Shown: piece by piece, positions 1 through 64,000 of the stretch | Layout: the number at the start of each line of letters is the position of its first letter | Numbering within the stretch: position 1 is the stretch's first letter | DNA from: Spiribacter halobius | GTDB taxonomy: Bacteria > Pseudomonadota > Gammaproteobacteria > Nitrococcales > Nitrococcaceae | DNA length: 64,000 nucleotides | NCBI RefSeq assembly: GCF_020883455.1 | Contig: NZ_CP086615.1 | Coordinates: 3,960,501 to 4,024,500 of the forward strand | Direction: 5' to 3' | Position numbers and translations under genes: made by a program | Notes under the pieces: generated by a model | Told to the model about the DNA's origin: nothing | Databases searched by the model: none | What the model saw: only the letters and a program-made list of their open reading frames with translations

Positions 1-1768
1 CCTGCAGGCGGACTACCGGAACCGGGACGATCACGTCTTCCTGCAGACGGCGGCGGCGCGCTTCGGCATGCATTTCGCGACGCCGGGGACGGGCGTTTCC
101 CACCCCGTGCACATGGAGCGGCTCGGGGTGCCGGGGGCGGTCCTTGCGGGCTCGGATTCCCATACCTGCGCGGCGGGATCGCTTGGGATGCTCGGCTTCG
201 GCGCCGGCTCGGTGGAGATCGCCAGCGTCCTCGCGGGCGAGCCCCTCAGCATCCGCATGCCCGAGATCATGGGCATCCGCCTCACCGGCCGTCTGCCGGC
301 CTGGGTGAGCGCCAAGGACGTGATCCTGGAGCTGCTGCGGCGGCACAGCGTCAAGGGCGGCGTCGGCCGGATCCTGGAGTACTACGGGCCCGGGGTGGAG
401 ACCCTCACGGCCATGGACCGGCATGTCATCGCCAACATGGGCGCGGAGCTCGGGGCGACCACCAGCATCTTTCCGAGCGACGAACAGACCCGACGGTTCC
501 TCGAAGATCATGGCCGCGGCGACGCCTGGGTGCCGCTCAGCGCGGATGCCGAAGCCCGCTACACCCACCATGACGAGATCGACCTCGGCGCGCTGGAACC
601 TCTCATCGCCACGCCCTCCAGCCCGGACAACGTGGTACCCGTACGCGAGGTGGCCGGCACGCCGGTGCATCAGTCCTATATCGGCTCCTCCGCCAACCCC
701 GGCTACCGGGACCTGGCCATCGCCGCGCTCATGGTCCGCGACCGCCAGGTCCATCCGCAGGTGTCCTTCGATCTCAACCCGGCCTCCCGCCAGGTGCTGA
801 CGGATCTGGCCAACGAGGGCCTGCTCACCGAGCTGCTGAAGTGCGGCGGGCGGCTGCACCAGACCGGCTGCAATGGCTGCATGGGCATGGGCCAGGTGCC
901 GGCCACCGACCAGAACAGCCTGCGCACGACCCCGCGCAACTTCCCCGGGCGATCCGGTATTGCCGACGATCACGTCTATCTCTGCAGCCCGGAGACCGCG
1001 ACCGCGGCGGCGCTCACCGGCGAGATCACCGACCCGCGGGCGCTCGCGGAGCGCCTCGGGCTTGAGTGGCCGGGCGCCGAGCTGCGGCCCCGCGAGCCAG
1101 CCGCCGAGGCATCGGCGCTGCTGCCGGTGCTGCCGCCGCAGCAGGCGCGCCGGGTGGAAATCCGCAAGGGGCCGAACATCGCCGATCTGCCAGCCATAGA
1201 GCCGCTGACGGACACCCTATCGCCGGAAACGCTGCTCCGGCTCGGCGACAACGTCTCCACCGACACCATCTCCCCGGCGGGCGCCGAGGCCATGCCCTAC
1301 CGCTCCAACGTCCAGGCCATCAGCCAGTTCTGCTTCCGGGACGTCGATCCGGAGTACCCGAATCGGGGGTGGGCGACGCGGGACGGCGCCGGCCATGCCC
1401 TCGTCGCCGGGTACAACTACGGCCAGGGGTCGAGCCGCGAGCACGCGGTGCTCGCCCCGCGCTACCTGGGCCTGCGCCTGGTGCTCGCACGGAGCTTCGC
1501 CCGCATCCACCAGCAGAATCTCGTCAACGCCGGCGTGCTGGCGCTGACCTTTGCCGATCCGGCGGACTATGAGCGTCTGGAGGCGGGAGACGTACTGACC
1601 GTGCATGACGTCCACGGTCAGGTGGATGCCGGCGCGGAGGTCATGGTGGAGGTCCCGGCGAAAGGCCTGAGCATCGCGGCCCGCCACGGCATGTCGGCGC
1701 GTCAGCGCGAGATCTTCCACGCCGGTGGCCTGATCAACTGGCTGCAGGCGCGGGTGGCGACAGCCTAG
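1..1768 (+). CDS. Aconitate hydratase family protein (5' end outside window)
   Basis: This is a [4Fe-4S] hydro-lyase of the aconitase family, which interconverts citrate and isocitrate or related acids. The reading frame is open from base 2, giving 588 visible residues. Aligned with the complete paralogue at 60060-61997 it lacks about the first 67 residues. Visible motifs are SDSHTCAAGS (first cluster cysteine), TGCNGCMGMGQ (CxxC pair) and the swivel-domain motif NYGQGSSREH. Its stop shares the four bases CTAG with the stop of the convergent rhodanese gene. Next to a Tct transporter operon it may process an imported tricarboxylate rather than serve the core TCA cycle; that is inference. The family is certain, the exact substrate is not. 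Confidence 0.93.
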   Translation, partial: LQADYRNRDDHVFLQTAAARFGMHFATPGTGVSHPVHMERLGVPGAVLAGSDSHTCAAGSLGMLGFGAGSVEIASVLAGEPLSIRMPEIMGIRLTGRLPAWVSAKDVILELLRRHSVKGGVGRILEYYGPGVETLTAMDRHVIANMGAELGATTSIFPSDEQTRRFLEDHGRGDAWVPLSADAEARYTHHDEIDLGALEPLIATPSSPDNVVPVREVAGTPVHQSYIGSSANPGYRDLAIAALMVRDRQVHPQVSFDLNPASRQVLTDLANEGLLTELLKCGGRLHQTGCNGCMGMGQVPATDQNSLRTTPRNFPGRSGIADDHVYLCSPETATAAALTGEITDPRALAERLGLEWPGAELRPREPAAEASALLPVLPPQQARRVEIRKGPNIADLPAIEPLTDTLSPETLLRLGDNVSTDTISPAGAEAMPYRSNVQAISQFCFRDVDPEYPNRGWATRDGAGHALVAGYNYGQGSSREHAVLAPRYLGLRLVLARSFARIHQQNLVNAGVLALTFADPADYERLEAGDVLTVHDVHGQVDAGAEVMVEVPAKGLSIAARHGMSARQREIFHAGGLINWLQARVATA

Positions 1769-3393
1769 GCGAACCGGAGCGGCGGGCTACGCCGGCGCGG
1801 CGGGACCAGCCGGAAATGCGCCCGCTCGCCCGGCGAGAGGGCGGCCACGAGGCCGTGCTCCCAGGCAAGATAGCGCTTCGCCGCCTCCAGGTTGCCGTGA
1901 TGGCGGTCGTGGACGAAAAACAGGAAGTCCAGGCACTCACCGTCAGAGGGCGTGCCGGGGCTCGCGGTCACCGGCTGGCCGGCGTTCTGCCAGGCCTCGA
2001 CGCCCCCCGCAAGCACCGCGACATCGCTGAAGCCCAGCGCGGACAGGTCCTTGGCCAGCAGGTCGGCCGGGCCTTCGCCCCGCCCCATCAGGCGCACGGG
2101 GCGGGTACGGTCGCGGTCCGCCGCCAGCGCCGGCAACCGCGGGCGGATCACCCACTCAGCCTGGGGAGCGTGGGCCTTGCGGTAGTCCATGCCCGGCTGG
2201 CAGTCCAGCAGCCATGGGGGCTCGGCCGCCGCAAGCTCCGCAACGAGAGCCGGAACGTCGAGGCGGCGTGCGGGTGAGGGCGCCACCGGCGCCGGTGTCG
2301 AGCCGGACTCGGTGGCCCACCAGGCGGCCTCGCCGCCGGCAAGCACGGCGACCTCGAAATCCATCTGCGCGAGCCAGAAAGCGCACGCCGCGGCCCGCAC
2401 CTCGGTATCGTCCACCAGCACCAGGCGTGCCCGGCGCACGCCGACCCACTGGTCCGTCGCCTGAATGAGCTGGCCACCCGGCGCCGAGACCGCGCCCTCG
2501 AGATGGCCGCGCTGGTACTCCCGCGGGTCGCGGACGTCGAGGAGATAGGTGGTGCGCCCGCTGTCATCCAGCCAGTCCCTGACCTGGGCGGCCGACAGGC
2601 GCCGGACTCCGGCGCGCTCGGCCATGGCCTGGGCCTGCCGCCGCCGGGTCTCGAGGTCGGGCGGGGGCGCATCCGTCGCTACCCGACGCTCGGCGCCATG
2701 GTCCAGCTCCATGCCGGCGAGGCGCCAGCCCATCGTGCCATTGCGCAGAGCGTACACGGGATTGTTCACCCCGAGCTGGCGAAGCATCTCGCAGCCGATG
2801 AGGCTGCGCGTGCGCCCGGCGCAGTTGACCACCACCGGCGTCTCGTCGTCGGGCACCAGCTCCCCTATCCGGTAGGGCAGCTCGGCATTGGGGCAGGACA
2901 TCGCGCCAGGAATGCTCCAGGCGTGGTACTCCTCCCAGGGCCGGCCGTCCAGCACCAGCACCCGCTCGCCCCGCCGCTGTCGCTCGGCGAGGGCCTCCGG
3001 CGTGAGGCTTGGCGTGCCGTAGGCGGCCTCCACCAGCTCGCCCAGGGTCTTGCTCGGCACGTTGACGCCGGCAAAGATGCCATAGCCGGCTGCCCGCCAG
3101 CCCTCGAGGCCGCCATCAAGCCGCGCCACGTCGGTATAACCCAGGGCCTCGGCCGCCTCCGCGGCCGCCCCGGCCACCGCGCCATCGGCCTGATCGTAGA
3201 TCACCAGGCGAACGCGGCGGTTGGGCACCCGCCGCGGCAGATCCAGCTCGAAGCGCGACCACGGCACCGAGACGCAGAAGAACAGATGCCCCTCGCCGTA
3301 CTCACCGTGCTCCCGGGCATCGACGACGGCGATCTCGCCGCCGTCGCCCAGCATCCGCTCGAGGGTCTCGGGGGAGACATGGCGGCCCGTCAT
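1765..3393 (-). CDS. Four-domain rhodanese-like sulfurtransferase
   Basis: 542 residues carry four tandem rhodanese-homology domains (about 1-110, 120-235, 265-365 and 378-475). Only domain 2 has a catalytic loop with cysteine (CAGRTRS, Cys191). The equivalent loops in domains 1, 3 and 4 lack it (for example YDQADG and VDDTEVRA). The family transfers sulfane sulfur to thiophilic acceptors, so one active and three structural domains are expected. There is no signal peptide, so a cytoplasmic location is likely. The gene starts 4 bases after the tctA stop and is probably co-transcribed with the transporter, which suggests a sulfur-containing substrate or a thiol-linked step. The C-terminal tail of about 60 residues (DFLFFVHDRHHG) is outside the rhodanese fold. 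Confidence 0.9.
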   Translation of the reverse strand: MTGRHVSPETLERMLGDGGEIAVVDAREHGEYGEGHLFFCVSVPWSRFELDLPRRVPNRRVRLVIYDQADGAVAGAAAEAAEALGYTDVARLDGGLEGWRAAGYGIFAGVNVPSKTLGELVEAAYGTPSLTPEALAERQRRGERVLVLDGRPWEEYHAWSIPGAMSCPNAELPYRIGELVPDDETPVVVNCAGRTRSLIGCEMLRQLGVNNPVYALRNGTMGWRLAGMELDHGAERRVATDAPPPDLETRRRQAQAMAERAGVRRLSAAQVRDWLDDSGRTTYLLDVRDPREYQRGHLEGAVSAPGGQLIQATDQWVGVRRARLVLVDDTEVRAAACAFWLAQMDFEVAVLAGGEAAWWATESGSTPAPVAPSPARRLDVPALVAELAAAEPPWLLDCQPGMDYRKAHAPQAEWVIRPRLPALAADRDRTRPVRLMGRGEGPADLLAKDLSALGFSDVAVLAGGVEAWQNAGQPVTASPGTPSDGECLDFLFFVHDRHHGNLEAAKRYLAWEHGLVAALSPGERAHFRLVPPRRRSPPLRFA

Positions 3394-3397
3394 CGCG

Positions 3398-4924
3398 TCA
3401 GCTCCCGCTGTCGGTCTGCTGGGTGGCCCGCTTAGCGCGGAAGCTGAAGCGCCGCCGCAGCCAAGGACCGAGAATCGGGCTGGAGAGGCTCAGCGCCGTC
3501 AGCACGAAGAACAGATTGGCGATCCAGCTGTGGAAGAACAGCGTCCAGTCGCTGTCGAAGATGATCATCGCCTGGGACCAGTTCTTCTCCAGCAGGTTAC
3601 CCAGCACCAGCCCCATCACGAAGGGCGCGGGCCCGAAGCCGTGGCGCAGGCCCACGAAGCCCACCAGGCCGGCGATGAGCATGACCCAGACGTCGAACAT
3701 CTGCTGGTTGTAGGCGTAGGCGCCGACCACCGCGAAGATGAACACCGAAGGCCAGAGGAAGGTCCGCGGGATCAGCGTGACCATGGAGAACACCCGCGCC
3801 CCCGCCAGGCCGACGAACAGGAACGCGAAGTTCGCGATCAGCATGGCGGCGAAGATCGCGTAGAGGATCTCCGGGGTTTCGCGCATCAGGAACGGACCCG
3901 GGCGGAAACCGTGCATGATCAGCGCCGCCAGGATGACGGCGGTGGTGCCGCTGCCGGGGATGCCCAGGGCCAGGGTGGGCACCATGGCGCCACTGGTGCC
4001 GGCGTTGTTGGCCGCCTCGGGGCCGGCGATGCCCTCGATGGAGCCCTTGCCGAACTCCTCCGGATGCTTCGACCAGCGCTTGGCCTCGTTGTAGCCCATG
4101 ATCGCCGCCACCGTGGTGCCCTCGGCGGGCAGGATGCCGACGATGGTGCCGATGCCCGAGGAGCGCAGGATGGTGGCCCAGGTGCGGCGCAGGTCGTCCC
4201 GGCCGGGCAGCTTGATGGCGAGGTTCTTCACCCGTTCCATGATCTGCTCGGGCGCCTGGGACTGCTTGAGCATCTCGGAGATGGCGAACACGCCGATCAG
4301 CACCGGCACGAAGTCGATGCCGTCGTACAGCCAGGTGGTGCCGAAGGTGAAGCGCTCGACGCCGGTGACCAGGTGGATGCCCACCACGCTCACCAGCACG
4401 CCCAGCATCCCGGAGATGAGGTTGCGGGGCGCCGATTTGCCGCTGATCGCCGCCAGCATGGACAGGCCGAACAGGGTGAGCGCGAAATACTCCTGCGGGC
4501 GGAAGCTGAGCGCCACCGCCGCCAGCGCCGGCGCCGCGAAGATGAAGATCACGAGGCTGATAAGCCCGCCGCTGACGCTGGCGATGGCCGCCATGCCAAG
4601 GGCGCGGCCGGCCTCGCCCCGTTGCGCCATCGGATAGCCGTCGAGCGCCGTGGCCACCGCAGGCGGCGCCCCCGGCGCGTTGATCAGGATGGCGGTGATG
4701 GAGCCGCCGAAGGTGCCGGCGCAGTAGAGCGCCGCCATCATGGAGATGGCCACCACCGGCTCCATGCCGAGGGTGAACGGCAGCAGCAGCGCCACGGCCA
4801 TGGTCGAGCTGAGCCCCGGCAGCGCGCCAATCGTCACACCGATGAGCACCGAGAGCATGATCAGCAGCAGGCTCGTCGGCGTCAGGATCAGCGTTACGCC
4901 GGTGACGATCGAATCGATATCCAC
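3398..4924 (-). CDS. tctA: Tripartite tricarboxylate transporter, large membrane subunit TctA
   Basis: 508 residues with about 10-12 hydrophobic segments and the typical TctA signatures, such as GALPGLSSTMAVALLLP near the N-terminus, a duplicated glycine-rich region (GIGTIVGILPAEGTTVAAIMGY) and PEAANNAGTSGAMVPTLALG. TctA forms the transport channel and works with a small membrane subunit and a periplasmic binding protein. It lies between tctB upstream and the rhodanese gene downstream on the same strand. Tct systems carry citrate and many other carboxylates, so the substrate cannot be read from the sequence. A second full set lies at 16585-19641. Confidence 0.95.
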   Translation of the reverse strand: MDIDSIVTGVTLILTPTSLLLIMLSVLIGVTIGALPGLSSTMAVALLLPFTLGMEPVVAISMMAALYCAGTFGGSITAILINAPGAPPAVATALDGYPMAQRGEAGRALGMAAIASVSGGLISLVIFIFAAPALAAVALSFRPQEYFALTLFGLSMLAAISGKSAPRNLISGMLGVLVSVVGIHLVTGVERFTFGTTWLYDGIDFVPVLIGVFAISEMLKQSQAPEQIMERVKNLAIKLPGRDDLRRTWATILRSSGIGTIVGILPAEGTTVAAIMGYNEAKRWSKHPEEFGKGSIEGIAGPEAANNAGTSGAMVPTLALGIPGSGTTAVILAALIMHGFRPGPFLMRETPEILYAIFAAMLIANFAFLFVGLAGARVFSMVTLIPRTFLWPSVFIFAVVGAYAYNQQMFDVWVMLIAGLVGFVGLRHGFGPAPFVMGLVLGNLLEKNWSQAMIIFDSDWTLFFHSWIANLFFVLTALSLSSPILGPWLRRRFSFRAKRATQQTDSGS

Positions 4925-4988
4925 AGGTATTCCCCTCCTGCGACGCGTCGCCGCCCGGCGACCGCCTGAGCATTCTTGGTGGTCGTGC

Positions 4989-5531
4989 CTACCAGAAGAT
5001 GTGGCCGACGATGCCGGGCAGGAACGTTACCCGCAGCACCTCGGAGAAGAACCACATCACCCCCGTAGGGAAGATCACGACATAGGGCACGAGGATCTTC
5101 CAGCGGCGTTCGCCCCAGAGCAGCGGCAATAGCGCAGCAATCATCAGCAGCCCGACAAACGTGCCGAGCCAGGGCATCACGCCGACGAACACCAGCAGCG
5201 CGGCACCGGTCAGGAAGACGATCGGCGGGATGGGCTCGCGGCGATCGCTGTCGAGATCGATCCCGGCCCGCCACTTCTGCCCGAACTCGAAGGGCAGGAT
5301 CAGCGCGATGATCATGATGACGATCAGGACCAGACGCGGGAACGTCGTTGGCTGCACGTTCTGCGCCAGCGACGAGGGCACCGAATCGAAGGCGAAGGTG
5401 CGCGCGAACAGGAGCCCGCAGATGATCAGCACGGCGGCGCTGACGTAGAGGTCGGGGCGGTGGAGACGGGAGAGTGCGGAGCCCGAGGGCTCCGCACTCC
5501 GGTCGCCACGCCCAGTGGGCTGGTCAGTCAT
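4989..5531 (-). CDS. tctB: Tripartite tricarboxylate transporter, small membrane subunit TctB
   Basis: 180 residues with about four transmembrane segments (near residues 28-46, 68-82, 102-140 and 148-170), the usual size and layout for TctB. It follows tctC by 37 bases and precedes tctA by 64 bases on the minus strand. Codons 11-20 contain a 13-bp perfect inverted repeat (5472-5499) that would fold in the mRNA just after the start codon. This may lower membrane-subunit expression relative to the binding protein. The start ATG at 5531 is supported by a purine-rich stretch upstream (AGGGGAGCTG). Confidence 0.9.
   Translation of the reverse strand: MTDQPTGRGDRSAEPSGSALSRLHRPDLYVSAAVLIICGLLFARTFAFDSVPSSLAQNVQPTTFPRLVLIVIMIIALILPFEFGQKWRAGIDLDSDRREPIPPIVFLTGAALLVFVGVMPWLGTFVGLLMIAALLPLLWGERRWKILVPYVVIFPTGVMWFFSEVLRVTFLPGIVGHIFW
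5472..5499 (-). promoter_or_regulatory. Strong hairpin inside the first codons of tctB
   Basis: A perfect 13-bp inverted repeat (arms GAGTGCGGAGCCC and GGGCTCCGCACTC) separated by two bases lies within codons 11-20 of tctB. It is coding DNA, but its position just behind the tctC/tctB junction suits partial termination or slowed translation, giving more binding protein than channel. This is inference. Confidence 0.5.
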
Positions 5532-5568
5532 GGCTACAGCTCCCCTTGGGTCGTGACGATGGCCGGCC

Positions 5569-6567
5569 TTAGCGGTCGGTCATGTCGAGCTTGCGCAGGG
5601 CCTCCAGGGAGACCTGGTACTCCTCCTTGATCTGCTTGTCCCAGACGTCGGCGCCGGCGACGTTAGTCTCCGGATCCAGACCGCTGGAGCGCAGATAGTC
5701 CTTGAAGCGCTCGCTGTCCATGCCGGCCAGGATCAGCTGCTCGATCCGCTCGACGATCTCGGGATCGGTCTCACCGTGGACGTAGTAGCCGCGCGTGGTG
5801 GTGACGCTGACCTCATGGCCATGCTCATAGGTCGAGGGGGTATCGGGCAGGTCCCCGACGCGATCGTGGTAGAGCACCGCGATCGGCTTGAGGTCGCCCT
5901 CCTCGATCTGGGCCAGGGCCTCACTGATGTTGGCCAGCGAGGCGTCCACCGCCCCCGAGCGCAGCGAGGTGATCATCTCGCCACCGCTGCCGAACGGCAC
6001 TACGCGGGTCTTGGCGCCGGACTGCTCGGCCCAGCGGGAAATGCCGATGTGCTCGGTACCGCCGACCTGCGCCACGCCCCAGGTGAGGGCCTGGTCCTCG
6101 GACGCCTCGAGGAACTCCTCGTAGGTGTCATAGGGGCTGTCCGGATTGACCACGATCACCGAGGGGTCGTCCATGGCACGCGCCACGCCCTGGATCTGGT
6201 CCATCTCCTTGATCGGGGAGTTGCCCCGGGCAATGGTGTAGAGATGGGTCTGGGTGAGCGCCATGATGGTGTGGCCGTCCGGGCCGCGGCTCATCATGTA
6301 CTCGTGCGCCGCCCGGGCGCCGCCGCCCTGCTTGTAGACGACGCGCATCTCCTCGTCGATGGTTTCGCGCGCGGCGTCAAGCCACATGCGGATCGTGGTG
6401 TCGGTACCACCGCCGGCGGAGGCATGGGAGACCACCTCGATGGTGTCGCAGGGCCACTCCTCGGCGGAGCAGTCCTGGGCACTGGCGGTGAGCGGGGCGG
6501 CGAGCATCGCCGCGGCGGCGACCGCCCCGAGGGCGGCCCGATGGGTCACGTTGGGCGAGTGAATCAT
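5569..6567 (-). CDS. tctC: Tripartite tricarboxylate transporter substrate-binding protein TctC
   Basis: 332 residues from the ATG at 6567. This start was chosen because AGGAGAGGAG lies just upstream and the product then opens with a clean signal peptide (charged start, hydrophobic stretch, cleavage near ASA-Q). A longer open frame upstream has no such features. The mature protein has the Tct/Bug receptor pattern, such as SHASAGGGTDTTIRMW near the N-terminus and RSGAVDASLANISEALAQI. It captures a carboxylate in the periplasm and delivers it to TctBA. It is the first gene of a minus-strand operon tctC-tctB-tctA-rhodanese. A TGTCAACA site lies about 220 bases upstream. Confidence 0.92.
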   Translation of the reverse strand: MIHSPNVTHRAALGAVAAAAMLAAPLTASAQDCSAEEWPCDTIEVVSHASAGGGTDTTIRMWLDAARETIDEEMRVVYKQGGGARAAHEYMMSRGPDGHTIMALTQTHLYTIARGNSPIKEMDQIQGVARAMDDPSVIVVNPDSPYDTYEEFLEASEDQALTWGVAQVGGTEHIGISRWAEQSGAKTRVVPFGSGGEMITSLRSGAVDASLANISEALAQIEEGDLKPIAVLYHDRVGDLPDTPSTYEHGHEVSVTTTRGYYVHGETDPEIVERIEQLILAGMDSERFKDYLRSSGLDPETNVAGADVWDKQIKEEYQVSLEALRKLDMTDR

Positions 6568-6783
6568 GCTTCTCTCCTCTCCTACTTCGCGTGGCAAAGC
6601 CTTGGTTGTCGTCACGGGCCCGGAGCACGCTCCAGCCCGATCCAGCCTTGATGTTGTTGTTCGCGTTATTTGGAAAGTAGCAGCTACTGCAACCACTTTC
6701 GAGTCTGAAGCGCCCCGGGGGCTCCTTGAAGCTCACTGAGTAGCGCTATAACGGGCCATTCCAGTTAGACACGTCGGTCTGTC

Positions 6784-6805
6784 GATTGTCAACAGCGAAC
6801 AATTA
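6784..6805. promoter_or_regulatory. Putative GntR-type operator upstream of tctC
   Basis: ATTGTCAACA followed by GCGAACAATT forms a loose inverted repeat (ATTGT...ACAAT) in the only non-coding stretch upstream of tctC. It shares the TGTCAACA core with the better palindromes at 11909, 14677 and 14705. The surrounding DNA is AT-richer than the neighbourhood, as expected for a promoter. The link to the local GntR protein is inferred. Confidence 0.45.
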
Positions 6806-6847
6806 CAGCCCTCTCGCGCCGGATCGGCCCGCCAGAGCAGCCGTGCG

Positions 6848-7729
6848 TCACCGGCTAAAGAACCCCACCAGCTCAGTATAGGTTTCGTCCGGGCACTGTT
6901 CCGCCGGGTAGTGGCCCGACGGCAGACGTCGCCCACCGGCGATATTGCGCGCATACGGCGCCCAGGCCTCCAGCGGGCGAAAGCTGCGCTCGACGTGGCT
7001 GCGCTCGCCCCAAAGCACCAGCACGGGGCACTCGATCAGCCGTCCGGCCTCCAGATCCTCCGCGTCCATCTCGAAGTCCGGCCCGATGGCGGCCCGGTAG
7101 TCCTCGCACACGGCATGGATGTTCTCCGGCGTGCAGCAGCGGACATACTCCGCCAGCACCTCCTCGGTAAAGCCGCCAAGCCCTACCCCCGGCTTGTTCA
7201 GCTTGCGACGGATGTAGTAGTCCTCGCGTCCGGCCAGCAGTTGCTCCGGGAAGTCGTAGGGCTGCGCCATGAAGAACCAGTGGTAGGACGCCCGGGCCCA
7301 TTCGCGGGTGATGTGGGTGAGCACCCAGTGGGTGGGCACGATGTCCAGACTCGCCAGCCGCAGGACCCGTTCCGGGTGGTCCAGTGCCATGCGGTAACCT
7401 GCGCGCGCACCCCGATCGTGGCCGGCCACCAGAAAGCGCTCGAAGCCGAGCGCCGCCATGACCTCGACGCCATCCTGGGCCATCCGGCGGAAGGTATAGG
7501 TGCTGTGGTCGGGCTCGCCGAAGGGCTTGTCGCTGTCCCCGTAGCCGCGCAGATCGATGGCGACCACGGTGAAGTCCTCGGCCAGGCGCGGCGCGATCTT
7601 GTGCCACATGACATGGGTCAGCGGATTGCCGTGCAGGAGCAGCAGCGGCGGGCCGCTGCCGCCGTGGCGCAGATGGATGGTGACGCCGTCACTGACCGTG
7701 ACGCGTCGCTCGGTGAAGTGCTCGAACAC
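6848..7729 (-). CDS. Alpha/beta hydrolase resembling fluoroacetate (haloacetate) dehalogenase
   Basis: 293 residues with an alpha/beta-hydrolase fold: oxyanion motif LLHGNP (32-37), nucleophile elbow GHDRGAR with Asp105 rather than Ser, and base His273. Residues that define fluoroacetate dehalogenases appear in order: Asp105, Arg106 and Arg109 (carboxylate binding), Asp129 (acid in SLDIVPT), His150-Trp151 (halide pocket) and Tyr211. These enzymes hydrolyse 2-haloacids to 2-hydroxyacids in the cytoplasm. Some homologues act on other esters or epoxides, so activity is predicted rather than proven. It lies upstream of the tct operon on the same strand and divergent from the enolase-superfamily gene. 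Confidence 0.78.
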   Translation of the reverse strand: MFEHFTERRVTVSDGVTIHLRHGGSGPPLLLLHGNPLTHVMWHKIAPRLAEDFTVVAIDLRGYGDSDKPFGEPDHSTYTFRRMAQDGVEVMAALGFERFLVAGHDRGARAGYRMALDHPERVLRLASLDIVPTHWVLTHITREWARASYHWFFMAQPYDFPEQLLAGREDYYIRRKLNKPGVGLGGFTEEVLAEYVRCCTPENIHAVCEDYRAAIGPDFEMDAEDLEAGRLIECPVLVLWGERSHVERSFRPLEAWAPYARNIAGGRRLPSGHYPAEQCPDETYTELVGFFSR

Positions 7730-7766
7730 GATTGTCTCCCCCCGGAACAGCAGCTTGCATCGGTCT

Positions 7767-7792
7767 GCCGCCGGCCATGCTCGGCCGGCGGC
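7767..7792. repeat. 10-bp GC hairpin upstream of the hydrolase gene
   Basis: GCCGCCGGCC and GGCCGGCGGC flank a 6-base loop. It lies 38-63 bases upstream of the hydrolase ATG, so it would be in the leader RNA if transcription starts near the operator at 7865. No function is evident. Confidence 0.6.
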
Positions 7793-7796
7793 GCCT

Positions 7797-7854
7797 AGCC
7801 CGCATCTCTCACCGATCCACGGCTGCGGGCGCGGATCGCTGAGAGATGCGGGCT
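7797..7854. repeat. 22-bp inverted repeat in the divergent promoter region
   Basis: Two 22-base arms (starting AGCCCGCATCTCTCA and ending TGAGAGATGCGGGCT) match at all but one position around a 14-base centre. The same left-arm sequence recurs in imperfect form at about 44747-44767, just after the second 24-residue membrane peptide gene. It therefore looks like a dispersed palindromic repeat. It may also act as an insulator between the divergent genes. Confidence 0.65.
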
Positions 7855-7864
7855 GGGATTCAGA

Positions 7865-7885
7865 TTGACAGTATTGTCAATTGTC
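7865..7885. promoter_or_regulatory. Putative operator between hydrolase and enolase-family genes
   Basis: TTGACA-GTAT-TGTCAA is a perfect inverted repeat, followed directly by a further TTGTC. It is 90 bases before the enolase-family start and 136 bases before the hydrolase start. Built from the TGTCAA hexamer, it resembles the other sites of the island but with different half-site spacing. TTGACA could also be a -35 box. Confidence 0.5.
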
Positions 7886-7974
7886 GGCAATTCTGCCGGT
7901 CGATTCGTCAGGGTGTCGGTCCCGACCTGCCTCGGGCAAGCGCGACACCGCCGCCCCGGAAGAGAGAGAACATA

Positions 7975-9087
7975 ATGAAGATCAAGGATATCCGCGCCAG
8001 CCTCCATACCACCTCCATCGAGATCCCGCTGCTCGAGGGCCGCGTATCCGGCTACGGGCGCGAGGAGCAGAAGCTGTTCGTCGTCTGCGAGGTGGAGACC
8101 GACGAAGGCATCACCGGCATCGGGCTGACCGGGCACTTCCTGGCCCACTCGGTGGTGGCCGCGCTGGAGAAGCATTTCCTGCCGGTGGTGCGCGACATGG
8201 ACCCCCGCGATCTGGAGGCCATCCACCAGCGGGTGTTCGCCAAGCTCAACCCGCGGGCGATGACCGGCACCGTGTCCATGGCGCTGTCCTGCCTCGACAT
8301 CGCCCTCTGGGATATCCAGGGCAAGCACGCCGGGCGCTCGGTGGCCCAGCTCCTCGGCGCCGCGCGCGACCACGCCCCGGCCTACGTCACCTTCGGCTTT
8401 CCGCAGTACGACCGCGAGCAGCTGGCCGAGGCGGCCCGGCTGCATGTCCGCAACGGCTTCAGCGCGCTGAAGAGCGTGGTGGCGGTGGACAAGGGCGGCT
8501 GGCGCGAGGATGCGGCGCGGGTGCGCGTGATCCGGGAGGCCGTGGGGGACGACGTCGACATCATGATCGACGCCAACTACCTCTTCAATCCGGTGGAGGC
8601 GAAGATGCTCTGCCGGGCCATCGAGGACTGCAACATCACCTGGTTCGAGGAGCCGCTGCAGCAGAACGACGCCCGCGCCCTGGCGGACCTGCGCCGCAGC
8701 ACCCGCATTCCCCTCGCCGCCGGGCAGATGGAGGGCCACCGCTGGCGCCTGCGGGAGCTGGTGGAGAAGCAGGCGGTGGACATCCTGCAGCCCAACGTCA
8801 CCTACTGCGGCGGCTACACCGAGGCGCGCAAGGCGGCCCACCTGGCCCAGACCTACAACATGCCCATCGCCAACGGCGGCGGCTGGCCGCTGTTCAACAT
8901 GCACATGATGGCGGGGCTGATGAACGGCTGGATCGTGGAGTGGCACCTCGGCATGGTGTCGGTCGGCGAGAGCATCTTCGTCGACCCGCCGCGCCCGGAG
9001 AACGGCGTGATCCGCATCCCGGACGCCCCGGGCCTGGGGCTGACCGTGGACCGCGACGGCCTGAAGGAGACCCGGGTCGAGGGGTGA
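7975..9087 (+). CDS. Enolase superfamily (mandelate racemase/muconate lactonizing type) protein
   Basis: 370 residues from the ATG at 7975, preceded by GGAAGAGAG. A longer open frame upstream runs through the operator and was rejected. The N-terminal capping domain (about 1-125) is followed by a TIM barrel. Metal ligands Asp199 (MIDAN) and Glu225 (WFEEP) are present. The third ligand position reads AAGQME, so it is either Gln251 or a shifted Glu253. The KxK motif is reduced to Lys166 (LKSVV), and the histidine expected near residue 299 is replaced by NGGG. The family abstracts a proton alpha to a carboxylate, giving racemases, dehydratases and cycloisomerases. The substrate is unknown. Confidence 0.88.
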   Translation: MKIKDIRASLHTTSIEIPLLEGRVSGYGREEQKLFVVCEVETDEGITGIGLTGHFLAHSVVAALEKHFLPVVRDMDPRDLEAIHQRVFAKLNPRAMTGTVSMALSCLDIALWDIQGKHAGRSVAQLLGAARDHAPAYVTFGFPQYDREQLAEAARLHVRNGFSALKSVVAVDKGGWREDAARVRVIREAVGDDVDIMIDANYLFNPVEAKMLCRAIEDCNITWFEEPLQQNDARALADLRRSTRIPLAAGQMEGHRWRLRELVEKQAVDILQPNVTYCGGYTEARKAAHLAQTYNMPIANGGGWPLFNMHMMAGLMNGWIVEWHLGMVSVGESIFVDPPRPENGVIRIPDAPGLGLTVDRDGLKETRVEG

Positions 9088-9138
9088 GGCCCACGGTAAG
9101 CGCGCGGGATCCGGCAACTCCACGGCACATCACGGCGT

Positions 9139-9278
9139 GGTGCCACGCTCAGGAGCCCTGTGCTTCCGAGGGGACGCGCCTTCCCCGTGCACAGGGAACC
9201 CGTCCACGAGGCCACGCGGAATCCGCGACGCTGCCAGGCAAGGGCGCTCGGTGCCAGGGTCAGGAGCCGTGTGCCTCC
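9139..9278. repeat. 29-base direct repeat flanking a degenerate hairpin copy
   Basis: GGTGCCANGNTCAGGAGCC-NTGTGCNTCC occurs at 9139-9167 and again at 9250-9278 with four mismatches. The second copy overlaps the left arm of the large hairpin at 9258. The DNA between them (GGGACGCG, a CGTCCACGAGGCC stretch and the small hairpin CGCGGAATCCGCG) looks like a decayed copy of the same element. Confidence 0.6.
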
Positions 9279-9369
9279 CGGCGGGACACGTCGTGAATCC
9301 GTCCATGGAGACTCCACTGCGACATCCCTGTCGCAGAGGGTCCCGCCGGGAGGCACACGGCTCCTGACC
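9258..9369. repeat. Large two-tier hairpin repeat, copy 1
   Basis: Two perfect 30-base arms (9258-9287 and 9340-9369) enclose a 52-base core with its own hairpin, CTGCGACA-TCCC-TGTCGCAG (9317-9336). Read on the minus strand, the core is nearly identical to copy 2 at 9648-9757, while the arms differ entirely. It lies between the convergent enolase-family and dehydrogenase genes, so it could act as a bidirectional terminator. Confidence 0.85.
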
Positions 9370-9647
9370 GGCCGACGCTGGTGCTCGCCGCCGCGGGATT
9401 GGGGACGGGCAGCAGAAGTAGTCGTAGGTCTGGAACCGCCGCAGGCGGTACCCGACACGCCGGCAGGCGAATCGGCGGACCTGATTAGCAACGAGCTTCA
9501 GGTATGCCGCCCGCCGGTATCGGCGCGGCGGCGGGCACTCACGTCGGCCGAGCGAGGCGGGGCAGTACTCGCGTAGGTCGTGCGCGGCGCAGCTGCGTGC
9601 GACATCCCTTTGCCCGGCCCCTCGCGGATCGGCCACCGCGCGTTACA
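9370..9647. other. Non-coding spacer between hairpin copies
   Basis: No convincing gene is seen. Open frames exist on both strands but have no ribosome-binding site and no recognisable protein pattern. At 9596-9607 the string TGCGACATCCCT repeats part of the copy-1 core, suggesting another decayed element copy. Confidence 0.5.
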
Positions 9648-9757
9648 GGCCGGCCTCGTGTCCGGGGCGGCGGGACCCTCTGCGGCAGGGATGCCGCAGT
9701 GGAGGCTACATGGATGTATCCACGCCGTGTCCCGCCGCCCCGGACACGAGGCCGGCC
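9648..9757. repeat. Large two-tier hairpin repeat, copy 2
   Basis: Two perfect 29-base arms (9648-9676 and 9729-9757) surround a core with the inner hairpin CTGCGGCA-GGGA-TGCCGCAG (9680-9699) and then GGATGTATCCACGCCGTG. The inner stem differs from copy 1 by a compensating base-pair change (GC here, AT there), so structure appears to be conserved. Near 9820-9834 TCCCGCCCCACTTGC resembles the reverse complement of the stub sequences at 16368 and 21439. Confidence 0.85.
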
Positions 9758-9864
9758 CCGGCACCACCACAGGCTGTCTCTGACGCCTCCGCGGGCATCG
9801 GGCCTACAGCACCTGACTGTCCCGCCCCACTTGCCCCGCAGGACGCAGTCCACGTCCCGTCAGA

Positions 9865-10944
9865 CTACAGAACCGCCGCCTCGATCCGCCTCGCCACCGC
9901 CTGGCCGACCTCGCCCGTAGACGCGCTGCCGCCTAGGTCCGGGGTCATGACGCCGTCCTGCTCGAGCACCGACACCATGGACTCCTGCACCAGCTCCGCC
10001 GCCCGGTGCAGGCGGTCGTCCCCGTGCTTCTGACCGAGCCAGTCCAGCAGCATGGCGCCGGAGACGATCATGGCGTAGGGGTTGGCGACGCCGCGGCCGG
10101 CGATATCCGGTGCCGAACCGTGGGTAGCCTGGGCCATGGCGTGATCGTCGCCGGCGGAGAGCCCCGGCGCGAGCCCGAGACCACCGACCAGGCCGGCGGT
10201 GAGGTCGGAGAGGATGTCGCCGAACATGTTGGTGGTGACCACCACGTCGTAGTCCGAGGGCTTCATGGTCACCTTCATGGCGAAGGTGTCGACGATGACC
10301 TCGTTGTACTCCACGTCCGGGTAATCGGCGGCCACCTTCCGGCACTCCTCGGCGAACATCCCGCAGCCAAGCTTGAACACCGTGTTCTTGTGCACGGCGG
10401 TGACCTTGCTGCGCCGGCGGCGGGCGAGCTCGAAGGCGGACAGGGCCACGGCGCGGGAGTTCTTGCGGGTGATCACCCGCACCGAGATGGTGGTGTCGTG
10501 GGTCGGGCGGAACTCGCCGCAGCCGGCGACCACGTTGCGATCCGGCTGAAAGCCCTCGGTGTTCTCGCGCACGATCACGAGGTCCGTGTCCCGGTGGATC
10601 GCGGGCAGGCCCTTGAGCGCCCGCGACGGCCGGATATTCGAGTGCAGCTCGAAGTGCTTGCGCAGTATCGGGTGCGGATTGACCGCCCGCGGATCGTCCG
10701 GGTACTCGCGGTGGCCGATGGGCCCCAGCACCCAGCCGTCCAGCCCGGCGAGCTGCTCCAGTGTGCCGTCGGGCATGGTGGTGCCGAGCTGGTCATAGGC
10801 GGGGCGGCCGATGGGCATGTCGAGCCATTCCGCCGTGACGCCGACGCGTTGCAGCGCGGCCTTCATCGCACGCACTGTTTCCGGGACAACCTCGAGGCCG
10901 ATGTCATCCCCTTCCAGTACGCCGATCCGGTAATTGTCCTTCAT
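9865..10944 (-). CDS. Isocitrate/isopropylmalate dehydrogenase family protein
   Basis: 359 residues of the NAD(P)-dependent beta-decarboxylating dehydrogenase family. Substrate-loop residues RENTEGF (126-132), catalytic Lys186 (HKNTVFK) and metal-binding aspartates in [10 protein letters not shown] (Asp243, Asp247) are visible. The Tyr usually found near residue 132 in isopropylmalate dehydrogenases is Phe, and the sequence continues QPDRN, so the substrate is probably not isopropylmalate. Tartrate, a substituted malate or an isocitrate-like acid are options. Start ATG 10944 has GGGGGAG upstream. It follows the GntR gene by 89 bases on the same strand and is likely in its regulon. Confidence 0.88.
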
Positions 10945-11033
10945 TGCTCCCCCTCATGGGTTGGGCGCCCTGGGCGCCGTGAATGCCGGGGGGAGGCGGT
11001 CGGCGGCGGGCGCGCCCGGGTGGCGAATACCGG

Positions 11034-11726
11034 CTAGCCGGACTCACCGCTTGCGTGCCGCTCCTCCTCTTCCCGGCTGCGCGCGGGATGGGCCAGCATG
11101 CGGCGCATGCCCCCCTCGACGTGGGCATGCAGCGCCGCGAAGGCGACCTGCGGCTGGCCGGAGGCGATCCCCGCGACGATGTCCCGATGCTCGCGATTCG
11201 ACTCCTCCAGGCTGCCCGGCTGCACGAGGCCCGTGGTCCGGAACAGGTGCAGCTGGTCCACGAGCGTCTGGTAGATCCGGACCAGCTCGGGGTTCTCCGT
11301 CGCCTCGAGGATGGCCCGGTGGAAGTCCAGGTTGGCGGGGTAGTAGTCCGCCACGTCGCCGGACGCCACGATGGCCTCCATGTTCTCCAGCATCGCGGTC
11401 AGGCGTTCGATGAACGCCGGATCCGGGTTGCGGGCCAGCAGATACCCGGCGTAACCGAAGACCCCGGCGCGTGCCTCGTATAGCTTCTTCGCCTGCTCGA
11501 CGCTGATCTTGCGCACGAAGGCGCCGCGATTGGGGATCACCGTGAGGAATCCCCGCTCCGCCAGTCCCCTGCAGGCCTCCCGGATCGGGCCGCGGCTTAC
11601 GCCGAAGGTATTGGCGAGGGCGACCTCGTTGATGCGGTCGCCCATGCGGAGCTCGCCGCGGGCGATCATCCGCTCGATCTCGGCGCGAATCGCCGACGTC
11701 AGTCCCTGCACCTGGATCCTTGTCAT
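11034..11726 (-). CDS. GntR family regulator with FCD domain (FadR-like)
   Basis: 230 residues from the ATG at 11726, which has GGGAG 10 bases upstream; a longer frame without these features was rejected. A winged-helix DNA-binding domain occupies about residues 10-75 (FGVSRGPIREACRGLAERGFL). An all-helical FCD effector domain follows, with acidic and histidine positions typical of metal-dependent carboxylate sensing (for example NLDFHRAILEATENPE). FCD regulators usually repress operons for organic acid catabolism and are relieved by the substrate. It sits in the middle of the island, and a 19-bp palindrome lies 183-201 bases upstream of its start, so autoregulation is plausible. Confidence 0.93.
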   Translation of the reverse strand: MTRIQVQGLTSAIRAEIERMIARGELRMGDRINEVALANTFGVSRGPIREACRGLAERGFLTVIPNRGAFVRKISVEQAKKLYEARAGVFGYAGYLLARNPDPAFIERLTAMLENMEAIVASGDVADYYPANLDFHRAILEATENPELVRIYQTLVDQLHLFRTTGLVQPGSLEESNREHRDIVAGIASGQPQVAFAALHAHVEGGMRRMLAHPARSREEEERHASGESG

Positions 11727-11908
11727 TGCGTCAGTACTCCCGTCCCGTCTCCCGCGGGCGTTCTCAGGCTTCGGTCGCGTCTCGACCGCCGGCATTCTAG
11801 CCTGCCGAGCCTGCCACGCCACCGACGGGGGCGCCGCCGTCTCCTCGCGCCTTTGGCATCGGGCGGCCCGGGAGTGCTGATAAACCGAGCCTCGCAGAGG
11901 CGGGCCAT

Positions 11909-11927
11909 ACTGTCAACAATTGTCAGT
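11909..11927. promoter_or_regulatory. Putative GntR operator upstream of gntR
   Basis: ACTGTCAACAATTGTCAGT is a near-palindrome: all but two of its mirrored position pairs match around the central base. It lies between the end of the AbrB-type gene and the gntR start. The same pattern recurs at 14677 and, inverted, at 14705. Confidence 0.6.
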
Positions 11928-11944
11928 TAACTTTCAAACACCGC

Positions 11945-13021
11945 CTACGCCGAGCGTCCCCCCAGCACCGCCGCCTTCTCCCAGAGCGTGGTGATCGGCG
12001 CCGCAAAGGCGTTGACGACGAAGATCCGCAGGATCTGGAAGCTGGCCACGATGGGCACGGAGAGCCCGAGCGCGCCGGCCGTGAGCACCATCTCGGTAAT
12101 GCCGGCCGGAGCGCCGGCGAGGGCAAGCGTGTACGGGTCGAGGCCCGTCGCCAGGGCCACCAGCACCGCGCTCGTCAATGTGCAGGCGGAGGTGGTCAGG
12201 GACACCAGCAGCCCCACGACAGCCACCCGCGGCAGGCGGACGATGTCCTCGCGCCGGAAGCGGGCACCGATGGACAGGCCGATGGAGACCTGCGCGGCCA
12301 CCACCAGGATGCCCGGTACGGTGGCGTGCAGCAGGCCGGTGGCGGTGTCGGTGAGGGAGACCAGCAGGGCACCCAGGATGAAGGCGTTCTTCACGCCGAT
12401 GCGCTGAAGCACCCAGCCCGCCGCGAGGCCCAGGGCGAGGATCGCCACGGTCTCGACGCCAATGGTGGCATGGCCCTGGCCGAGCGCCATGCTCTCGCCG
12501 GTGGTGCCCATGAGCAGCGCCATGCCGAACGGGATCAGCACCACCATGGAGGTCAGGCGCATGGTCTGCACCACGGCGATCATGGGGCTGGTGGGCTTGC
12601 CCATCTCCTGGGCGAGGAAGGCCATCTCCGCCACGCCGCCGGGCATGTTGGCGAGCAGCGCCGAGGTGCGGTCCATGCCGGCGAAGCGCACCAGCAGCAG
12701 CGAGCAGATCGCGGCCATCAGCACCGACCACAGCGCCATGCCGACCATCAGCGGAATCAGGGCGACCAGTGCGCCCATGACCCCGGCCGAGAAGCTGTGG
12801 CCGATGGCCGTTCCGATGACCGTCTGGGATAGGCGCCGCACCTTGCCGGACTCCGGCGCGGCCCAGCCGCTGAGGGCGGCTGTCGCGGAGACCGCAAGCG
12901 GGCCGAGCAGCCAGGGCAGGGGCATGCCGAGGCCACTGCCGAGCCAGCCGGCCACCATACCGGCGGCCGCCACCACGCCCCAGTGCGCGATCGCCCGAGC
13001 CGCCGCCCTCACGCGGGACAC
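11945..13021 (-). CDS. AbrB-duplication family membrane protein
   Basis: 358 residues, very hydrophobic, with two similar halves each containing a GMPLPWLLGPL-like or glycine-rich helix pair. This is the AbrB_dup family, often misnamed ammonia monooxygenase or AbrB regulator. It is an inner-membrane protein with about 9-10 helices and unproven transport function, often found beside Tct transporters and organic-acid genes. It lies between mmgE/prpD copy 1 (86-base gap containing a hairpin) and gntR on the same strand. In this context a transport or efflux role for a carboxylate is plausible. Confidence 0.85.
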   Translation of the reverse strand: MSRVRAAARAIAHWGVVAAAGMVAGWLGSGLGMPLPWLLGPLAVSATAALSGWAAPESGKVRRLSQTVIGTAIGHSFSAGVMGALVALIPLMVGMALWSVLMAAICSLLLVRFAGMDRTSALLANMPGGVAEMAFLAQEMGKPTSPMIAVVQTMRLTSMVVLIPFGMALLMGTTGESMALGQGHATIGVETVAILALGLAAGWVLQRIGVKNAFILGALLVSLTDTATGLLHATVPGILVVAAQVSIGLSIGARFRREDIVRLPRVAVVGLLVSLTTSACTLTSAVLVALATGLDPYTLALAGAPAGITEMVLTAGALGLSVPIVASFQILRIFVVNAFAAPITTLWEKAAVLGGRSA

Positions 13022-13081
13022 CGGCCGGCCAGTGCGCTCTCCCCGCAGCTGCAGAGCATCCCGTATCCCCCGAATGGTGCT

Positions 13082-13106
13082 GCCGCCCCCGCCTGGCAGG
13101 GGCGGC
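13082..13106. terminator. Hairpin directly after the first mmgE/prpD gene
   Basis: GCCGCCCC and GGGGCGGC arms surround a 9-base loop, immediately downstream of the mmgE/prpD stop on the minus strand. No T-run follows, so it may be a processing or partial termination site between this gene and the AbrB-type gene. Confidence 0.5.
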
Positions 13107-13107
13107 G

Positions 13108-14541
13108 CTAGCGCGCCAGCAGCGGCGTCAGCTCCCGCACGGAGCCGATCGACTCCAGCTCCCGCACCGCCTCGACGATGCGCTCGGTACGGGCGCTGTC
13201 CCAGCGGGCGAACTCCGCGCAGCCGCGGAACTTGTCCGCCGCCTCATCGTAGGTCATGGGGTTGGCGGGGCTGCCCTTGCCGAAGTCGGCGCGGCCCGAG
13301 ATGGTCCGCCCGTCCTTCAGGTGGATGTCGATGATGGTGGTCATCTTGTCGTAGCCGGCGGCCTCGGCCTCCGGATGCACGCCGAAGTGCACGCGGCCGA
13401 TCAGCTCCTGGACGTCGGCGCGGTTGACCACCTCGTCGGTGAACTCCGGCAGCCCCCCGCGGCGCTCCAGCAGCAGGATCGCCATGCAGAACTCCATCGA
13501 GAACTTCGCCTGCAGCTCGTTGGTGGGGCGATGATGGATCAGGGCGTTGGGCATGTTGTGGTTGGTGCCGACGTCGACACGCTCTACCTGCTCCGGCCGG
13601 ATGTCGTTCTCGAGGATGAGCTCCAGCATCTTCGTCATGCCCGGATGCGTCAGCGAGCCCGAGGGGTTCGGCTTGATGGACACGCCCGGCTCGATGAACG
13701 TCCAGGGATTGCCGAGCTTGCCGTGGATCGCCTCGAGCATGAAGCCGCCGCCGTGGGCCTGGAAGAAGCCGCGCGGGGACTCGAGGATGCGGTCCGTTGC
13801 GGTCCAGCCGGCGCGGGCGAAGTCCACGGCCACCACCCCGGACTCCGAGGAGCGCCCGGCGTGGAAGGGCTTGGTCATGGTGCCGAAGTTCTCCCGCAGG
13901 CCGGCCGACTGCGAGGCCGCAATGCCCAGCGCCCGCAGGGTGGTCTCGAGATCCAGCCCGCGCAGCCGGGCCGCGGCCGCCGCGGCGGCGAAGGTGCCGC
14001 AGGTGGCGGTGGCATGGAAGCCGTGCTGATAGTGCCGGGGCGAGATCGCCTCGGCGATCTTCGTCTCCACCTCGACGCCGATCTGATAGGCGAGCATCAG
14101 GTCGCGGCCGGACAGATCGTTCACCTCGGCGATGGCAAGCGCCGCCGGCAGGCAGGGGGCGGTGGGGTGGGTCAGCAGGCCGTAGACCCGGTCCTTGTGC
14201 ACCGCCAGCTGCGTGTCGTCGTAGTCGTCGGCGTGAATGCCGACGCCGTTGGCGAAGGCGGCGAAGCGCTCGGGCACCTTCATGTCGGTGCCGATCACCG
14301 TCGCCTCGCCGCGCACGCCCTGGCCGGCGAGATACTGCTGCACGATGCGCCCGCTCTCGGCGACGGAGCCCGAGAGCGCGAGGCCGAAGCCGTCCAGGAT
14401 CGACTTGCGGCCCAGATCCAGCAGCTCCGTCGAGAGCGCCGAGAAGGGCGTGTTGAGCACGAACTCGGCGACTTCCCGGGTCAGACCCTCGGCGTGCTTG
14501 GAATCGATGTCCGGCGTGTAGTGCTTGATGTCGTCAGCCAT
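13108..14541 (-). CDS. MmgE/PrpD family protein, copy 1
   Basis: 477 residues with the full MmgE/PrpD pattern: helical domain 1 with the active-site region DDYDDTQ and VYGLLTHPTAP, the small lid domain (NFGTMTKPFHAGRSSESG, SIKPNPSGSLTH) and a helical C-terminus (FRGCAEFARWD). The family includes 2-methylcitrate dehydratase, cis-aconitate decarboxylase and iminodisuccinate epimerase, all acting on small polycarboxylates without a cofactor. It is divergent from copy 2, with two operator-like sites between them. The substrate cannot be assigned; association with aconitases and Tct transporters suggests an aconitate-like acid. Confidence 0.88.
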   Translation of the reverse strand: MADDIKHYTPDIDSKHAEGLTREVAEFVLNTPFSALSTELLDLGRKSILDGFGLALSGSVAESGRIVQQYLAGQGVRGEATVIGTDMKVPERFAAFANGVGIHADDYDDTQLAVHKDRVYGLLTHPTAPCLPAALAIAEVNDLSGRDLMLAYQIGVEVETKIAEAISPRHYQHGFHATATCGTFAAAAAAARLRGLDLETTLRALGIAASQSAGLRENFGTMTKPFHAGRSSESGVVAVDFARAGWTATDRILESPRGFFQAHGGGFMLEAIHGKLGNPWTFIEPGVSIKPNPSGSLTHPGMTKMLELILENDIRPEQVERVDVGTNHNMPNALIHHRPTNELQAKFSMEFCMAILLLERRGGLPEFTDEVVNRADVQELIGRVHFGVHPEAEAAGYDKMTTIIDIHLKDGRTISGRADFGKGSPANPMTYDEAADKFRGCAEFARWDSARTERIVEAVRELESIGSVRELTPLLAR

Positions 14542-14676
14542 TCTCGTCGCTCCTCGTAACGTCTGCGCGGTCGGGCCGCCGCGGCCGGTGATTCCGCCGA
14601 GCGCGCCCGACCGCCGCCCCGAGGGTCAGCAGAAACCGCCGCGCCCAACGCCGACGAGGGTACCGGACAGGCGCAA

Positions 14677-14723
14677 ACTGTCAACAGTTGCCAGACTGAT
14701 CGAGCCTGGCAACTGTTGACACT
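14677..14723. promoter_or_regulatory. Paired operator palindrome between divergent mmgE/prpD genes
   Basis: Two copies of the island operator face each other: ACTGTCAACAGTTGCCAGA at 14677-14695 and its inverted counterpart at 14705-14723. TGTCAACAGTTGCCAG (14679-14694) and CTGGCAACTGTTGACA (14706-14721) are exact reverse complements, 11 bases apart. This looks like a double operator serving both divergent promoters. Confidence 0.65.
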
Positions 14724-14855
14724 TGCCCGGGGCGCCGGCACGCTCCCGGAGGAAACCGGCTGCGGGAGCGGCCCCCTACCCTTGTTCCTGGCCCGGCGAT
14801 GGGGCGGCCCCGCTGGCGGCCCTGGCACCGGACAGGGCCCACCCAGGACGGAATC

Positions 14856-16265
14856 ATGAGCACATCCCACGCCATCACCGATCAGGCCGTCGCCTTCGTC
14901 GAGGGCCTCGCTTACGAGCGCCTTCCCGAAGAGGCCGTTCACCTCGGACTGCGCTGCATCCTGGACAGTGTCGGCCTTTACATCGCCGGCACCACCGAGC
15001 ACTCGGTGCGGATCCTCATCGACGAGGCCCGCGACCAGGGCGGCCGGGCGGACGCCACCCTCCTCGGCGCCACGGATACGCGTGTCCCCGCGGCCATGGC
15101 GGCCCGGGTGCTGGGGACCGCGGGCCACGCCCACGACTGGGACGACACCCAGGTCTCCCACGACCCGGCCCACGTCTACGGTCTGCTCACCCACCCTTCG
15201 GTGCCACCGCTGACCGCTACCCTGGTGATGGCGCAGCGCCTCGGGGGTGTCGATGGGCGGCGCTTCATGACCGCCTTCCTGGCCGGCTTCGAGGTCGAGT
15301 GCAAGATCTCCGAGTGGATGAAGCCGGACCACTACCGCCGCGGCCACCATACCAGCGGCAACGTCGGCACCTTCGGCGCCGCCGTCGCCGCCGCCAGCCT
15401 CATCGGCCTTACCGGCGAGCGGCTGCGCCACGCCCTGGGCATGGCGGCGAGCTTCTCCGCCGGCATCCGCTGCAACTTCGGCACCATGACCAAGCCGCTG
15501 CATGTGGGGCGGGCCGCGGAGAACGGCGTCATCGCCGCACTGCTCGCCGAGCGCGGCTTCACCGCCGACCCGACGCCGCTGGACGGGCGCTGGGGCTACC
15601 TGCAGGTCATGGGCAACGGCTTCAGCGAGGAGAAGGTGGCCGAAGGCTTCGCCAATCCCCTGACCATCGTCTCCCCGGGGGTGAGCATCAAGCCCTACCC
15701 GTCGGGCATCCTCACCCACCAGTCCATGGACGCCATGCTCAAGCTGGTGACCGACCACGACGTGAAGCCGGACGAGGTGGAGCGCATCACCTTCTACGCC
15801 GGCAGCAACATCCTCGAGCCGATCCGCTACGACATCGCCGAGAATCACCTGCAGGCGAAGTTCTCCATGGCCGCTCTGCTGGCAATGATGGTGCTCTACC
15901 GGGGGGCGGGGCGGCGCGAGTTCACCGACGAGTGCGTCGGCTCGGCGGCGATGCAGGACATGCAGCGGCGCATCACGACCCAGCTCGACCCGGAGATCGA
16001 GGCCCGGGGCTTCGACCGCATCCGTTCCCGGATCGAGCTGGTGACCCGCGATGGCAGGACCCTGACCCAGTGGGCCGACGAGCGCTATCGCGGCGGCCCC
16101 TCCCTGCCCATGACCGACGACGAGGTCGCCGACAAATTCCGCGCCTGCACCGACGGCCTGCTCAGCGCGGCGCGCCAGCAGGCCGTCATCGACGGCGTCA
16201 TGGGCCTCGTGGCGCTGGACGACACCGCCGTCATCGGCGACTGGCTGCGGGTACAGCCGGCCTGA
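14856..16265 (+). CDS. MmgE/PrpD family protein, copy 2
   Basis: 469 residues from the ATG at 14856, preceded by AGGACGG. Motifs parallel copy 1: HDWDDTQVSHDPAHVYGLLT, HHTSGNVGTFGAAVA, NFGTMTKPLHVGRAAENG and VSIKPYPSGILTH. It is therefore a cofactor-independent polycarboxylate dehydratase, decarboxylase or epimerase. It is transcribed divergently from copy 1 and its overall likeness to it suggests an old inverted duplication followed by divergence. It ends in a convergent gap containing large hairpin copy 3. Confidence 0.88.
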   Translation: MSTSHAITDQAVAFVEGLAYERLPEEAVHLGLRCILDSVGLYIAGTTEHSVRILIDEARDQGGRADATLLGATDTRVPAAMAARVLGTAGHAHDWDDTQVSHDPAHVYGLLTHPSVPPLTATLVMAQRLGGVDGRRFMTAFLAGFEVECKISEWMKPDHYRRGHHTSGNVGTFGAAVAAASLIGLTGERLRHALGMAASFSAGIRCNFGTMTKPLHVGRAAENGVIAALLAERGFTADPTPLDGRWGYLQVMGNGFSEEKVAEGFANPLTIVSPGVSIKPYPSGILTHQSMDAMLKLVTDHDVKPDEVERITFYAGSNILEPIRYDIAENHLQAKFSMAALLAMMVLYRGAGRREFTDECVGSAAMQDMQRRITTQLDPEIEARGFDRIRSRIELVTRDGRTLTQWADERYRGGPSLPMTDDEVADKFRACTDGLLSAARQQAVIDGVMGLVALDDTAVIGDWLRVQPA

Positions 16266-16378
16266 GGCTACGGCTCATGGCTTCCCGCACCAGAGCAGCC
16301 AGCACACGTTGCACACGGCCCTGGCACTGTCCTGCCTGGGCCAATTGAACCGCGGAACACAGCACCGGCGCCGGCAGT

Positions 16379-16484
16379 GCGAGGTGGGGCGGGCGTCCTC
16401 GGGACCGTAGGCGAGATGGACCTCGCCTACGAGCGTACAGGGACGTATTCACAGCGTGTCCCGAGGACGCCCGCCTCACCTCGC
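16379..16484. repeat. Large two-tier hairpin repeat, copy 3
   Basis: 27-base arms (16379-16405 and 16458-16484) match at all but one position. Inside is CGTAGGCGAG-ATGGAC-CTCGCCTACG (16406-16431) and then GGACGTATTCACAGCGTG, homologous to the core of copy 2. As with copies 1 and 2, it lies between convergent gene ends (copy 2 of mmgE/prpD and tctA), consistent with a bidirectional terminator. Confidence 0.85.
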
Positions 16485-16584
16485 ACCGGGCACGGCCTGG
16501 GCCCCTGCTCTGCCTAGCGGCCCCGTTGCCGCAAGCAGGCCGGCGCCAGGAACGTCCTCAGGCAACCCGCCGTGTCGGCGACGG

Positions 16585-18093
16585 TCAGCCGCGACCCGCG
16601 GCCTGTATCCGGCGGCGGTCGCGAATGCCCTTCACGATCGGCCAGAAGAACGAGGCCACGGCGAGCGCCAGCAGCGTGGCGCTGATGGGCCGGGTCAGGA
16701 AGGTGGTCCAGTCCCCGTCGGCCGTGATCATGGCCCGCCGCAGCGAGGTCTCGATGAGAAAGCCGAGCACCATGGCCAGCACCAGCGGCGCCGCCGGGAA
16801 GCCGCAGCGGCGCATGAGATAGCCGATCAGCCCGAACAGCACCGCGAGCCGCAGATCGAAGATGCTGCTGGAGATGGCAAGCCCGCCCATGCAGGCGATA
16901 CCGGTGATGCCCGTGACGAGGTAGGGGCGCGGGGTGTGCACCGCGTAGATGAGCCAGCGCGCCGCGAACAGGCCGGCGAACAGCAGGAAGAACGCGCCGA
17001 TGGCAAGCCCGATGAACAGGCTGTAGACCAGCACGGGCTGCTCCTCGAATACCTGCGGCCCGGGCTGGATACCGTTGATGATCATCACCGCGAGGATGAC
17101 CGCCGCCGCCCCTGAGCCGGGCACGCCCAGCGTCAGCAGCGGGATGAGCGCGCCGCCCTCGGTGGCGTTGTTGGCGGACTCCGGCGCGGCGATCCCCTCC
17201 AGCGAGCCCTTGCCGAAGCGCTCGGGATGCCGGGAGAAGTTCTTCGCCTGGCCATAGGCGATAAAGGCCGCAATCGAGCCACCCGCCCCGGGCGCGGAGC
17301 CGACGAAGGTGCCGAGCACGCTGGAGCGCAGGACCGTGGGAATTACCGAGCGGATCTCCGCCCAGCTGGGCAGCTCCGCCGAGTAGCGCTGTGCGCCGCG
17401 CTCCGCCTCGGCGGCGGCACGGCTCGCCTGCACCAGCACCTCGGAGAGTGCGAACACGCCGATCATCACGATCAGGAAATCGATACCCTCGAACAGCTCG
17501 ATCTGGCCGAAGGTAAAGCGCGGTAGCCCGGAGAACGGGTCGGTGCCCACCGTCACCAGCAGCAGGCCGACCACGGTGGCGATAAACCCCTTGAGCAGGT
17601 TCTCGCCGCTGACCGCCGAGACCATGCTCAGACCGAAGATGCCCACCGCGAAGTACTCCGCCGGGCCGAAGCGCAGGGCGAACGCGGCGATGGGGATGGC
17701 GAGCAGGACCAGGATGATGGTGCTGATGAACCAGCCCGTGGCGGAGGCGATGCAGGAGATACCCAGCGCCTTCCCGGAATGCCCCTGCTCGTGCAGAGGA
17801 TGGCCGTCGAAGATGGTGGCCGCCCCGGAGGCCGCCCCGGGGGTGCGCACCAGAATGGACGTCACCGATCCGCCGTAGTTCTCCCCGCCCCAGAGCCCGA
17901 GGGCCATGAGCAGCGCGGTGACCGGCTCCATGCCATAGGTGAACGGGATCACCAGCGTGATGCCGATGGCCGCGTTGATGCCCGGCAGGATGCCGGCGAG
18001 GATGCCGATCACCACGCCCAGGCAGAGGAAGAACAGATTCTCGACGGCGAATACCGTCGACAGGGCGCCCGCGAGAGCGGCGGCGTCGATCAT
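16585..18093 (-). CDS. tctA: Second TctA large membrane subunit
   Basis: 502 residues from the ATG at 18093 with CCGGAGGACAG upstream; a longer upstream frame was rejected. TctA signatures include GILAGILPGINAAIGITLVIP, GSAPGAGGSIAAFIAYGQ and ESANNATEGGALIPLLTLG. About 10-12 membrane helices are expected. It forms a complete second Tct set with the genes at 18122 and 18694, the last genes of an operon that begins with mmgE/prpD copy 3. Direct linkage to that enzyme suggests that the imported acid or its product is the enzyme's substrate. Confidence 0.94.
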   Translation of the reverse strand: MIDAAALAGALSTVFAVENLFFLCLGVVIGILAGILPGINAAIGITLVIPFTYGMEPVTALLMALGLWGGENYGGSVTSILVRTPGAASGAATIFDGHPLHEQGHSGKALGISCIASATGWFISTIILVLLAIPIAAFALRFGPAEYFAVGIFGLSMVSAVSGENLLKGFIATVVGLLLVTVGTDPFSGLPRFTFGQIELFEGIDFLIVMIGVFALSEVLVQASRAAAEAERGAQRYSAELPSWAEIRSVIPTVLRSSVLGTFVGSAPGAGGSIAAFIAYGQAKNFSRHPERFGKGSLEGIAAPESANNATEGGALIPLLTLGVPGSGAAAVILAVMIINGIQPGPQVFEEQPVLVYSLFIGLAIGAFFLLFAGLFAARWLIYAVHTPRPYLVTGITGIACMGGLAISSSIFDLRLAVLFGLIGYLMRRCGFPAAPLVLAMVLGFLIETSLRRAMITADGDWTTFLTRPISATLLALAVASFFWPIVKGIRDRRRIQAAGRG

Positions 18094-18121
18094 TGCTGTC
18101 CTCCGGCGGTATGGGGCGCGC

Positions 18122-18634
18122 TCACTGGAACAGTGTCCCGACGGGCAGGCGCACGCCGAATAGCACGCCGAATAGCAGGTAGAGCCCGGCGGTGATGCCG
18201 GCGGCCGCAAGCGGCGCCTTTACCGGATGGCGCTGCCCGAGCACGGTAATGAAATACGTGAAGGCCACGAACGAGCTGAGGAGGAAGCCGATGACGGGCA
18301 TCAGCCAGACGTAGGCCACGAGGCCGGCGGCATAGGCGAGCACTCGCCGGATGGACTCCGGCGCCGGTTCCGCCGTGTCCTCCTCCTCGCGGCGGGTTGC
18401 CGGGGTGCCGGGTTTCGGCGCCGCCGCCTGGCCGCCCGGCACGCCGATGCCAAGCAGGCCGGTAATCGCCAGCGCCGCGCCGAGCAGGGCCAGCACCACC
18501 GCCAGCGCCTTCGGCAGGAAGGCGCCGCCAAGGGGATCCAGAGCCCCCGCCGTGGGCAGCGACAGCGCCATCCAGTACACCCAGCCGGCGAACGCCACAC
18601 AGGCGAGGCCGGAGGCGACGTTGACTCGATTCAT
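18122..18634 (-). CDS. tctB: Second TctB small membrane subunit
   Basis: 170 residues from the ATG at 18634 (MNRVNVASG), with four predicted membrane segments and a hydrophilic central linker near residues 70-92 (PKPGTPATRREEEDTAEPAPE). Another in-frame start farther upstream lies inside tctC and is less likely. It follows tctC by 59 bases, a gap filled by a GC-rich hairpin, and precedes tctA by 28 bases. Confidence 0.88.
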   Translation of the reverse strand: MNRVNVASGLACVAFAGWVYWMALSLPTAGALDPLGGAFLPKALAVVLALLGAALAITGLLGIGVPGGQAAAPKPGTPATRREEEDTAEPAPESIRRVLAYAAGLVAYVWLMPVIGFLLSSFVAFTYFITVLGQRHPVKAPLAAAGITAGLYLLFGVLFGVRLPVGTLFQ

Positions 18635-18655
18635 TGCTTCCGCCCCTGAGAAAGG

Positions 18656-18686
18656 GCGGGCCCCGGGACGGCGGTCCGGGGCCCGC
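18656..18686 (-). promoter_or_regulatory. Hairpin between tctC and tctB of the second Tct operon
   Basis: GCGGGCCCCGG and CCGGGGCCCGC form an 11-bp stem with a 9-base loop in the short tctC-tctB gap. There is no T-run. It probably stabilises the upstream tctC mRNA or partly terminates transcription, giving excess binding protein. The first Tct operon has a comparable hairpin at the same junction. Confidence 0.6.
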
Positions 18687-18693
18687 GCCGCCG

Positions 18694-19641
18694 TCACTGC
18701 TGCTCGGCGAGGAATGCCGCAATGCGGTCGTTGCTGCGGCCGAGAAACTCGACGAACTCGTCACCGTGGATGAACGCCGGCTGCAGGGCGCCCGGGACGT
18801 AATACTCCTTGAACGTCTCGGCGTCGTAGAGCTGCTCCAGGCGGGCGGCGATGCGCTCCACCATGGCGTCGTCCAGACCCGGCGGGCCGAAGACGCCGCG
18901 GAACTTGGTGGAGGCCACGTCGTAGCCGAGCTCCATCATCGTCGGCACGTCGGGCAGGATGTCCAGCCGCTCCTCGGTATAGGTGGCCAGCACCCGGATG
19001 TCGCCGCTGTCGATTTGCGACACCAGCTCCGCCGGTTCGCCCAGCGCGGCGTCCACGTGGCCGCCGAGGACGGCCGTCTTGGCGTCGCCGCCGCCCTCGT
19101 GGGGCACGATGCGCACGTCCACGCCGGCCGCCTCTTCGGTCTGCTGGATCACCAGCTGGTCCAGGGAGCCGGCGCTGCCGATGCCCCAGGTGATGTCACC
19201 CGGGTTCTCGGTCAGGGCGTCCATCATGTCGCCGGCGTCCTGGTAGGGGCTGTCCGCCCGGACATAGAGCAGCGCCGGGTCCATGAACAGCCGGGCGATG
19301 GGGGTCATCTGCTGGTAGTTGGGGATGCCCTCGCTGCGCAGCGGGGTGATGATCTGCGTCGGGGTGACGGTCATCAGCGTATGGCCGTCGGTCTCGGCGT
19401 TGTTCGCCATGTACAGGAGTGCCACCGCGCCGGAGCCCCCGGTGTGGTTCTCCACCGTGCACGAGTGCTCGGTGATGTCCTGCATGGCCCGGCAGATGGC
19501 GCGGGCGAGGACGTCGCTGCCGCCGCCCGGGCTCGAGTGGGTGACGAACAGGACGTCGTCGGTGGGCCAGTCGTCCTGGGCCAGCGCCCCGCCGGCCGTC
19601 AGCATCGCCCCGAGGGCGGCCGTCGCTATGAGTCTCTTCAT
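18694..19641 (-). CDS. tctC: Second TctC substrate-binding protein
   Basis: 315 residues with a signal peptide (MKRLIATAALGAMLTAGGALA, likely cleaved after ALA) and the Tct receptor pattern: VTHSSPGGGSDVLARAICR, HTLMTVTPTQIITP and GGHVDAALGEPAELVSQI. It is a periplasmic carboxylate-binding protein for the membrane pair downstream. GGAGGAGAGGA lies just before the ATG. It follows mmgE/prpD copy 3 by 36 bases. It differs clearly from the first TctC, so the two transporters probably have different ligands. Confidence 0.92.
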   Translation of the reverse strand: MKRLIATAALGAMLTAGGALAQDDWPTDDVLFVTHSSPGGGSDVLARAICRAMQDITEHSCTVENHTGGSGAVALLYMANNAETDGHTLMTVTPTQIITPLRSEGIPNYQQMTPIARLFMDPALLYVRADSPYQDAGDMMDALTENPGDITWGIGSAGSLDQLVIQQTEEAAGVDVRIVPHEGGGDAKTAVLGGHVDAALGEPAELVSQIDSGDIRVLATYTEERLDILPDVPTMMELGYDVASTKFRGVFGPPGLDDAMVERIAARLEQLYDAETFKEYYVPGALQPAFIHGDEFVEFLGRSNDRIAAFLAEQQ

Positions 19642-19677
19642 CGTTCCTCTCCTCCTCCTTCCACGGGTGCCGCCGGG

Positions 19678-21081
19678 TCAGTCCGTACGGCAGAGGGCCA
19701 GCACCGCGTCGATGCCGGCCTCGTTCTCAAGGCCCAGTATCCGCTCCACGATCTCGTCGGCGGCTGGCCTCGTGAGCAGGCCGGCGACGTTGCCGTGGAA
19801 CTTGCGCACGATGTGCTCGGTGGTGGCCGGGTTGTCGGGGCTGCCGGGGCTGTTCGGCACCCGTCGCTCCAGCTCGCGTCCATCCTGCAGACGCACCACG
19901 ACCCCACCGGGATACTTCTTCGGGAACGGCATGCTGTCGTCGGTGCGGTAGCGCATGTTCGGCAGCAGCGCCTGCATCCGCGGGTCGCGCACGTGCTCGT
20001 CGGTGTAGCTGGCGCGGGTGACGTTGCCGCTGAGCAGGGCCTCGGCCACCGCGTACTGGATGCTGAACTTCGCCTGATAGCCGCTCTGCGGATCCAGCTT
20101 CTGGTGCTCCGGCTCACAGATGGTGGAGACCATGCCCGGCGGCACGATGCAGGTCGCGCCGGCAATCTGATCGGGATCCAGGTTCTCCTCGGCGCGCAGC
20201 CTGAGCGCGGCGTCGATGCAGCCATGGGAGAGCGAGCCGCAGGGAAACAGCTTGTAGACGATGTTCGGCGTCTCCCAGTGGCGGCCGAGATCGTCGGTCA
20301 GGCGCTCGATGTCCCAGGGATCCGGGGAGACGAAGGCGTTGTAATAGCCGAAGCGGCCCTCCAGCACGGTGCTGGCGCCGGTGAATCCCCGCGCCGCCAG
20401 ACCGGCGGCGACCAGCCCCGCGTGGCAGGCCCAGCCGGCGTGAAAGGCCTTGGTGTCGGTGGCCTCGCCCAGGTACGCCTCGCGCAGGCCGCTGGCCTGG
20501 GAGCCGGCGACGCCGAGGGCGTGGGTGATCTGCCGGACGTCGAGTCCCAGGGCGCGGCCGGCAATGCCGGCCACCGCCAGCGTGCCGCAGAGGGACGTCG
20601 CGTGCAGGCCCCGCTCGTGGAAGCGCGCCGGCGCGACCATCCCGATCCGCACCAGCGCCTCGAAGCCCGCCACCGCCGCGGTGATCAGGGCACGGCCGTC
20701 GAGCCCGGCCTGCTGGGCCGCGGCGAGGGTCGCCGGCACCACCACGGTGCTCGGGTGGATGCGCACCTCATGGTGGGTGTCATCGAAGTCCATGCTGTGG
20801 GCGAGAGTGCCGTTGGCGAGCGCCGCCAGGGCCGCGGGCACGCGATCCCCCCAGCCAACGATCTCGGCCTGCTCGCGCCCGCCCCACTCGCTGACCAGGG
20901 CGCGCACGGCCTGAGGGCCGGACTCCTCGCGGGCGGCAACGCAGATGCCGAGGATGTCGAGGATCCGCAGGCGAGCCGAATCCACCACCTCCGGGGGGAT
21001 ATCCTGGAAGCGCAGCCCGTGCATGAAGGTCGCGAGCTTGGCGGCCGCCGTCGGGGCCTCGCTGGGGGATCCTGCGCTCAC
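19678..21081 (-). CDS. MmgE/PrpD family protein, copy 3
   Basis: 467 residues with MmgE/PrpD motifs: SMDFDDTHHEVRIHPSTVVVP (active-site Asp/His region), GLHATSLCGTLAVAG, DTKAFHAGWACHAGL and KLFPCGSLSHGCIDA. It keeps the DDTHHE...HPS arrangement seen in decarboxylase and dehydratase members, whereas copies 1 and 2 have VYGLLTHP there. It is the first gene of an operon with the second Tct transporter. TGTCAA-like half-sites lie about 200 bases upstream. The product is probably a cytoplasmic polycarboxylate-processing enzyme of unknown substrate. Confidence 0.88.
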   Translation of the reverse strand: MSAGSPSEAPTAAAKLATFMHGLRFQDIPPEVVDSARLRILDILGICVAAREESGPQAVRALVSEWGGREQAEIVGWGDRVPAALAALANGTLAHSMDFDDTHHEVRIHPSTVVVPATLAAAQQAGLDGRALITAAVAGFEALVRIGMVAPARFHERGLHATSLCGTLAVAGIAGRALGLDVRQITHALGVAGSQASGLREAYLGEATDTKAFHAGWACHAGLVAAGLAARGFTGASTVLEGRFGYYNAFVSPDPWDIERLTDDLGRHWETPNIVYKLFPCGSLSHGCIDAALRLRAEENLDPDQIAGATCIVPPGMVSTICEPEHQKLDPQSGYQAKFSIQYAVAEALLSGNVTRASYTDEHVRDPRMQALLPNMRYRTDDSMPFPKKYPGGVVVRLQDGRELERRVPNSPGSPDNPATTEHIVRKFHGNVAGLLTRPAADEIVERILGLENEAGIDAVLALCRTD

Positions 21082-21284
21082 TGTCCGGGCTCCTGTCTCG
21101 GCTGCGGTGGTCGGCGAACCCGGTAGCAGGCCGGCTGCGACTCGCCGCAGGGTGGTTCGGGGAAGGGGCGCAGCTCAGTGGCGGCGGTCCCGCGCAAATA
21201 CGCCCCTGGCGAGCATGCCCACCAGGGCAGTTTGGCAGATGGTGAAACGGCCGCCGGAGCGTTCATCGTATGCCGCAATTGATA

Positions 21285-21330
21285 ACTGCCAACAGTCAGC
21301 ATTGAAGCCCCGCCCCGGGCGTCTGTCAAC
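21285..21330. promoter_or_regulatory. Operator-like half-sites upstream of mmgE/prpD copy 3
   Basis: ACTGCCAACAGTCAG (21285-21299) and CTGTCAAC (21323-21330) resemble single or decayed halves of the island operator. They lie in the leader of the mmgE-tctCBA operon, within a locally AT-rich stretch. This assignment is weaker than the sites at 11909 and 14677. Confidence 0.4.
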
Positions 21331-21438
21331 GCAGGGGGTTGTGCGCATGCAGCATGGTGAACGCACCATGACGGCTGCCGCACCTCGCGCCGCCAATCTT
21401 CCGGGCAGTATGCGGATTCGTCGCGGAAGCCGACGCCA

Positions 21439-21464
21439 GCGCCGGCAGTGCGAGTTGGGGCGGG
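21439..21464. repeat. 26-base stub repeated at 16368-16393
   Basis: The sequence starting GCGCCGGCAGTGCGAG matches 16368-16393 at all but one base. At 16368 it overlaps the left arm of hairpin copy 3; here the rest of the hairpin is absent. It lies just downstream of the TSUP gene stop on the minus strand and is probably a truncated element. Confidence 0.6.
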
Positions 21465-21476
21465 AGCGGCCAGGCC

Positions 21477-22241
21477 TCAGAGAAAGGCACCAACCAGCAT
21501 CGCCGCGCCGCCGACCACGACCAGCGCCTCGACCGCGGCGGTGTGGATGCGCACATCGGTGCGCCGCACGATCCACGCCGCCACCCAGGTGCCGGGAATC
21601 GTGCAGGCGCCCATGATCAGCGCGATGATCGCGAGCTCGGCGTTGAGGGTCTCCAGGGACCCAAAGGCGGCGATCTTGACCAGGTTCACGGCGACGGCAA
21701 TGGCGGCGTCCGTCGCCAGCAGGCTGGCCCCCGCCAGCCCGGCACCGAGCAGCAGCGGCACCACCAGGATGCCGGCCCCCACCACCAGGCTGCTGAGGAA
21801 TCCGAAGCCGCCCCCGAAGGCGATCATGACGCCGTTATTGGGCGCCACCTTGCGCCCCGCCAGGTACCGCCGCAGGGGAATCGAGCCGATCAGCACGACG
21901 CCGATCATCGCCTGCACCACGGCCGAGTCCAGTCGGTCGTAGAGCACCGCACCGAGCAGCGCCGTCACCGTGGCCGGGCCGGCCACCAGCGCGATCAGAC
22001 GCCAGTGCAACTCGCCGCGGAAGAACCACACGCGGCTGAAGTTGTTGATCATCATCACCACCGAGAGCACCGGCACCACTGCCTTGGCACCGAGAATCGG
22101 GGTCAGGAACAGGGCAATGATCAATCCGGCCCCGAAACCGCTCATCCCGCTCAGGGCGGCGGCACCGAAGCACACGGCAATGACCAGGAGGATGGTCGTG
22201 ATCTCGATGTCCGCCAGCAGCGGAAAGCCCCAGTCCGGCAT
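21477..22241 (-). CDS. TSUP family (TauE/SafE) sulfite/sulfonate-type exporter
   Basis: 254 residues from the ATG at 22241 (MPDWGFPLL); the open frame continues upstream without features. About eight membrane helices and TSUP hallmarks are visible: GMSGFGAGLIIALFLTPILG in the first half and GGGFGFLSSLVVGAGILVVPLLLGAG in the second. TSUP proteins export or import sulfite, sulfonates or small organic acids such as sulfoacetate. With a rhodanese in the same island, a sulfur-containing substrate is tempting but unproven. It is transcribed alone on the minus strand. Confidence 0.85.
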   Translation of the reverse strand: MPDWGFPLLADIEITTILLVIAVCFGAAALSGMSGFGAGLIIALFLTPILGAKAVVPVLSVVMMINNFSRVWFFRGELHWRLIALVAGPATVTALLGAVLYDRLDSAVVQAMIGVVLIGSIPLRRYLAGRKVAPNNGVMIAFGGGFGFLSSLVVGAGILVVPLLLGAGLAGASLLATDAAIAVAVNLVKIAAFGSLETLNAELAIIALIMGACTIPGTWVAAWIVRRTDVRIHTAAVEALVVVGGAAMLVGAFL

Positions 22242-22795
22242 ATTCGGTTCCAGCCGCGGCGTATCGGGCCGCTGTTCCGCGATCCGTGCCGGCGGCGCGG
22301 ACGCGGCCACGCGATGGCTTCGGCAGGATCGATGGCCGATGGCAAGCGGGGTTGGCGGGAATCCGCGCCGCTGCCCCGTGGACTCGACGAATGCCGGGGT
22401 ATGCGTTGCATCCTGCGGATGGCCCGGCAACGGCCGGCCCGGCGTCCGGATCGCGGAACATAATGCGCCGGGGCCCGCCCCGCAACTCCGGGCATTCGTG
22501 CCCATCCGGAACCAGGGGTCAGGCCACCGCCCTGCGGGACACAGCGGTCAACCTGTCGCCACCATCGTGGTCGCCATGAGGGCCAGCACGCCTGCCATTG
22601 GCTGCAGGCATCCCCTCATAACGACGTCGCAACCCTCGCACTCGCCCCGGCGCCGCAACGCAGATGACCCTGGCGCACGCCCTCGAGGCCCTCCGCCTCG
22701 GGGAGCCGGAACTCGCCATGACACGGGTTGCGAGACGGATGGACTGCCGCGACTACACCCTGCGGATGGAGGTAAGTCATCCCGGCCGGCGGGTG
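22242..22795. other. Intergenic region, no gene seen
   Basis: About 550 bases with open frames on several strands but no plausible start context or recognisable protein. It separates the catabolic island from the secreted-protein pair at 22796-24996. Confidence 0.5.
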
Positions 22796-23425
22796 TCATT
22801 CCAGCAGCCGAACCGCGGCTCCGTCGCCGGCAATCTCGTGCGTGCGCACGCGGCCGCCGCCGTTCACGGTCACACGGAAGGTGGTGCGCCCGGCCAGTGC
22901 CGGACTGATGGTCGGCGTGAAGGCGAGCGCGTCTTCGTGCTCTCGCCAGCCCACAAACCGCACGTCCACGAAGCCGCGAGAATGGTGGACTTCGCGCGTC
23001 TGCCGCCCGGCCCCGACCTGGGTCCTGGCCTGCTCGTACGATCCGAAGGCCGTGTTCTCTTCCCGCGACAGCCGGACGTCGTGCGTGGTCAGCTCGATCA
23101 GCTCGCCCGCGCTGGAGAGACGGATCGCCGACTCCACGGCGTTGGCCGCACGTTGTGCGTAGGTCAGGTCGCCCTCGACATGCGGGTCCACCGAATGGAA
23201 GGCACGGATGTCGACATGCCCCTCGCCGCGCAGGGGTAGACCCACGTTCGCGAAAAGAAACAGCGGGGTGCGAACGAGCACTTCCACCTGCTCACCGGCC
23301 AGACGCACGTGCACGTCGATCACGAAATGCTCCGGCAGATGCTCCGGGTGGGCATCAACCGCGGAGACCCGGCCCAGAATCGCGACCAGCACGATCACAC
23401 CGATCCGGCGCCACACGCGAGCCAT
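22796..23425 (-). CDS. Secreted protein of unknown function
   Basis: 209 residues beginning with a signal peptide (MARVWRRIGVIVLVAILGRVSAVDA, cleavage near residue 25). The mature part is beta-rich and hydrophilic, with no recognised motif. It contains HPEHLPEHFVIDVHVRLAGEQVEV early and a C-terminal FRVTVNGGGRVRTHEI. It is the second gene of a probable operon, 83 bases after the NHL-repeat protein gene. A role at the cell surface or in the periplasm with that protein is likely; the activity is unknown. Confidence 0.75.
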   Translation of the reverse strand: MARVWRRIGVIVLVAILGRVSAVDAHPEHLPEHFVIDVHVRLAGEQVEVLVRTPLFLFANVGLPLRGEGHVDIRAFHSVDPHVEGDLTYAQRAANAVESAIRLSSAGELIELTTHDVRLSREENTAFGSYEQARTQVGAGRQTREVHHSRGFVDVRFVGWREHEDALAFTPTISPALAGRTTFRVTVNGGGRVRTHEIAGDGAAVRLLE

Positions 23426-23508
23426 GACCGTCTCTCCGACTCCGACCCGGGGCCGGGGCCCGCCGCGCCCACGGTGCGCAACGGACCTCGGCCCCCGCGA
23501 GGCTCGGT

Positions 23509-24996
23509 TCAGTCCTCGGCCGCTTGCTCTCGGCAGTTGCGGCGTCCCACACGCTCGAAGCGCTGAGCCCGCTTACCGGTATCCACCTCCGTGGTGTAGA
23601 GGTTGCCGTGCGAGTCCGCGGCCACGTCGTGCAGCCAGTGGAACGCGCCGGCCTGACGCCCCGACTCGCCGAAGCTGTCGAGGATGTTCAGCGTGGGCCG
23701 ATGAAGCGTGTACAGCCGCTGGTTCGAGCCGTCCGCCTGGTGCACGCAGGACTGCGCGCGATCCGAGGAAAGGGCGAGATCCCACACGGAGCCAGGGCCG
23801 AGCGTGTCTGCGCGCACGAACTTCTCGAAGAGGAAGCCGCACTCGTTGTTCTTCTGCTGGCTCGGCTCGGTGCAGCGCTCGTCCGTGCCCACGCTCTGAT
23901 CGAACACCTGGATCCGGTTGTTCACCCGGTCGCAGACGTAGATGCGCTCGTTGTCGTCGGCGACCCGCACGCAGTGCACGGGCGTGCGGAACTGCGACGG
24001 CCGGTTCGCCGTCACTGGCCGCTCCTCGGCGAACGGGCCCGGCGCCGTGTCGTCGACGGTGACGTCACCGTAGGCACCCCAGTGACGCTTGTACTCCCCG
24101 GTCTCCTTATCCACCACGACGATGCGACGGTTTCCGTAGCCGTCGGCGATGTACAGGTTGTCGCCATGCACGTGCATGTTCGCCGCGCGGAAAAGCTGCG
24201 GGGTGCCGTTGACGCCGCCGTCGGTGTCGTTGCTGTCGGCCAGCTTGTCCGGCCGTCCGGGGCCGAGCGGTTCACCGACCTGCAACAGGCACTCGCCCTC
24301 GGCGCTGAACTTGAGCAAGTGGCCGTCCCAGCCACGGTCGTTGAGCGCCACGCCGGTCGTTCCGTCACCCTCGCCGTTGGCGGCGATGTAGACATGGCCG
24401 TCGTCATCGACGTGCAGGCCATGCTCGTTCGCGGGCCACTGGCAGTCCGCGCCGGGCGCCGAGGTCCACAGAGGATCGGGCCAGCCCCAATCCTCGCCAT
24501 GGTGGCGTGGCCCGCCCCAGGCATCGAGCAGGTTGCCCTCCTGGTCGAACTTGAGGACGGCCGGAGCCGGGATGGAGTTGTCGGATACTGGACCGTGAGG
24601 GCGTGGATGACCGAATGCGTCAGCCGCGGTGGCCTCCTCGAACTCGTCGGTCGACCGGCAGGTGGTCCCCCGCTCCACGAGCTCGCCCTGTGCATTACAG
24701 ACATAGACGCCCGGCTCGGCATCCGTGGCGCCGGCCTGCGAGCTGGAAAGCGAGCGCGGACGATGCAGCACGTAGATGTTGTCGTTCGGGCCGACCGACA
24801 CGCCGGCGACCTGGCCTACCTGCCAGTTGTTCGGAAGCGGCTTCGGCCAGTCCGGATCCACCCTGAACTGAGGCGCGAGCGCGCTCCCTGTGGCACCGGC
24901 TCCTTCGTCCGCGGCCTGGGTAGCGACGGGGAATGTAAATATGATCAGGGCGCCGCTGATGATCGTTTTGGGTATCAACTGATTCCTGGAGGGCAT
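23509..24996 (-). CDS. Secreted NHL-repeat beta-propeller protein
   Basis: 495 residues with a signal peptide (cleavage near ATQA-A, about residue 28) and repeated NHL-like blades: VSVGPNDNIYVLHR, HVDDDGHVYIAANGEG, MHVHGDNLYIADGYGNRRIVVVD, VRVADDNERIYVCDRVNNRIQVFD and VAADSHGNLYTTEVDTGKRAQRF. Such six-bladed propellers occur in peptidyl-alpha-hydroxyglycine lyase-like and carbohydrate-processing proteins, but bacterial members are mostly uncharacterised. Several cysteines suggest disulphides in the periplasm. The start is firm, with AGGAGG five bases before the ATG. It precedes the unknown secreted protein. Confidence 0.85.
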   Translation of the reverse strand: MPSRNQLIPKTIISGALIIFTFPVATQAADEGAGATGSALAPQFRVDPDWPKPLPNNWQVGQVAGVSVGPNDNIYVLHRPRSLSSSQAGATDAEPGVYVCNAQGELVERGTTCRSTDEFEEATAADAFGHPRPHGPVSDNSIPAPAVLKFDQEGNLLDAWGGPRHHGEDWGWPDPLWTSAPGADCQWPANEHGLHVDDDGHVYIAANGEGDGTTGVALNDRGWDGHLLKFSAEGECLLQVGEPLGPGRPDKLADSNDTDGGVNGTPQLFRAANMHVHGDNLYIADGYGNRRIVVVDKETGEYKRHWGAYGDVTVDDTAPGPFAEERPVTANRPSQFRTPVHCVRVADDNERIYVCDRVNNRIQVFDQSVGTDERCTEPSQQKNNECGFLFEKFVRADTLGPGSVWDLALSSDRAQSCVHQADGSNQRLYTLHRPTLNILDSFGESGRQAGAFHWLHDVAADSHGNLYTTEVDTGKRAQRFERVGRRNCREQAAED

Positions 24997-25033
24997 GGCA
25001 ACCTCCTACGGAGCTCTCCTCCTCGATTGGATG

Positions 25034-25051
25034 TGGCTGGTGCACCAGCCA
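25034..25051. promoter_or_regulatory. Perfect 18-bp palindrome upstream of the NHL gene
   Basis: TGGCTGGTGCACCAGCCA is a perfect palindrome 38-55 bases upstream of the NHL gene start, next to an AT-rich stretch with eight consecutive A residues (25090-25097). It is a strong candidate operator for a dimeric repressor of the NHL operon. The regulator is unknown. Confidence 0.55.
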
Positions 25052-25117
25052 CTGTAAACACTGGTCCCTACCTGCCGATCCGTCAAGTCAAAAAAAATTG
25101 TGAAATCAGTCGTTTGT

Positions 25118-25131
25118 GTGCGCCTGCGCAC
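25118..25131. promoter_or_regulatory. Stress-island palindrome, site 1
   Basis: GTGCGCCTGCGCAC is a perfect 6+2+6 palindrome (TGTGCGCCTGCGCACA with flanks), followed by AGTAGAG. It lies in the divergent region between the NHL operon and btaA. It is the most symmetric member of the family found repeatedly between 25 and 48 kb. Confidence 0.55.
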
Positions 25132-25186
25132 AGTAGAGCACGGGTCAGGTCAGCGCCGTGCCGGGCGGGCGCAGGGCCGAGACCCG

Positions 25187-25360
25187 CTATCCGCGCCCCG
25201 CAGCCGGGGCCCTTTTCTCGAAAAGTCCGGCTCGGATCGCCATCCGCGTCAGGGCGGGGAGCTCCCCGGCACCGGTCTTGCGCAGGACCCGCGAGCGCTA
25301 TGCCTCTACGGTCTTTTCAGTCACCCCGAGCCTCCCGGCGATGCGGCGGTTGGTCCAGCC
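25187..25360 (-). pseudogene. C-terminal remnant of a LuxR/FixJ-type regulator
   Basis: The minus strand encodes a LuxR HTH tail: GWTNRRIAGRLGVTEKTVEA, a TAG stop, then RSRVLRKTGAGELPALTRM and AIRAGLFE. It aligns with the C-terminus of the regulator at 62248-62901, with about three quarters of positions identical by eye. The stop replaces the Tyr of KTVEVY. No receiver domain is visible upstream, so this is a degraded fragment left between site 1 and btaA. Confidence 0.8.
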
Positions 25361-25431
25361 CTTAAAACCTCCCTGTCATCTTCGACAGCTAGCCTGCCAG
25401 CGTCTCTGGCAGCCATACGGGCGGTTCGTCT

Positions 25432-26610
25432 ATGGGAACCTCGCATGGGGCGGGTTCGCGGCTCGGTCGGGCAGCGCACGATCTGTTCTTCCGCAACGTC
25501 CACAACCGGCATCTCATCTACAACACCTGCTGGGAAGACCCGCGGATCGATCGGGAGCTGCTGGCGCTGGATGGAAGCAGCCGGGTGGTCATGGTCACCA
25601 GTGCCGGCTGCAATGCCCTGGACTATCTGCTGGACAGCCCCGCGACGATTCATGCGGTGGATGTGAACCCCCGGCAGAACGCCCTGCTGCAGCTCAAGCT
25701 GGCGCTGTTCCGTCTCGGCGGGTTCGACGACCTCTACGCCATGTTCGGCAAGGGCAGCCACGACGGCTATGCCCGCGTCTATGCCGCCGCCCGCCCGCAC
25801 CTGGACGCCCCCTCGGCGGCATTCTGGGACCGGCGTATCGGCTACTTCGACCGCCATCGGGGCCGCCCGTCCTTCTACTATCACGGCACCGCGGGCACAG
25901 CGGCCTGGCTGTTCACGCGCGTGCTGCTGCGCCGCCCTGCACTGCGGGCCGGACTCCTGGACCTCATGGATGCCGACAGTCTGTGCGAGCAGCAGGCCAT
26001 CTACACCCGCATCGAGCCCCTGATCTGGGGCGGCCTTATCTCCTGGCTCGTGCGCCAGCCGTGGGTGATGTCCCTGCTCGGCGTGCCCCGCTCCCAGCTG
26101 CAGCTGATCCGCGACGGCTACCCCGGCGGACTGGCGAGCTACCTCGCGGACAAGCTCCGCCATGTGGCCACCGAGGTGATGACCCGGGACAACTACTTCT
26201 GGCGCGTCTACCTGACGGGCTCGTATGCGTCCGGCTGCTGCCCGGAGTACCTGCGCGCGGAGCACTTCGACAGGCTTGCCGACCGGGTGGACCGGGTGCG
26301 GACCCACACCACCACCGTCAGCGACTTCCTGCGCCGCAACCCGGGGACGTACAGCCATTTCGTGCTGCTCGATCACCAGGACTGGCTGGTTCGCCACGAC
26401 CGGCCCGCACTGGAGGAGGAATGGGAGCTCCTGCTGGCCAACAGCCGTCCGGGCAGCCGCATCCTGATGCGCTCGGCGGCCCAGGACGCCAGTTTTCTCC
26501 CCGAGTTCGCCCGCCGATCCCTCCGGTTCTTCCCCGAGTGGGCGGCGGCGCTGCACCGCCGGGACCGGGTCGGCACCTACGGCAGCGTCCACCTCGCGGA
26601 AGTGCTGTGA
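25432..26610 (+). CDS. btaA: Betaine-lipid synthesis protein BtaA-like (DUF3419)
   Basis: 392 residues of the BtaA/DUF3419 family, which transfers the 3-amino-3-carboxypropyl group of S-adenosylmethionine to diacylglycerol, the first step of diacylglyceryl-trimethylhomoserine synthesis. Seen are the opening FFRNVHNRHLIYNTCWEDPR, the SAM-binding stretch VVMVTSAGCNALDYLL with HAVDVNPRQNALLQLK, and RDNYFWRVYLTGSY. It overlaps the downstream methyltransferase by four bases (GTGA), so both are translationally coupled. Betaine lipids replace phospholipids, typically under phosphate limitation. The start could be slightly different, since no strong ribosome-binding site precedes 25432. Confidence 0.88.
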   Translation: MGTSHGAGSRLGRAAHDLFFRNVHNRHLIYNTCWEDPRIDRELLALDGSSRVVMVTSAGCNALDYLLDSPATIHAVDVNPRQNALLQLKLALFRLGGFDDLYAMFGKGSHDGYARVYAAARPHLDAPSAAFWDRRIGYFDRHRGRPSFYYHGTAGTAAWLFTRVLLRRPALRAGLLDLMDADSLCEQQAIYTRIEPLIWGGLISWLVRQPWVMSLLGVPRSQLQLIRDGYPGGLASYLADKLRHVATEVMTRDNYFWRVYLTGSYASGCCPEYLRAEHFDRLADRVDRVRTHTTTVSDFLRRNPGTYSHFVLLDHQDWLVRHDRPALEEEWELLLANSRPGSRILMRSAAQDASFLPEFARRSLRFFPEWAAALHRRDRVGTYGSVHLAEVL

Positions 26611-27236
26611 GCACGGCGCCGTCGCCCCGCGCCACCGCCGCCGTGGAGCGCTACTACCGGCGCCACGCCGGGATCTACGACCTCACCCGCTGGAGTTTCC
26701 TGTTCGGGCGACGGGGCATCATCGAGGCACTGCCCGCCGACCTGCATCCGGCCTCCATCCTGGAGGTAGGCTGCGGCACCGGCGTCAACCTGGTGCGGCT
26801 GGGGAGACGCTTTCCGACGGCCCGCATCACCGGCCTGGACGCCTCGGCCCGGATGCTCGGGCGGGCTGCCCGGCGCCTGGCGCGGCTCGACGTCCGGCCG
26901 CGTCTGCTGCACCGGCCGTACCTGAGACCGGAAGGGCCGAGCGGGGGGTTCGACCTGATCCTCTTCTCCTATGCCCTGTCCATGTTCAACCCCGGCCGCG
27001 ACGACGCGCTGGACCACGCTCTGGAGGATCTCGCCCCGCGGGGTCTGGTCGCGGTGGTGGACTTCGAGCACTCGGCGTCACCGCTGTTCCGCCGCTGGAT
27101 GCGGCTCAATCACGTGCGCATGGAGGGGGATCTGCGCCCCGCCCTGCAGCAGCGGTTCAGGCCGCTGCTCGCGGACTCCCGGCCCGCCTACGCCGGGTTG
27201 TGGCGCTACCTGATGTTCCTCGGAGGGCGCCCCTGA
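26607..27236 (+). CDS. btaB: SAM-dependent N-methyltransferase, BtaB-like
   Basis: 209 residues from a GTG start that overlaps the btaA stop. A class I methyltransferase fold is clear: motif I ILEVGCGTGVNLVRLG, acidic loop ITGLDASARML and FDLILFSYALSMF. In betaine-lipid synthesis BtaB adds three methyl groups to the homoserine head group made by BtaA, and the gene order and coupling match that pathway. On sequence alone it could be another small-molecule methyltransferase, so the name rests largely on context. No membrane segment is present. Confidence 0.85.
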   Translation: MSTAPSPRATAAVERYYRRHAGIYDLTRWSFLFGRRGIIEALPADLHPASILEVGCGTGVNLVRLGRRFPTARITGLDASARMLGRAARRLARLDVRPRLLHRPYLRPEGPSGGFDLILFSYALSMFNPGRDDALDHALEDLAPRGLVAVVDFEHSASPLFRRWMRLNHVRMEGDLRPALQQRFRPLLADSRPAYAGLWRYLMFLGGRP

Positions 27237-27374
27237 ACCGCATGGGATACGGCGACGCCCGGGACGGCGGCAGAGGACCCGGGGCAGCAGAATCACGGAC
27301 GTGATGGGCGAGGCCGAAGACGGCTCTGGCCGACGCCCGGCGGCTGGGCGTCCGCCGAAGCCTGCCGGAGGGGA

Positions 27375-27662
27375 TCACCGGAACCGCGACATGGCGCGGT
27401 CGAAGGCCGCGCGGAGGTTGTCCCACGCCCTGTCGAAACCGGACCTCATGTCCTTCCAGGCCTCATCGCTCGCTGCCTGCATCTCGTCGAGCTGCTCCTG
27501 GGCCTCATCGCGCTTGCGCCGCAGCTCCTCGATCTGCTGCTGATACTGGATCTTGGCATCGGCCTCGGCCTCGTCGGCCTTCGCCTTGAGCTTATCGATC
27601 TCCGCAGCCCACTGGTCCAGCTGCGCCTTGGCCTTCTCGATGTACTGGTCTTTGTCGTTCAT
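27375..27662 (-). CDS. Small coiled-coil stress protein
   Basis: 95 residues, almost entirely charged helix with heptad-like spacing (AQLDQWAAEIDKLKAKADEA and IEELRRKRDEAQEQLDEMQ). There is no signal peptide or membrane segment. Similar short coiled-coil proteins accompany CsbD and DUF883 genes in bacterial stress loci, but a molecular role is unknown. It is the third minus-strand gene after CsbD and the 24-residue peptide. A weaker version of the stress-island palindrome lies at 27805-27818, so it may have its own promoter. Confidence 0.85.
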   Translation of the reverse strand: MNDKDQYIEKAKAQLDQWAAEIDKLKAKADEAEADAKIQYQQQIEELRRKRDEAQEQLDEMQAASDEAWKDMRSGFDRAWDNLRAAFDRAMSRFR

Positions 27663-27804
27663 GGCTGGATTCCCGCTTGCGTGTGGAATTCCGGGGGCAG
27701 CCTGCGCCCGATGCGGTCACAGTCCGTCCAGGCAGCGGGTCTGCTGCCTGCCTGCTCCGCCGGCCTTATTGGGGGGCTCGCAATGTGTTTGAAGCATAGC
27801 AGCG

Positions 27805-27818
27805 GTGCGGACGGACAC
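27805..27818 (-). promoter_or_regulatory. Weak stress-island palindrome before the coiled-coil gene
   Basis: On the minus strand the sequence reads GTGTCCGTCCGCAC followed by CGCTG. It keeps the outer GTG...CGCAC pattern but differs in the first half. It is listed because it is in the right place and orientation. Confidence 0.3.
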
Positions 27819-27917
27819 ACGGCCACCACTTTCCCGGGGTCCGCCAGTCATCCTGGCTGATGGCCATCCCGTGCCGCCCCGCCGCGCACCTCAGCATGCC
27901 CTTACCCTTGCCCTGCC

Positions 27918-27992
27918 TCAGCGCAGGCCGAAGAACGAAAGAACGACAAGCACGATGACCACCACCCCGACCAGGTAGACGATACTGTTCAT
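27918..27992 (-). CDS. 24-residue single-span membrane peptide, copy 1
   Basis: The open frame encodes 24 residues starting MNSIVYLVG and ending VLSFFGLR. It is one hydrophobic helix with a positively charged end. GGAGAG lies just before the ATG (reverse complement of ctctcc). A very similar peptide is encoded at 44674-44748, with 16 identical residues by hand count. Conservation of such a tiny protein at two stress loci argues that it is real. It lies 76 bases downstream of CsbD on the same strand. Confidence 0.75.
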   Translation of the reverse strand: MNSIVYLVGVVVIVLVVLSFFGLR

Positions 27993-28068
27993 GGAATCTC
28001 TCCAGGTTGTGCCCGCAGGGCCGCAGGCGCCCCTGCGGGATGGAGGCTGAGGCGCGCCCGACCGGCCG

Positions 28069-28290
28069 TCAGCCGCGGTTGTCGTCCCGGTCGCTGGCCG
28101 TCTGCTCGAACTGCCTGATCTGGTCCTCGGCCTCGTCCTTGCTGACGCCGTAGCTCTCCTGGATCTTGCCTGCCAGCTGATCGCGCTTGCCGGCGACGAC
28201 ATCCAGCTGGTCGTCGGTGAGCTTGCCCCACTGCGACCGGACCTTGCCCTTGAACTGCTTCCAGTTGCCTTCGATGGTGTCCCAGTTCAT
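28069..28290 (-). CDS. CsbD family stress-response protein
   Basis: 73 residues with the CsbD pattern: MNWDTIEGNWKQFKGKVRSQ, WGKLTDDQLDVVAGKRDQLA and GKIQESYGVSKDEAEDQI. CsbD-like proteins are small, hydrophilic and cytoplasmic, and are induced by general stress; their mechanism is unknown. It is probably the first gene of a unit with the 24-residue peptide. The stress-island palindrome lies about 150 bases upstream at 28438-28451, pointing toward it. Confidence 0.93.
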   Translation of the reverse strand: MNWDTIEGNWKQFKGKVRSQWGKLTDDQLDVVAGKRDQLAGKIQESYGVSKDEAEDQIRQFEQTASDRDDNRG

Positions 28291-28437
28291 TGCCTGTTGC
28301 CTCGCATTCCGCGGAATCGTGTTCCGACCGGGTGTTCCCCGGACGGTCCCAGAGCCGGCTCCAGCAAGTGGCCACGCAGGTGGATCGCGGAGCTCGGCGT
28401 CACCCTCGAGACTGCACCCCCCGGGTACACGCCGTCG

Positions 28438-28451
28438 GTACGCTGGAACAC
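28438..28451 (-). promoter_or_regulatory. Stress-island palindrome, site 2 (CsbD)
   Basis: On the minus strand it reads GTGTTCCAGCGTAC followed by CGACGG, close to the family pattern GTGCGCNNGCGTAC-AGACG. It lies upstream of CsbD, right at the end of the MgtC gene. Confidence 0.5.
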
Positions 28452-28967
28452 CTACTTGGTGGCGGGAGGCGGATTTCGGGACTTCCTGGCGAGCCTGAAA
28501 CGGGAGAACATCGGCACCATGTGCAGCACCATCCAGGCGAGCACGGTGCACAGAATGGCCGTCTGCTCGCGCCCGAGACCCACCGCGGTCCCGATCGCGG
28601 CGGTAAACCAGATGCCCGCCGCCGTGGTCAGCCCCGATACCCGCTGCTCATCCCTGCTGTTGATGATCGTGCCCGCGCACAGGAAGCCGATGCCGGCGAT
28701 GACGCCCTGGATCACGCGGCTCATCTCCGAGTCGGAGATGCCCGCCTGCTGCGGAATCAGGATGAACAGGGCCGCGCCCATGCAGACCAGCATGTGCGTG
28801 CGCACGCCGGCGGCCTTGCCCTGCTGCTCCCGTTCCAGCCCGAGCGCCCCGCCGAGCAACGCCGCCAGCATCACCCTGATCAGGACGACGATTACCTCGC
28901 CGAGGTCGTTCAGGCCGGCGAATTCGGCCATGACGGTCCGGCCGATCAGCGTCATCGCGTCATTCAT
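28452..28967 (-). CDS. MgtC/SapB family membrane protein
   Basis: 171 residues with about five membrane helices and the MgtC signatures GALGLEREQQGKAAGVRTHMLV and GVIAGIGFLCAGTIIN. The soluble C-terminal domain of classical MgtC is short here. MgtC proteins aid survival under low Mg2+ and modulate F-type ATP synthase in pathogens; environmental homologues are less understood. It starts 12 bases after the BON lipoprotein and is very likely co-transcribed with it. Confidence 0.9.
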   Translation of the reverse strand: MNDAMTLIGRTVMAEFAGLNDLGEVIVVLIRVMLAALLGGALGLEREQQGKAAGVRTHMLVCMGAALFILIPQQAGISDSEMSRVIQGVIAGIGFLCAGTIINSRDEQRVSGLTTAAGIWFTAAIGTAVGLGREQTAILCTVLAWMVLHMVPMFSRFRLARKSRNPPPATK

Positions 28968-28979
28968 GCGCGTCTCGGT

Positions 28980-29294
28980 CTATTTGACCCGCATGTCGTT
29001 GCGCACGGACCGCACGCCCTCGACGGCACGTGCCACTTCCACCGCCCGCGTCGCAGCGGCCCGGGAGCTGACGAAGCCGCTGAGCTGAACGTCGCCGCGG
29101 AACGTCTCGACGGTGATCTCCAGGACCTCGAGCTCCGGTTCATTGAAGATAGCCGTCTTCACCTTGGCGGTGACGACGCTGTCGTCGAGGTACTCGCCGG
29201 GGGCCTGGCGGGTCTCGGTCGAGGCGCAGGCCAGCAGGGACGTGACCATCAGCGCCAGCAGGAGCAGGGACGTCAATCGGATAAGCGATCGCAT
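28980..29294 (-). CDS. BON-domain lipoprotein (OsmY-like)
   Basis: 104 residues with a lipoprotein signal peptide (lipobox LLAC, cysteine near residue 22), then one BON domain of about 65 residues (DSVVTAKVKTAIF, VETFRGDVQLSGFVSSRAAA, AVEGVRSVRNDMRV). BON domains bind membranes or phospholipid surfaces, and OsmY-type proteins protect the periplasm under osmotic stress. It is the first gene of a unit with MgtC. Two copies of the stress-island palindrome lie 46-105 bases upstream, both pointing toward it. Confidence 0.9.
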   Translation of the reverse strand: MRSLIRLTSLLLLALMVTSLLACASTETRQAPGEYLDDSVVTAKVKTAIFNEPELEVLEITVETFRGDVQLSGFVSSRAAATRAVEVARAVEGVRSVRNDMRVK

Positions 29295-29339
29295 GGGGCG
29301 GACTCCGAAGTGGTGGTAACGCAACGCCTGCCAGCACAG

Positions 29340-29353
29340 CTGCGCAGGCGTAC
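29340..29353 (-). promoter_or_regulatory. Stress-island palindrome, site 3a (BON-MgtC)
   Basis: On the minus strand it reads GTACGCCTGCGCAG. It is 46 bases upstream of the BON lipoprotein start and lacks the AGACG flank. Confidence 0.45.
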
Positions 29354-29384
29354 CCGACATTGATCCCCGGCTACCGGCGCGTCG

Positions 29385-29398
29385 GTGCGGTGGCGTAC
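29385..29398 (-). promoter_or_regulatory. Stress-island palindrome, site 3b (BON-MgtC)
   Basis: On the minus strand it reads GTACGCCACCGCAC followed by CGACGCG, matching the family including the flank. It lies 91 bases upstream of the BON lipoprotein start. Tandem sites suggest cooperative binding. Confidence 0.5.
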
Positions 29399-29451
29399 CC
29401 CCGCAGCACCGGGAACAGACGCTCCCCAGGCCGCGGACGCCGGATGCACTT

Positions 29452-30183
<732 letters not shown>

Positions 30184-30308
30184 GGCTGACTTGTCCTCTC
30201 TGCGCCGGAGAGATGAAGCTCCGCCGCGGCCGCGACCGCACACCCGGGCGGCATTGCAGCCGCCGGCCCTTAAGGCGGCCAGTGTGATCGATCCTGCTCC
30301 TGGCTTGC

Positions 30309-30322
30309 GTTCGCCAGCGCAC
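30309..30322 (+). promoter_or_regulatory. Stress-island palindrome, site 4
   Basis: GTTCGCCAGCGCAC followed by AGACGC is one of the best family matches. It lies between TerC and the divergent membrane protein at 30517, oriented toward the latter about 195 bases away. Confidence 0.5.
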
Positions 30323-30516
30323 AGACGCCCGGAGGTCCGCCCGGCGACGTTCGGGCATCGGGTATGCGGCTGCCGAAGGGCAGCCTCCGGCCGCAGGCAG
30401 TAGCCCCTGCCCGAGCACGTTGACGCGGAGGCGGCGCCGGATCAGCGCAGTATCTGTCAACGCCGGCTGACTACCGTGGCGCGGACGCGCCGGAGTGATC
30501 CGACAAGGGCCGGGAT

Positions 30517-31032
30517 ATGACCGCAAAATGGATCAACTACCTCATCCGAGGCATCTTCGTGCTGATCGGCCTCTCGCTCCTGCTCCTGTCCGTGAGCATG
30601 GTCGCTATGTCCCTGATTTCAGTGATTCAGGATGCGCTTAAAGGCGAATTCCATGTCAGTGCGCTGCTGGACAATGCCAGCATCATCGTGATCAGCGCGG
30701 CCGTTCTTGATCTCGGCAAGTTCTTCTTTGAAGAGCAGGTCACTGGTGGCCGCGACATGAGCCACATCGATGAAGTCCGCTCGTCACTGACGAAGTTCAT
30801 GACGATCATCCTGATCGCCATGAGCCTGGAGGGCCTGCTCATGGTCTTCGAGGTCTCGACCAGCGAACAGCTCAGCGAGCTTGTCTACCCGGCCATTCTG
30901 TTCGCGACCACGATTTCCGGAATTGTTGCCATCGGACTGTTCCAGTGGCTGACCCGCCGCGCGCCGCCCATCATAGGGCGCGGCAACGCGCCGGGACGGC
31001 GTGAGGAGGAAACCCCGAGTTCAGACTCTTAG
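30517..31032 (+). CDS. Membrane protein of unknown function
   Basis: 171 residues with about four membrane spans (near 8-37, 50-65, 90-110 and 122-145) and a hydrophilic, proline- and arginine-rich C-terminus. A conserved-looking stretch follows span 2 (LDLGKFFFEEQV). No family is recognised from memory. AAGGG lies 10 bases before the ATG. The stress-island palindrome at 30309 lies upstream, so it probably belongs to the same response. It is followed by the matrixin gene after a 114-base gap. Confidence 0.8.
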   Translation: MTAKWINYLIRGIFVLIGLSLLLLSVSMVAMSLISVIQDALKGEFHVSALLDNASIIVISAAVLDLGKFFFEEQVTGGRDMSHIDEVRSSLTKFMTIILIAMSLEGLLMVFEVSTSEQLSELVYPAILFATTISGIVAIGLFQWLTRRAPPIIGRGNAPGRREEETPSSDS

Positions 31033-31146
31033 AGAAGCGTTGATCGTCATCGGGCGCCCGTCATGTGATCCAGTCCCCATACGCTCGCGCGCCGCCATCG
31101 TAGCGTCGACCCGTGCCTGTTCAGGCATGCCGGTTCGGAGACTACG

Positions 31147-31881
31147 GTGGAATCAGTCATGCGTGCGCGCCGTCCATTGCGGGCGGTCGTGTTGGCCGGC
31201 CTCCTGCAATTGGCGAGCCCGCTGCCGGCCCATGCCGGCGACGATGGGTATCGGCTGCTCGAGCTGGACGGCTACAAGGTCAAGTGGGGCGAGCAGGCAC
31301 TAGGAGTGGGGGCGCGAGTCAGCTACGCCCTGGCCGACGAGACGCTGCGCTTCGATGATGCGCGCAATTGTCGTGAACTGGCGCCGATGGCGGCGCTTTC
31401 CCGGCAAGGTCTGACCATGGAGATGCTGGCGCGGGAAACGGCGGCGGCGTTTCGGGTCTGGGAGCGCGCCGCCGGGCTTTCCTTTTACCAGGTCGACGAC
31501 GCGCGGGATGCCGATGTCGTGCTCGGCGCCCAGGGCCAGCCGCGCGGGCGGGCATTCGCCAACGTGGCCTATGCACCCGAGCCGGCGGCGGGTGTGCGTG
31601 CAATCGAGCAGGCGCTGGTGTGCCTGAATCCCGAGCAGGCGTGGAAGGTCGGCTTCGGCGGCGACAAGACTGTCTACGACATCCGCTACACGCTCATTCA
31701 CGAGATCGGCCATGCCATCGGCCTGGACCATCCGGGACCCTCCGGGCAGGTGATGGCATTCCGCTACACCGAGGCCTTCGAAGACCTGCAGCCAGGCGAC
31801 CTGCGCGGAGTCCGGCGGCTCTACGGACGTCGCGCCGATAGCCTAGCCCTGGCCACCGCGCGCGACGACGCAGACCGCTAG
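31147..31881 (+). CDS. Secreted matrixin-type zinc metalloprotease
   Basis: 244 residues from a GTG at 31147 (GGAG eight bases upstream); an ATG at 31159 is the alternative. The product has a signal peptide (cleavage near AHA-G) and the zinc site HEIGHAIGLDHPG, followed by VMAFRYTE, which should form the Met-turn. This is the metzincin/matrixin (M10) pattern. The catalytic domain sits at the C-terminus with no added repeat or autotransporter domain, so the enzyme is probably periplasmic or released. No inhibitor gene is adjacent. Its substrate is unknown. Confidence 0.88.
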   Translation: MESVMRARRPLRAVVLAGLLQLASPLPAHAGDDGYRLLELDGYKVKWGEQALGVGARVSYALADETLRFDDARNCRELAPMAALSRQGLTMEMLARETAAAFRVWERAAGLSFYQVDDARDADVVLGAQGQPRGRAFANVAYAPEPAAGVRAIEQALVCLNPEQAWKVGFGGDKTVYDIRYTLIHEIGHAIGLDHPGPSGQVMAFRYTEAFEDLQPGDLRGVRRLYGRRADSLALATARDDADR

Positions 31882-32175
31882 CCAACGGCCCGGGCGAAGC
31901 GGCACTCGCTACCCTCCCCCGCGATAGCCCCGCCCGCGATTACCGCCCCAGCCGCTGCGGAATCCGACGGCCGCCGGATCGGCGGCGGACCGAGTGTGGG
32001 ATGCCGCACCGAACCCTCGGTGCCTGACAGGTCAGGATGCGGTGTCCTCCCACTGCTTGGAGAGCCGCGCGGCAGGGCTCGCCGTAGGCCCGCGCCGACG
32101 GTCCCGACGACGTGCCCGCCCGCATGGTGCGCAACATCGCGGTGGATGCCGTGCATAACCGCGGATGATGGAATC
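31882..32175. other. Intergenic region, no gene seen
   Basis: About 290 bases without a supported gene. GTGTGGGATGCCGCAC (about 31992-32007) is loosely palindromic but does not fit the stress-island pattern. Confidence 0.4.
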
Positions 32176-33531
32176 ATGCCCCAGTCGACATGGATGACCT
32201 CGGACCGGCTGCGCTTTCTGGTCAGCGGCATCAAGGAGCACCTGTGGGTCAAGCCGCTGGTGCTTTGCGTGCTCTCGGTGGGCGGGATATTCGTTGCAAA
32301 GCTGGCCGACTTTGCGGGTCTGTCCGGTTGGTTGCCGGCGATCAACCTGGCCTCCGTCGAGTCGCTGCTGTCCATCATGGCTTCCAGCATGCTCGTCATC
32401 GCGACGTTCGCCGTGGGGTCCATGGTGGCCGCTTACGCATCCGCCAGTACCGGCGCCACGCCCCGCTCCATCCCCATCGTAATCGCGGACGACGTGACTC
32501 AGAACGCCCTGTCCGCGTTCATCGGCGCCTTCATCTTCAGCATCGTTTCCCTGGTCGCGGTGCAGAACGGCATGTTCGAGGCCGCCGGCCTGTTCGCGAT
32601 CTTCGTCCTCACCCTGCTGGTGTTCGCCATCGTCATCATCACCTTCGTTCGCTGGGTGGACAGAATCGCCCGGCTGGGCCGGGTGGTGAACACCCTCGAG
32701 CAGGTGGAACGGGCCGCCGGCAACGCACTGGATCGCCGCCGCCATGCGACCACGCTGGGCGCGTTGCCAGTCCGCGCGAGGCGGTCGGGAGACGGGGGCG
32801 TCGCCGTGTGCTCCCCGACGGTGGGTTATGTCCAGCACATCGATCTGCAGACGCTGCAGTCCCGGGCCGTGGAATTCGGGGGCCGCGTGACGGTGAGGGC
32901 GCTACCCGGCACGTTCGTGAGCACGCACCGCCCGCTGCTCCATGTCGAGGGCTGCGACACCTTCAAGGCCGAGGCCTTTTCCAGCGCCTTCAAGATCACG
33001 CCGAACCGCGCCTTCGAGGATGACCCCCGATTCGGCCTTCTCGCGCTGTCCGAGATCGCCGACAAGGCCTTGTCGCCCGGCATCAATGATCCGGGCACCG
33101 CGATCCACGTCATCGGCGCGATGGTGCGACTGTTCACGCTCTGGCAGTCGCCGCTCGAGCCGGACAAAGTCGTGGCGATCACCCATGACCGGGTGTCGGT
33201 GCCGGAACTGGCGATCGACGACCTGTTCGACGACGCCTTCACGGCCATCGCACGGGACGGCGCCGGTATCGTCGAGGTATCCGTGCGGCTGCAGAAGGCA
33301 TTCTCCGCCTTGGCGGAGAGCGGTGACCCGGAGATGCTCGCCGCCGTCAGGCGGCATTCCCGAATGGCACTGGCTCGCTCCGAGCGCGCCCTGTCACTTC
33401 TGGACGACATCGAGGCCGTGCGTCGAGCGGCTGCATGCGCGACCGCCGGCGCGGGCGAACGCATGGCCGCCTCGGCCGACCCGAAGCCTGCCGCCGCGGT
33501 TCGGCAAGATCCCCTCACCACTCGGGCTTAA
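32176..33531 (+). CDS. DUF2254 family membrane protein
   Basis: 451 residues from the ATG at 32176 (MPQSTWMTSDRL). Four membrane spans fill about residues 25-160, including the DUF2254-like SLLSIMASSMLVIATFAVGSM and FIGAFIFSIVSLVAV. A large cytoplasmic domain follows, with FGLLALSEIADKALSPGIND as the most conserved-looking segment. The function of the family is unknown. Its position amid stress and ion-handling genes suggests an envelope or ion-homeostasis role. The sodium/proton antiporter gene follows after 98 bases. Confidence 0.88.
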   Translation: MPQSTWMTSDRLRFLVSGIKEHLWVKPLVLCVLSVGGIFVAKLADFAGLSGWLPAINLASVESLLSIMASSMLVIATFAVGSMVAAYASASTGATPRSIPIVIADDVTQNALSAFIGAFIFSIVSLVAVQNGMFEAAGLFAIFVLTLLVFAIVIITFVRWVDRIARLGRVVNTLEQVERAAGNALDRRRHATTLGALPVRARRSGDGGVAVCSPTVGYVQHIDLQTLQSRAVEFGGRVTVRALPGTFVSTHRPLLHVEGCDTFKAEAFSSAFKITPNRAFEDDPRFGLLALSEIADKALSPGINDPGTAIHVIGAMVRLFTLWQSPLEPDKVVAITHDRVSVPELAIDDLFDDAFTAIARDGAGIVEVSVRLQKAFSALAESGDPEMLAAVRRHSRMALARSERALSLLDDIEAVRRAAACATAGAGERMAASADPKPAAAVRQDPLTTRA

Positions 33532-33629
33532 CCGGGGCCGGCACCTCGGCACCGGTCCGGAGGCCGGCGATAAGTGCGCGGCCCTGAGCGGTGCATATGG
33601 CGGCCTGCCAAACAAGAAGGTGAGCGAAG

Positions 33630-34874
33630 ATGAATGACGCCGACGCCTTCTTCGGGCTATCTCCGACCCACGTACTCATGGCGGCCACCGGCGGCGCGAT
33701 CTTCCTCGGATACTGGCTGCCGCACCTGTTGTTTCGGCGCACGGCGTTTTCGTCCGTGCTTCTCATGATCCTGGGACTGATCATCTACGTCTTCGTGCCC
33801 GGGATGCCCGACGCTCTGGATCCGACGGTCTCGCCCCGGCTATGGGAAGTCGTAAGCGAGATGGCGGTGATCATCGTGCTGTTCGCAACCGGCCTGCGGA
33901 TCGACGACGTGAGCAGCTGGAACCGCTGGCGGCCTACCGTCAGGATGCTGCTCATTGCGATGCCGCTGACGATCGCCTGCGTCGCGTTCCTGGGATGGGC
34001 TCTGGCCGGGATGACCGTAGCGGGTGCCGTGTTGCTTGGGGCGGTGCTTTCTCCGACAGACCCTGTGCTCGCTGGCGACGTTCAGGTCGGGCCACCGCTC
34101 GAGGGCAAGGAACATCCTGTCCGGTTCACCTTAACCGCAGAAGCTGGCCTCAACGACGGTCTGGCGTTTCCGTTCGTCTACCTCGGGCTCGTCATGGGCA
34201 CGCAGGGCATCGATCCGTCGCTATGGCTCACGGAGTGGGTCGTGCGCGATGTGCTCTACCGGATTGCCGTCGGAGCCGTGGTCGGAGGCTTTGTCGGCTG
34301 GCTACTCGGGAGAAGCCTCTTTTCCACGTGGGGCGCCTGGGCCATGGAGAAAAGCGGCCCCGGCGTACTGGCGCTGGGAGCGGTCCTGATGACTTACGGG
34401 GTCGTCGAGCTCGTGGAAGGATATGGCTTTATCGGGGCCTTCACGGCCGGACTGTGCTGTCGCCAGGTGCAGAAGAGGCATAGCTTTCATACCCGCCTGC
34501 ACGCGTTCAGCGAGGCCATCGAGCACGCTATCACGGCGGTCCTGCTGGTGCTCCTGGGGAGCGCGTTGCCCGCTTTATGGCCCGTGCTGGACTGGCGGCA
34601 CTCGCTGATCGGGTTCGGCCTGCTGCTCGTGATCCGCCCTCTCGTTGGATGGCTTTCTCTGCTGGGCGCTGGCATGCCGTCCGGGGATCGCTGGATCGTG
34701 GGATTCTTCGGTGTACGCGGGATCGGCTCCATCTACTACGTGGGATTTGCGACGGGTCATCTGGAGTTCATCAACGAGGATCAGATCTGGGCGCTGGCCG
34801 CGTATACGATCTTTGCATCGGCCTTGATCCACGGGGCGACGAGCTTTCTCGTGGATCGGCACGTATCCCGCTGA
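33630..34874 (+). CDS. Cation/proton antiporter (CPA1, NhaP-like)
   Basis: 414 residues with about 12 membrane helices and CPA motifs: GAVLSPTDPVLAGDVQVGPP and LTAEAGLNDGLAFPFVYLGL, the latter holding the ND pair typical of electroneutral CPA1 exchangers. It would exchange Na+ or K+ for H+ across the inner membrane, aiding pH and salt tolerance. No C-terminal regulatory (TrkA/CNMP) domain is present. Base composition is slightly less GC-biased than its neighbours. It may be in one unit with the DUF2254 gene. Confidence 0.92.
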   Translation: MNDADAFFGLSPTHVLMAATGGAIFLGYWLPHLLFRRTAFSSVLLMILGLIIYVFVPGMPDALDPTVSPRLWEVVSEMAVIIVLFATGLRIDDVSSWNRWRPTVRMLLIAMPLTIACVAFLGWALAGMTVAGAVLLGAVLSPTDPVLAGDVQVGPPLEGKEHPVRFTLTAEAGLNDGLAFPFVYLGLVMGTQGIDPSLWLTEWVVRDVLYRIAVGAVVGGFVGWLLGRSLFSTWGAWAMEKSGPGVLALGAVLMTYGVVELVEGYGFIGAFTAGLCCRQVQKRHSFHTRLHAFSEAIEHAITAVLLVLLGSALPALWPVLDWRHSLIGFGLLLVIRPLVGWLSLLGAGMPSGDRWIVGFFGVRGIGSIYYVGFATGHLEFINEDQIWALAAYTIFASALIHGATSFLVDRHVSR

Positions 34875-35078
34875 GATCATCTCGAGACACGCTCATCGCC
34901 CGGTTGCTGGCGACCTGCGACGGTGCCTGGTCCCGCCGCGGCGGTTGCCGAACGTGCGCTCCGCGCGGGCCCCGGTCAGAAAGACGTCCCCGTTCCGGCC
35001 GCACTCGGCCGGGCATGCCTCGCACGGAGATCCTCAGTCCGCGGCCCCCGCGCACGTCGTCCCGAACGATGTTGCGGA

Positions 35079-35243
35079 TCAGCCGCCGTCGGTGGCGTCC
35101 TCGACGGCGTCGCCGGCATCCTCGACGGCGTCATCGGCGTCCTCGCCGGCCTCCTCGAGGGGGCCCTGGTCGTCGCAGCCGGAGAGCGCGAGCAACAGGG
35201 CGCTCGCGAGCAGTGAGCCGGCAATGGCGTTGCGGATTCTCAT
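35079..35243 (-). CDS. Small acidic lipoprotein (entericidin-like size)
   Basis: A 54-residue open frame starts at 35243 with GAGGACAAG upstream. It encodes MRIRNAIAGSLLASALLLAL followed by SGC, a clear lipoprotein signal with the acylated Cys at residue 23. The mature 32 residues are acidic with short repeats (EDADDAVEDAGDAVEDATDGG). Similar tiny lipoproteins occur in many Gram-negative stress loci; function is unknown. A weak stress-island site (GTTCGCCGCGCGCA on the minus strand, 35380-35393) lies upstream. Confidence 0.75.
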   Translation of the reverse strand: MRIRNAIAGSLLASALLLALSGCDDQGPLEEAGEDADDAVEDAGDAVEDATDGG

Positions 35244-35663
35244 GGTGCTTGTCCTCTTCGATCGGTTGGCGGAGATGCCCGGATGGCTCGCGGCGGCCCG
35301 CGCTTGCTAGTGCACGCAGCATCCAAACGGCGACGACGATGCGGCAGAACACCGCGACGCGTCGGCCGCGGAACGGCGCTGCGCGCGGCGAACCGTGCAT
35401 GGCCGAAGCCCGAGGCCGAGGATGAGGCCATGGCGCGGAAAACTCCGTGCGCCTGCGTACACAAAAGGCACCCTCCAAAACCGTTCGACGGCCGTCGCCG
35501 GGCGCACGGAGTCGGGTGTAGTGGGAAGGCACCGCGCCGCCTCCGCGGGCCTCTGTTCGCTGCCGCGCAGACACCGGGGCGCGATTCCCTAAGACTCCCG
35601 GTTGTATGTCAGCGACGCCGAACGCCGTCGACCGGCTTCCCCAATAACGCGATGGAGAATCCC
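35244..35663. promoter_or_regulatory. Divergent promoter region with stress-island site 5
   Basis: 420 bases between the small lipoprotein and the DUF883 gene. GTGCGCCTGCGTAC at 35447-35460, followed by ACAAAAGG, matches the palindrome family and points toward DUF883 about 205 bases away. No gene with a plausible start is seen here. Confidence 0.5.
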
Positions 35664-35951
35664 ATGAGCAAGACAGCCAGTAGCGACCACGCCACCACCG
35701 ACCGCCTCTCCGAGCGGGCCCACGAGTCCGTGGACCGGATTGCCGAGACCGCGGGCCGGGGCGAGGAGCGCGTCCGCCAGGGGGCGGATGAGGCGGAAGC
35801 CCGGATCCGGGAAGCCGGGCAGAAGGCCAGGGAACGATCCGACGAAACGGTACAGACCATTACCGGGTACGTGCGCGACAACCCCCTGACGTCCCTTGGC
35901 CTCGCCTTTGCCGCCGGGGCCATACTGGCCGCCCTGACCCGCCGGTCGTAG
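35664..35951 (+). CDS. DUF883 family protein (YqjD/ElaB-like)
   Basis: 95 residues: a charged amphipathic helix (ESVDRIAETA...QKARERSDETVQ) then a C-terminal membrane anchor with GYVRDNPLTSLGLAFAAGAILAAL, the typical YqjD/ElaB ending. Such proteins are inner-membrane anchored, associate with ribosomes in stationary phase in E. coli, and are stress induced. GGAGAAT precedes the ATG. Its stop overlaps the GTG start of the next gene by one base, so the two are coupled. Stress-island site 5 lies upstream. Confidence 0.9.
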   Translation: MSKTASSDHATTDRLSERAHESVDRIAETAGRGEERVRQGADEAEARIREAGQKARERSDETVQTITGYVRDNPLTSLGLAFAAGAILAALTRRS

Positions 35952-36232
35952 TGTCCCGCCGCACCCGGTTGCGGCGGGAGGCCGCGCACTTGCGCGGCCA
36001 GGTCGATCGCCGGGCCCGTCGGATTCACCAGCGCGTCGACGGGCTGGTGAGCCAGCTTCGGACGTTCGCCCGCAGCCCCGTCGCCCTGCCTGTCGCCTTC
36101 GTGGCCGGCATTCTGGCGCAACGTCTGCCGGTGCCCGTCGTCAACCGTGCCTGCCGCCTGCTGACCGGCCTGGCAGGCCCGGCGCAGGCCCTGCGGAGCG
36201 TCGCCGGGCTCGCCGCGTCAGCTGCCCGCTGA
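35951..36232 (+). CDS. Small arginine-rich membrane-associated protein (YqjK-like position)
   Basis: 93 residues starting at GTG 35951, overlapping the last base of the DUF883 stop. The N-terminal 40 residues are very basic (SRRTRLRREAAHLRGQVDRR). A moderately hydrophobic helix follows (SPVALPVAFVAGILAQRLPV). Size, basic N-terminus and partnership with DUF883 and a holin-like protein resemble the E. coli yqjDEK group, where YqjK fills this role; direct homology is not certain. Confidence 0.7.
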   Translation: MSRRTRLRREAAHLRGQVDRRARRIHQRVDGLVSQLRTFARSPVALPVAFVAGILAQRLPVPVVNRACRLLTGLAGPAQALRSVAGLAASAAR

Positions 36233-36237
36233 GCGGT

Positions 36238-36663
36238 TCAGCCCTCCCCCGGGGACTGCCCCGAAGCGTCACCCGGCGAGCGAGCGCGGGCGAGCAGGCC
36301 GTTCACGCTGGCCCGGCTCTCTCGGAACGTGAGATCCCGCGTAATGTGCCGAAGCCGCCAGAGGGCGAGCCCGGCAAGGGCCAGGTGCGCCAGCGCCACC
36401 GTCAGCAGGGCGCCCGTCGCGCTGAAGGCCTGCAAGCCCGTAAGCGCCACCACCAGGGCCGCCCCGCTGAACAGCCAGGCACCCACCAGCAGCAGCGCGA
36501 TCGCCACGGCCAGCCCGATCATGGCCAGCGCCGTGTGCCCAAACAGCTGCGCCTCCACCAGCACGAGACGGGCCATGTCCGCGGACAGGGCCTTCACGGC
36601 ACCGGCGATGTCCCGGAGGCCGTCGCCGTCCGCGGCCGCATCTTCGGAGCGCTCCGCTTCCGT
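36238..36663 (-). CDS. Phage holin superfamily / YqjE-like membrane protein
   Basis: 141 residues from a GTG at 36663 that overlaps the stop of the AI-2E gene (GTGA). Two hydrophobic spans near residues 45-70 and 78-100 form a hairpin, with basic termini, matching the YqjE/DUF1469 type. An in-frame ATG inside the upstream gene is less likely. It is convergent with the DUF883 pair, with 5 bases between stops, so the yqjDEK-like set is split over two facing operons. The function is unknown. Confidence 0.8.
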   Translation of the reverse strand, partial: TEAERSEDAAADGDGLRDIAGAVKALSADMARLVLVEAQLFGHTALAMIGLAVAIALLLVGAWLFSGAALVVALTGLQAFSATGALLTVALAHLALAGLALWRLRHITRDLTFRESRASVNGLLARARSPGDASGQSPGEG

Positions 36664-37850
36664 CACGGTTCGGGCTCCGGACCATTCAGGGTGCACTTCA
36701 GGCCAGCCTTGATCTCGCTCCAGATGGCCACGAAGAACGCCGTCAGGGGCACCGCGAGCACCATGCCGATGATGCCGCCCAGCGCCGTACCCCAGAAGAA
36801 CAGGGAGATCACCACCAACGCCGGGTGCAGGCCGGAGCGGTTGGCCATGATCTTCGGCGTCAGCAGCCAGCTCTCGATCAGCTGCACCGCCGCGAACGCG
36901 AGCCCGGTGAAGAACAGCAACTCGGCACCGCCGCCCGGCTGCAGATAGGCCGTGGGCAGCACCACCAGCAGCCCGATCAGGGTGCCCAGGAAGGGGACGA
37001 TGTTGAGCAGCCCCAGCACCAGCCCCACCAGCACGCCGAACTCCAGGCCGATGAGCGTGAAGCTGACGGCGTACAGGGCCCCCATGCTTACGGCGATGAT
37101 CAGCTGGCCCTGAAAGAACGTGGTGACGTACTCCACGAACATGTCCATGAAGTACAGCACCTTGCGCCGTGTGCCCGCCTGGAACACGGACAGCAGCTCC
37201 GACGCCTGCCCCCGGAGCAGATCGCCGGAGAGCAGGGTGAAGAACAGGAGCAGCGGCACGAAACTGATCCCGGCGAGCAGGCCCAGATAGGACAGGACCG
37301 TCCGGCTCGTGACCTCCAGACCCGTCAGGACGCCGGCGGACGCCTCCCCTTCACTGCGCTCCATGCCGGTGGAGATCATCGAGGTGAGCCCCGGGAAGTG
37401 GAACGAGAAATACGCCTGCCAGCGATTCAGGATGTCCGGCAGAACGGTCATCAGCTGGATGGCCTCGCTCACCACGATGGGCACCAGCAGAAACACCAGG
37501 CCGCCGATGCCGAGGAAGAAGGCAAGCAGCAGCAGGAGGGTGGCGGCCAGACGCGGCAGACGCAGCCGGCGCTCGAGGAGACCCACCACCGGGTAGAGCA
37601 CCAGCGCCAGGATACCCGCCAGGGACAGCGGCAGAAGCAGATTGTAGAAGACGTTCAGTATCCAGCCGAACGTCCACACGATGATGCCCACCAATGCGGT
37701 CAGCGCCACCAGGCACAGCAGGACCGCCGTGTAGCGAAACAGGCGAAGCTCCACCGCGTTGAACAGCCGCCTGTCCGCGGACAGCGCAGCGGCGTCGGGG
37801 TCGGCGGCCCTCGGCGCGCCTGCGGCAGGTGCCTGCGTGTCGAAGGGCAA
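36663..37850 (-). CDS. AI-2E family transporter (PerM-like)
   Basis: 395 residues from a probable TTG start at 37850, with GGGGAA seven bases upstream and 14 bases between it and the upstream stop. No ATG or GTG start is well placed. About eight helices and the PerM/AI-2E motif GLVLGLLNIVPFLGTLIGLL are clear, as is the large middle segment. Family members export autoinducer-2 or Na+ or act as general permeases, so the substrate is uncertain. It is in an operon with DUF3185 upstream and the holin-like gene downstream. Confidence 0.85.
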   Translation of the reverse strand: MPFDTQAPAAGAPRAADPDAAALSADRRLFNAVELRLFRYTAVLLCLVALTALVGIIVWTFGWILNVFYNLLLPLSLAGILALVLYPVVGLLERRLRLPRLAATLLLLLAFFLGIGGLVFLLVPIVVSEAIQLMTVLPDILNRWQAYFSFHFPGLTSMISTGMERSEGEASAGVLTGLEVTSRTVLSYLGLLAGISFVPLLLFFTLLSGDLLRGQASELLSVFQAGTRRKVLYFMDMFVEYVTTFFQGQLIIAVSMGALYAVSFTLIGLEFGVLVGLVLGLLNIVPFLGTLIGLLVVLPTAYLQPGGGAELLFFTGLAFAAVQLIESWLLTPKIMANRSGLHPALVVISLFFWGTALGGIIGMVLAVPLTAFFVAIWSEIKAGLKCTLNGPEPEP

Positions 37851-37864
37851 TGCCGTTCCCCGCG

Positions 37865-38080
37865 TCAGCGGCTCGCGGACCGGCCGGACAGCAGCAGCCC
37901 GACGCCGGCGGCCGCGGAGGCCGCCCCAAGGATCAGGAACCACGTGGTGGACTCGGTGAAGCGGCCGGTGACCGCCTCCGTCACCTGATCGCCCAGGCTC
38001 TGGGACGACTGGTACGCGAAGAAGAGCAGTATGCCGCCTACCGCCAGCAGCACCAGCGCAAGAACTCGGTTGTTCGCCAT
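37865..38080 (-). CDS. DUF3185 family small membrane protein
   Basis: 71 residues from the ATG at 38080 (MANNRVLALVLLAVGG), with two membrane spans (about 5-22 and 45-65) around SSQSLGDQVTEAVTGRFTESTTW. It matches the DUF3185 layout. The function is unknown; homologues occur near stress and envelope genes. It is the first gene of the operon leading to the AI-2E and holin-like genes. Confidence 0.82.
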   Translation of the reverse strand: MANNRVLALVLLAVGGILLFFAYQSSQSLGDQVTEAVTGRFTESTTWFLILGAASAAAGVGLLLSGRSASR

Positions 38081-38240
38081 CTCGATGAACTCCGGCCGCG
38101 CGCGGCATGGCCGCGCCTTCTGATCCATGTGCCAATGCAGCCTGCGCTCGCCGAGGCGGCGCCGTCAGTGCGCTGACCCACGGACGCCGTCGCGCCGGTT
38201 ACGGGCCCGCCCGCCCTGGCGATGCCCCGCAACGGCCTGC

Positions 38241-38254
38241 GTTCGCAAGCGCAC
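38241..38254 (+). promoter_or_regulatory. Stress-island palindrome, site 6
   Basis: GTTCGCAAGCGCAC followed by AGACAC lies 61-74 bases before the PAS-GGDEF-EAL gene and points toward it. It is among the best matches, almost identical to site 4. Confidence 0.5.
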
Positions 38255-38314
38255 AGACACCCCCGGGGCCTCCCGGGCACCTTCAGGTTTCACACTGGAC
38301 GGGGGTCCAAGGCC

Positions 38315-40492
38315 ATGCACGGCAACTCGCAGACGGACGCGGACGCGGTACCGCTGTCCCTGGCTCTCGGGGACGACCGCTTCGCCACGGTACTGCTGGT
38401 GGAGGCCGACACCGCCGCCGCGGAGACGGTTCGCGCATCGCTCGACGGCGTGCTCGGCGCGGCCTTGCGCCTCGAGCGGGTGTCCGGCCTCGGCGCGGCT
38501 CGTGCGCGGCTCGCGAAGGGAACCGTGGAGGTGATCCTGGTCGGCACCAGCCTGGGCGACTGCGGGCGCGAGCGGGCGCTGGAGCAGCTCGGCCTGGGGG
38601 CGCCGGAAGCCCTGCTTCTGCCGCTGAGCAGCGCCGGGTTGGCCGGCGAGGGTCCGGGTCCCGGCATCGACGGCCACTGGCTGCCCCGCGTGCTGAACTA
38701 CGTCACCCGGCGCCAGCGGGTCGAGGCCGCGCTGCGGGCCACCGACGAGGCCCTGTACGAGGAGATGGAGCGCGCCGAGGTCACCCTCAGCTCCATCGGC
38801 GACGCCGTGCTGGTGACCGACGCCGAGGGTCGGGTGACCTACCTGAACCCGGTGGCCGAGGGGCTCACGGGCTGGTCCGCGGTGGAGGCGTCCGGGCGCG
38901 CGCTCGCGGAGGTCTTCAACATCGTCAACGCGCGCACGCGCGGCCCGGCCGTCGACCCGGCCCGGCGGGCGATGCAGGAGAACCGCACGGTGCTGCTGGA
39001 GTCCAACTGCATCCTGCTGCGGCGGGACGGCACGGAGCTCGGCATCGAGGACTCCGCCGCGCCGATTCACGACCGTCATGGCGCGGTCTCCGGGGCGGTG
39101 ATCGTATTTCGGGACGTCAGCCAGTCGGTGGCCATGACCCGCAAGATGGCCTACCTGGCCCAGCACGACCCGCTGACCGGGCTGCCCAACCGGGTCCTGC
39201 TCGAGGAGCGCCTGGAGCAGGCCATGCGCTTCGCCCGCCGCCATGGCACGCGGGTGGCGCTGCTGTTCGTGGACCTGGACCGCTTCAAGGAGATCAACGA
39301 CACCCTGGGGCACGTGACGGGCGATCACATGCTGCAGGCCGTGGCCGAGTGCCTGACCGGCTGCGTGCGCGCGACCGATACGGTATCCCGCCTCGGCGGC
39401 GACGAGTTCGTGATGCTGCTGACCGAGATCGACACCACCGAGGACGCCGAACGCGTCGCCGACAAGGTGCTCGCCCTCCGCGGCCACCCCCTGGTGGTGG
39501 ATGGTCATAGCCTGGACGTCTCCCTGAGCGTGGGCATGAGCGTCTACCCCGAGGACGGCGAAACCGTGGAGGCCGTGCTGGCACACGCCGACGCCGCCAT
39601 GTACCGCTCCAAGGCGCGGCCCGCCCGGCCCGACGGCCTGGTGGGGGTGCAGCGCCGGGCCTTCGATGCCGTGGCCTGCGGCCTGGAGAGCCGGCTGCGG
39701 GAGGCACTGGCCGAGGGGCAGTTCCTGCTCCACTACCAGCCGCAGGTGGATCTCTCCTCTGGCGCGGTGGTCGGGCTGGAGGCGCTGCTGCGGTGGACGG
39801 ATCCGGAACGCGGCCTGATCACGCCGGACCGCTTCATCGCCCTTGCCGAGCGCACCGGGCTGATCGTCCCCATCGGCCGCTGGGTGCTGACTGAGGCCTG
39901 CCGCCAGGTGCGGGCGTGGCAGGCTGCCGGGCTGACGCCGCCGCCGGTCTCCGTCAACGTGTCCGCGGTGGAGCTGCGGCAGAAGGGCTTCGCGGCGGGG
40001 GTCGCCGAAACCCTCCGGGAGAGCGGGGTGGCGGCACCCGGAATCGGCCTTGAGCTGACCGAGAGCGCGCTCATGCGCCATGCGGACGGCTCGCTGGCGG
40101 CCCTGCGCAGCCTCCGCGACCAGGGCGTGGCCCTCGCCATCGACGGCTTCGGCACCGGGCACTCCAGCCTCGACTACCTCCGGCGCTTCCCGGTGGACAC
40201 CATCAAGGTGCATGGCTCGTTTCTCGAGGACATCACCACCGCAGCGCAGAGCGCGGTGGTGATGCGGGCGATTCTCGAGCTCGGCCGCCAGCTCGGCCAT
40301 CGGGTGATCGCCCAGGGCGTCGAGAGCGAGGCCCAGCTCGCATTCCTGCAGGCAGAAGGCTGTGCCGTGGGCCAGGGCTTTCAGCTCGGGGCCGCGCTCG
40401 ATGCCGCCGACACCGCGCTGCTGCTCGCCGCCAGCCCCCCCCCCAGCTTTCCGGGAGCCGGCGGCACGCGACTGATGCCGAAGCCACCGTGA
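38315..40492 (+). CDS. PAS-GGDEF-EAL protein with intact GGDEF and degenerate EAL
   Basis: 725 residues: an N-terminal receiver-like segment (about 20-140) without obvious phosphorylation residues, a PAS domain (about 160-270), GGDEF (about 275-430, motif RLGGDEF near 360) and EAL (about 460-710). The EAL signature Glu is kept (LEALLRW), but three later metal or catalytic sites differ: IDGFGTG for DDFGTG (near 608), IKVHGSF for LKIDRSF (near 629) and AQGVE for AEGVE (near 665). The protein is probably a cyclic-di-GMP synthase with a non-catalytic EAL that may bind the nucleotide. Start 38315 follows stress site 6. Confidence 0.88.
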   Translation: MHGNSQTDADAVPLSLALGDDRFATVLLVEADTAAAETVRASLDGVLGAALRLERVSGLGAARARLAKGTVEVILVGTSLGDCGRERALEQLGLGAPEALLLPLSSAGLAGEGPGPGIDGHWLPRVLNYVTRRQRVEAALRATDEALYEEMERAEVTLSSIGDAVLVTDAEGRVTYLNPVAEGLTGWSAVEASGRALAEVFNIVNARTRGPAVDPARRAMQENRTVLLESNCILLRRDGTELGIEDSAAPIHDRHGAVSGAVIVFRDVSQSVAMTRKMAYLAQHDPLTGLPNRVLLEERLEQAMRFARRHGTRVALLFVDLDRFKEINDTLGHVTGDHMLQAVAECLTGCVRATDTVSRLGGDEFVMLLTEIDTTEDAERVADKVLALRGHPLVVDGHSLDVSLSVGMSVYPEDGETVEAVLAHADAAMYRSKARPARPDGLVGVQRRAFDAVACGLESRLREALAEGQFLLHYQPQVDLSSGAVVGLEALLRWTDPERGLITPDRFIALAERTGLIVPIGRWVLTEACRQVRAWQAAGLTPPPVSVNVSAVELRQKGFAAGVAETLRESGVAAPGIGLELTESALMRHADGSLAALRSLRDQGVALAIDGFGTGHSSLDYLRRFPVDTIKVHGSFLEDITTAAQSAVVMRAILELGRQLGHRVIAQGVESEAQLAFLQAEGCAVGQGFQLGAALDAADTALLLAASPPPSFPGAGGTRLMPKPP

Positions 40493-40578
40493 TCAGGCCA
40501 TCCGACCGGCGACCGGCCGCGGCCGGGCAGACGGCTGACACCTAGTGTATGTTCCCAGACAGCGATGCGGAGTGAACC

Positions 40579-41172
40579 ATGTCCGATTCGGCAGCGGCGC
40601 AGGCCATCGTCGAGGCGCTCCGGCGCGAGGCGGAGCAGCGGCTGAGCACCGGCCAGGCGCCGGCAAGCCGCGGCTGGACGGTGAGCTCCGAGGCCCTCGC
40701 GCTGCTCTACCGGCTGGCGAGCGCGCCGGATACCGCCTCTGATGCCCTCAAGCTGCTGCACGAGCTGCAGGCCTATCAGGTGGAGCTCGAGCTGCAGCAG
40801 TGCCAGCTGGAGGCAAACGAGCGCGAGCTCGAGCAGGATCTCGCGCGCTACCGTGGCCTGTTCGAGGCCGCCCCGATAGGCTATCTCATCGTCGCCCTGG
40901 AGGGGCAGATCCTGGAGGGCAATGCCGCCGCGGCGGAGCTGCTCGGCATGGAGCCGGAGGCGCTGGCGGGTCGGCGGGTCGACAGCTTCCTCGCGCCCCA
41001 CAGCCGGCCAGGGCTGATGAATCTGCTCAACCGCCTGCGGGCCGGCGCGCCGCGGGCCGGCCTCGATGTGCGGGTCGGCGGCGGCGACGGCGACTCCCGG
41101 GCGGCACGGCTCACGGCCACGCGCTCCCCGGGCGGCGAGGCGATACTGATGGCCCTCACCGACGCTGCCTGA
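40579..41172 (+). CDS. PAS-domain protein without output domain
   Basis: 197 residues: a helical N-terminus (1-85) with the coiled-coil segment ELQAYQVELELQQCQLEANE, then a PAS domain (FEAAPIGYLIVALEGQILEG, AAAELLGMEPEALAGRRVDS). No kinase, GGDEF or HTH follows. The layout matches the N-terminal module of many chemosensory hybrid proteins, and the gene sits 53 bases before the CheB-CheR-PAS gene, so it may be a detached sensor for it. Confidence 0.85.
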   Translation: MSDSAAAQAIVEALRREAEQRLSTGQAPASRGWTVSSEALALLYRLASAPDTASDALKLLHELQAYQVELELQQCQLEANERELEQDLARYRGLFEAAPIGYLIVALEGQILEGNAAAAELLGMEPEALAGRRVDSFLAPHSRPGLMNLLNRLRAGAPRAGLDVRVGGGDGDSRAARLTATRSPGGEAILMALTDAA

Positions 41173-41225
41173 CAGGATACGGCCACTGCGGGCGCGCCCG
41201 TGGGCGCGCCGGGGATCCTCCGGAG

Positions 41226-43775
41226 ATGGTGGGCGCCAACGACTCCGACAGCTCCACCGAGACCACGCGGGTCGTCGCGATTGGCGCCTCCGCCGGCGGC
41301 CTGGCCGCACTGGAGGCCTTCTTCGCAGCCACCCCGGCCAACACGGGCATGGCCTACGTGGTCGTGCAGCACCTGGACCCCACCCAGAAGGCCCTGCTGC
41401 CGGAGCTCCTGCAGCGCGCGACCGCCATGCCGGTGCGCGAGGCGGAGCCGGATATGCCCATCCAGCCCGATTGCGTCTACGTTATCCCGCCGAACGCGGA
41501 GCTCACCATCGCCGGCAGCACCCTGCATCTGGCGCGGCCGACCGAGCCCCGGGGCATGCGCCTGCCGGTGAACGTGCTGTTCTCCTCGCTCGCCAGCGCC
41601 CGCGGCGAGGGGGCCATCGCGGTCGTGCTCTCCGGCATGGGCGCCGACGGCACCGTCGGGCTGCAGGCGATCAAGGCGGTGGGCGGGCTCGGCGTCGTCC
41701 AGGATCCGGCCAGCGCGCAGTTCGATGCCATGCCGCGCAGCGCCCTCGCCGCCGGCGGCGGCGACATCACCGGCAGCCCCGGGGAGCTGCCGGAGCGCAT
41801 CCTGGCCTACCTCCGGCGCACCGGCGTAGCGCGGTCACAGGCCGCTGGCCCGCTCGCCGAGGACGGCTTGGATGCGCCCCTGCAGCGCATCATGAAGCTG
41901 CTGCAGGCGCGCACGCGCCACGACTTCTCGCTCTACAAGGCGACCACGGTGAGCCGCCGCATCGAGCGGCGCATGGCGATCCACGGCCTCCACGCGATGG
42001 CCGCGTATGCGGATTTCCTAGAGGGCAACCCGCAGGAGATCGATCTGCTGTTCCGGGAGCTGCTGATCGGGGTAACCGGGTTCTTCCGGGACACGGCGGT
42101 CTGGGACTACCTGGCCGGGACCGCCCTGCCGGCGCTGCTGCAGCGGCGCGTGGAGGCGCCGCACCTGCGCGCCTGGGTCATCGGCTGCTCCACCGGGGAG
42201 GAGGCCTATTCCCTCGCCATGGCCCTGCGCGATGCCGCCCGCAGTCTGGGCCGAGAGGGGCACTTCAGCTTCCAGATCTTCGCCTCCGACCTCAGCCCCG
42301 AGGCCATCGCCGCCGCCCGTCGCGGGCAGTATCCCCACGCCATCCGCGAGCACGTCTCGCCGGAGCGGCTGGCCCGCTACTTCACCGCCCACGAGACCCA
42401 CTACCGGATCGACAAGCGCATCCGGGACATGGTCCTGTTCGCCCAGCACGATGTCGCCCTGGACCCGCCGTTCACCCGGCTCGACCTCATTGCCTGCCGC
42501 AATCTGCTGATCTACTTTGACCCGATGCTGCAGCGCCGGCTGCTGCCGCTGTTCCACTACAGCCTGCATCCGGGCGGCGTGCTGGTGCTCGGCAGCTCGG
42601 AGACGGTGGGCCGGTTCGGGCGGCTGTTCGCGCCGATCGAGCAGAAGCTGCGTATCTACCGGCGCCAGGACAATGCCGCCACGGGCGGCCCGGATTTCCT
42701 GCTGAAGTCGTTTCCGCCACTTTCACGCCGATCTCAGGAGCGCGCCGTGCCGCCCCGTGAACGCCCCCCCGAGTTCTCCGACAGCCTGCAGGCGGCAGCC
42801 GATCAGGTCCTGCTGCAGGTCTATGCGCCGGCCGCCGTGCTCCTGAACGGGGACGGCGACATTGTCTACATCAGCGGCCGTACCGGAAACTACCTGGAAC
42901 CCGCCGCGGGCCGGGCCAACTGGAACATCCACGCCATGGCCCGGGCAGGCCTGCGCGAGCCCCTGGGCCTCGCCCTGAATCGGGCACGCGCACAGCAGGC
43001 CCCCGTACAGCTGCACGGCGTCGCGGTGGAGACGCCCACCGGCAGCCAGCTGCTCGACCTGACCGTGCAGGGCTTTCACGAGCCCGCCGCGCTCCAGGGC
43101 ATGACCATGGTGGTGTTCCGCGAGGGCACGCCTGCCGCGGCCGGGGCGGGGGACGACGATGCCCTGCGGTCCTCCCACGAGGCCCATCTGCAGCAGTACC
43201 GGGACGAGATCCAGACCCTGCGCGAGGAGGCCCGCGCGTCCCGGGAGGAGCTGCAGTCGGCCAACGAGGAGCTGCAATCCACCAACGAGGAGCTGCAGTC
43301 CACCAACGAGGAGCTCACCACCTCGAAGGAGGAGATGCAGTCCATGAACGAGGAGCTGCAGACCATCAACTCCGAGCTGCAGACCAAGCTGGACGATCTC
43401 GCCCTTGCCCAGAGCGACATGCAGAACCTCCTGAACAGCATCGAGATCGCGATCCTGTTCCTGGACCAGGACCTGAACGTCCGCCGCTACACCGAGCGGG
43501 CGGCGAAGATCATCAACCTGCGCGAGAGCGACATCGGCCGCCCCCTGAGCGACCTCACCACCAGCCTGGAGTACCCGGCCCTGCACGAGGACGCCCACGA
43601 GACGCTGCGCACGCTGGTGGTCTCCGAGAAGCAGATCGGGACCAGCAACGGGCGCTGGTTCTCCGTGCGCATCATGCCCTACCGCCGCCTCGACAACGTC
43701 ATCGACGGCGTCGTCATCACCCTCCTGGACATCACCGAGACCAAGGCGCTGGAGACCTCCCTGCGCGGGGAGTAG
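41226..43775 (+). CDS. CheB-CheR-coiled coil-PAS fusion protein
   Basis: 849 residues. A CheB methylesterase domain (about 15-200) has Ser in GASAGG, His in QHLDPT and Asp in GMGADGT, but no receiver domain. A CheR methyltransferase domain (about 215-480) has GCSTGEEAYSLAM and NLLIYFDP. A long coiled coil of ELQSTNEELQST-type heptads (about 655-725) leads to a C-terminal PAS domain (about 730-845). Many homologues continue into a histidine kinase; this one stops after PAS. It may modify receptor-like partners or act as a scaffold. It follows the PAS protein and the GGDEF gene on one strand. Confidence 0.92.
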   Translation: MVGANDSDSSTETTRVVAIGASAGGLAALEAFFAATPANTGMAYVVVQHLDPTQKALLPELLQRATAMPVREAEPDMPIQPDCVYVIPPNAELTIAGSTLHLARPTEPRGMRLPVNVLFSSLASARGEGAIAVVLSGMGADGTVGLQAIKAVGGLGVVQDPASAQFDAMPRSALAAGGGDITGSPGELPERILAYLRRTGVARSQAAGPLAEDGLDAPLQRIMKLLQARTRHDFSLYKATTVSRRIERRMAIHGLHAMAAYADFLEGNPQEIDLLFRELLIGVTGFFRDTAVWDYLAGTALPALLQRRVEAPHLRAWVIGCSTGEEAYSLAMALRDAARSLGREGHFSFQIFASDLSPEAIAAARRGQYPHAIREHVSPERLARYFTAHETHYRIDKRIRDMVLFAQHDVALDPPFTRLDLIACRNLLIYFDPMLQRRLLPLFHYSLHPGGVLVLGSSETVGRFGRLFAPIEQKLRIYRRQDNAATGGPDFLLKSFPPLSRRSQERAVPPRERPPEFSDSLQAAADQVLLQVYAPAAVLLNGDGDIVYISGRTGNYLEPAAGRANWNIHAMARAGLREPLGLALNRARAQQAPVQLHGVAVETPTGSQLLDLTVQGFHEPAALQGMTMVVFREGTPAAAGAGDDDALRSSHEAHLQQYRDEIQTLREEARASREELQSANEELQSTNEELQSTNEELTTSKEEMQSMNEELQTINSELQTKLDDLALAQSDMQNLLNSIEIAILFLDQDLNVRRYTERAAKIINLRESDIGRPLSDLTTSLEYPALHEDAHETLRTLVVSEKQIGTSNGRWFSVRIMPYRRLDNVIDGVVITLLDITETKALETSLRGE

Positions 43776-43847
43776 ACCCCCGACGCAACCCCGCCGCCCC
43801 GCGTCCCGGCCGGGCCCGTACGCCGAAGGCGGCGCGCGGCGCCGTGG

Positions 43848-43861
43848 GTGCGCCAGCGTAC
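43848..43861 (+). promoter_or_regulatory. Stress-island palindrome, site 7
   Basis: GTGCGCCAGCGTAC followed by AGACGCG is the closest to the consensus. It lies about 140 bases before the outer-membrane protein gene and points toward it. AACAGACACCC follows about 20 bases later. Confidence 0.55.
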
Positions 43862-44001
43862 AGACGCGCGGGCGCGCAACAGACACCCTCTCCCGAAGGC
43901 TGGGGCAACCCCCCGGCAGCTCATTGGCTCGACCCCGGGTCGGGCCTTCTGCCCCGCGGTGGCGATACCGCCACCGGGGCGTTCGGAACGAGAGGTCCAG
44001 A

Positions 44002-44550
44002 ATGAAAAGACTCGCAGCACTCGCCTACTGCATCTTCGCCGCCACGCCCGCCGCGGCACTCGCACAGGGCTCCTCCGGCATGCAGTTCGGCCCCGACGCC
44101 GGGGAGCGGGAGTTCTCCATCGCCGGCTCCGGCAGCAGCGACCAGGACTTCGACAACTCGAACTTCGGCCTCACGGCCGATCTCGGCTGGTACCTGCAGC
44201 GCAACGTGATCGCGGGCATCCGCCAGAGCGTGAACTTCGCCGACATCCAGGGCGAAGACGCCACCAACGACTTCTGGAACGGCACCACCCGAGGCTACCT
44301 CGACTATCAGTTCGGCACGCACCGGGCACGGCCATTCATCGGCGCGAGCCTCGGCGGGATCTACGGCGACGGCGTCGACGACAGCGCATTCGCCGGCCTT
44401 GAGACGGGACTGAAGTACTACGTGCTGGAGAAGACCTACATTCTCGGCCGGCTCGACTACCAGTTCTTCTTCGAGAGCGGCTCCGGCGCCGACGAAGGCT
44501 TCGAGGACGGCGCGTGGGCCTATACCGTGGGCATGGGCTACAACTTCTAG
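44002..44550 (+). CDS. Outer-membrane beta-barrel protein
   Basis: 182 residues with a signal peptide (MKRLAALAYCIFAATPAAALA, cleavage after ALA) and alternating hydrophobic strands (NFGLTADLGWYLQRNVIAGI, GTTRGYLDYQF, FIGASLGGIYGDG, ILGRLDYQFFF). It ends in the classical outer-membrane C-terminus GMGYNF with a terminal Phe. It is probably an eight-stranded barrel of the OmpW/OmpA-barrel size class. The role is unknown. Stress site 7 lies upstream and a strong hairpin follows. Confidence 0.88.
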   Translation: MKRLAALAYCIFAATPAAALAQGSSGMQFGPDAGEREFSIAGSGSSDQDFDNSNFGLTADLGWYLQRNVIAGIRQSVNFADIQGEDATNDFWNGTTRGYLDYQFGTHRARPFIGASLGGIYGDGVDDSAFAGLETGLKYYVLEKTYILGRLDYQFFFESGSGADEGFEDGAWAYTVGMGYNF

Positions 44551-44601
44551 CCCGGCGCTTTGCCGCAGCCTCCGGCGTCGCGGGGCGCCGGAGCGGGCGG
44601 A

Positions 44602-44624
44602 GGGGCGGCGGCATTCGCCGCCCC
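44602..44624 (+). terminator. Hairpin after the outer-membrane protein gene
   Basis: GGGGCGGCG-GCATT-CGCCGCCCC forms a 9-bp stem ending 74 bases after the stop codon, followed by TGTC. It probably terminates the barrel-gene transcript before the 24-residue peptide gene. Confidence 0.65.
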
Positions 44625-44673
44625 TGTCAGCGTCCATGCTCACATTGCGGATGGCCACCTGGGAGCCACTGCC

Positions 44674-44748
44674 ATGAACAACATCATCTACATCGTCGGC
44701 TTCGTCGTCATCGTCCTGGCCATCCTGTCGTTCCTCGGCCTGCGTTAG
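44674..44748 (+). CDS. 24-residue single-span membrane peptide, copy 2
   Basis: The frame encodes 24 residues starting MNNIIYIVG and ending ILSFLGLR, with GGGAG before the ATG. It parallels copy 1 at 27918-27992 in length, hydrophobic core and the SF-GLR end. It lies between the barrel gene and the BON-domain gene. Homology of two such short genes within 17 kb is strong evidence that they are translated. Confidence 0.75.
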   Translation: MNNIIYIVGFVVIVLAILSFLGLR

Positions 44749-45031
44749 CCCGCAGATCTCACCGATGCGCGCAGCGATGGCGTGGCCCCGCCGTCGTCGG
44801 CCCAGCGCTGCGCCGCCGCAGCGGGGGGTGGTGTGACGGCGACCGGCCGCAGCCGGTTCAGCCGCTCACGATCGCGCAATCGTGGCTGTGCAGGCAGCGG
44901 TGTGAAGCTCTTGTATTCGCGCATCGGTCCGGCCCTCGGGTCTGTTGGTGGTCAGGCCATCATCCTGCGCCGAACCGCCGCCGGCGTCGGTGCGGTAGCC
45001 GTGGCCGGCCGTCGGCGGCCTGCCGGCATCC

Positions 45032-45045
45032 GTGCGCTGGCGAAC
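45032..45045 (+). promoter_or_regulatory. Stress-island palindrome, site 8
   Basis: GTGCGCTGGCGAAC followed by GGACGCG lies 63-76 bases before the BON-domain gene at 45108 and points toward it. Confidence 0.5.
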
Positions 45046-45107
45046 GGACGCGGATCGCCTCGGTGCGGTGCCATTGCGGGGGCAAACCTTCACCTTGGGA
45101 GGGAAGC

Positions 45108-45413
45108 ATGAAAGCGCTTCGGCAACTCTATGACTTCCTGGGCGTTCCGGTATCGGCACCGCGCAACGCGCCGCTGGCAGCCGGCGCGGCAGACCGGGCC
45201 GAGCCTCACCGAATCACCGCCCGCATCGAGATCGCCCTCGCCAGTGATCGACAGCTCGCCCGGTCTCCCATTCGGGTGGAGGTCTGCGACGGTGTCGTGG
45301 TGCTCAGCGGCTACGCCGACTCCGAGGCGGAGGTGGCCCGGGCCGTCGAGATCGTGAGCGCCATCGCCGGTGTGGACACCGTGCGCAATCGCCTCGCGCT
45401 GGCCTGGTGGTAA
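45108..45413 (+). CDS. BON-domain protein without signal peptide
   Basis: 101 residues: an N-terminal 30-residue tail (MKALRQLYDFLGVPVSAPRN) then one BON domain (HRITARIEIALASDRQL, VEVCDGVVVLSGYADSEAEV, IAGVDTVRNRLAL). No secretion signal is present, so it is cytoplasmic or membrane-peripheral, unlike the lipoprotein at 28980. GGGAGGGAAGC precedes the ATG, an excellent ribosome-binding site. Stress site 8 lies upstream. The Crp-like regulator follows after 96 bases. Confidence 0.88.
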   Translation: MKALRQLYDFLGVPVSAPRNAPLAAGAADRAEPHRITARIEIALASDRQLARSPIRVEVCDGVVVLSGYADSEAEVARAVEIVSAIAGVDTVRNRLALAWW

Positions 45414-45509
45414 TCGCCTTCGGCCGATGTCCGGCCAGCGGCCCTGCGTGGCTATACTGGAAGGGCTGCCTCCGACCCCGGCCGGGGCGAGGCGGGTTCT
45501 GGAGCGACC

Positions 45510-46262
45510 ATGAGCGACCACGCGCAAGGGGTTCGACCCATGCCCGATCAGGTGGTGCGGCCTGCCCGCAATCATTTGCTGGCAAGCCTGCCGGCTGCGG
45601 ACTACGAACGCATCCGGGGTGATCTGGAACGGGTCACGCTCTCGCTCGGCGATGCCGTCTGCGAGCCCTACGTGGAGATGAAGCACGTCTACTTCCCGCT
45701 GGACGCTATCGTCTCCCTGCTCTGCGTCATGGAGGACGGCGGCTCGGCGGAGATCGCCATCGTCGGGGGCGAGGGCGTCGTCGGCGTGTCCCTGTTCATG
45801 GGCGGGGAGAGCACCCCGAGCCGGGCGGTGGTCCAGTCCGGCGGGGAGGCGTACCGGCTCCCCGGACGCCTGGTGAAGGACGAATTCTACCGCGGGGGAC
45901 CACTGCAGCACCTGCTGCTGCGCTACACCCAGGCCCTGCTGACGCAGATGGCGCAGACCGCGGTCTGCAACCGGCATCACACGGTGGACCAACAGCTCTG
46001 CCGCTGGCTGCTGCTCAGCCACGACCGGCTGGCGGGTGACGAGCTGCTGATGACCCAGGAGCTGATCGCCAACATGCTCGGCGTGCGCCGGGAAGGGGTG
46101 ACCGAGGCCGCGGGCAAGCTCCAGCGGGCCGGGCTCATCTACTACCACCGCGGCCATATCACCATCCTCGACCGGACCGGCCTGGAGGCGCGGACCTGCG
46201 AGTGCTATCAGGTCGTGCAACGGGAGTACGCGCGCCTGCTGCCGCGGGAGATCGCGGATTGA
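45510..46262 (+). CDS. Crp/Fnr family transcriptional regulator
   Basis: 250 residues: a cyclic-nucleotide-binding-like beta domain (about 25-140, VEMKHVYFPLDAIVSLLCVM, GGEGVVGVSLFMGG) and a C-terminal winged helix (about 165-235, MTQELIANMLGVRREGVTEAAGKLQRAGLI). No Cys cluster typical of Fnr is seen, and cAMP-contact Arg/Ser residues are not obvious, so the effector is unknown. Being inside the stress island it is one candidate regulator of the shared palindromes, though Crp-type sites usually look different. A TATACT box precedes the gene. Confidence 0.88.
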   Translation: MSDHAQGVRPMPDQVVRPARNHLLASLPAADYERIRGDLERVTLSLGDAVCEPYVEMKHVYFPLDAIVSLLCVMEDGGSAEIAIVGGEGVVGVSLFMGGESTPSRAVVQSGGEAYRLPGRLVKDEFYRGGPLQHLLLRYTQALLTQMAQTAVCNRHHTVDQQLCRWLLLSHDRLAGDELLMTQELIANMLGVRREGVTEAAGKLQRAGLIYYHRGHITILDRTGLEARTCECYQVVQREYARLLPREIAD

Positions 46263-46328
46263 GGGCGCCACGATCAGGAGCTAGCGAGGGCTTGCCTGGC
46301 AACCGGTGGCCAGGCACGCACACAGCCA

Positions 46329-46362
46329 CTGGGGGCCGGGGTCGGAAAGCCCCGGCCCCCAG
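46329..46362. terminator. Bidirectional terminator hairpin
   Basis: CTGGGGGCCGGGG and CCCCGGCCCCCAG form a perfect 13-bp stem around an 8-base loop. It sits between the convergent Crp-like and OmpA-like genes. There is no T-run on either side. Confidence 0.8.
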
Positions 46363-46372
46363 CGGCAGGCGC

Positions 46373-47245
46373 TTAGGATCCCAGACCTGACATCTGCCGC
46401 GGGTTCTCGATGATGATCTCCACGCGGCGGTTCTGCTGACGCCCGGCCGCGGTGTCGTTGGTGGCGACCGGCCGGCCTTCGCCGAGGCCGCGGGCGGACA
46501 GCCGCCGCTCGCCGATGCTGCGGCGGGCGAGGTAGTCCCTAACCGCGTCCGCGCGCCGCTGGGACAGGCGCTCGTTGGCCTGCGCGCTACCGACGCTGTC
46601 GGTGTGCCCCTCGATCAGCACCGCCTGATCCGGATACCGCTCGAGAAAATCCACCAGTCGGTTGAGGTTCTCGTAGCCGCCGGTCTGGAGCGTGGCGCTG
46701 CCGCTGGCGAAGAGCACGTCCCCCAACGTCAGGACGATGCCGCGCTCGGTGGCCTCGGCCTCGAGCGCCTCGATCTGCCGCTGCAGCTCGGCCTCGCCAC
46801 GGCGTGCCTGAAGGGCGTCCTCGCGGGCGCTGGCCGCTTCGCGACGTGCCCGGTCCGCCTCCTCGGTACGGCTCGCCAGGCGCGCGGCATCCCGTTCCTC
46901 GCCGAGACGCTGGCGCTGCTCCTCGGTATAGGCGGTGGTGGCGGTGGCCCGCGCGATCTCGACCTTGCGCTCCGCCATGTACACGCGATGCGCGCCAAGA
47001 CCGCCCTCGGACGCCGGCAGAGGCGCCTCGGCGAGGCGCACCGCCGTTTCCGCCTCCCGGCGCTCGACCCGGGCCCGCCCGGCGAGCTCGGGATCGTTCT
47101 GGAGCGCCTCCAGGTTGCTGCGGGCGCTGGCGGCACCGGCCGGGCTTTCCGGCGTCGATGCGCAGCCGGCCAGCAGCGCGGCGGACAGGGTCAGGGCCGT
47201 GACGGCGCCACCGCTCCGAAGCCGGCCATGGTTTCGGTTGTTCAT
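46373..47245 (-). CDS. OmpA-family lipoprotein with DUF4398-like N-terminus
   Basis: 290 residues with a lipoprotein signal (LAGCAS, Cys near residue 28), a helical Ala/Glu/Arg-rich region (about 40-165, DUF4398-like coiled coil) and a C-terminal OmpA/MotB domain (TLGDVLFASGSATLQ, LIEGHTDSVGSAQANERLSQ, RRADAVRDYLA) that binds peptidoglycan. It would link the outer membrane to the cell wall. Its start overlaps the stop of the upstream DUF4398 gene (ATGA), so the two are coupled. Confidence 0.92.
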   Translation of the reverse strand: MNNRNHGRLRSGGAVTALTLSAALLAGCASTPESPAGAASARSNLEALQNDPELAGRARVERREAETAVRLAEAPLPASEGGLGAHRVYMAERKVEIARATATTAYTEEQRQRLGEERDAARLASRTEEADRARREAASAREDALQARRGEAELQRQIEALEAEATERGIVLTLGDVLFASGSATLQTGGYENLNRLVDFLERYPDQAVLIEGHTDSVGSAQANERLSQRRADAVRDYLARRSIGERRLSARGLGEGRPVATNDTAAGRQQNRRVEIIIENPRQMSGLGS

Positions 47246-47643
47246 CGCTGCTCTCCCGTACGCTGCATTTCCTCGGTCAGGGCGTCGGCGCCGCGCCCCA
47301 TCTCCCGGTTGACTGCCGCGGCCTTGGCGGCGGCGGTTCTGGCCGACGCCAGCTCGGCCGCGATCTCTGCCTCGCGGGCGAGGCGCCCGGCTGCCACCAT
47401 GTCCTGCCGTTCCACGGCGACTTCCGCCATGGCCAGCTTCTGCTGCGCCTCGTCAAGCTCGCCGCCGGCATGCTGCCGGCTGTCGGCCTGTTCGGCGCGG
47501 GCAATCGCCTCCCGCGCCTCGGTCAGAGAGGCGGTCGGTGCCATGGGTGTCGAGGCGCAGGCACCGAGCAGCAGCAGGCCGGTCGCGAGCGCCGATGCGA
47601 GCAGAACGGCCCGTCGGGGGCCGGCTCCGTGTGGAATGTTCAT
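47242..47643 (-). CDS. DUF4398 lipoprotein
   Basis: 133 residues with a lipoprotein signal peptide (LLLLGACAS, Cys near residue 29) and an alanine-rich helical domain (SLTEAREAIARAEQADSRQH, LDEAQQKLAMAEVAVERQDM) matching DUF4398. It is probably anchored in the outer membrane and interacts with the similar N-terminal helix of the OmpA-like partner. It is the first gene of the pair. A stress-island palindrome (47736-47749) lies about 93 bases upstream in the correct orientation. Confidence 0.88.
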   Translation of the reverse strand: MNIPHGAGPRRAVLLASALATGLLLLGACASTPMAPTASLTEAREAIARAEQADSRQHAGGELDEAQQKLAMAEVAVERQDMVAAGRLAREAEIAAELASARTAAAKAAAVNREMGRGADALTEEMQRTGEQR

Positions 47644-47735
47644 CGTGTTTGTCCTTTGCGGCCCGGGGGGCGTGGCACCGATCCCTGTGGTTCATCGGCT
47701 GCGCTTGACCCTACCCCGGCCGTGAGCGCGGGTCG

Positions 47736-47749
47736 GTGCGGTCGCGCAC
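47736..47749 (-). promoter_or_regulatory. Stress-island palindrome, site 9 (DUF4398-OmpA)
   Basis: On the minus strand it reads GTGCGCGACCGCAC followed by CGACCC. It lies about 93-106 bases upstream of the DUF4398 lipoprotein start and points toward it. Confidence 0.5.
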
Positions 47750-47770
47750 GCTCACTGGCCGCCTTCAGCC

Positions 47771-47784
47771 GTGCGCTTCCGTAC
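47771..47784 (+). promoter_or_regulatory. Stress-island palindrome, site 10 (GNAT)
   Basis: GTGCGCTTCCGTAC followed by ATACCG lies about 142 bases before the acetyltransferase gene and points toward it. Sites 9 and 10 are back to back in one divergent region, each facing its own gene. Confidence 0.45.
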
Positions 47785-47925
47785 ATACCGGGATGCGGGG
47801 TCAGGCCTACCGTGGGTGACCAGGCGCGTAGCGCCCAACTCGAGCCGGAGCCGCGCCCGGGTTCGCGCCCGGACCTCGAGCAGACCCTGGCGAGGCGCCC
47901 GGTCCACACAACCCCAGAGGCATCC

Positions 47926-48498
47926 ATGCAGCCAATCCCTCAGCGATTACGAGGCCGCGGGCCTACCATAATCCGCCGACTCTGGTCGAGCGAACGCGGC
48001 CAGGTGGCCGATCATCTACTGCGACTCTCGGAACACGACCGCTATATGCGCTTCAGTGGCCGGATCGCGGACGCCAGCGTCCGGACCCACGCCTACGGTG
48101 GAGACACGTTGCGACGTCACTTCATCGGTGCGTTCGTCGACGACGTGCTGCGCGGCGTCGCCGAGTTCGCGCTGATCGGGAACGCCCCCCGGGCACAGGC
48201 GGAGCTGGCCTTCAGCGTCGAATCCGATTTTCAGGGCAATGGCGTCGGCACCGATCTGTTCCGGCGCATGCTGGTCTTCGCCCGCAACCGCGGGGTCGCC
48301 CGCGTCTTCATCGTCACTGCGCCGGGGAACCACCGCATGCGACACATTGCCGCCAAGTTCCAGCTTGACGCCCGCGCCGCGGATGGCGATATGGAAGGGC
48401 GCCTGGAGCTGGTATCCCCGGACTACCTGTCGGTGCTGGAGGAAGCCGTGGGAGAAGGGGGCGCGCTGCTGCAGAGAAGTGTCGCCGGCCTCCGCTAA
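47926..48498 (+). CDS. GNAT family N-acetyltransferase
   Basis: 190 residues of the GNAT fold: LRLSEHDRYMRFSGRIAD near the N-terminus, LRGVAEFALIGN, the acetyl-CoA binding loop VESDFQGNGVGTDLFRRML and VFIVTAPGNHRMRHIAAKF. It resembles the acetyltransferase domain that can be fused to protein acyl-CoA synthetases (Pat-type), but here it stands alone. The substrate is unknown. The DNA directly downstream is an MFS transporter remnant, so the right border of this gene may be a rearrangement point. Confidence 0.85.
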   Translation: MQPIPQRLRGRGPTIIRRLWSSERGQVADHLLRLSEHDRYMRFSGRIADASVRTHAYGGDTLRRHFIGAFVDDVLRGVAEFALIGNAPRAQAELAFSVESDFQGNGVGTDLFRRMLVFARNRGVARVFIVTAPGNHRMRHIAAKFQLDARAADGDMEGRLELVSPDYLSVLEEAVGEGGALLQRSVAGLR

Positions 48499-48499
48499 G

Positions 48500-48714
48500 G
48501 ACATTACGCCAGACCGGTTGCACGTCAGCGCCATGTTCGGCGCGCAGTCCGGCCTGTCGCTGATTGTTCCGCTGGTAGGCGGCTGGCTGGCCAACCGCCA
48601 TGCCGTGGCGGCGGTTTTCTATTTTCTGGCCTTCAACATGCTGGTGGCGAACATCCCGGTGTCGATGCTACCCCGCGCCGCACCGGGGAGGAGCAAGGCG
48701 GCGGACGCTCCGCC
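48500..48714 (+). pseudogene. C-terminal remnant of an MFS transporter
   Basis: The plus strand encodes ITPDRLHVSAMFGAQSGLSL, IVPLVGGWLANRHAVAAVFY and FLAFNMLVANIPVSMLPR, two membrane helices typical of the end of a major-facilitator protein. There is no start codon or upstream part. The fragment follows the GNAT stop directly in another frame. Confidence 0.6.
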
Positions 48715-48807
48715 GTCATGGCAATGTCCGTACCCCGCGGGAAAGCCGCGCGTGCCCTCCCCGCATGCGCCCGGGAGGCCAGCGCCGCATGGCCCTCGGC
48801 GTGCCAG

Positions 48808-49614
48808 TCAACTGTTCCTCGCCTCGGTCAGGCGGTCGAGGCGTAATCGCTCGCGGCGGTCGAACAGCCGTCGGCCAGCGGCAGCGACGGCGGCGAAGGT
48901 ACCGAATCCGGTACCGACGGTGATCAGAAACATCACGAGGATCTGATATTTAACGGCCAGCGCCGGGGCGGTTCCGGCAAGAATCTGCCCGGTCATCATG
49001 CCCGGCAGGCTCACCACGCCGGCGGCGGCCATGGCGTTGATGGTCGGGATCATGCCTGCGCGCATGGCGTCCCGCCGTACGTCGGCGATCGCCACCGACC
49101 ATGGCTGCCCCAGCATCAGCCGCGCCTCGATCATCTCTCGCTGCTGCCAGGCGGTGTCGGTCAGGCGATCCAGCGCAACCGCCACACCGGTCATCGTATT
49201 GCCGAGCATCATGCCGAGCAGCGGAATGGCGTATTGCGGCGTGTACCAGGGATTCGGCCCGATCAACACGGTCAGGGCGAGCACGGTGACCGAGAACGAC
49301 GACAGGAACATCGAGGTCGTGCCGATGCCGTACGTCCACCCGCGGCTGAACCGGCGCTTCTGCCGGGCGGTCACCTCGCGCCCGGCGATGACCAGCATCG
49401 CGGCGCCCATGAGGGCCACCCAGTGCAGGCCGCCCAGCGAGAACAGCGTCTCGAGCAGAAAGCCGACGAGTGCGAGCTGGACGACGGTGCGCACCGCGGC
49501 GATGACGAGCTCCTGCGCCACGGCAAGGCGGGCGGCGTAGGTACAGGCCGCCAGAGCACCAACCAGCACTGACGCGAGCGCCAGTTCCCACCAGGAAATG
49601 GCGATGACGCTCAT
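48808..49614 (-). CDS. ABC transporter permease, FetB/YbbM family
   Basis: 268 residues with about six to seven membrane helices and the UPF0014/FetB pattern: AAVRTVVQLALVGFLLETLF, LLGMMLGNTMTGVAVALDRL and ATINAM-like GMIPTINAMAAAGVVSLPGM with MTGQILAG. In E. coli FetAB exports iron and raises oxidative-stress resistance. It overlaps the upstream ATP-binding gene by four bases (ATGA), making a two-gene operon. Confidence 0.92.
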   Translation of the reverse strand: MSVIAISWWELALASVLVGALAACTYAARLAVAQELVIAAVRTVVQLALVGFLLETLFSLGGLHWVALMGAAMLVIAGREVTARQKRRFSRGWTYGIGTTSMFLSSFSVTVLALTVLIGPNPWYTPQYAIPLLGMMLGNTMTGVAVALDRLTDTAWQQREMIEARLMLGQPWSVAIADVRRDAMRAGMIPTINAMAAAGVVSLPGMMTGQILAGTAPALAVKYQILVMFLITVGTGFGTFAAVAAAGRRLFDRRERLRLDRLTEARNS

Positions 49615-50222
49615 GCCACCACTTCCAGCCGGCCATCACGGACACGCAGGTGCCGGCTCGCGACGCGGGCAATCTGGGCCAGGTCGTGGGCCACCCACAA
49701 GGTCGGCAGGGCATCCGCCCGGATGCGCCGAAGCAGCCACGCCTCAACGCGCAGTGTGGTCGCTGCATCCAGGTTGGCCGTGGGCTCGTCCAGAAGCAGG
49801 GCATCGGGTCCGTGGGCCAGTGCGCGCAGGAGCGCGGCCCGCTGGCGCTCGCCGGACGACAGACGGGTGACCGGCCACTGCGGCAGGTCCGGCGGCAGGT
49901 TCAGTGCCTGCAGGTCCGTGGCAGCGGGTGCCTCGGGGAAATGGTCGCCCACGCGCGGGTACCACCACGCCGCTTCCGCGGGCAGCAGCGTCACCCGTCG
50001 GCGCCATGCATGGGCGGGCGCGCTTTGCTGGTCGCAACCGTCAAGCCGGATGTTGCCGCCGTGGGCGTCGAGATCCGCCACCGCGCGGAGGAGCCGGGTC
50101 TTGCCCGCGCCGGAGGCGCCGGACAGACCGACCACCTCGCCGGGCGCGACCGTCAGCGTCGCTCCCGAGACGCTCTGGCAGTCCACCTCGCTCAGCACAA
50201 GACCGGCAGTAATTGCTTGCAT
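49611..50222 (-). CDS. ABC transporter ATP-binding protein, FetA/YbbL-like
   Basis: 203 residues from the ATG at 50222; the longer upstream frame is not supported. It has a Walker A motif (GASGAGKTRLL), signature LSSGERQRAALLRALA, Walker B (DALLLDEPTANLD) and switch His (VAHD). Its small size fits YbbL/FetA. It pairs with the permease downstream and probably drives iron or related metal export. The intergenic region to the divergent MgtC/DUF4010 gene is 169 bases. Confidence 0.9.
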   Translation of the reverse strand: MQAITAGLVLSEVDCQSVSGATLTVAPGEVVGLSGASGAGKTRLLRAVADLDAHGGNIRLDGCDQQSAPAHAWRRRVTLLPAEAAWWYPRVGDHFPEAPAATDLQALNLPPDLPQWPVTRLSSGERQRAALLRALAHGPDALLLDEPTANLDAATTLRVEAWLLRRIRADALPTLWVAHDLAQIARVASRHLRVRDGRLEVVA

Positions 50223-50391
50223 GGGTCGGCAGTATCGCAGATCGGCCTGACGAGCTCGGCTCCGGCGTGCGTCCTGACACGGCTCGCGGTCAATCGCGCA
50301 AGACAGACCGGCGCAGGGCGGCTGGATTGGCCGATCCCGCGCCGGAGACGGAACACTATCCGGACCGAAGCCTTGGGAATAGGGTGGGGAC

Positions 50392-51663
50392 ATGGCGGTG
50401 GAGCACGGCAGCAACCTCACGCTCTTCGGCGGCCTTGCCGTGGCCCTGGCGGTGGGTCTGCTGATCGGGCTCGAGCGCGGCTGGCGGCTGCGCGACGCCG
50501 CCGAAGGCGAGCGTGTGGCGGGGCTGCGCACCTACGGGCTGTTCGGGCTATTCGGCGGCCTTGCCGCCGTGCTCGCCGAGCGGCTCGGCCCGGCTGTGCT
50601 GGCGGTGGCCCTGGCAGTGGTCGCGCTGGTGGTGGTGACCGCGCACTGGATCAGCAGCCGCGAGACCGCCGAGTACGGTATCACCAGCCTGGTGGCGTCA
50701 CTGGTGACCTTCGCCCTCGGCGCGCTGGCAGTGGCGGGGGCGCCGGCCGCGGCGGCGGCCGGCGCGGTGGTCACCGCCCTCATGCTGAGCCTCAAGCCGG
50801 AGCTGCATGGCTGGGTGGCCCGGCTCGACCGCCGGGAGCTCATTGCCGCGCTGCAGCTGCTGCTCATCTCGGTAGTCATTCTGCCGCTGCTGCCGGACGC
50901 GGGGCTCGGGCCCTGGGGGGCAATCAACCCTTATCGGCTGTGGTGGCTGGTGGTGCTGATTGCCAGCATCTCCTTTGTCGGCCACTTCGCCGTGCGCATC
51001 GCCGGCGCCGGCCGCGGCATCCTGCTGACGGGCCTGTTCGGCGGCATGGCCTCCTCCACCGCGCTCACCGTCGCGCTCGCCCGGGAGCGGGCACGACTCG
51101 GCGGCAACACCACGCTTCTGGCCCTGGGCATCATGCTCGGCGCCAGCACCGCCGTGCCCCGGATGCTGCTGCTGGTCGCGATTACCGCACCGGCGCTGCT
51201 GCCGCAGGCCGGGCTGGTGCTGGCCGCACCCTTCGCCGCCGGGGTGGTGGTCGCGCTGGCCCAGAGCTGGCGAGTGCGAAGCCAGCGCCTGGCCGGCCCG
51301 GTACAGCCGGGGCGGCCCTTTCAGCTGGCGCTGGTGCTGCGCTTCGCGCTGCTGCTCGGGGCGGTCGGCATCGCCGGTGAGGCCGCCTGGCGCTGGCTCG
51401 GCAGCGGCGGCGTGCTCGCCGTCGCCGCGCTGGCCGGTCTGGCGGAATTGAACGCCATCACACTGACCCTCGGGCGGCTGGCCGAGGCCGCGCTGGAGCC
51501 GGCGCTCGCCGCGCGGGCGCTGCTCGCGGCACTGGCGGCGAACACCCTGCTCAAGCTCGCGCTGGTGCGGCTGGCCGGCGGCCCTGAGCTGCTGCGGGCG
51601 CTACTTCCGTTTGCCCTCGCGGTGCTGCTTGCGGCGCTGGCGGTGGCGCTGTACGCCGCCTAG
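50392..51663 (+). CDS. MgtC/DUF4010 family membrane protein
   Basis: 423 residues with an N-terminal MgtC-like domain (about 1-150: GLLIGLERGWRLRDAAEGER, VAGLRTYGLFGLFGGLAAVL) and a C-terminal DUF4010 domain (about 180-420: GRGILLTGLFGGMASSTALT, ALGIMLGASTAVPRMLLLV). It has about 12 helices. The function is unknown, though MgtC links suggest a role in Mg2+ or membrane-potential homeostasis. It is distinct from the short MgtC at 28452 and transcribed alone. Confidence 0.9.
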   Translation: MAVEHGSNLTLFGGLAVALAVGLLIGLERGWRLRDAAEGERVAGLRTYGLFGLFGGLAAVLAERLGPAVLAVALAVVALVVVTAHWISSRETAEYGITSLVASLVTFALGALAVAGAPAAAAAGAVVTALMLSLKPELHGWVARLDRRELIAALQLLLISVVILPLLPDAGLGPWGAINPYRLWWLVVLIASISFVGHFAVRIAGAGRGILLTGLFGGMASSTALTVALARERARLGGNTTLLALGIMLGASTAVPRMLLLVAITAPALLPQAGLVLAAPFAAGVVVALAQSWRVRSQRLAGPVQPGRPFQLALVLRFALLLGAVGIAGEAAWRWLGSGGVLAVAALAGLAELNAITLTLGRLAEAALEPALAARALLAALAANTLLKLALVRLAGGPELLRALLPFALAVLLAALAVALYAA

Positions 51664-51714
51664 CCAGCCCTGACCATGACACTCATTCGCGAGAGCTCTG
51701 GTCGCAGGAATCGA

Positions 51715-51930
51715 TCAGCGTTTCGCTAAAGGAATATTGTCCGCCCAGCAATCGCGCCCGGGCATCATCAGCAAGCGCTGGCAGCCATGCTTCTTGCGCC
51801 AGCTGTAGAGCGTCGTATCGCTCACGCCCATCTTGCGGCAGACCTCGGCGACCGGGGTGCCGGGCTCCCACCGCTTGAGCGCGAAGGCGATCTGTCCACG
51901 GTCGTCTGCGTGCGAGAATCCGAACCTGTC
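51715..51930 (-). pseudogene. IS3-family transposase OrfA fragment
   Basis: The minus strand encodes QIAFALKRWEPGTPVAEVCR and KMGVSDTTLYSWRKKHG, the HTH of IS3-type OrfA proteins. It lacks a proper N-terminus and stops soon after the HTH; no OrfB or terminal repeats are seen. It lies in the upstream region of the AEC transporter and is a relic of an insertion. Confidence 0.78.
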
Positions 51931-51961
51931 CGCAGCCGCACCCGGTTCAGGATCACCGGCC

Positions 51962-52831
51962 ATGCTCCAGGTTCTCGACATCGTCGTACCCGTGTTCGCC
52001 ATCGTGCTGGTGGGCTTTGCCTACGCCCAGCTGCGCCCGGCGGACATGGACACCGCAAACCGCCTGAACGTCAGCCTGTTCTCTCCGGCGCTCATCTTTC
52101 ACGCGCTCTCCGAGCAGGTGGGCGATATCGGCGGCTTGGGGAGCCTGGCGCTCGGCGCCGCCGTGATCGTGCTCGGCTCGGGCGTGCTGGCGTGGCTGCC
52201 CGCCCGCCTGCTTGGCTGGCAATGGCGCACCGTGGTGCCGCCGGCGATGTTCAAGAACGTCGGCAACATGGGGCTGCCGCTGATGGTCTTCGCCTATGGC
52301 GAGGGCGCACTATCGGCGGCGGTTACGCTGTTCGTGACCTCGACGCTGATCCACTTCACGCTGGGGGCCTGGCTACTGTCCCGCGGCCTGAACCTCCTTG
52401 GCCTGCTGCGCAACCCCATCGTGCTCGCAACCATTGCTGGCATCGCGGCCCAGGCGCTGGACTGGCGCGCCCCGGAGATGCTTCGCCCCGGCATCGCCAT
52501 GCTCGCTGACGTCGCCATCCCGCTGATGCTCGTCTCCCTCGGCGTGCGCCTGACCGATCTCGACCTGAACCACTGGCGCATCGGGCTACTGGGCGGCCTG
52601 CTGGCACCGCTGACCGGGCTCGCCATCGCCGTGCCCTGGATCCTCGCCGCCGGTCTGTCCGGCCAGCAGGCCGGACTGCTGCTCCTGCTCGCCGCCCTGC
52701 CACCCGCGGTGCTGAACTACATCCTTGCCGAAAGTTTCCGCCAGCAGCCTGCCGAGGTGGCCGCCATCGTCGCCTTCGGCAATCTGGCCGCCTTGGCGGT
52801 GATCCCCGCGGTCCTCGCCATGCTGCTCTAG
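51962..52831 (+). CDS. AEC (auxin efflux carrier) family transporter
   Basis: 289 residues from the ATG at 51962 (MLQVLDIVVPVFAIVLVGF) with ten membrane helices in two halves. Family features include RLNVSLFSPALIFHALSEQV, PAMFKNVGNMGLPLMVFAYGEG and LPPAVLNYILAESFRQQPAEV. AEC proteins move organic acids such as malate or malonate, or amino-acid-like compounds. The upstream region is disrupted by the IS3 fragment, so the original promoter may be altered. Confidence 0.9.
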   Translation: MLQVLDIVVPVFAIVLVGFAYAQLRPADMDTANRLNVSLFSPALIFHALSEQVGDIGGLGSLALGAAVIVLGSGVLAWLPARLLGWQWRTVVPPAMFKNVGNMGLPLMVFAYGEGALSAAVTLFVTSTLIHFTLGAWLLSRGLNLLGLLRNPIVLATIAGIAAQALDWRAPEMLRPGIAMLADVAIPLMLVSLGVRLTDLDLNHWRIGLLGGLLAPLTGLAIAVPWILAAGLSGQQAGLLLLLAALPPAVLNYILAESFRQQPAEVAAIVAFGNLAALAVIPAVLAMLL

Positions 52832-52903
52832 CGCGACCGACCTGCCGGGCGGACGGGTCACCCGCGGCCTGGCCACGGGACCGCGCCGTTCACGGCTGCC
52901 GGA

Positions 52904-53104
52904 TCAGTGGCACTTACGGAGCGCCATCGGCTGGGCGGGCAGCGGGGGATACAGCAGATTCCTCGCGGCAAGCCCCAAGGCCTCACGCAACCCGAAGAAG
53001 CCGAGAGCGTCGAGCGTCAACCCGCTGGCGAGGGAGAGCAGCAGAAGCAAGGCCACGGTCCAGTGCACCAGACGCTGCGAGAGCGCGTAGCGGCGGTCGC
53101 TCAC
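52904..53104 (-). pseudogene. N-terminal fragment of a cytochrome b561-type protein
   Basis: 66 residues: RRYALSQRLVHWTVALLLLL and SLASGLTLDALGFFGLREALG match the first membrane helix and haem-ligand His region of bacterial cytochrome b561. The frame then ends after PPLPAQPMALRKCH without the other three helices. It is either a truncated gene or a fragment; no downstream continuation is visible. Confidence 0.6.
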
Positions 53105-53456
53105 GCTTAGTCCCGGTCAACGCTTGTGATCTCTTGAAATAAGGATCGCGACATTGCGCACGGAAAACCCGCGTGGTTGGCGGGTCAAATCTCCAGCGCC
53201 CAAGATTAACTTGGAACTGTCTGAATCCTATTCCCAAACGCCAAAAGACAGATGCGTAAAGCCCTGGGGAACACGACGACGGCAAGTCGGTATGCAGCTG
53301 CCTGGGCTCCGCCCCGGGTTTGGCCCACGTCAGCGGCAAACCGGAGGATCAGCGCTCGATCGAGCAGCCCAATGAACCATCGACAGGCTTTGAATCTCCG
53401 CTCGCTGGTCGACGGCCGCCGGCACAATCAGCCGATACGGGCAGAACTCGTTCGGA
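53105..53456. other. Intergenic region, no gene seen
   Basis: About 350 bases with noticeably lower GC than the surroundings (for example around 53180-53240). No gene, hairpin or repeat stands out. It may be acquired or remnant DNA. Confidence 0.4.
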
Positions 53457-53777
53457 TCAGCAATTAGTCATCATGAAAATCTTGTCAAACCCGGCGATTC
53501 GGAGAATGCGTGCCGTGCGTTCGTTGGCGTCAGCCAACTCGACTGTCGCGTTCCGCGCTTGTGCATACTCGTGCAATAAAACAAGCATTCCCAATCCCGC
53601 ACTGTCGACATATTCCGTCTCCGAGAGGTCGACGATGTAGTGCCTGACGTCGCTGATGCCATCATACACAGCCCGGAAGTCTCGGTGATTCTGTAAGGCA
53701 AGCCGCCCACGGACTCTTATGCGCATACATCCATTTGACTCCCGGTATGCTGAAATGTGAGCAATTGAGTCAGCCAT
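53457..53777 (-). CDS. STAS-domain anti-sigma factor antagonist-like protein
   Basis: 106 residues forming one STAS domain: RIRVRGRLALQNHRDFRAVY, the conserved segment IVDLSETEYVDSAGLGMLVL with Ser59 in the position phosphorylated in SpoIIAA-type proteins, then ARILRIAGFDKIF. Such proteins bind anti-sigma factor kinases or act as relay switches. No RsbW-like kinase is adjacent. It lies near the KaiC and GGDEF/EAL genes on the same strand, but about 390 bases of unassigned DNA separate them. Confidence 0.88.
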   Translation of the reverse strand: MADSIAHISAYRESNGCMRIRVRGRLALQNHRDFRAVYDGISDVRHYIVDLSETEYVDSAGLGMLVLLHEYAQARNATVELADANERTARILRIAGFDKIFMMTNC

Positions 53778-54163
53778 CCCTATAGACCCTCGCGTTTCGC
53801 GATCGCACCTCTTTCGGGCAGGCCCAAGAAACGTCCGGCCAGGCCTAACGGCCCTAAGGCGACGCTTGAGAGCAAGCGGCTGCAGAGCCTGGTCTCCGGC
53901 TTGGGCTTCGAGCAGTCCTCGGGAAGGTCGCTTGAAAAATCAGCGACTTCTTCCGGTCGTGGATTCCGACGGCAGCGGATGCGCCGCTCAACGCAGCGCT
54001 CGCCGCGCTCAACGCTCCGCTCCCCCGCAGGGCACGAGCCACCGTCGCGCGACCGCCGGTCCGACCTTTCGAGGAGCGTGTTGTGTGCTTCACGCCCCGA
54101 CACCTGTTTGCGGTCCAGACGCGATCGCCGGCGGGTCGCAAGCCGGGTGGCCGCAAGGTGTGT
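53778..54163. other. Intergenic region, no supported gene
   Basis: About 390 bases. An open frame of 107 codons on the minus strand has unusual composition (many Arg, Ser, Glu and Cys) and no recognisable pattern. It was not called. Confidence 0.4.
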
Positions 54164-56530
54164 TCACGGATCCATGAGCCCGCAACGCGCCCCGGCGTCC
54201 ACACTCGCAGCGCCGGGCGGCGCTATCGGGTCGAGGGTCAGTTGAGGAATCTCTTGAGGCGGCAGGGCCGGGCTTGCAAGAAATCCCTGCCCGAGCCTGC
54301 AGCCGATTGCCTCGAGCCGATCGCGTTGTGCCCGGGTCTCGACGCCTTCCGCCACGACGGTCAAAGCCAGATGCCGGCCGACGTCGACGATCGCGCTGAC
54401 GATTCCCTCGCCCTGCCGCCCGTTTCCCAGGCAATCCACGAACATCTTGTCGATCTTCAGCGCGTGCAGTGGCATCGACTGCAGGCGTGCGAGCGAGGAG
54501 TACCCGCGCCCAAAATCGTCCAGCGCCAACCGAAACCCCGCATCGCTTAGCGCCTGCATCGCCACCGAGACATCGTCGGGGTCGCGCATCAGCACGTCCT
54601 CGGTGAGCTCCAGCGACCATGCACGCGGCTCCGTCCCCTCGGCGGTAATCAGATCGCGGATCCGGGCCGACGCCGCGGTACCCTGCAACTGACTGACGGA
54701 GAGGTTCACCGCCATGCAGAGCTCGATCCCCTCGCGCTGCCAGTGCGCCAGCTGCCGGGCGGCGCTCGCCAGCACCCAGTCGCCGAGGGGCTCGATCAAC
54801 CCGATGTCCTCCACCACCGGCATGAAGTCCCCGGGGGACATGGGCTGGCCTTCACGGTTGGTCCAGCGCAGCAGTGCCTCGACGGCCACGACGCGCCCTG
54901 TCTCGAGCTCCCAGATCGGCTGGTAGTGCAGGCGGAACTCCTCCGCCTCGAACGCCTGGTGTAACTGCGCCTCGAGGGAGAGGCGCTGCTGGCGGTGATG
55001 GCCCATCTCGGGCGAATAGGTCTCCGTTCGCCGGCGCGACTGCTTGGCCTCGTACATCGCCATGTCGGCCTGGTCGATGACCGTCTCGGCATCCGCTCCG
55101 AGGTAGGGCAACAGGCTCACGCCGATGCTCGGAGCAAGGCGATGTCGATAGCCCTGGATGTCAAAGGGCTGCTGCAGGGTCTCGACGATGCGGCTTGCAA
55201 GGGCATCTGCCGCCTGCCGCAGACGCTGCTCGCCGTCACGGCCATCGCTTGCCGGCTGGCGGGGGCTGTCCACGAGCACCACGATGAACTCGTCACCCCC
55301 CTGGCGTGCCACCAGGTCGTCCTTGCGCAGCGTCTGCTGGATACGCTCGGCCGTGCAGCGCAGCACCTCGTCCCCGGCGGCATGCCCGAGCGCGTCGTTG
55401 ACGAGCTTGAAGTCATTCAGGTCGATGAACAGCACCGCCGCGGTCTGATCCTCACCCTGTGCCGAGACGACCTGCTCCAGGCGCTGCAACAGCCAGCGCC
55501 GATTCGGCAGCCCTGTCAGCGCGTCGCTGTAGGCAAGCTGCCGGATCCTGGCATCCTGACGCTCCTGCTCCTCCTTAATGCGCAGGCGGTCAATACCGAA
55601 CGCCAGATTGCTGGCGAGCCGCTCCAGGAGCTGGCGCTCCTCGTCGCCGAAATCGCCCGCCCGCGTGGAATAGACCACCAGCACCCCGGGCACGCCGCGC
55701 TCAGGTTCGAGCGCCATCGCGATCACGGCCTTCAGCCCCCAGTCATCGAGGTGGGTGCGCCAGGGCGCCAGGCATTCCGCCGCCGCCGTATCCGAGATGA
55801 TCTGCGTCGTGCCGCTCGCAAGCGCCCAACCGGCGGGCCCGTGCCCCTTCGGACTGTCGTCCCAGCGAATGTCGAGACCCCGGACATAGCCAGCCGAAGG
55901 CCCCGACGCCGCGTGAACCATGATCTTCGCGCGCTCGCCAGCATCGATGCCGGCGAAACCCACCCAGGCAAGCGCATAGCCTTCGGACTGCGTGATCATC
56001 CGGCAGACGGAGTTGATCAACCCCGACTCGGTGGTCTCCCAGAGCATGACCTCGTTGCAGGCGTGCAGGATGCGCAGCGCCCGGCTGACCCCAGCAAGAG
56101 CCTGGCGCGTCCGCCCATGGGCTGCCGACTGCTCCACCGAGAGCGCCCGCAGCCGGATGAGATTCCGGACCCGGGCGCGTAACTCGTGCCCGGTGCTCGG
56201 GATCCGGAGCACGTCATCGACGGTGTGACCAAGCTCGCTTGCGACGAGCGTGGGGGACACATGCCCCTCCTTAGCGAGCAGGAGCACGGGCAGAGCAACC
56301 GGACTCGCGGCAGCACGCAGCGCCCTGATCCGGTCGCGTCGTCCCTTGAGCGACGGCTGATCGATGATCAGCAGATCAGCATCGGTGCCAGCTGAGCAGT
56401 CCTCATCGAAGGCCTCGATTGCGTAGCCCTCAGGGCTTAGCGTTCGCATCAGCAAGGCGCGATCCGCGGCGCCCTGCAAGGCGACTTCCACCCGGCTTGC
56501 GCGGGTGCTTTGCTCTACCTCTGACGTCAT
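54164..56530 (-). CDS. Receiver-like/GAF/GGDEF/EAL cyclic-di-GMP protein
   Basis: 788 residues: a response-regulator-like N-terminus (about 12-125, VEVALQGAADRALLMRTLSP, DADLLIIDQPSLKG) lacking the usual acidic pocket, a GAF domain (about 150-320, GPAGWALASGTTQIISDTAA), GGDEF (about 330-500, RQGGDEF near 411) and EAL (about 520-770). EAL motifs are intact: VEALLRW, LELTEDVLM, LALDDFGRGYSS, LKIDKMF and VVAEGVET. It can probably both make and break cyclic-di-GMP. It overlaps the KaiC-like gene by four bases, so a joint signalling role is likely. Confidence 0.92.
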   Translation of the reverse strand: MTSEVEQSTRASRVEVALQGAADRALLMRTLSPEGYAIEAFDEDCSAGTDADLLIIDQPSLKGRRDRIRALRAAASPVALPVLLLAKEGHVSPTLVASELGHTVDDVLRIPSTGHELRARVRNLIRLRALSVEQSAAHGRTRQALAGVSRALRILHACNEVMLWETTESGLINSVCRMITQSEGYALAWVGFAGIDAGERAKIMVHAASGPSAGYVRGLDIRWDDSPKGHGPAGWALASGTTQIISDTAAAECLAPWRTHLDDWGLKAVIAMALEPERGVPGVLVVYSTRAGDFGDEERQLLERLASNLAFGIDRLRIKEEQERQDARIRQLAYSDALTGLPNRRWLLQRLEQVVSAQGEDQTAAVLFIDLNDFKLVNDALGHAAGDEVLRCTAERIQQTLRKDDLVARQGGDEFIVVLVDSPRQPASDGRDGEQRLRQAADALASRIVETLQQPFDIQGYRHRLAPSIGVSLLPYLGADAETVIDQADMAMYEAKQSRRRTETYSPEMGHHRQQRLSLEAQLHQAFEAEEFRLHYQPIWELETGRVVAVEALLRWTNREGQPMSPGDFMPVVEDIGLIEPLGDWVLASAARQLAHWQREGIELCMAVNLSVSQLQGTAASARIRDLITAEGTEPRAWSLELTEDVLMRDPDDVSVAMQALSDAGFRLALDDFGRGYSSLARLQSMPLHALKIDKMFVDCLGNGRQGEGIVSAIVDVGRHLALTVVAEGVETRAQRDRLEAIGCRLGQGFLASPALPPQEIPQLTLDPIAPPGAASVDAGARCGLMDP

Positions 56531-57993
56531 CCGGGCGTCGCGCCCCCCGCCCGGTCGACGACTTCGGGGATGCCACGCAGGATGCCGCGCAGGTCGTGCA
56601 GGGGCTCACCAACCACCAGACCCTCCGCGGTCACCTCGAACTCCCGCAGCGTCTTCTCGAAATCACCCGTGCGCTTCTTGAGCATCCCGATGGTCTTGCG
56701 AATCTCCCCCCCGATCTCGATGTAGCGCAGGAGCAGCACCGCATCGGAGAGGTAGCTGATGCCATGTTCGGTCACCCGCAGCTCGCCGCCGGTGATCGAG
56801 CCGATCTCGTTGATGAGCAGAACGGTCACGCCCATGTTCGCCATGTAGCGGCACAGGGCATGCGCATGTTGGCCAACATCCTCGCCGCGGACGGACTGCC
56901 GATAGCCGGCGAGACTGTCGATCATGACCATGCGTGCGCCGCGCGCCTCGATCTCGTCTCGAACCCGCCAGGCAAACTCGTCCGGCGTCAGAGCGAGTGG
57001 CTCGACTTCCACAACCGTGAGGGCGTCGCGCTCAACCATCTCGTCGAGCGGGATACCCACGTGCTCGCAGCGATGCCGCAACGTGGCGAGGCTTTCCTCG
57101 AAGCTGAAGATTGCCGAGCGCTCGCCACGTCGCGCCGCCTCATGGAGGAATTGGGCGCCCAGCGATGTCTTGCCGACCCCCGTCGGGCCGGAGATGATCG
57201 ACACGGTCCCTCGATCCAGACCGCCGCCAATGAGCCTGTCCAGCGCGGGGATGCCGGAGGGAACCGGTTCGGGAGAGAACTGCCGGCAGTGCTCGTCCGG
57301 GACGAGGCGCTCGTAGACCCGCATGCCTTGACCACCGAGGCGCAGGGTGTGACGCCCCTCAGCGAATCGCGAACCGCGGAACTTCACCACCGACAGCGCG
57401 CGACCGGATTCCCTCCAGTCCAGCTGCAGAATGCCATCACCGAGGTAGCGCAGGTCCTGCTCCGCGGGCGAACCCTGCTCGGCCGTGAATACGACGGTGG
57501 CACCCGCGCCGGTCAGGTAGTCCAGCAGGTTCATGACCTGTTTGCGGAATTGATAGGCATCGGGGGCGAGCAGCTGAAACTGGCTCAGGGCGTCGATGAA
57601 GACACGCCGGGGCGGCCCCGCCGGGAACGCCGCCTCGATGCGAGCGCGGATGTCGGGCTGCTCGGCCTCCCACGGTTCGAGCAGGGAATAGGTTGCCGCC
57701 CCCTCACCCTGCGCCCCCGGCGAGAGATCGATGACCTGAATCCCGTCGAGTTCGAGTCCGATGGAGGCCGCGTCGTCGCGGATATGGCGCTCCGCCTCAC
57801 CCAGGCTCACCAGCACGCCCTCTGAAGGTTCGCCGGCGGCTAGAAAATGGAGGCCCAGGGTCGTCTTGCCCGTGCCTGGCTGGCCGCTAACCAGGTAGGA
57901 CCGGCCTGGTAGCAAACCCGCACCCAGGATGGAATCGAGCCCCGGCACCCCGGTGCCAAGCCGCTCCTGTTGCCCTTCGCTCATCTCGTCCAA
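56527..57993 (-). CDS. KaiC-like double-ATPase signalling protein
   Basis: 488 residues with two RecA-like KaiC domains. Domain 1 (about 10-230) has Walker A GQPGTGKTTL; domain 2 (about 245-470) has GPTGVGKTSL near 268 and the KaiC-type C-terminal motif MLKKRTGDFEKTLREFEVT. The cyanobacterial Ser-Thr autophosphorylation pair is represented by ISYLSD, so phosphorylation may differ. No KaiA or KaiB is nearby. It is the first gene of an operon with the GGDEF/EAL protein and probably controls or is controlled by it. Alternative starts exist at the second in-frame ATG (57984). Confidence 0.92.
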   Translation of the reverse strand: MDEMSEGQQERLGTGVPGLDSILGAGLLPGRSYLVSGQPGTGKTTLGLHFLAAGEPSEGVLVSLGEAERHIRDDAASIGLELDGIQVIDLSPGAQGEGAATYSLLEPWEAEQPDIRARIEAAFPAGPPRRVFIDALSQFQLLAPDAYQFRKQVMNLLDYLTGAGATVVFTAEQGSPAEQDLRYLGDGILQLDWRESGRALSVVKFRGSRFAEGRHTLRLGGQGMRVYERLVPDEHCRQFSPEPVPSGIPALDRLIGGGLDRGTVSIISGPTGVGKTSLGAQFLHEAARRGERSAIFSFEESLATLRHRCEHVGIPLDEMVERDALTVVEVEPLALTPDEFAWRVRDEIEARGARMVMIDSLAGYRQSVRGEDVGQHAHALCRYMANMGVTVLLINEIGSITGGELRVTEHGISYLSDAVLLLRYIEIGGEIRKTIGMLKKRTGDFEKTLREFEVTAEGLVVGEPLHDLRGILRGIPEVVDRAGGATPG

Positions 57994-58915
57994 CCCTCGT
58001 TTACCTCGAATCGGAAGGCACCGAATCTGCCGGGAATTCTGTTAAGACTCCCTGGAGTGCCGACGCCCCAACCTGGGAGATCGAACCAGGCGCCGGAGCG
58101 CGCGGACCACTGGTCCAACGCACGCGACGGACGACACGCGCATACGGGCTCGGTTTCATACCGGTCCAAGCGCAGATCCTGTCCGCGAGGTAGTGCAATC
58201 CGGGACAAGGGTGCTTGGCGCCAGGGCGGCTGCCCCACAGAATGTCGGGGTCCTCCACAAGGAATCGTCGGGACAGGGCGCTACCGAACTCAGCCGGCGC
58301 ATTGCTCGCAACGCGGACACGCTTCAAGTGAGTCATAAACTGGTTAGCAATTTCACATCCAACGATTTGCCGCTTGGTAGGAGTTGGCGATATGCCCGAA
58401 TCAACCAGTAATGCCCTAAGAATTGCGACGGCAGCGGATTCAAGGCTTTGGGATATTCAGCGAAATGGGATCCACATGGCTCACCAGGCCGTCTTGGAGG
58501 CGCGCGACCACCCATCGGAACTGCTCATACATACAAGGGTGGGCCGGCGTCTCACGGTGAGGCGGAGAAGCGGCAACCGTGTGGGCGTCCCGTTTGGCAG
58601 CCCATTGCAGAGAGATACCCTGCCGAGGGCGTTTCGCCGGAACCCGGCCACGGCGTCTGATTCACCTCGGGCGGTAGCGCCGGGAAAGGCGCGTTGCACC
58701 AATGGCAGGTGTGAAAGACTTTTCGCGGCGGCCAGGGGCGTTTTCGTGCCATCAGTCAGGCACGTCCATTGCGACATCGAATCTTCCGGAGACGGAACGT
58801 ACGCAAGACAAAAAGTGCCCACAGGCTACATGCTAAAGCATGTCAGTCAATAGCAGGTCGCCGGAAGCACTCGCTTATGGTGGTCTACGCGCCGTCAACA
58901 CACGCGGACGGCGGC
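57994..58915. other. Long non-coding or remnant region
   Basis: About 920 bases between the KaiC and HTH genes. Open frames on both strands (for example 58374-58853 plus and 58481-58822 minus) have no ribosome-binding site or recognisable family, and parts (58330-58400) are AT-rich. A 13-bp palindrome GGACCACTGGTCC lies at 58104-58116. The region may carry the KaiC promoter and relics of lost genes. Confidence 0.45.
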
Positions 58916-59212
58916 ATGGCGAAACACGGCAGCTACGGCAAGGCGATCCGCCGCATGCGGCGCTATCGTGGTATCCCTCAGGATGGCATGACCTCGGTCG
59001 TCTCGCGCGCGTACATCGGGGAGCTTGAGCGGGGACTCAAGGAGCCGACGTGTGCCAAGGTCAACAACCTCTGTCGTGCACTCGATTTTCCACCGCTCAC
59101 CGTGCACATACTCGCTTTCGCCGATTGCTCCGACGACATCGGGGACATCGTCGGGCCAGCGGCTGACGCGGCCCGGGCGATTCTCGACGGCACCGGAACC
59201 GACGAGAGCTGA
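58916..59212 (+). CDS. XRE-like helix-turn-helix protein
   Basis: 98 residues from the ATG at 58916 (MAKHGSYGKAIRRMRRYRG). The segment GMTSVVSRAYIGELERGLKE with PTCAKVNNLCRALDF is a phage-repressor/XRE-type HTH. The rest is a short acidic tail. The start is uncertain, and an in-frame ATG at 58877 is possible. It stands just before an EAL-domain fragment and may once have controlled or been fused to it. Confidence 0.75.
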   Translation: MAKHGSYGKAIRRMRRYRGIPQDGMTSVVSRAYIGELERGLKEPTCAKVNNLCRALDFPPLTVHILAFADCSDDIGDIVGPAADAARAILDGTGTDES

Positions 59213-59235
59213 GCGACGCAGCTGCGCATCGCCCC

Positions 59236-59772
59236 GTGAAGGGAACGGCGCACAGTGCTGCGGCAATCGCGCTTGTGCCGCGCAACCTGCATAGCCAGAG
59301 CTTTGTCTCGCGCATCATCGAAGCCTTCGACCGTGCGAGCCTCGCTCCCGGAAGCATTGAGGTCGAGATCACCGAGACCGCCATCATCCAGGACAGTCGC
59401 GCCATGCACCGGCGCTTATCTCAGCTCAAGGAGGCGGGCGCCACCATTGCGCTCGACGATTTCGGCGACGGCTACACCTCGGTCCGACACCTGACCTCGC
59501 TGCCGATCGATCGGCTGAAGGTGGATCGCTCACTGGTAAGCCGTGTCGGAGCGGACCGCGCCAAGGCGCGCATCGTGTCGGCCATTATCCTGATGGCGAA
59601 GGATCTCGGTCTGGTAACAGTCGCCGAGGGCGTCGAGGACAAGGGGACCGAAGCATTCCTGCGCCAGCACGATTGCGACCTCGTGCAGGGCTTCCTGTAC
59701 AGCAGGCCTGTCGAATCCGAGCGCGTCCGGCAAACCCCTCTCGCCCCGCGCAATACCGAGCGTAGCGGCTGA
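59236..59772 (+). pseudogene. N-truncated EAL-domain protein
   Basis: 178 residues that match only the C-terminal two thirds of an EAL phosphodiesterase: VEITETAI, IALDDFGDGYTSVRHL, IDRLKVDRSLV, TVAEGVEDKG and LVQGFLYSRPV. The part with the EAL motif itself is absent and the beginning (MKGTAHSAAAIALVPRNLHS) only partly resembles the missing strand. It is therefore likely to be inactive, unless it serves as a nucleotide-binding fragment. Confidence 0.7.
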
Positions 59773-60059
59773 CTCTCGGCAACGGTCGCTCGCCTCATGC
59801 CATTCGCGCTGCCAGGCAAAAGCCACCCAGGCGGTTGAATCCCCTGCGACGGGACCGCTCGGCGGATAATGTGCGGACGGCCTGCCCTACATTGTGGGGC
59901 GGCCGGTGACCCTTACGAGCACCGCCCAGGGTGGGACCAGTCACCCCTTCCCACACCTCGAACACGATGCGCGGCGTTGCCAGCCCCCGCCGCCCCCTTG
60001 CATTCCTGGCTTCCACCCACAGAGTCCCGGTAACGGCCCGCCACTTTAAGGAGCCGTTC

Positions 60060-61997
60060 ATGCCGAGGAACGCCGCCCAGAAGCTGATCGAGCCCCATCT
60101 GGTGGAAGGGATGCCGGAACCCGGCCGGGAGATCGGGCTCACCATCGACCAGACACTTACCCAGGACGCCACCGGAACCCTGGTGATGCTCGAGTTCGAG
60201 GCGATGGGCCTGCCTCGGGTGCGCACCGAGCTCTCGGCCCAGTACGTGGACCACAACCTGTTGCAGGAGGACTACCGCAACCCGGACGACCACGTCTTCC
60301 TGCACAGCGCGGCGCGCCGCTTCGGTCTGCACTTCTCGCCGCCCGGCAACGGCGTCAGCCACCCCGTGCACATGGAGTGCTTCGGCCGCCCCGGGAAGAC
60401 GCTTCTGGGCTCGGACAGCCACACGTGTGCGGCGGGCTCTCTGGGCATGCTCGCCATCGGCGCCGGCGGCCTCGAGGTTGCCATGGCCATGGCCGGGGAG
60501 CCGTTTCACGTGAAGATGCCGAGGGTGCGGGGCATCCGCCTCAGCGGCGAGCTGCCCGACTGGGTGAGCGCCAAGGACGTCATTCTCGAGGTGCTCCGCC
60601 GCTACGGCGTCGACGGCGGCAAGGGCTGGATTCTGGAGTACTTCGGCCCGGGAGTCGCTGGGCTGAGCGCCATGGACCGCCACGTCATCGCCAACATGGG
60701 CATGGAAACCGGCGCCACGGCGACGGTCTTTCCCTCTGATGAGCGCACGCGCGAGTTCCTGGAGAGTCAGGGCCGTAGCGACGACTGGGAGCCACTCGCC
60801 GCGGACGGGGGTGCCGTCTACGACGATACCGTGGAGATCGACCTATCGCGACTCGAGCCGCTCATCGCCCTGCCCGGCAGCCCCGGGAACGTCGTGCCGG
60901 TGCGCGAGGTGGCCGGACGGCCGGTGTTCCAGAGCTACATCGGGTCCTCGGCAAACCCGGGGCTGCGAGACTTCGGCATCGCCGGCCACATGGTCGCGGG
61001 CCGGCGCATTGCCGACGGCGTCTCCTTTGACGTCAACCCCACCTCGCGGCGCGTGCTCGACGGCATGGTCCAGGACGGCACCCTGGCGCGCCTCATCGAG
61101 GCAGGAGCGCGGCTGCACCAGACCGGCTGTAACGGCTGCATCGGCATGGGGCAGGCGCCAGCCACCGGGCGCAACAGCCTGCGCACGGTGCCGCGCAACT
61201 TCCCCGGACGCTCGGGCACGCCGGAGGACTCGGTGTATCTCTGCAGTCCGGAGACCGCCACTGCCGCTGCCCTTACCGGCGAGATCATTGACCCGCGCCA
61301 CCTCGGCATCGCCTATCCGCGCTTCGACGAGCAGCCCGCGGTGGATCCGGCGATCGGCGTGCCGACACCGCCCCCGGCGGATGGCAGCGACGTAGCGCTC
61401 GACAAGGGCCCAAACATCGCCGATCTGCCGGATTTCGCGCCGGTGGCGGACCGGCTGGCGGGGCCGGTGCTCCTCAAGACCGGGGACGATGTCTCCACCG
61501 ACGAGATCATGCCCGCCGGGGCCAGGGTGCTGCCGCTGCGCAGCAACATCCCCGAGATCAGCAAATTCACCTTCTCGCGCCTGGACGAGGGCTACTACGA
61601 GCGCGCCATTGCCCACCAGGCGCGGGGCTCGTTCGTCGTCGGCGGCGACAACTACGGCCAGGGCTCGAGCCGGGAGCACGCCGCGATCGCGCCCGCCTAC
61701 CTGGGCGTGAAGGCCGTGTTCGCGAAGAGCTTCGCGCGCATCCACTGGCAGAACCTGGTGAACTTCGGCGTGGTGCCGCTGGAGTTCCTCGACGCCGCCG
61801 ACGGCGAGCGCATCGCCGAGGGTGACGAGCTCGTGGTCGAGGACCTGCACCAGGGCCTGCGCGACGGTCGCATTAAGGTACAAAACCGTACCCGCGGCGC
61901 TTCGCTGACAGTCGGCCATAGCCTGAGCGAACGCCAGCTGGAGGTGCTGCTCGCCGGCGGGTTGATCAACTGGGTGCGGGCCCGTAGAGCGGCGTGA
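60060..61997 (+). CDS. Aconitate hydratase family protein
   Basis: 645 residues from the ATG at 60060 (MPRNAAQKLIEPHL), with AAGGAG seven bases upstream; a longer frame was rejected. [4Fe-4S] ligands are Cys123 (SDSHTCAAGS), Cys357 and Cys360 (TGCNGCIGMGQ). The swivel-domain motif NYGQGSSREH is at 531-540. Length and pattern fit the short mitochondrial-type bacterial aconitase, about 250 residues shorter than AcnA. It interconverts citrate, cis-aconitate and isocitrate or a related acid. It closely parallels the truncated gene at 1-1768. It stands alone and may be the housekeeping copy. Confidence 0.94.
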   Translation: MPRNAAQKLIEPHLVEGMPEPGREIGLTIDQTLTQDATGTLVMLEFEAMGLPRVRTELSAQYVDHNLLQEDYRNPDDHVFLHSAARRFGLHFSPPGNGVSHPVHMECFGRPGKTLLGSDSHTCAAGSLGMLAIGAGGLEVAMAMAGEPFHVKMPRVRGIRLSGELPDWVSAKDVILEVLRRYGVDGGKGWILEYFGPGVAGLSAMDRHVIANMGMETGATATVFPSDERTREFLESQGRSDDWEPLAADGGAVYDDTVEIDLSRLEPLIALPGSPGNVVPVREVAGRPVFQSYIGSSANPGLRDFGIAGHMVAGRRIADGVSFDVNPTSRRVLDGMVQDGTLARLIEAGARLHQTGCNGCIGMGQAPATGRNSLRTVPRNFPGRSGTPEDSVYLCSPETATAAALTGEIIDPRHLGIAYPRFDEQPAVDPAIGVPTPPPADGSDVALDKGPNIADLPDFAPVADRLAGPVLLKTGDDVSTDEIMPAGARVLPLRSNIPEISKFTFSRLDEGYYERAIAHQARGSFVVGGDNYGQGSSREHAAIAPAYLGVKAVFAKSFARIHWQNLVNFGVVPLEFLDAADGERIAEGDELVVEDLHQGLRDGRIKVQNRTRGASLTVGHSLSERQLEVLLAGGLINWVRARRAA

Positions 61998-62247
61998 ACC
62001 GGGCGGGGGCCTGATCGGGACCAAGCGAGAGAGGGCGAGTAGGCCGGCCGGCGCTTTCGCACGCACATGCTCATTGCCGGTGCCGCGGCGCTACTGGTCG
62101 GCGCCATCGGATGGGCAGCGAGGCGCCGACCTGCACGTCTGCGGCAGGAACCCGACGAATGGGATACAACGCCACGCAGGCGACATGACGCAAGTGGCCC
62201 GGGCGAACTTTTCAGCCTTTCCGTAGCTGGCAGCGGCGGCATGCCCC

Positions 62248-62901
62248 TCAGCCGCTGCCGTGGCCGTGCCATCGCGGCCCGGGCTCGAACAGCCCCGCGC
62301 GGATCGCCATGCGCATGAGTCCGGGCAGGTTTCCGGCCCCGGTCTTGCGGATCACCCGGGCCCGATAGACCTCGACGGTCTTCTCGCTGACACTGAGGGC
62401 ATCGGCGATACGCCGGTTCGGCCAGCCCCTGACCATAGGCTCCATCACATCCCGTTCCCTTGGCGTCAGCCCGCGGAAACGGTGGGCGCAGTCCTCCCGC
62501 CGCTCGCGATCACGCCAGGCACGCCGACTAGCGTCCAGTGCGCGGTGGACGCTGTCGATCAGCCTCTGGTCGTTGCAGGGGAACTCCAGGAAGTCTGCCG
62601 CGCCGGCGTGGAACGCCGCCACCGTCTCAGCAACGGTCGTGCTCTCGGTGAGATACACGGTGGGCAAGCGGATCCAGCGGGAGGCAAGCAGGCGCTGGAA
62701 TTCCGGCGTAGAGCAATCGAGTCCCGCCACATGCACCAGCATGCAGCCCCAGCTTTGCGCCCGGAGCCCTGCCAGCGCCTCGACGCCGGACCGGAACCGA
62801 AGGCACTCGAGGTGCACCGAGGCCAGCAATGCCTGAAAATCCTCCGCGCGCTTTGCATCCGGCACCACCAGAACGACGGTCGCGCTGTCGATCCCAGGCA
62901 T
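62248..62901 (-). CDS. LuxR/FixJ-type regulator with degenerate receiver
   Basis: 217 residues: a receiver-like domain (about 8-125) and a LuxR HTH (about 145-205, LTPRERDVMEPMVRGWPNRR, IADALSVSEKTVEVYRARVI). The receiver lacks the usual acidic pair at its N-terminus, the phosphoacceptor position reads LVHVAGLD, and the expected Lys of the KP motif is Phe (FLEFPC), so phosphorylation is unlikely. It may be controlled by binding or by expression. It is divergent from the canonical FixJ-type gene, and its C-terminus matches the pseudogene at 25187. Confidence 0.88.
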   Translation of the reverse strand: MPGIDSATVVLVVPDAKRAEDFQALLASVHLECLRFRSGVEALAGLRAQSWGCMLVHVAGLDCSTPEFQRLLASRWIRLPTVYLTESTTVAETVAAFHAGAADFLEFPCNDQRLIDSVHRALDASRRAWRDRERREDCAHRFRGLTPRERDVMEPMVRGWPNRRIADALSVSEKTVEVYRARVIRKTGAGNLPGLMRMAIRAGLFEPGPRWHGHGSG

Positions 62902-63164
62902 GCCCCACCTCCCCCGACACTTGGCTGCCGCCTGCAGGAGGTCGTCACGGCGCGGCGCGCGGGGCCAATTCGGGCGGAATGCCCCCTCACGCCCGCTACA
63001 CGCCTCTCATCCCCAGTATAGTTACTGGCTGCCTAGGGGGACGGCGGGACGACTCGCGCGGCGATGGCGCAAGGGATGACCTGCAGCGGGCAGTGGTTAC
63101 CCCTCATTCACCGGCGGCAGCCCCTCCTGTAGAAGGGCCCTCCCACACGCGAGCGAATCTCCCC
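62902..63164. promoter_or_regulatory. Divergent promoter region between two FixJ-type genes
   Basis: 263 bases between divergent starts. An AT-richer stretch at 63010-63030 (CCCCAGTATAGTTACTGG) contains the imperfect palindrome CCAGTATAGTTACTGG and could hold a promoter with -10 TATAGT. No gene is seen. Confidence 0.4.
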
Positions 63165-63782
63165 ATGGCCCCCGATGCCACCGTGTACGTAGTGGACGAT
63201 GACGCGGCCGTCCGCGAGTCAATCGCCGCCCTGCTGCAATCCCAGGGAATCCGCACCGAGATCTTCCCGGAAGCACAGGCGTTCCTGCAGGCGTTCTCGC
63301 CGGAGCGCCCGGGCTGCCTGATCGTGGATGTACGCCTGCCGGGGATCAGCGGGCTCGACCTGCAGCGGCAGCTCGCAGAGATGGATGCCCAGCTGCCCGT
63401 GATCGTGATCACCGGACATGCTGACGTCCCCATGGCGGCGCGAGCCATGCGGGCGGGCGCGCTGGACTTCATCGAGAAGCCCTTCCGGCCCCGGCGGCTG
63501 CTAGAGGTGGTGGGCGAGGCGCTGGCGCTGGATGCGCGGCGGCGCCTGCGCCAACAGGAGGAAACCAGGCTGCGCGCAGGCCTCGCCCGCCTGACGGCCA
63601 GCGAGCGCACGGTCCTGCATCGCGTGGCTGAAGGCACCTACAACAAGGTCACCGCTGCCGAGCTCGGGGTCAGTGTCTCGACGGTGGAGGCGTATCGCCG
63701 GCGCCTGATGCGCAAGCTTGGCGCCGAATCCCTCTACGATCTGGTGCGAGCCGCGGAGCTGGACGCCGGCACGGAGGAGTAA
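63165..63782 (+). CDS. FixJ-type response regulator
   Basis: 205 residues: a canonical receiver (about 5-120) with the acidic pair in VYVVDDDAAV, phosphoacceptor Asp in CLIVDVRLPGISG and Lys in FIEKPFRP, then a LuxR-type HTH (about 140-200, LTASERTVLHRVAEGTYNKV, AAELGVSVSTVEAYRRRLM). It activates transcription when phosphorylated, most likely by the kinase whose 3' end lies 8 bases away on the opposite strand. Confidence 0.92.
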   Translation: MAPDATVYVVDDDAAVRESIAALLQSQGIRTEIFPEAQAFLQAFSPERPGCLIVDVRLPGISGLDLQRQLAEMDAQLPVIVITGHADVPMAARAMRAGALDFIEKPFRPRRLLEVVGEALALDARRRLRQQEETRLRAGLARLTASERTVLHRVAEGTYNKVTAAELGVSVSTVEAYRRRLMRKLGAESLYDLVRAAELDAGTEE

Positions 63783-63790
63783 GCCCGCCT

Positions 63791-64000
63791 TACCCGGAAT
63801 CCCCCTGCCGGCCCTCAGGCGGCCGCGGCAGGGTGAAGCGCAGGCAGGCGCCCTTCCCCGGCGCACCCCCCGCCTCGGCCAGCCACAGGCGGCCGCCATG
63901 GGCCTCGACGATCGCCCGGGTAATGGCGAGGCCGAGCCCCATGCCCTGCGGGCGGCTGGTGACGAACGGATAGAACAGTCGCTCCCCAGTCGATGGCGGA
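63791..64000 (-). CDS. Sensor histidine kinase, C-terminal part (truncated by window)
   Basis: The last 69 or so codons of a kinase ATP-binding domain are present: LFYPFVTSRPQGMGLGLAIT (F and G2 boxes), RAIVEAHGGRLWL, then GKGACLRFTLPRP. The rest lies beyond the right edge. Convergent pairing with the FixJ-type gene suggests a FixL-like PAS kinase partner, but no sensor domain can be seen. Confidence 0.88.

Follow-up and report, generated by a model that had tools for sequence, protein, structure and literature searches.

Characterised relatives of the hydrolase

In the alpha/beta-hydrolase fold, Asp nucleophiles such as those of haloalkane dehalogenases, epoxide hydrolases and fluoroacetate dehalogenases (FAcDs) act on halides and epoxides. 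Six characterised FAcDs were aligned in this work: H-1 (the dehH1 product, plasmid pUO1), FA1 (1y37), RPA1163 (3r3u), NOS0089 (3qyj), DAR3835 (8sdc) and the D4B enzyme 9c9f, which we take to be DeHa4. All six carry the same set of eight catalytic and halide-pocket residues.

The first five are entered in a review table as active on fluoroacetate, NOS0089 being listed for both fluoro- and difluoroacetate, and fluoroacetate kinetics are quoted for DeHa4 of D4B in PMC12184663. Roles of the catalytic and halide-pocket residues of FA1 and RPA1163 are given in PMC11022551. At the dehH1 locus on pUO1 a methyltransferase gene, a thioesterase gene and crcB adjoin the dehalogenase gene, and an arrangement like that of dehH1 is reported for the fluoroacetate cluster of Caballeronia S22 in PMC11812338.

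The hydrolase and its catalytic residues

The window, a stretch of 64,000 nucleotides from Spiribacter halobius, encodes a hydrolase of the FAcD-like family at 7729..6848. The open reading frame lies on the minus strand, which the initial annotation had not given, and specifies 293 aa; a Shine-Dalgarno-like GGGGGAG stretch precedes the GTG start codon at 7729, and the stop codon is located at 6848.

The residues D105, R106, R109, D129, H150, W151, Y211 and H273 were read directly in the translation, the nucleophile motif D105-R106-G-A-R109, with the nucleophilic Asp and two Arg, being encoded at 7403..7417 (minus strand). The octet aligns one to one with D110, R111, R114, D134, H155, W156, Y219 and H280 of RPA1163 (offsets of 5-8) and with D105, R106, R109, D129, H150, W151, Y213 and H272 of H-1 (offsets of 0-2). 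The initial annotation had described FAcD residues in the known order and spacing, with offsets of 2-8 residues, and the alignment broadly bears this out: the Asp-His-Asp triad (D105/H273/D129), the Arg pair (R106/R109) and the halide pocket (H150/W151/Y211) are all present.

In phmmer searches the best structure was 3qyj (NOS0089/Alr0039; E = 1e-91), followed by the D4B FAcD 9c9f and by RPA1163 (3r3u; E = 2.6e-76), with 4nvr and FA1 lower in the order. The eight residues are kept in all 80 relatives fetched, out of 249 found. Because of these E values and this conservation, a chance occurrence of the motif was ruled out. The identity of a haloalkane dehalogenase was rejected as well, the scores falling below the curated NCBIfam cut-offs (70.1 bits against 241, 50.3 against 265 and 48.2 against 466).

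An AlphaFold2 model of the hydrolase was obtained with 46 homologues (the alignment for clade X, defined below, held 46 of the 81 sequences then at hand) and reached a mean pLDDT of 92.3. It superposes over its full length on the FAcD structures at 1.2-1.5 A overall (280-291 residues, Z 42-45), with a TM of 0.95 to 3qyj and VIA-align Z values of 44.6 to 9c9f and 44.5 to 3qyj. The structural overlay that had been proposed for this gene thus gives agreement at the level of the fold, and the assignment of family, fold and catalytic residues is supported. Structural comparison does not set FAcDs apart within the family. Matches 45-50 of the structural search come from Pseudomonas aeruginosa and bear the title putative epoxide hydrolase; MFA is bound in some of them.

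The residue set in the family

We searched 398 genomes of the phylum and found 96 homologues at E <= 1e-60 in 78 genomes. The full set of eight residues occurs in 71 of the 96, spread over 62 genomes, and the remaining 25 deviate at one to three sites (for example WW for HW in nine, PW in six). The set is therefore a mark of the family and not a rarity, and the implication of the initial annotation that it singles out this gene does not hold. The genome of S. halobius itself encodes a second hydrolase with the full set (L002, 52% identical) and a third homologue (39% identical) with the residues DRRD-YF-F-H.

In the branch of 4nvr (L142, L182, L190, L195, L199, L202, L208, L224 and L227; nine of the 96 sampled hydrolases) Trp-Trp replaces His-Trp in the halide pocket, and the solved member 4nvr was deposited as a putative acyltransferase. 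The homologue on plasmid pSCAT of Streptantibioticus cattleyicolor (L090) reads DRLD-HL-YH, so that Arg is lost at its second site and Trp from the halide pocket; this organism is known, as Streptomyces cattleya, to produce fluoroacetate.

A separate clade with a probably altered pocket

In a FastTree phylogeny of 136 sequences, 86 are set apart from the rest by a branch whose SH-like support is 100. This group, here called clade X, consists of the window hydrolase, L009-L088, two plasmid loci and three sampled genomes. In an IQ-TREE analysis of 65 chosen rows, with the S. halobius L003, the S. cattleya row and L095-L108 among those omitted, the 30 clade-X rows form one clade (100/100), from which the six characterised FAcDs and 4nvr are excluded with the same support. 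The grouping with characterised FAcDs that would favour EC 3.8.1.3 was not recovered; clade X stands separate.

All eight residues, the His-Trp-Tyr halide pocket among them, are intact in 86/86 clade-X rows. The differences lie at other positions. Asn35 (7625..7627, minus strand; F40 in RPA1163) and Ser244-His245 (6995..7000, minus strand; G252-I253 in RPA1163, G244-Q245 in H-1) are each found in every clade-X row and in 0/50 others, and Met154 is found in 86/86 versus 1/50. The segment from Lys176 to Pro180 is encoded at 7190..7204 (minus strand). Lys176, which corresponds to K181 of RPA1163, is invariant in clade X but occurs in 17/50 other rows too, while Lys179 is present in 84/86 clade-X rows versus 1/50 others. 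Pro180 occupies the position of the gate Trp W185 of RPA1163; a Trp at this gate is found in 0/86 clade-X rows versus 23/50 others, and 9c9f is also without it. The gate residue is uncertain in four of the 96 sampled rows, which have gaps in the loop.

Some of these positions have been targets of engineering. Ser147, Trp180, Gln245 and Met246 of H-1 are described as targets near the active site in PMC12955510, and the titles of recent PDB entries refer to RPA1163 variants at K181 and W185 solved with bulky alpha-fluoro acids. We infer that the clade-X pocket is altered at the wall that sets its size and charge, with an unchanged catalytic centre, and that the substrate is likely to be a larger and more negatively charged activated carboxylate than fluoroacetate.

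NOS0089, RPA1163, FA1, H-1 and DAR3835 share with the window hydrolase the fold (for H-1 by sequence only), the Asp-His-Asp triad, the Arg pair and the His-Trp-Tyr pocket. They differ from it in lying outside clade X, in having the gate Trp, in carrying Phe or Tyr at position 35 and in lacking His at 245. The D4B 9c9f group, to which the S. halobius paralogue L002 belongs, resembles the window hydrolase in having the full set and no Trp gate, and several of its members adjoin a tartrate dehydrogenase gene; it differs in its Arg gate, His at 35 and Val or another residue at 245, and it forms another clade with other neighbours.

The gene neighbourhood in the window

Genes for a tripartite tricarboxylate transporter lie downstream from the hydrolase on the same strand: a TctC-type solute receptor (5569..6567; the frame is open from 6696, and the likely start at 6567 is 280 bp past the hydrolase stop), TctB (4989..5531) and TctA (3398..4924). 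The link to carboxylate transporters that had been noted for this gene is therefore real. Further along the same strand, at 1765..3393, is a tandem rhodanese protein with four rhodanese stretches and a single Cys loop of the catalytic type (C191, CAGRTR); a relative of it directly follows the clade-X hydrolase in many alphaproteobacterial loci.

On the other side and divergent from the hydrolase, an enolase-superfamily (MR_MLE) dehydratase-like protein is encoded at 7975..9087 on the plus strand. The divergent pair recurs in L119 (77% identity), and the MR_MLE protein gave no clear substrate. Beyond it, on the minus strand, are an isocitrate/isopropylmalate/tartrate-dehydrogenase-like enzyme (IsoDH; 9865..10944), whose nearest PDB entries are (homo)isocitrate dehydrogenases, a GntR/FCD regulator (11034..11822), an AbrB-duplication membrane protein (11945..13021) and PrpD1, a protein of the MmgE/PrpD family (13108..14541) with IDS-epimerase as best PDB match, followed by cis-aconitate decarboxylases. 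A second MmgE/PrpD-family protein, PrpD2, is encoded on the plus strand at 14799..16265. Past PrpD2 is a second tripartite tricarboxylate transporter set (16585-19641, minus strand), with TctA at 16585-18210 and TctC at 18694-19641.

Between 1700 and 9200 one terminator-like site was found (3836-3824), with 2.0 expected, and no promoter-like site, so that no operon boundary was set from such signals. The intergenic region 9139-9760 contains two perfect inverted repeats with arms of 29-30 nt and loops of 52 nt, plus longer imperfect pairs. Part of one arm, 27 bases long, recurs four more times in the genome, each copy having 2-3 mismatches, and a reversed control gave none; the repeats are possibly a REP-like element.

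Recurrence of the carboxylate cluster with clade X

Among the 398 genomes, a clade-X hydrolase (identity of at least 58%, the next match having 52%) occurs in four (G000, G121, G202 and G416). PrpD1 orthologues (E <= 1e-150) are confined to the same four. IsoDH matches at E <= 1e-75 were obtained in 12 genomes, and the best four of these (at least 59% identity, the next 48%) are again the clade-X genomes. In the four genomes the hydrolase is separated from PrpD1 by 5.3-15.1 kb and from IsoDH by 2.1-10.1 kb. The chance that two random sets of three among 397 genomes coincide is 1e-7, the genome of S. halobius being excluded and relatedness ignored.

The neighbourhood was also compared at 82 clade-X loci, two added plasmid loci included, of which 53 are at least 14 kb long, and at 33 control loci with other FAcD-type hydrolases (26 from a random sample, five from relatives and the two S. 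halobius paralogues). At the 53 large loci, genes were found for PrpD1 in 21, IsoDH in 15, PdxA in 31, rhodanese in 11, tartrate dehydrogenase in 19, TctA in 19, GntR in 22 and AbrB in 16. Tartrate dehydrogenase was found at 7/33 control loci, and each of the other seven markers at 0/33. Most marker queries were the window's own genes, so these counts favour clusters like that of the window. PrpD1, IsoDH, tartrate dehydrogenase, PdxA and rhodanese were all absent by the criteria used from 15 of the 53, and a carboxylate context is therefore not universal in clade X.

The neighbour genes of clade-X hydrolases recur across classes. A similar set is found on plasmids of Phyllobacterium and Neorhizobium, where the annotations read tartrate dehydrogenase, PdxA, either MmgE/PrpD or 2-methylcitrate dehydratase, either alpha/beta hydrolase or haloacetate dehalogenase, and transporters of the TTT and ABC types.

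Among 115 relatives searched, 14, the genome of S. halobius included, contain a match to the hydrolase at E <= 1e-60; none of the 14 matches fetched from the 13 others is placed in clade X by the tree. Two small genomes of the same family (L109 and L110; 84% and 86% complete) encode PrpD1 at 84-85% identity together with PrpD2, TctABC, GntR and AbrB, and at E <= 1e-60 neither of these partly complete genomes has a match to the hydrolase. The core cluster, and its pathway, may therefore exist without the hydrolase.

Fluoroacetate as a possible substrate

The initial annotation stressed C-F bond cleavage. The gene could be a true fluoroacetate or monohaloacetate dehalogenase that serves detoxification of, or growth on, haloacetates, next to carboxylate genes that are there incidentally. 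The complete residue set agrees with this, as do the listed activity of the closest structure, NOS0089, on fluoro- and difluoroacetate and the fluoroacetate activity listed or quoted for all six characterised enzymes with the set, 9c9f being assumed to be DeHa4. Against it are the separate clade with its altered pocket positions and the recurrence of the carboxylate neighbours across classes.

The surroundings of dehH1 also differ from those of the window hydrolase in their linkage to crcB and thioesterase genes. No crcB, thioesterase or methyltransferase gene is among the 14 window genes compared with Pfam or NCBIfam at 1-19.6 kb. The two CrcB genes of the genome lie at C1:1690461 and C1:3262715, far from the hydrolase at C1:3967351. 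The window gave no Rfam match at a gathering score, and so no fluoride riboswitch was found.

C-F cleavage as the role of this gene is thus not supported, given the separate clade, the missing Trp gate, the clade-invariant pocket changes, the carboxylate-catabolic cluster and the absence of a dehH1-type arrangement; it seems unlikely that fluoroacetate or another monohaloacetate is the main physiological substrate. Some activity on haloacetates, fluoroacetate included, is nevertheless plausible for the hydrolase, since the six characterised enzymes keep the set and are listed or quoted as active on fluoroacetate; it would probably be an incidental side reaction. The hydrolase may well defluorinate fluoroacetate in vitro, and the loss of the Trp gate is no argument against this, because fluoroacetate kinetics are quoted for DeHa4 of D4B, taken to be 9c9f with its Arg gate.

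Linkage to tartrate dehydrogenase in other branches

For this comparison a tartrate dehydrogenase was counted at an identity of at least 61% to that of Phyllobacterium; 72 places were used and those of lower identity left out. In 11 of the 96 sampled hydrolases, all outside clade X, such a gene lies within 1.1 kb on the same contig, in 10 of them within 66 bp, and the strands agree in 11/11 pairs (L127, L129, L130, L133, L136, L137, L145, L181, L183, L195 and L202). Nine of the linked hydrolases have the full set and two the WW variant. Linkage was found in none of 32 rows with a gate Trp versus 11 of 64 other rows (Fisher p = 0.014), and in eight of 29 rows with an Arg gate versus three of 67 (p = 0.003), related genes being treated as independent in both tests. 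The tartrate dehydrogenases of S. halobius itself lie 1.5 Mb and 3.7 Mb from the window hydrolase, the latter 0.44 Mb if the contig is circular.

So close a linkage fits a hydroxy-dicarboxylate product. In the literature covered, from which most subscription papers are missing, no paper appeared to describe a link between dehalogenase, epoxysuccinate and tartrate, which is not proof that none has been published, and none was found that ties such a hydrolase to MmgE/PrpD, tartrate dehydrogenase and tripartite tricarboxylate transporter genes.

Proposed function

Judged from homology, the hydrolase very probably performs C-X or epoxide hydrolase chemistry. Asp105 would be the nucleophile and form an Asp-ester intermediate, with Arg106 and Arg109 holding the substrate carboxylate and His150, Trp151 and Tyr211 stabilising the leaving group; a water molecule activated by His273 and Asp129 would then hydrolyse the ester.

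From the genomic context and the pocket changes we propose, with about even confidence for and against, that the substrate is a di- or tricarboxylate activated by an epoxide or a halogen. The TctCBA transporter would import the epoxy- or 2-halo-di- or tricarboxylate, and the hydrolase would open it to a hydroxy-di- or tricarboxylate of the same type as malate, tartrate or isocitrate. The linked beta-hydroxyacid dehydrogenase would then oxidise this product, which the MmgE/PrpD enzymes would process. In alpha/beta-type epoxide hydrolases, two Tyr of the cap domain give a proton to the epoxide oxygen.

An analogy is offered by the L(+)-tartrate-forming cis-epoxysuccinate hydrolases (CESH[L]), which open the epoxide of a dicarboxylate by way of an ester intermediate; this is a likeness to the proposed reaction and not membership of the same family. 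These enzymes, about 30% identical to L-2-haloacid dehalogenases, are described in PMC6429283 and PMC10869282. A dehalogenase-related scaffold can therefore open a dicarboxylate epoxide. A narrower form of the proposal has the hydrolase as a dehalogenase of the 2-halosuccinate type, which would yield products of the D-malate type by SN2 inversion for the dehydrogenases to consume, epoxides not being substrates. The His-Trp-Tyr halide pocket, kept in 86/86 clade-X rows, agrees with it, and the tartrate dehydrogenase family, linked to the hydrolases of other branches, also oxidises D-malate. Natural halosuccinates are scarce, however, and the annotated genes at 1-19.6 kb include no recognised halide exporter; we regard this form as improbable. 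To our knowledge, CESH[L] is not related to the FAcD-like family.

Some clade-X loci encode SMP30 lactonase-like (12), TauD-like (8) or CoA-transferase (10) genes, which would suit an ester or lactone hydrolase acting on a hydroxy acid with no C-X cleavage, and a distant alpha/beta hydrolase with a Ser nucleophile is described as having both esterase and dehalogenase activity. In 86/86 clade-X rows, however, an Asp takes the place of a Ser nucleophile, and Asp nucleophiles of this fold are generally known for halides and epoxides, which makes such a hydrolase very unlikely here.

We consider clade X with the carboxylate cluster that recurs beside it, together with the hydrolase-tartrate dehydrogenase unit of other branches, more interesting than the residue set. 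A wider proposal, which we put forward as a doubtful one, is that much of the widespread "fluoroacetate dehalogenase" family, clade X and the branches that seem to form two-gene operons with tartrate dehydrogenase among it, would be natural epoxy- or halo-dicarboxylate hydrolases feeding malate and tartrate catabolism, that defluorination would be a side activity specialised in a few Trp-gated branches (dehH1 with crcB), and that clade X would be a dedicated enzyme not described before.

Family labels such as dehH, used for example on the Neorhizobium plasmid, can be taken as a sign of potential for the degradation of organofluorines or PFAS. If the residue set marks a family with mainly other carboxylate substrates, dehalogenase labels overstate defluorination, and the pocket marks of clade X, read together with the dehydrogenase partners, would give a short list of candidate substrates that bears on the function for which these enzymes evolved.
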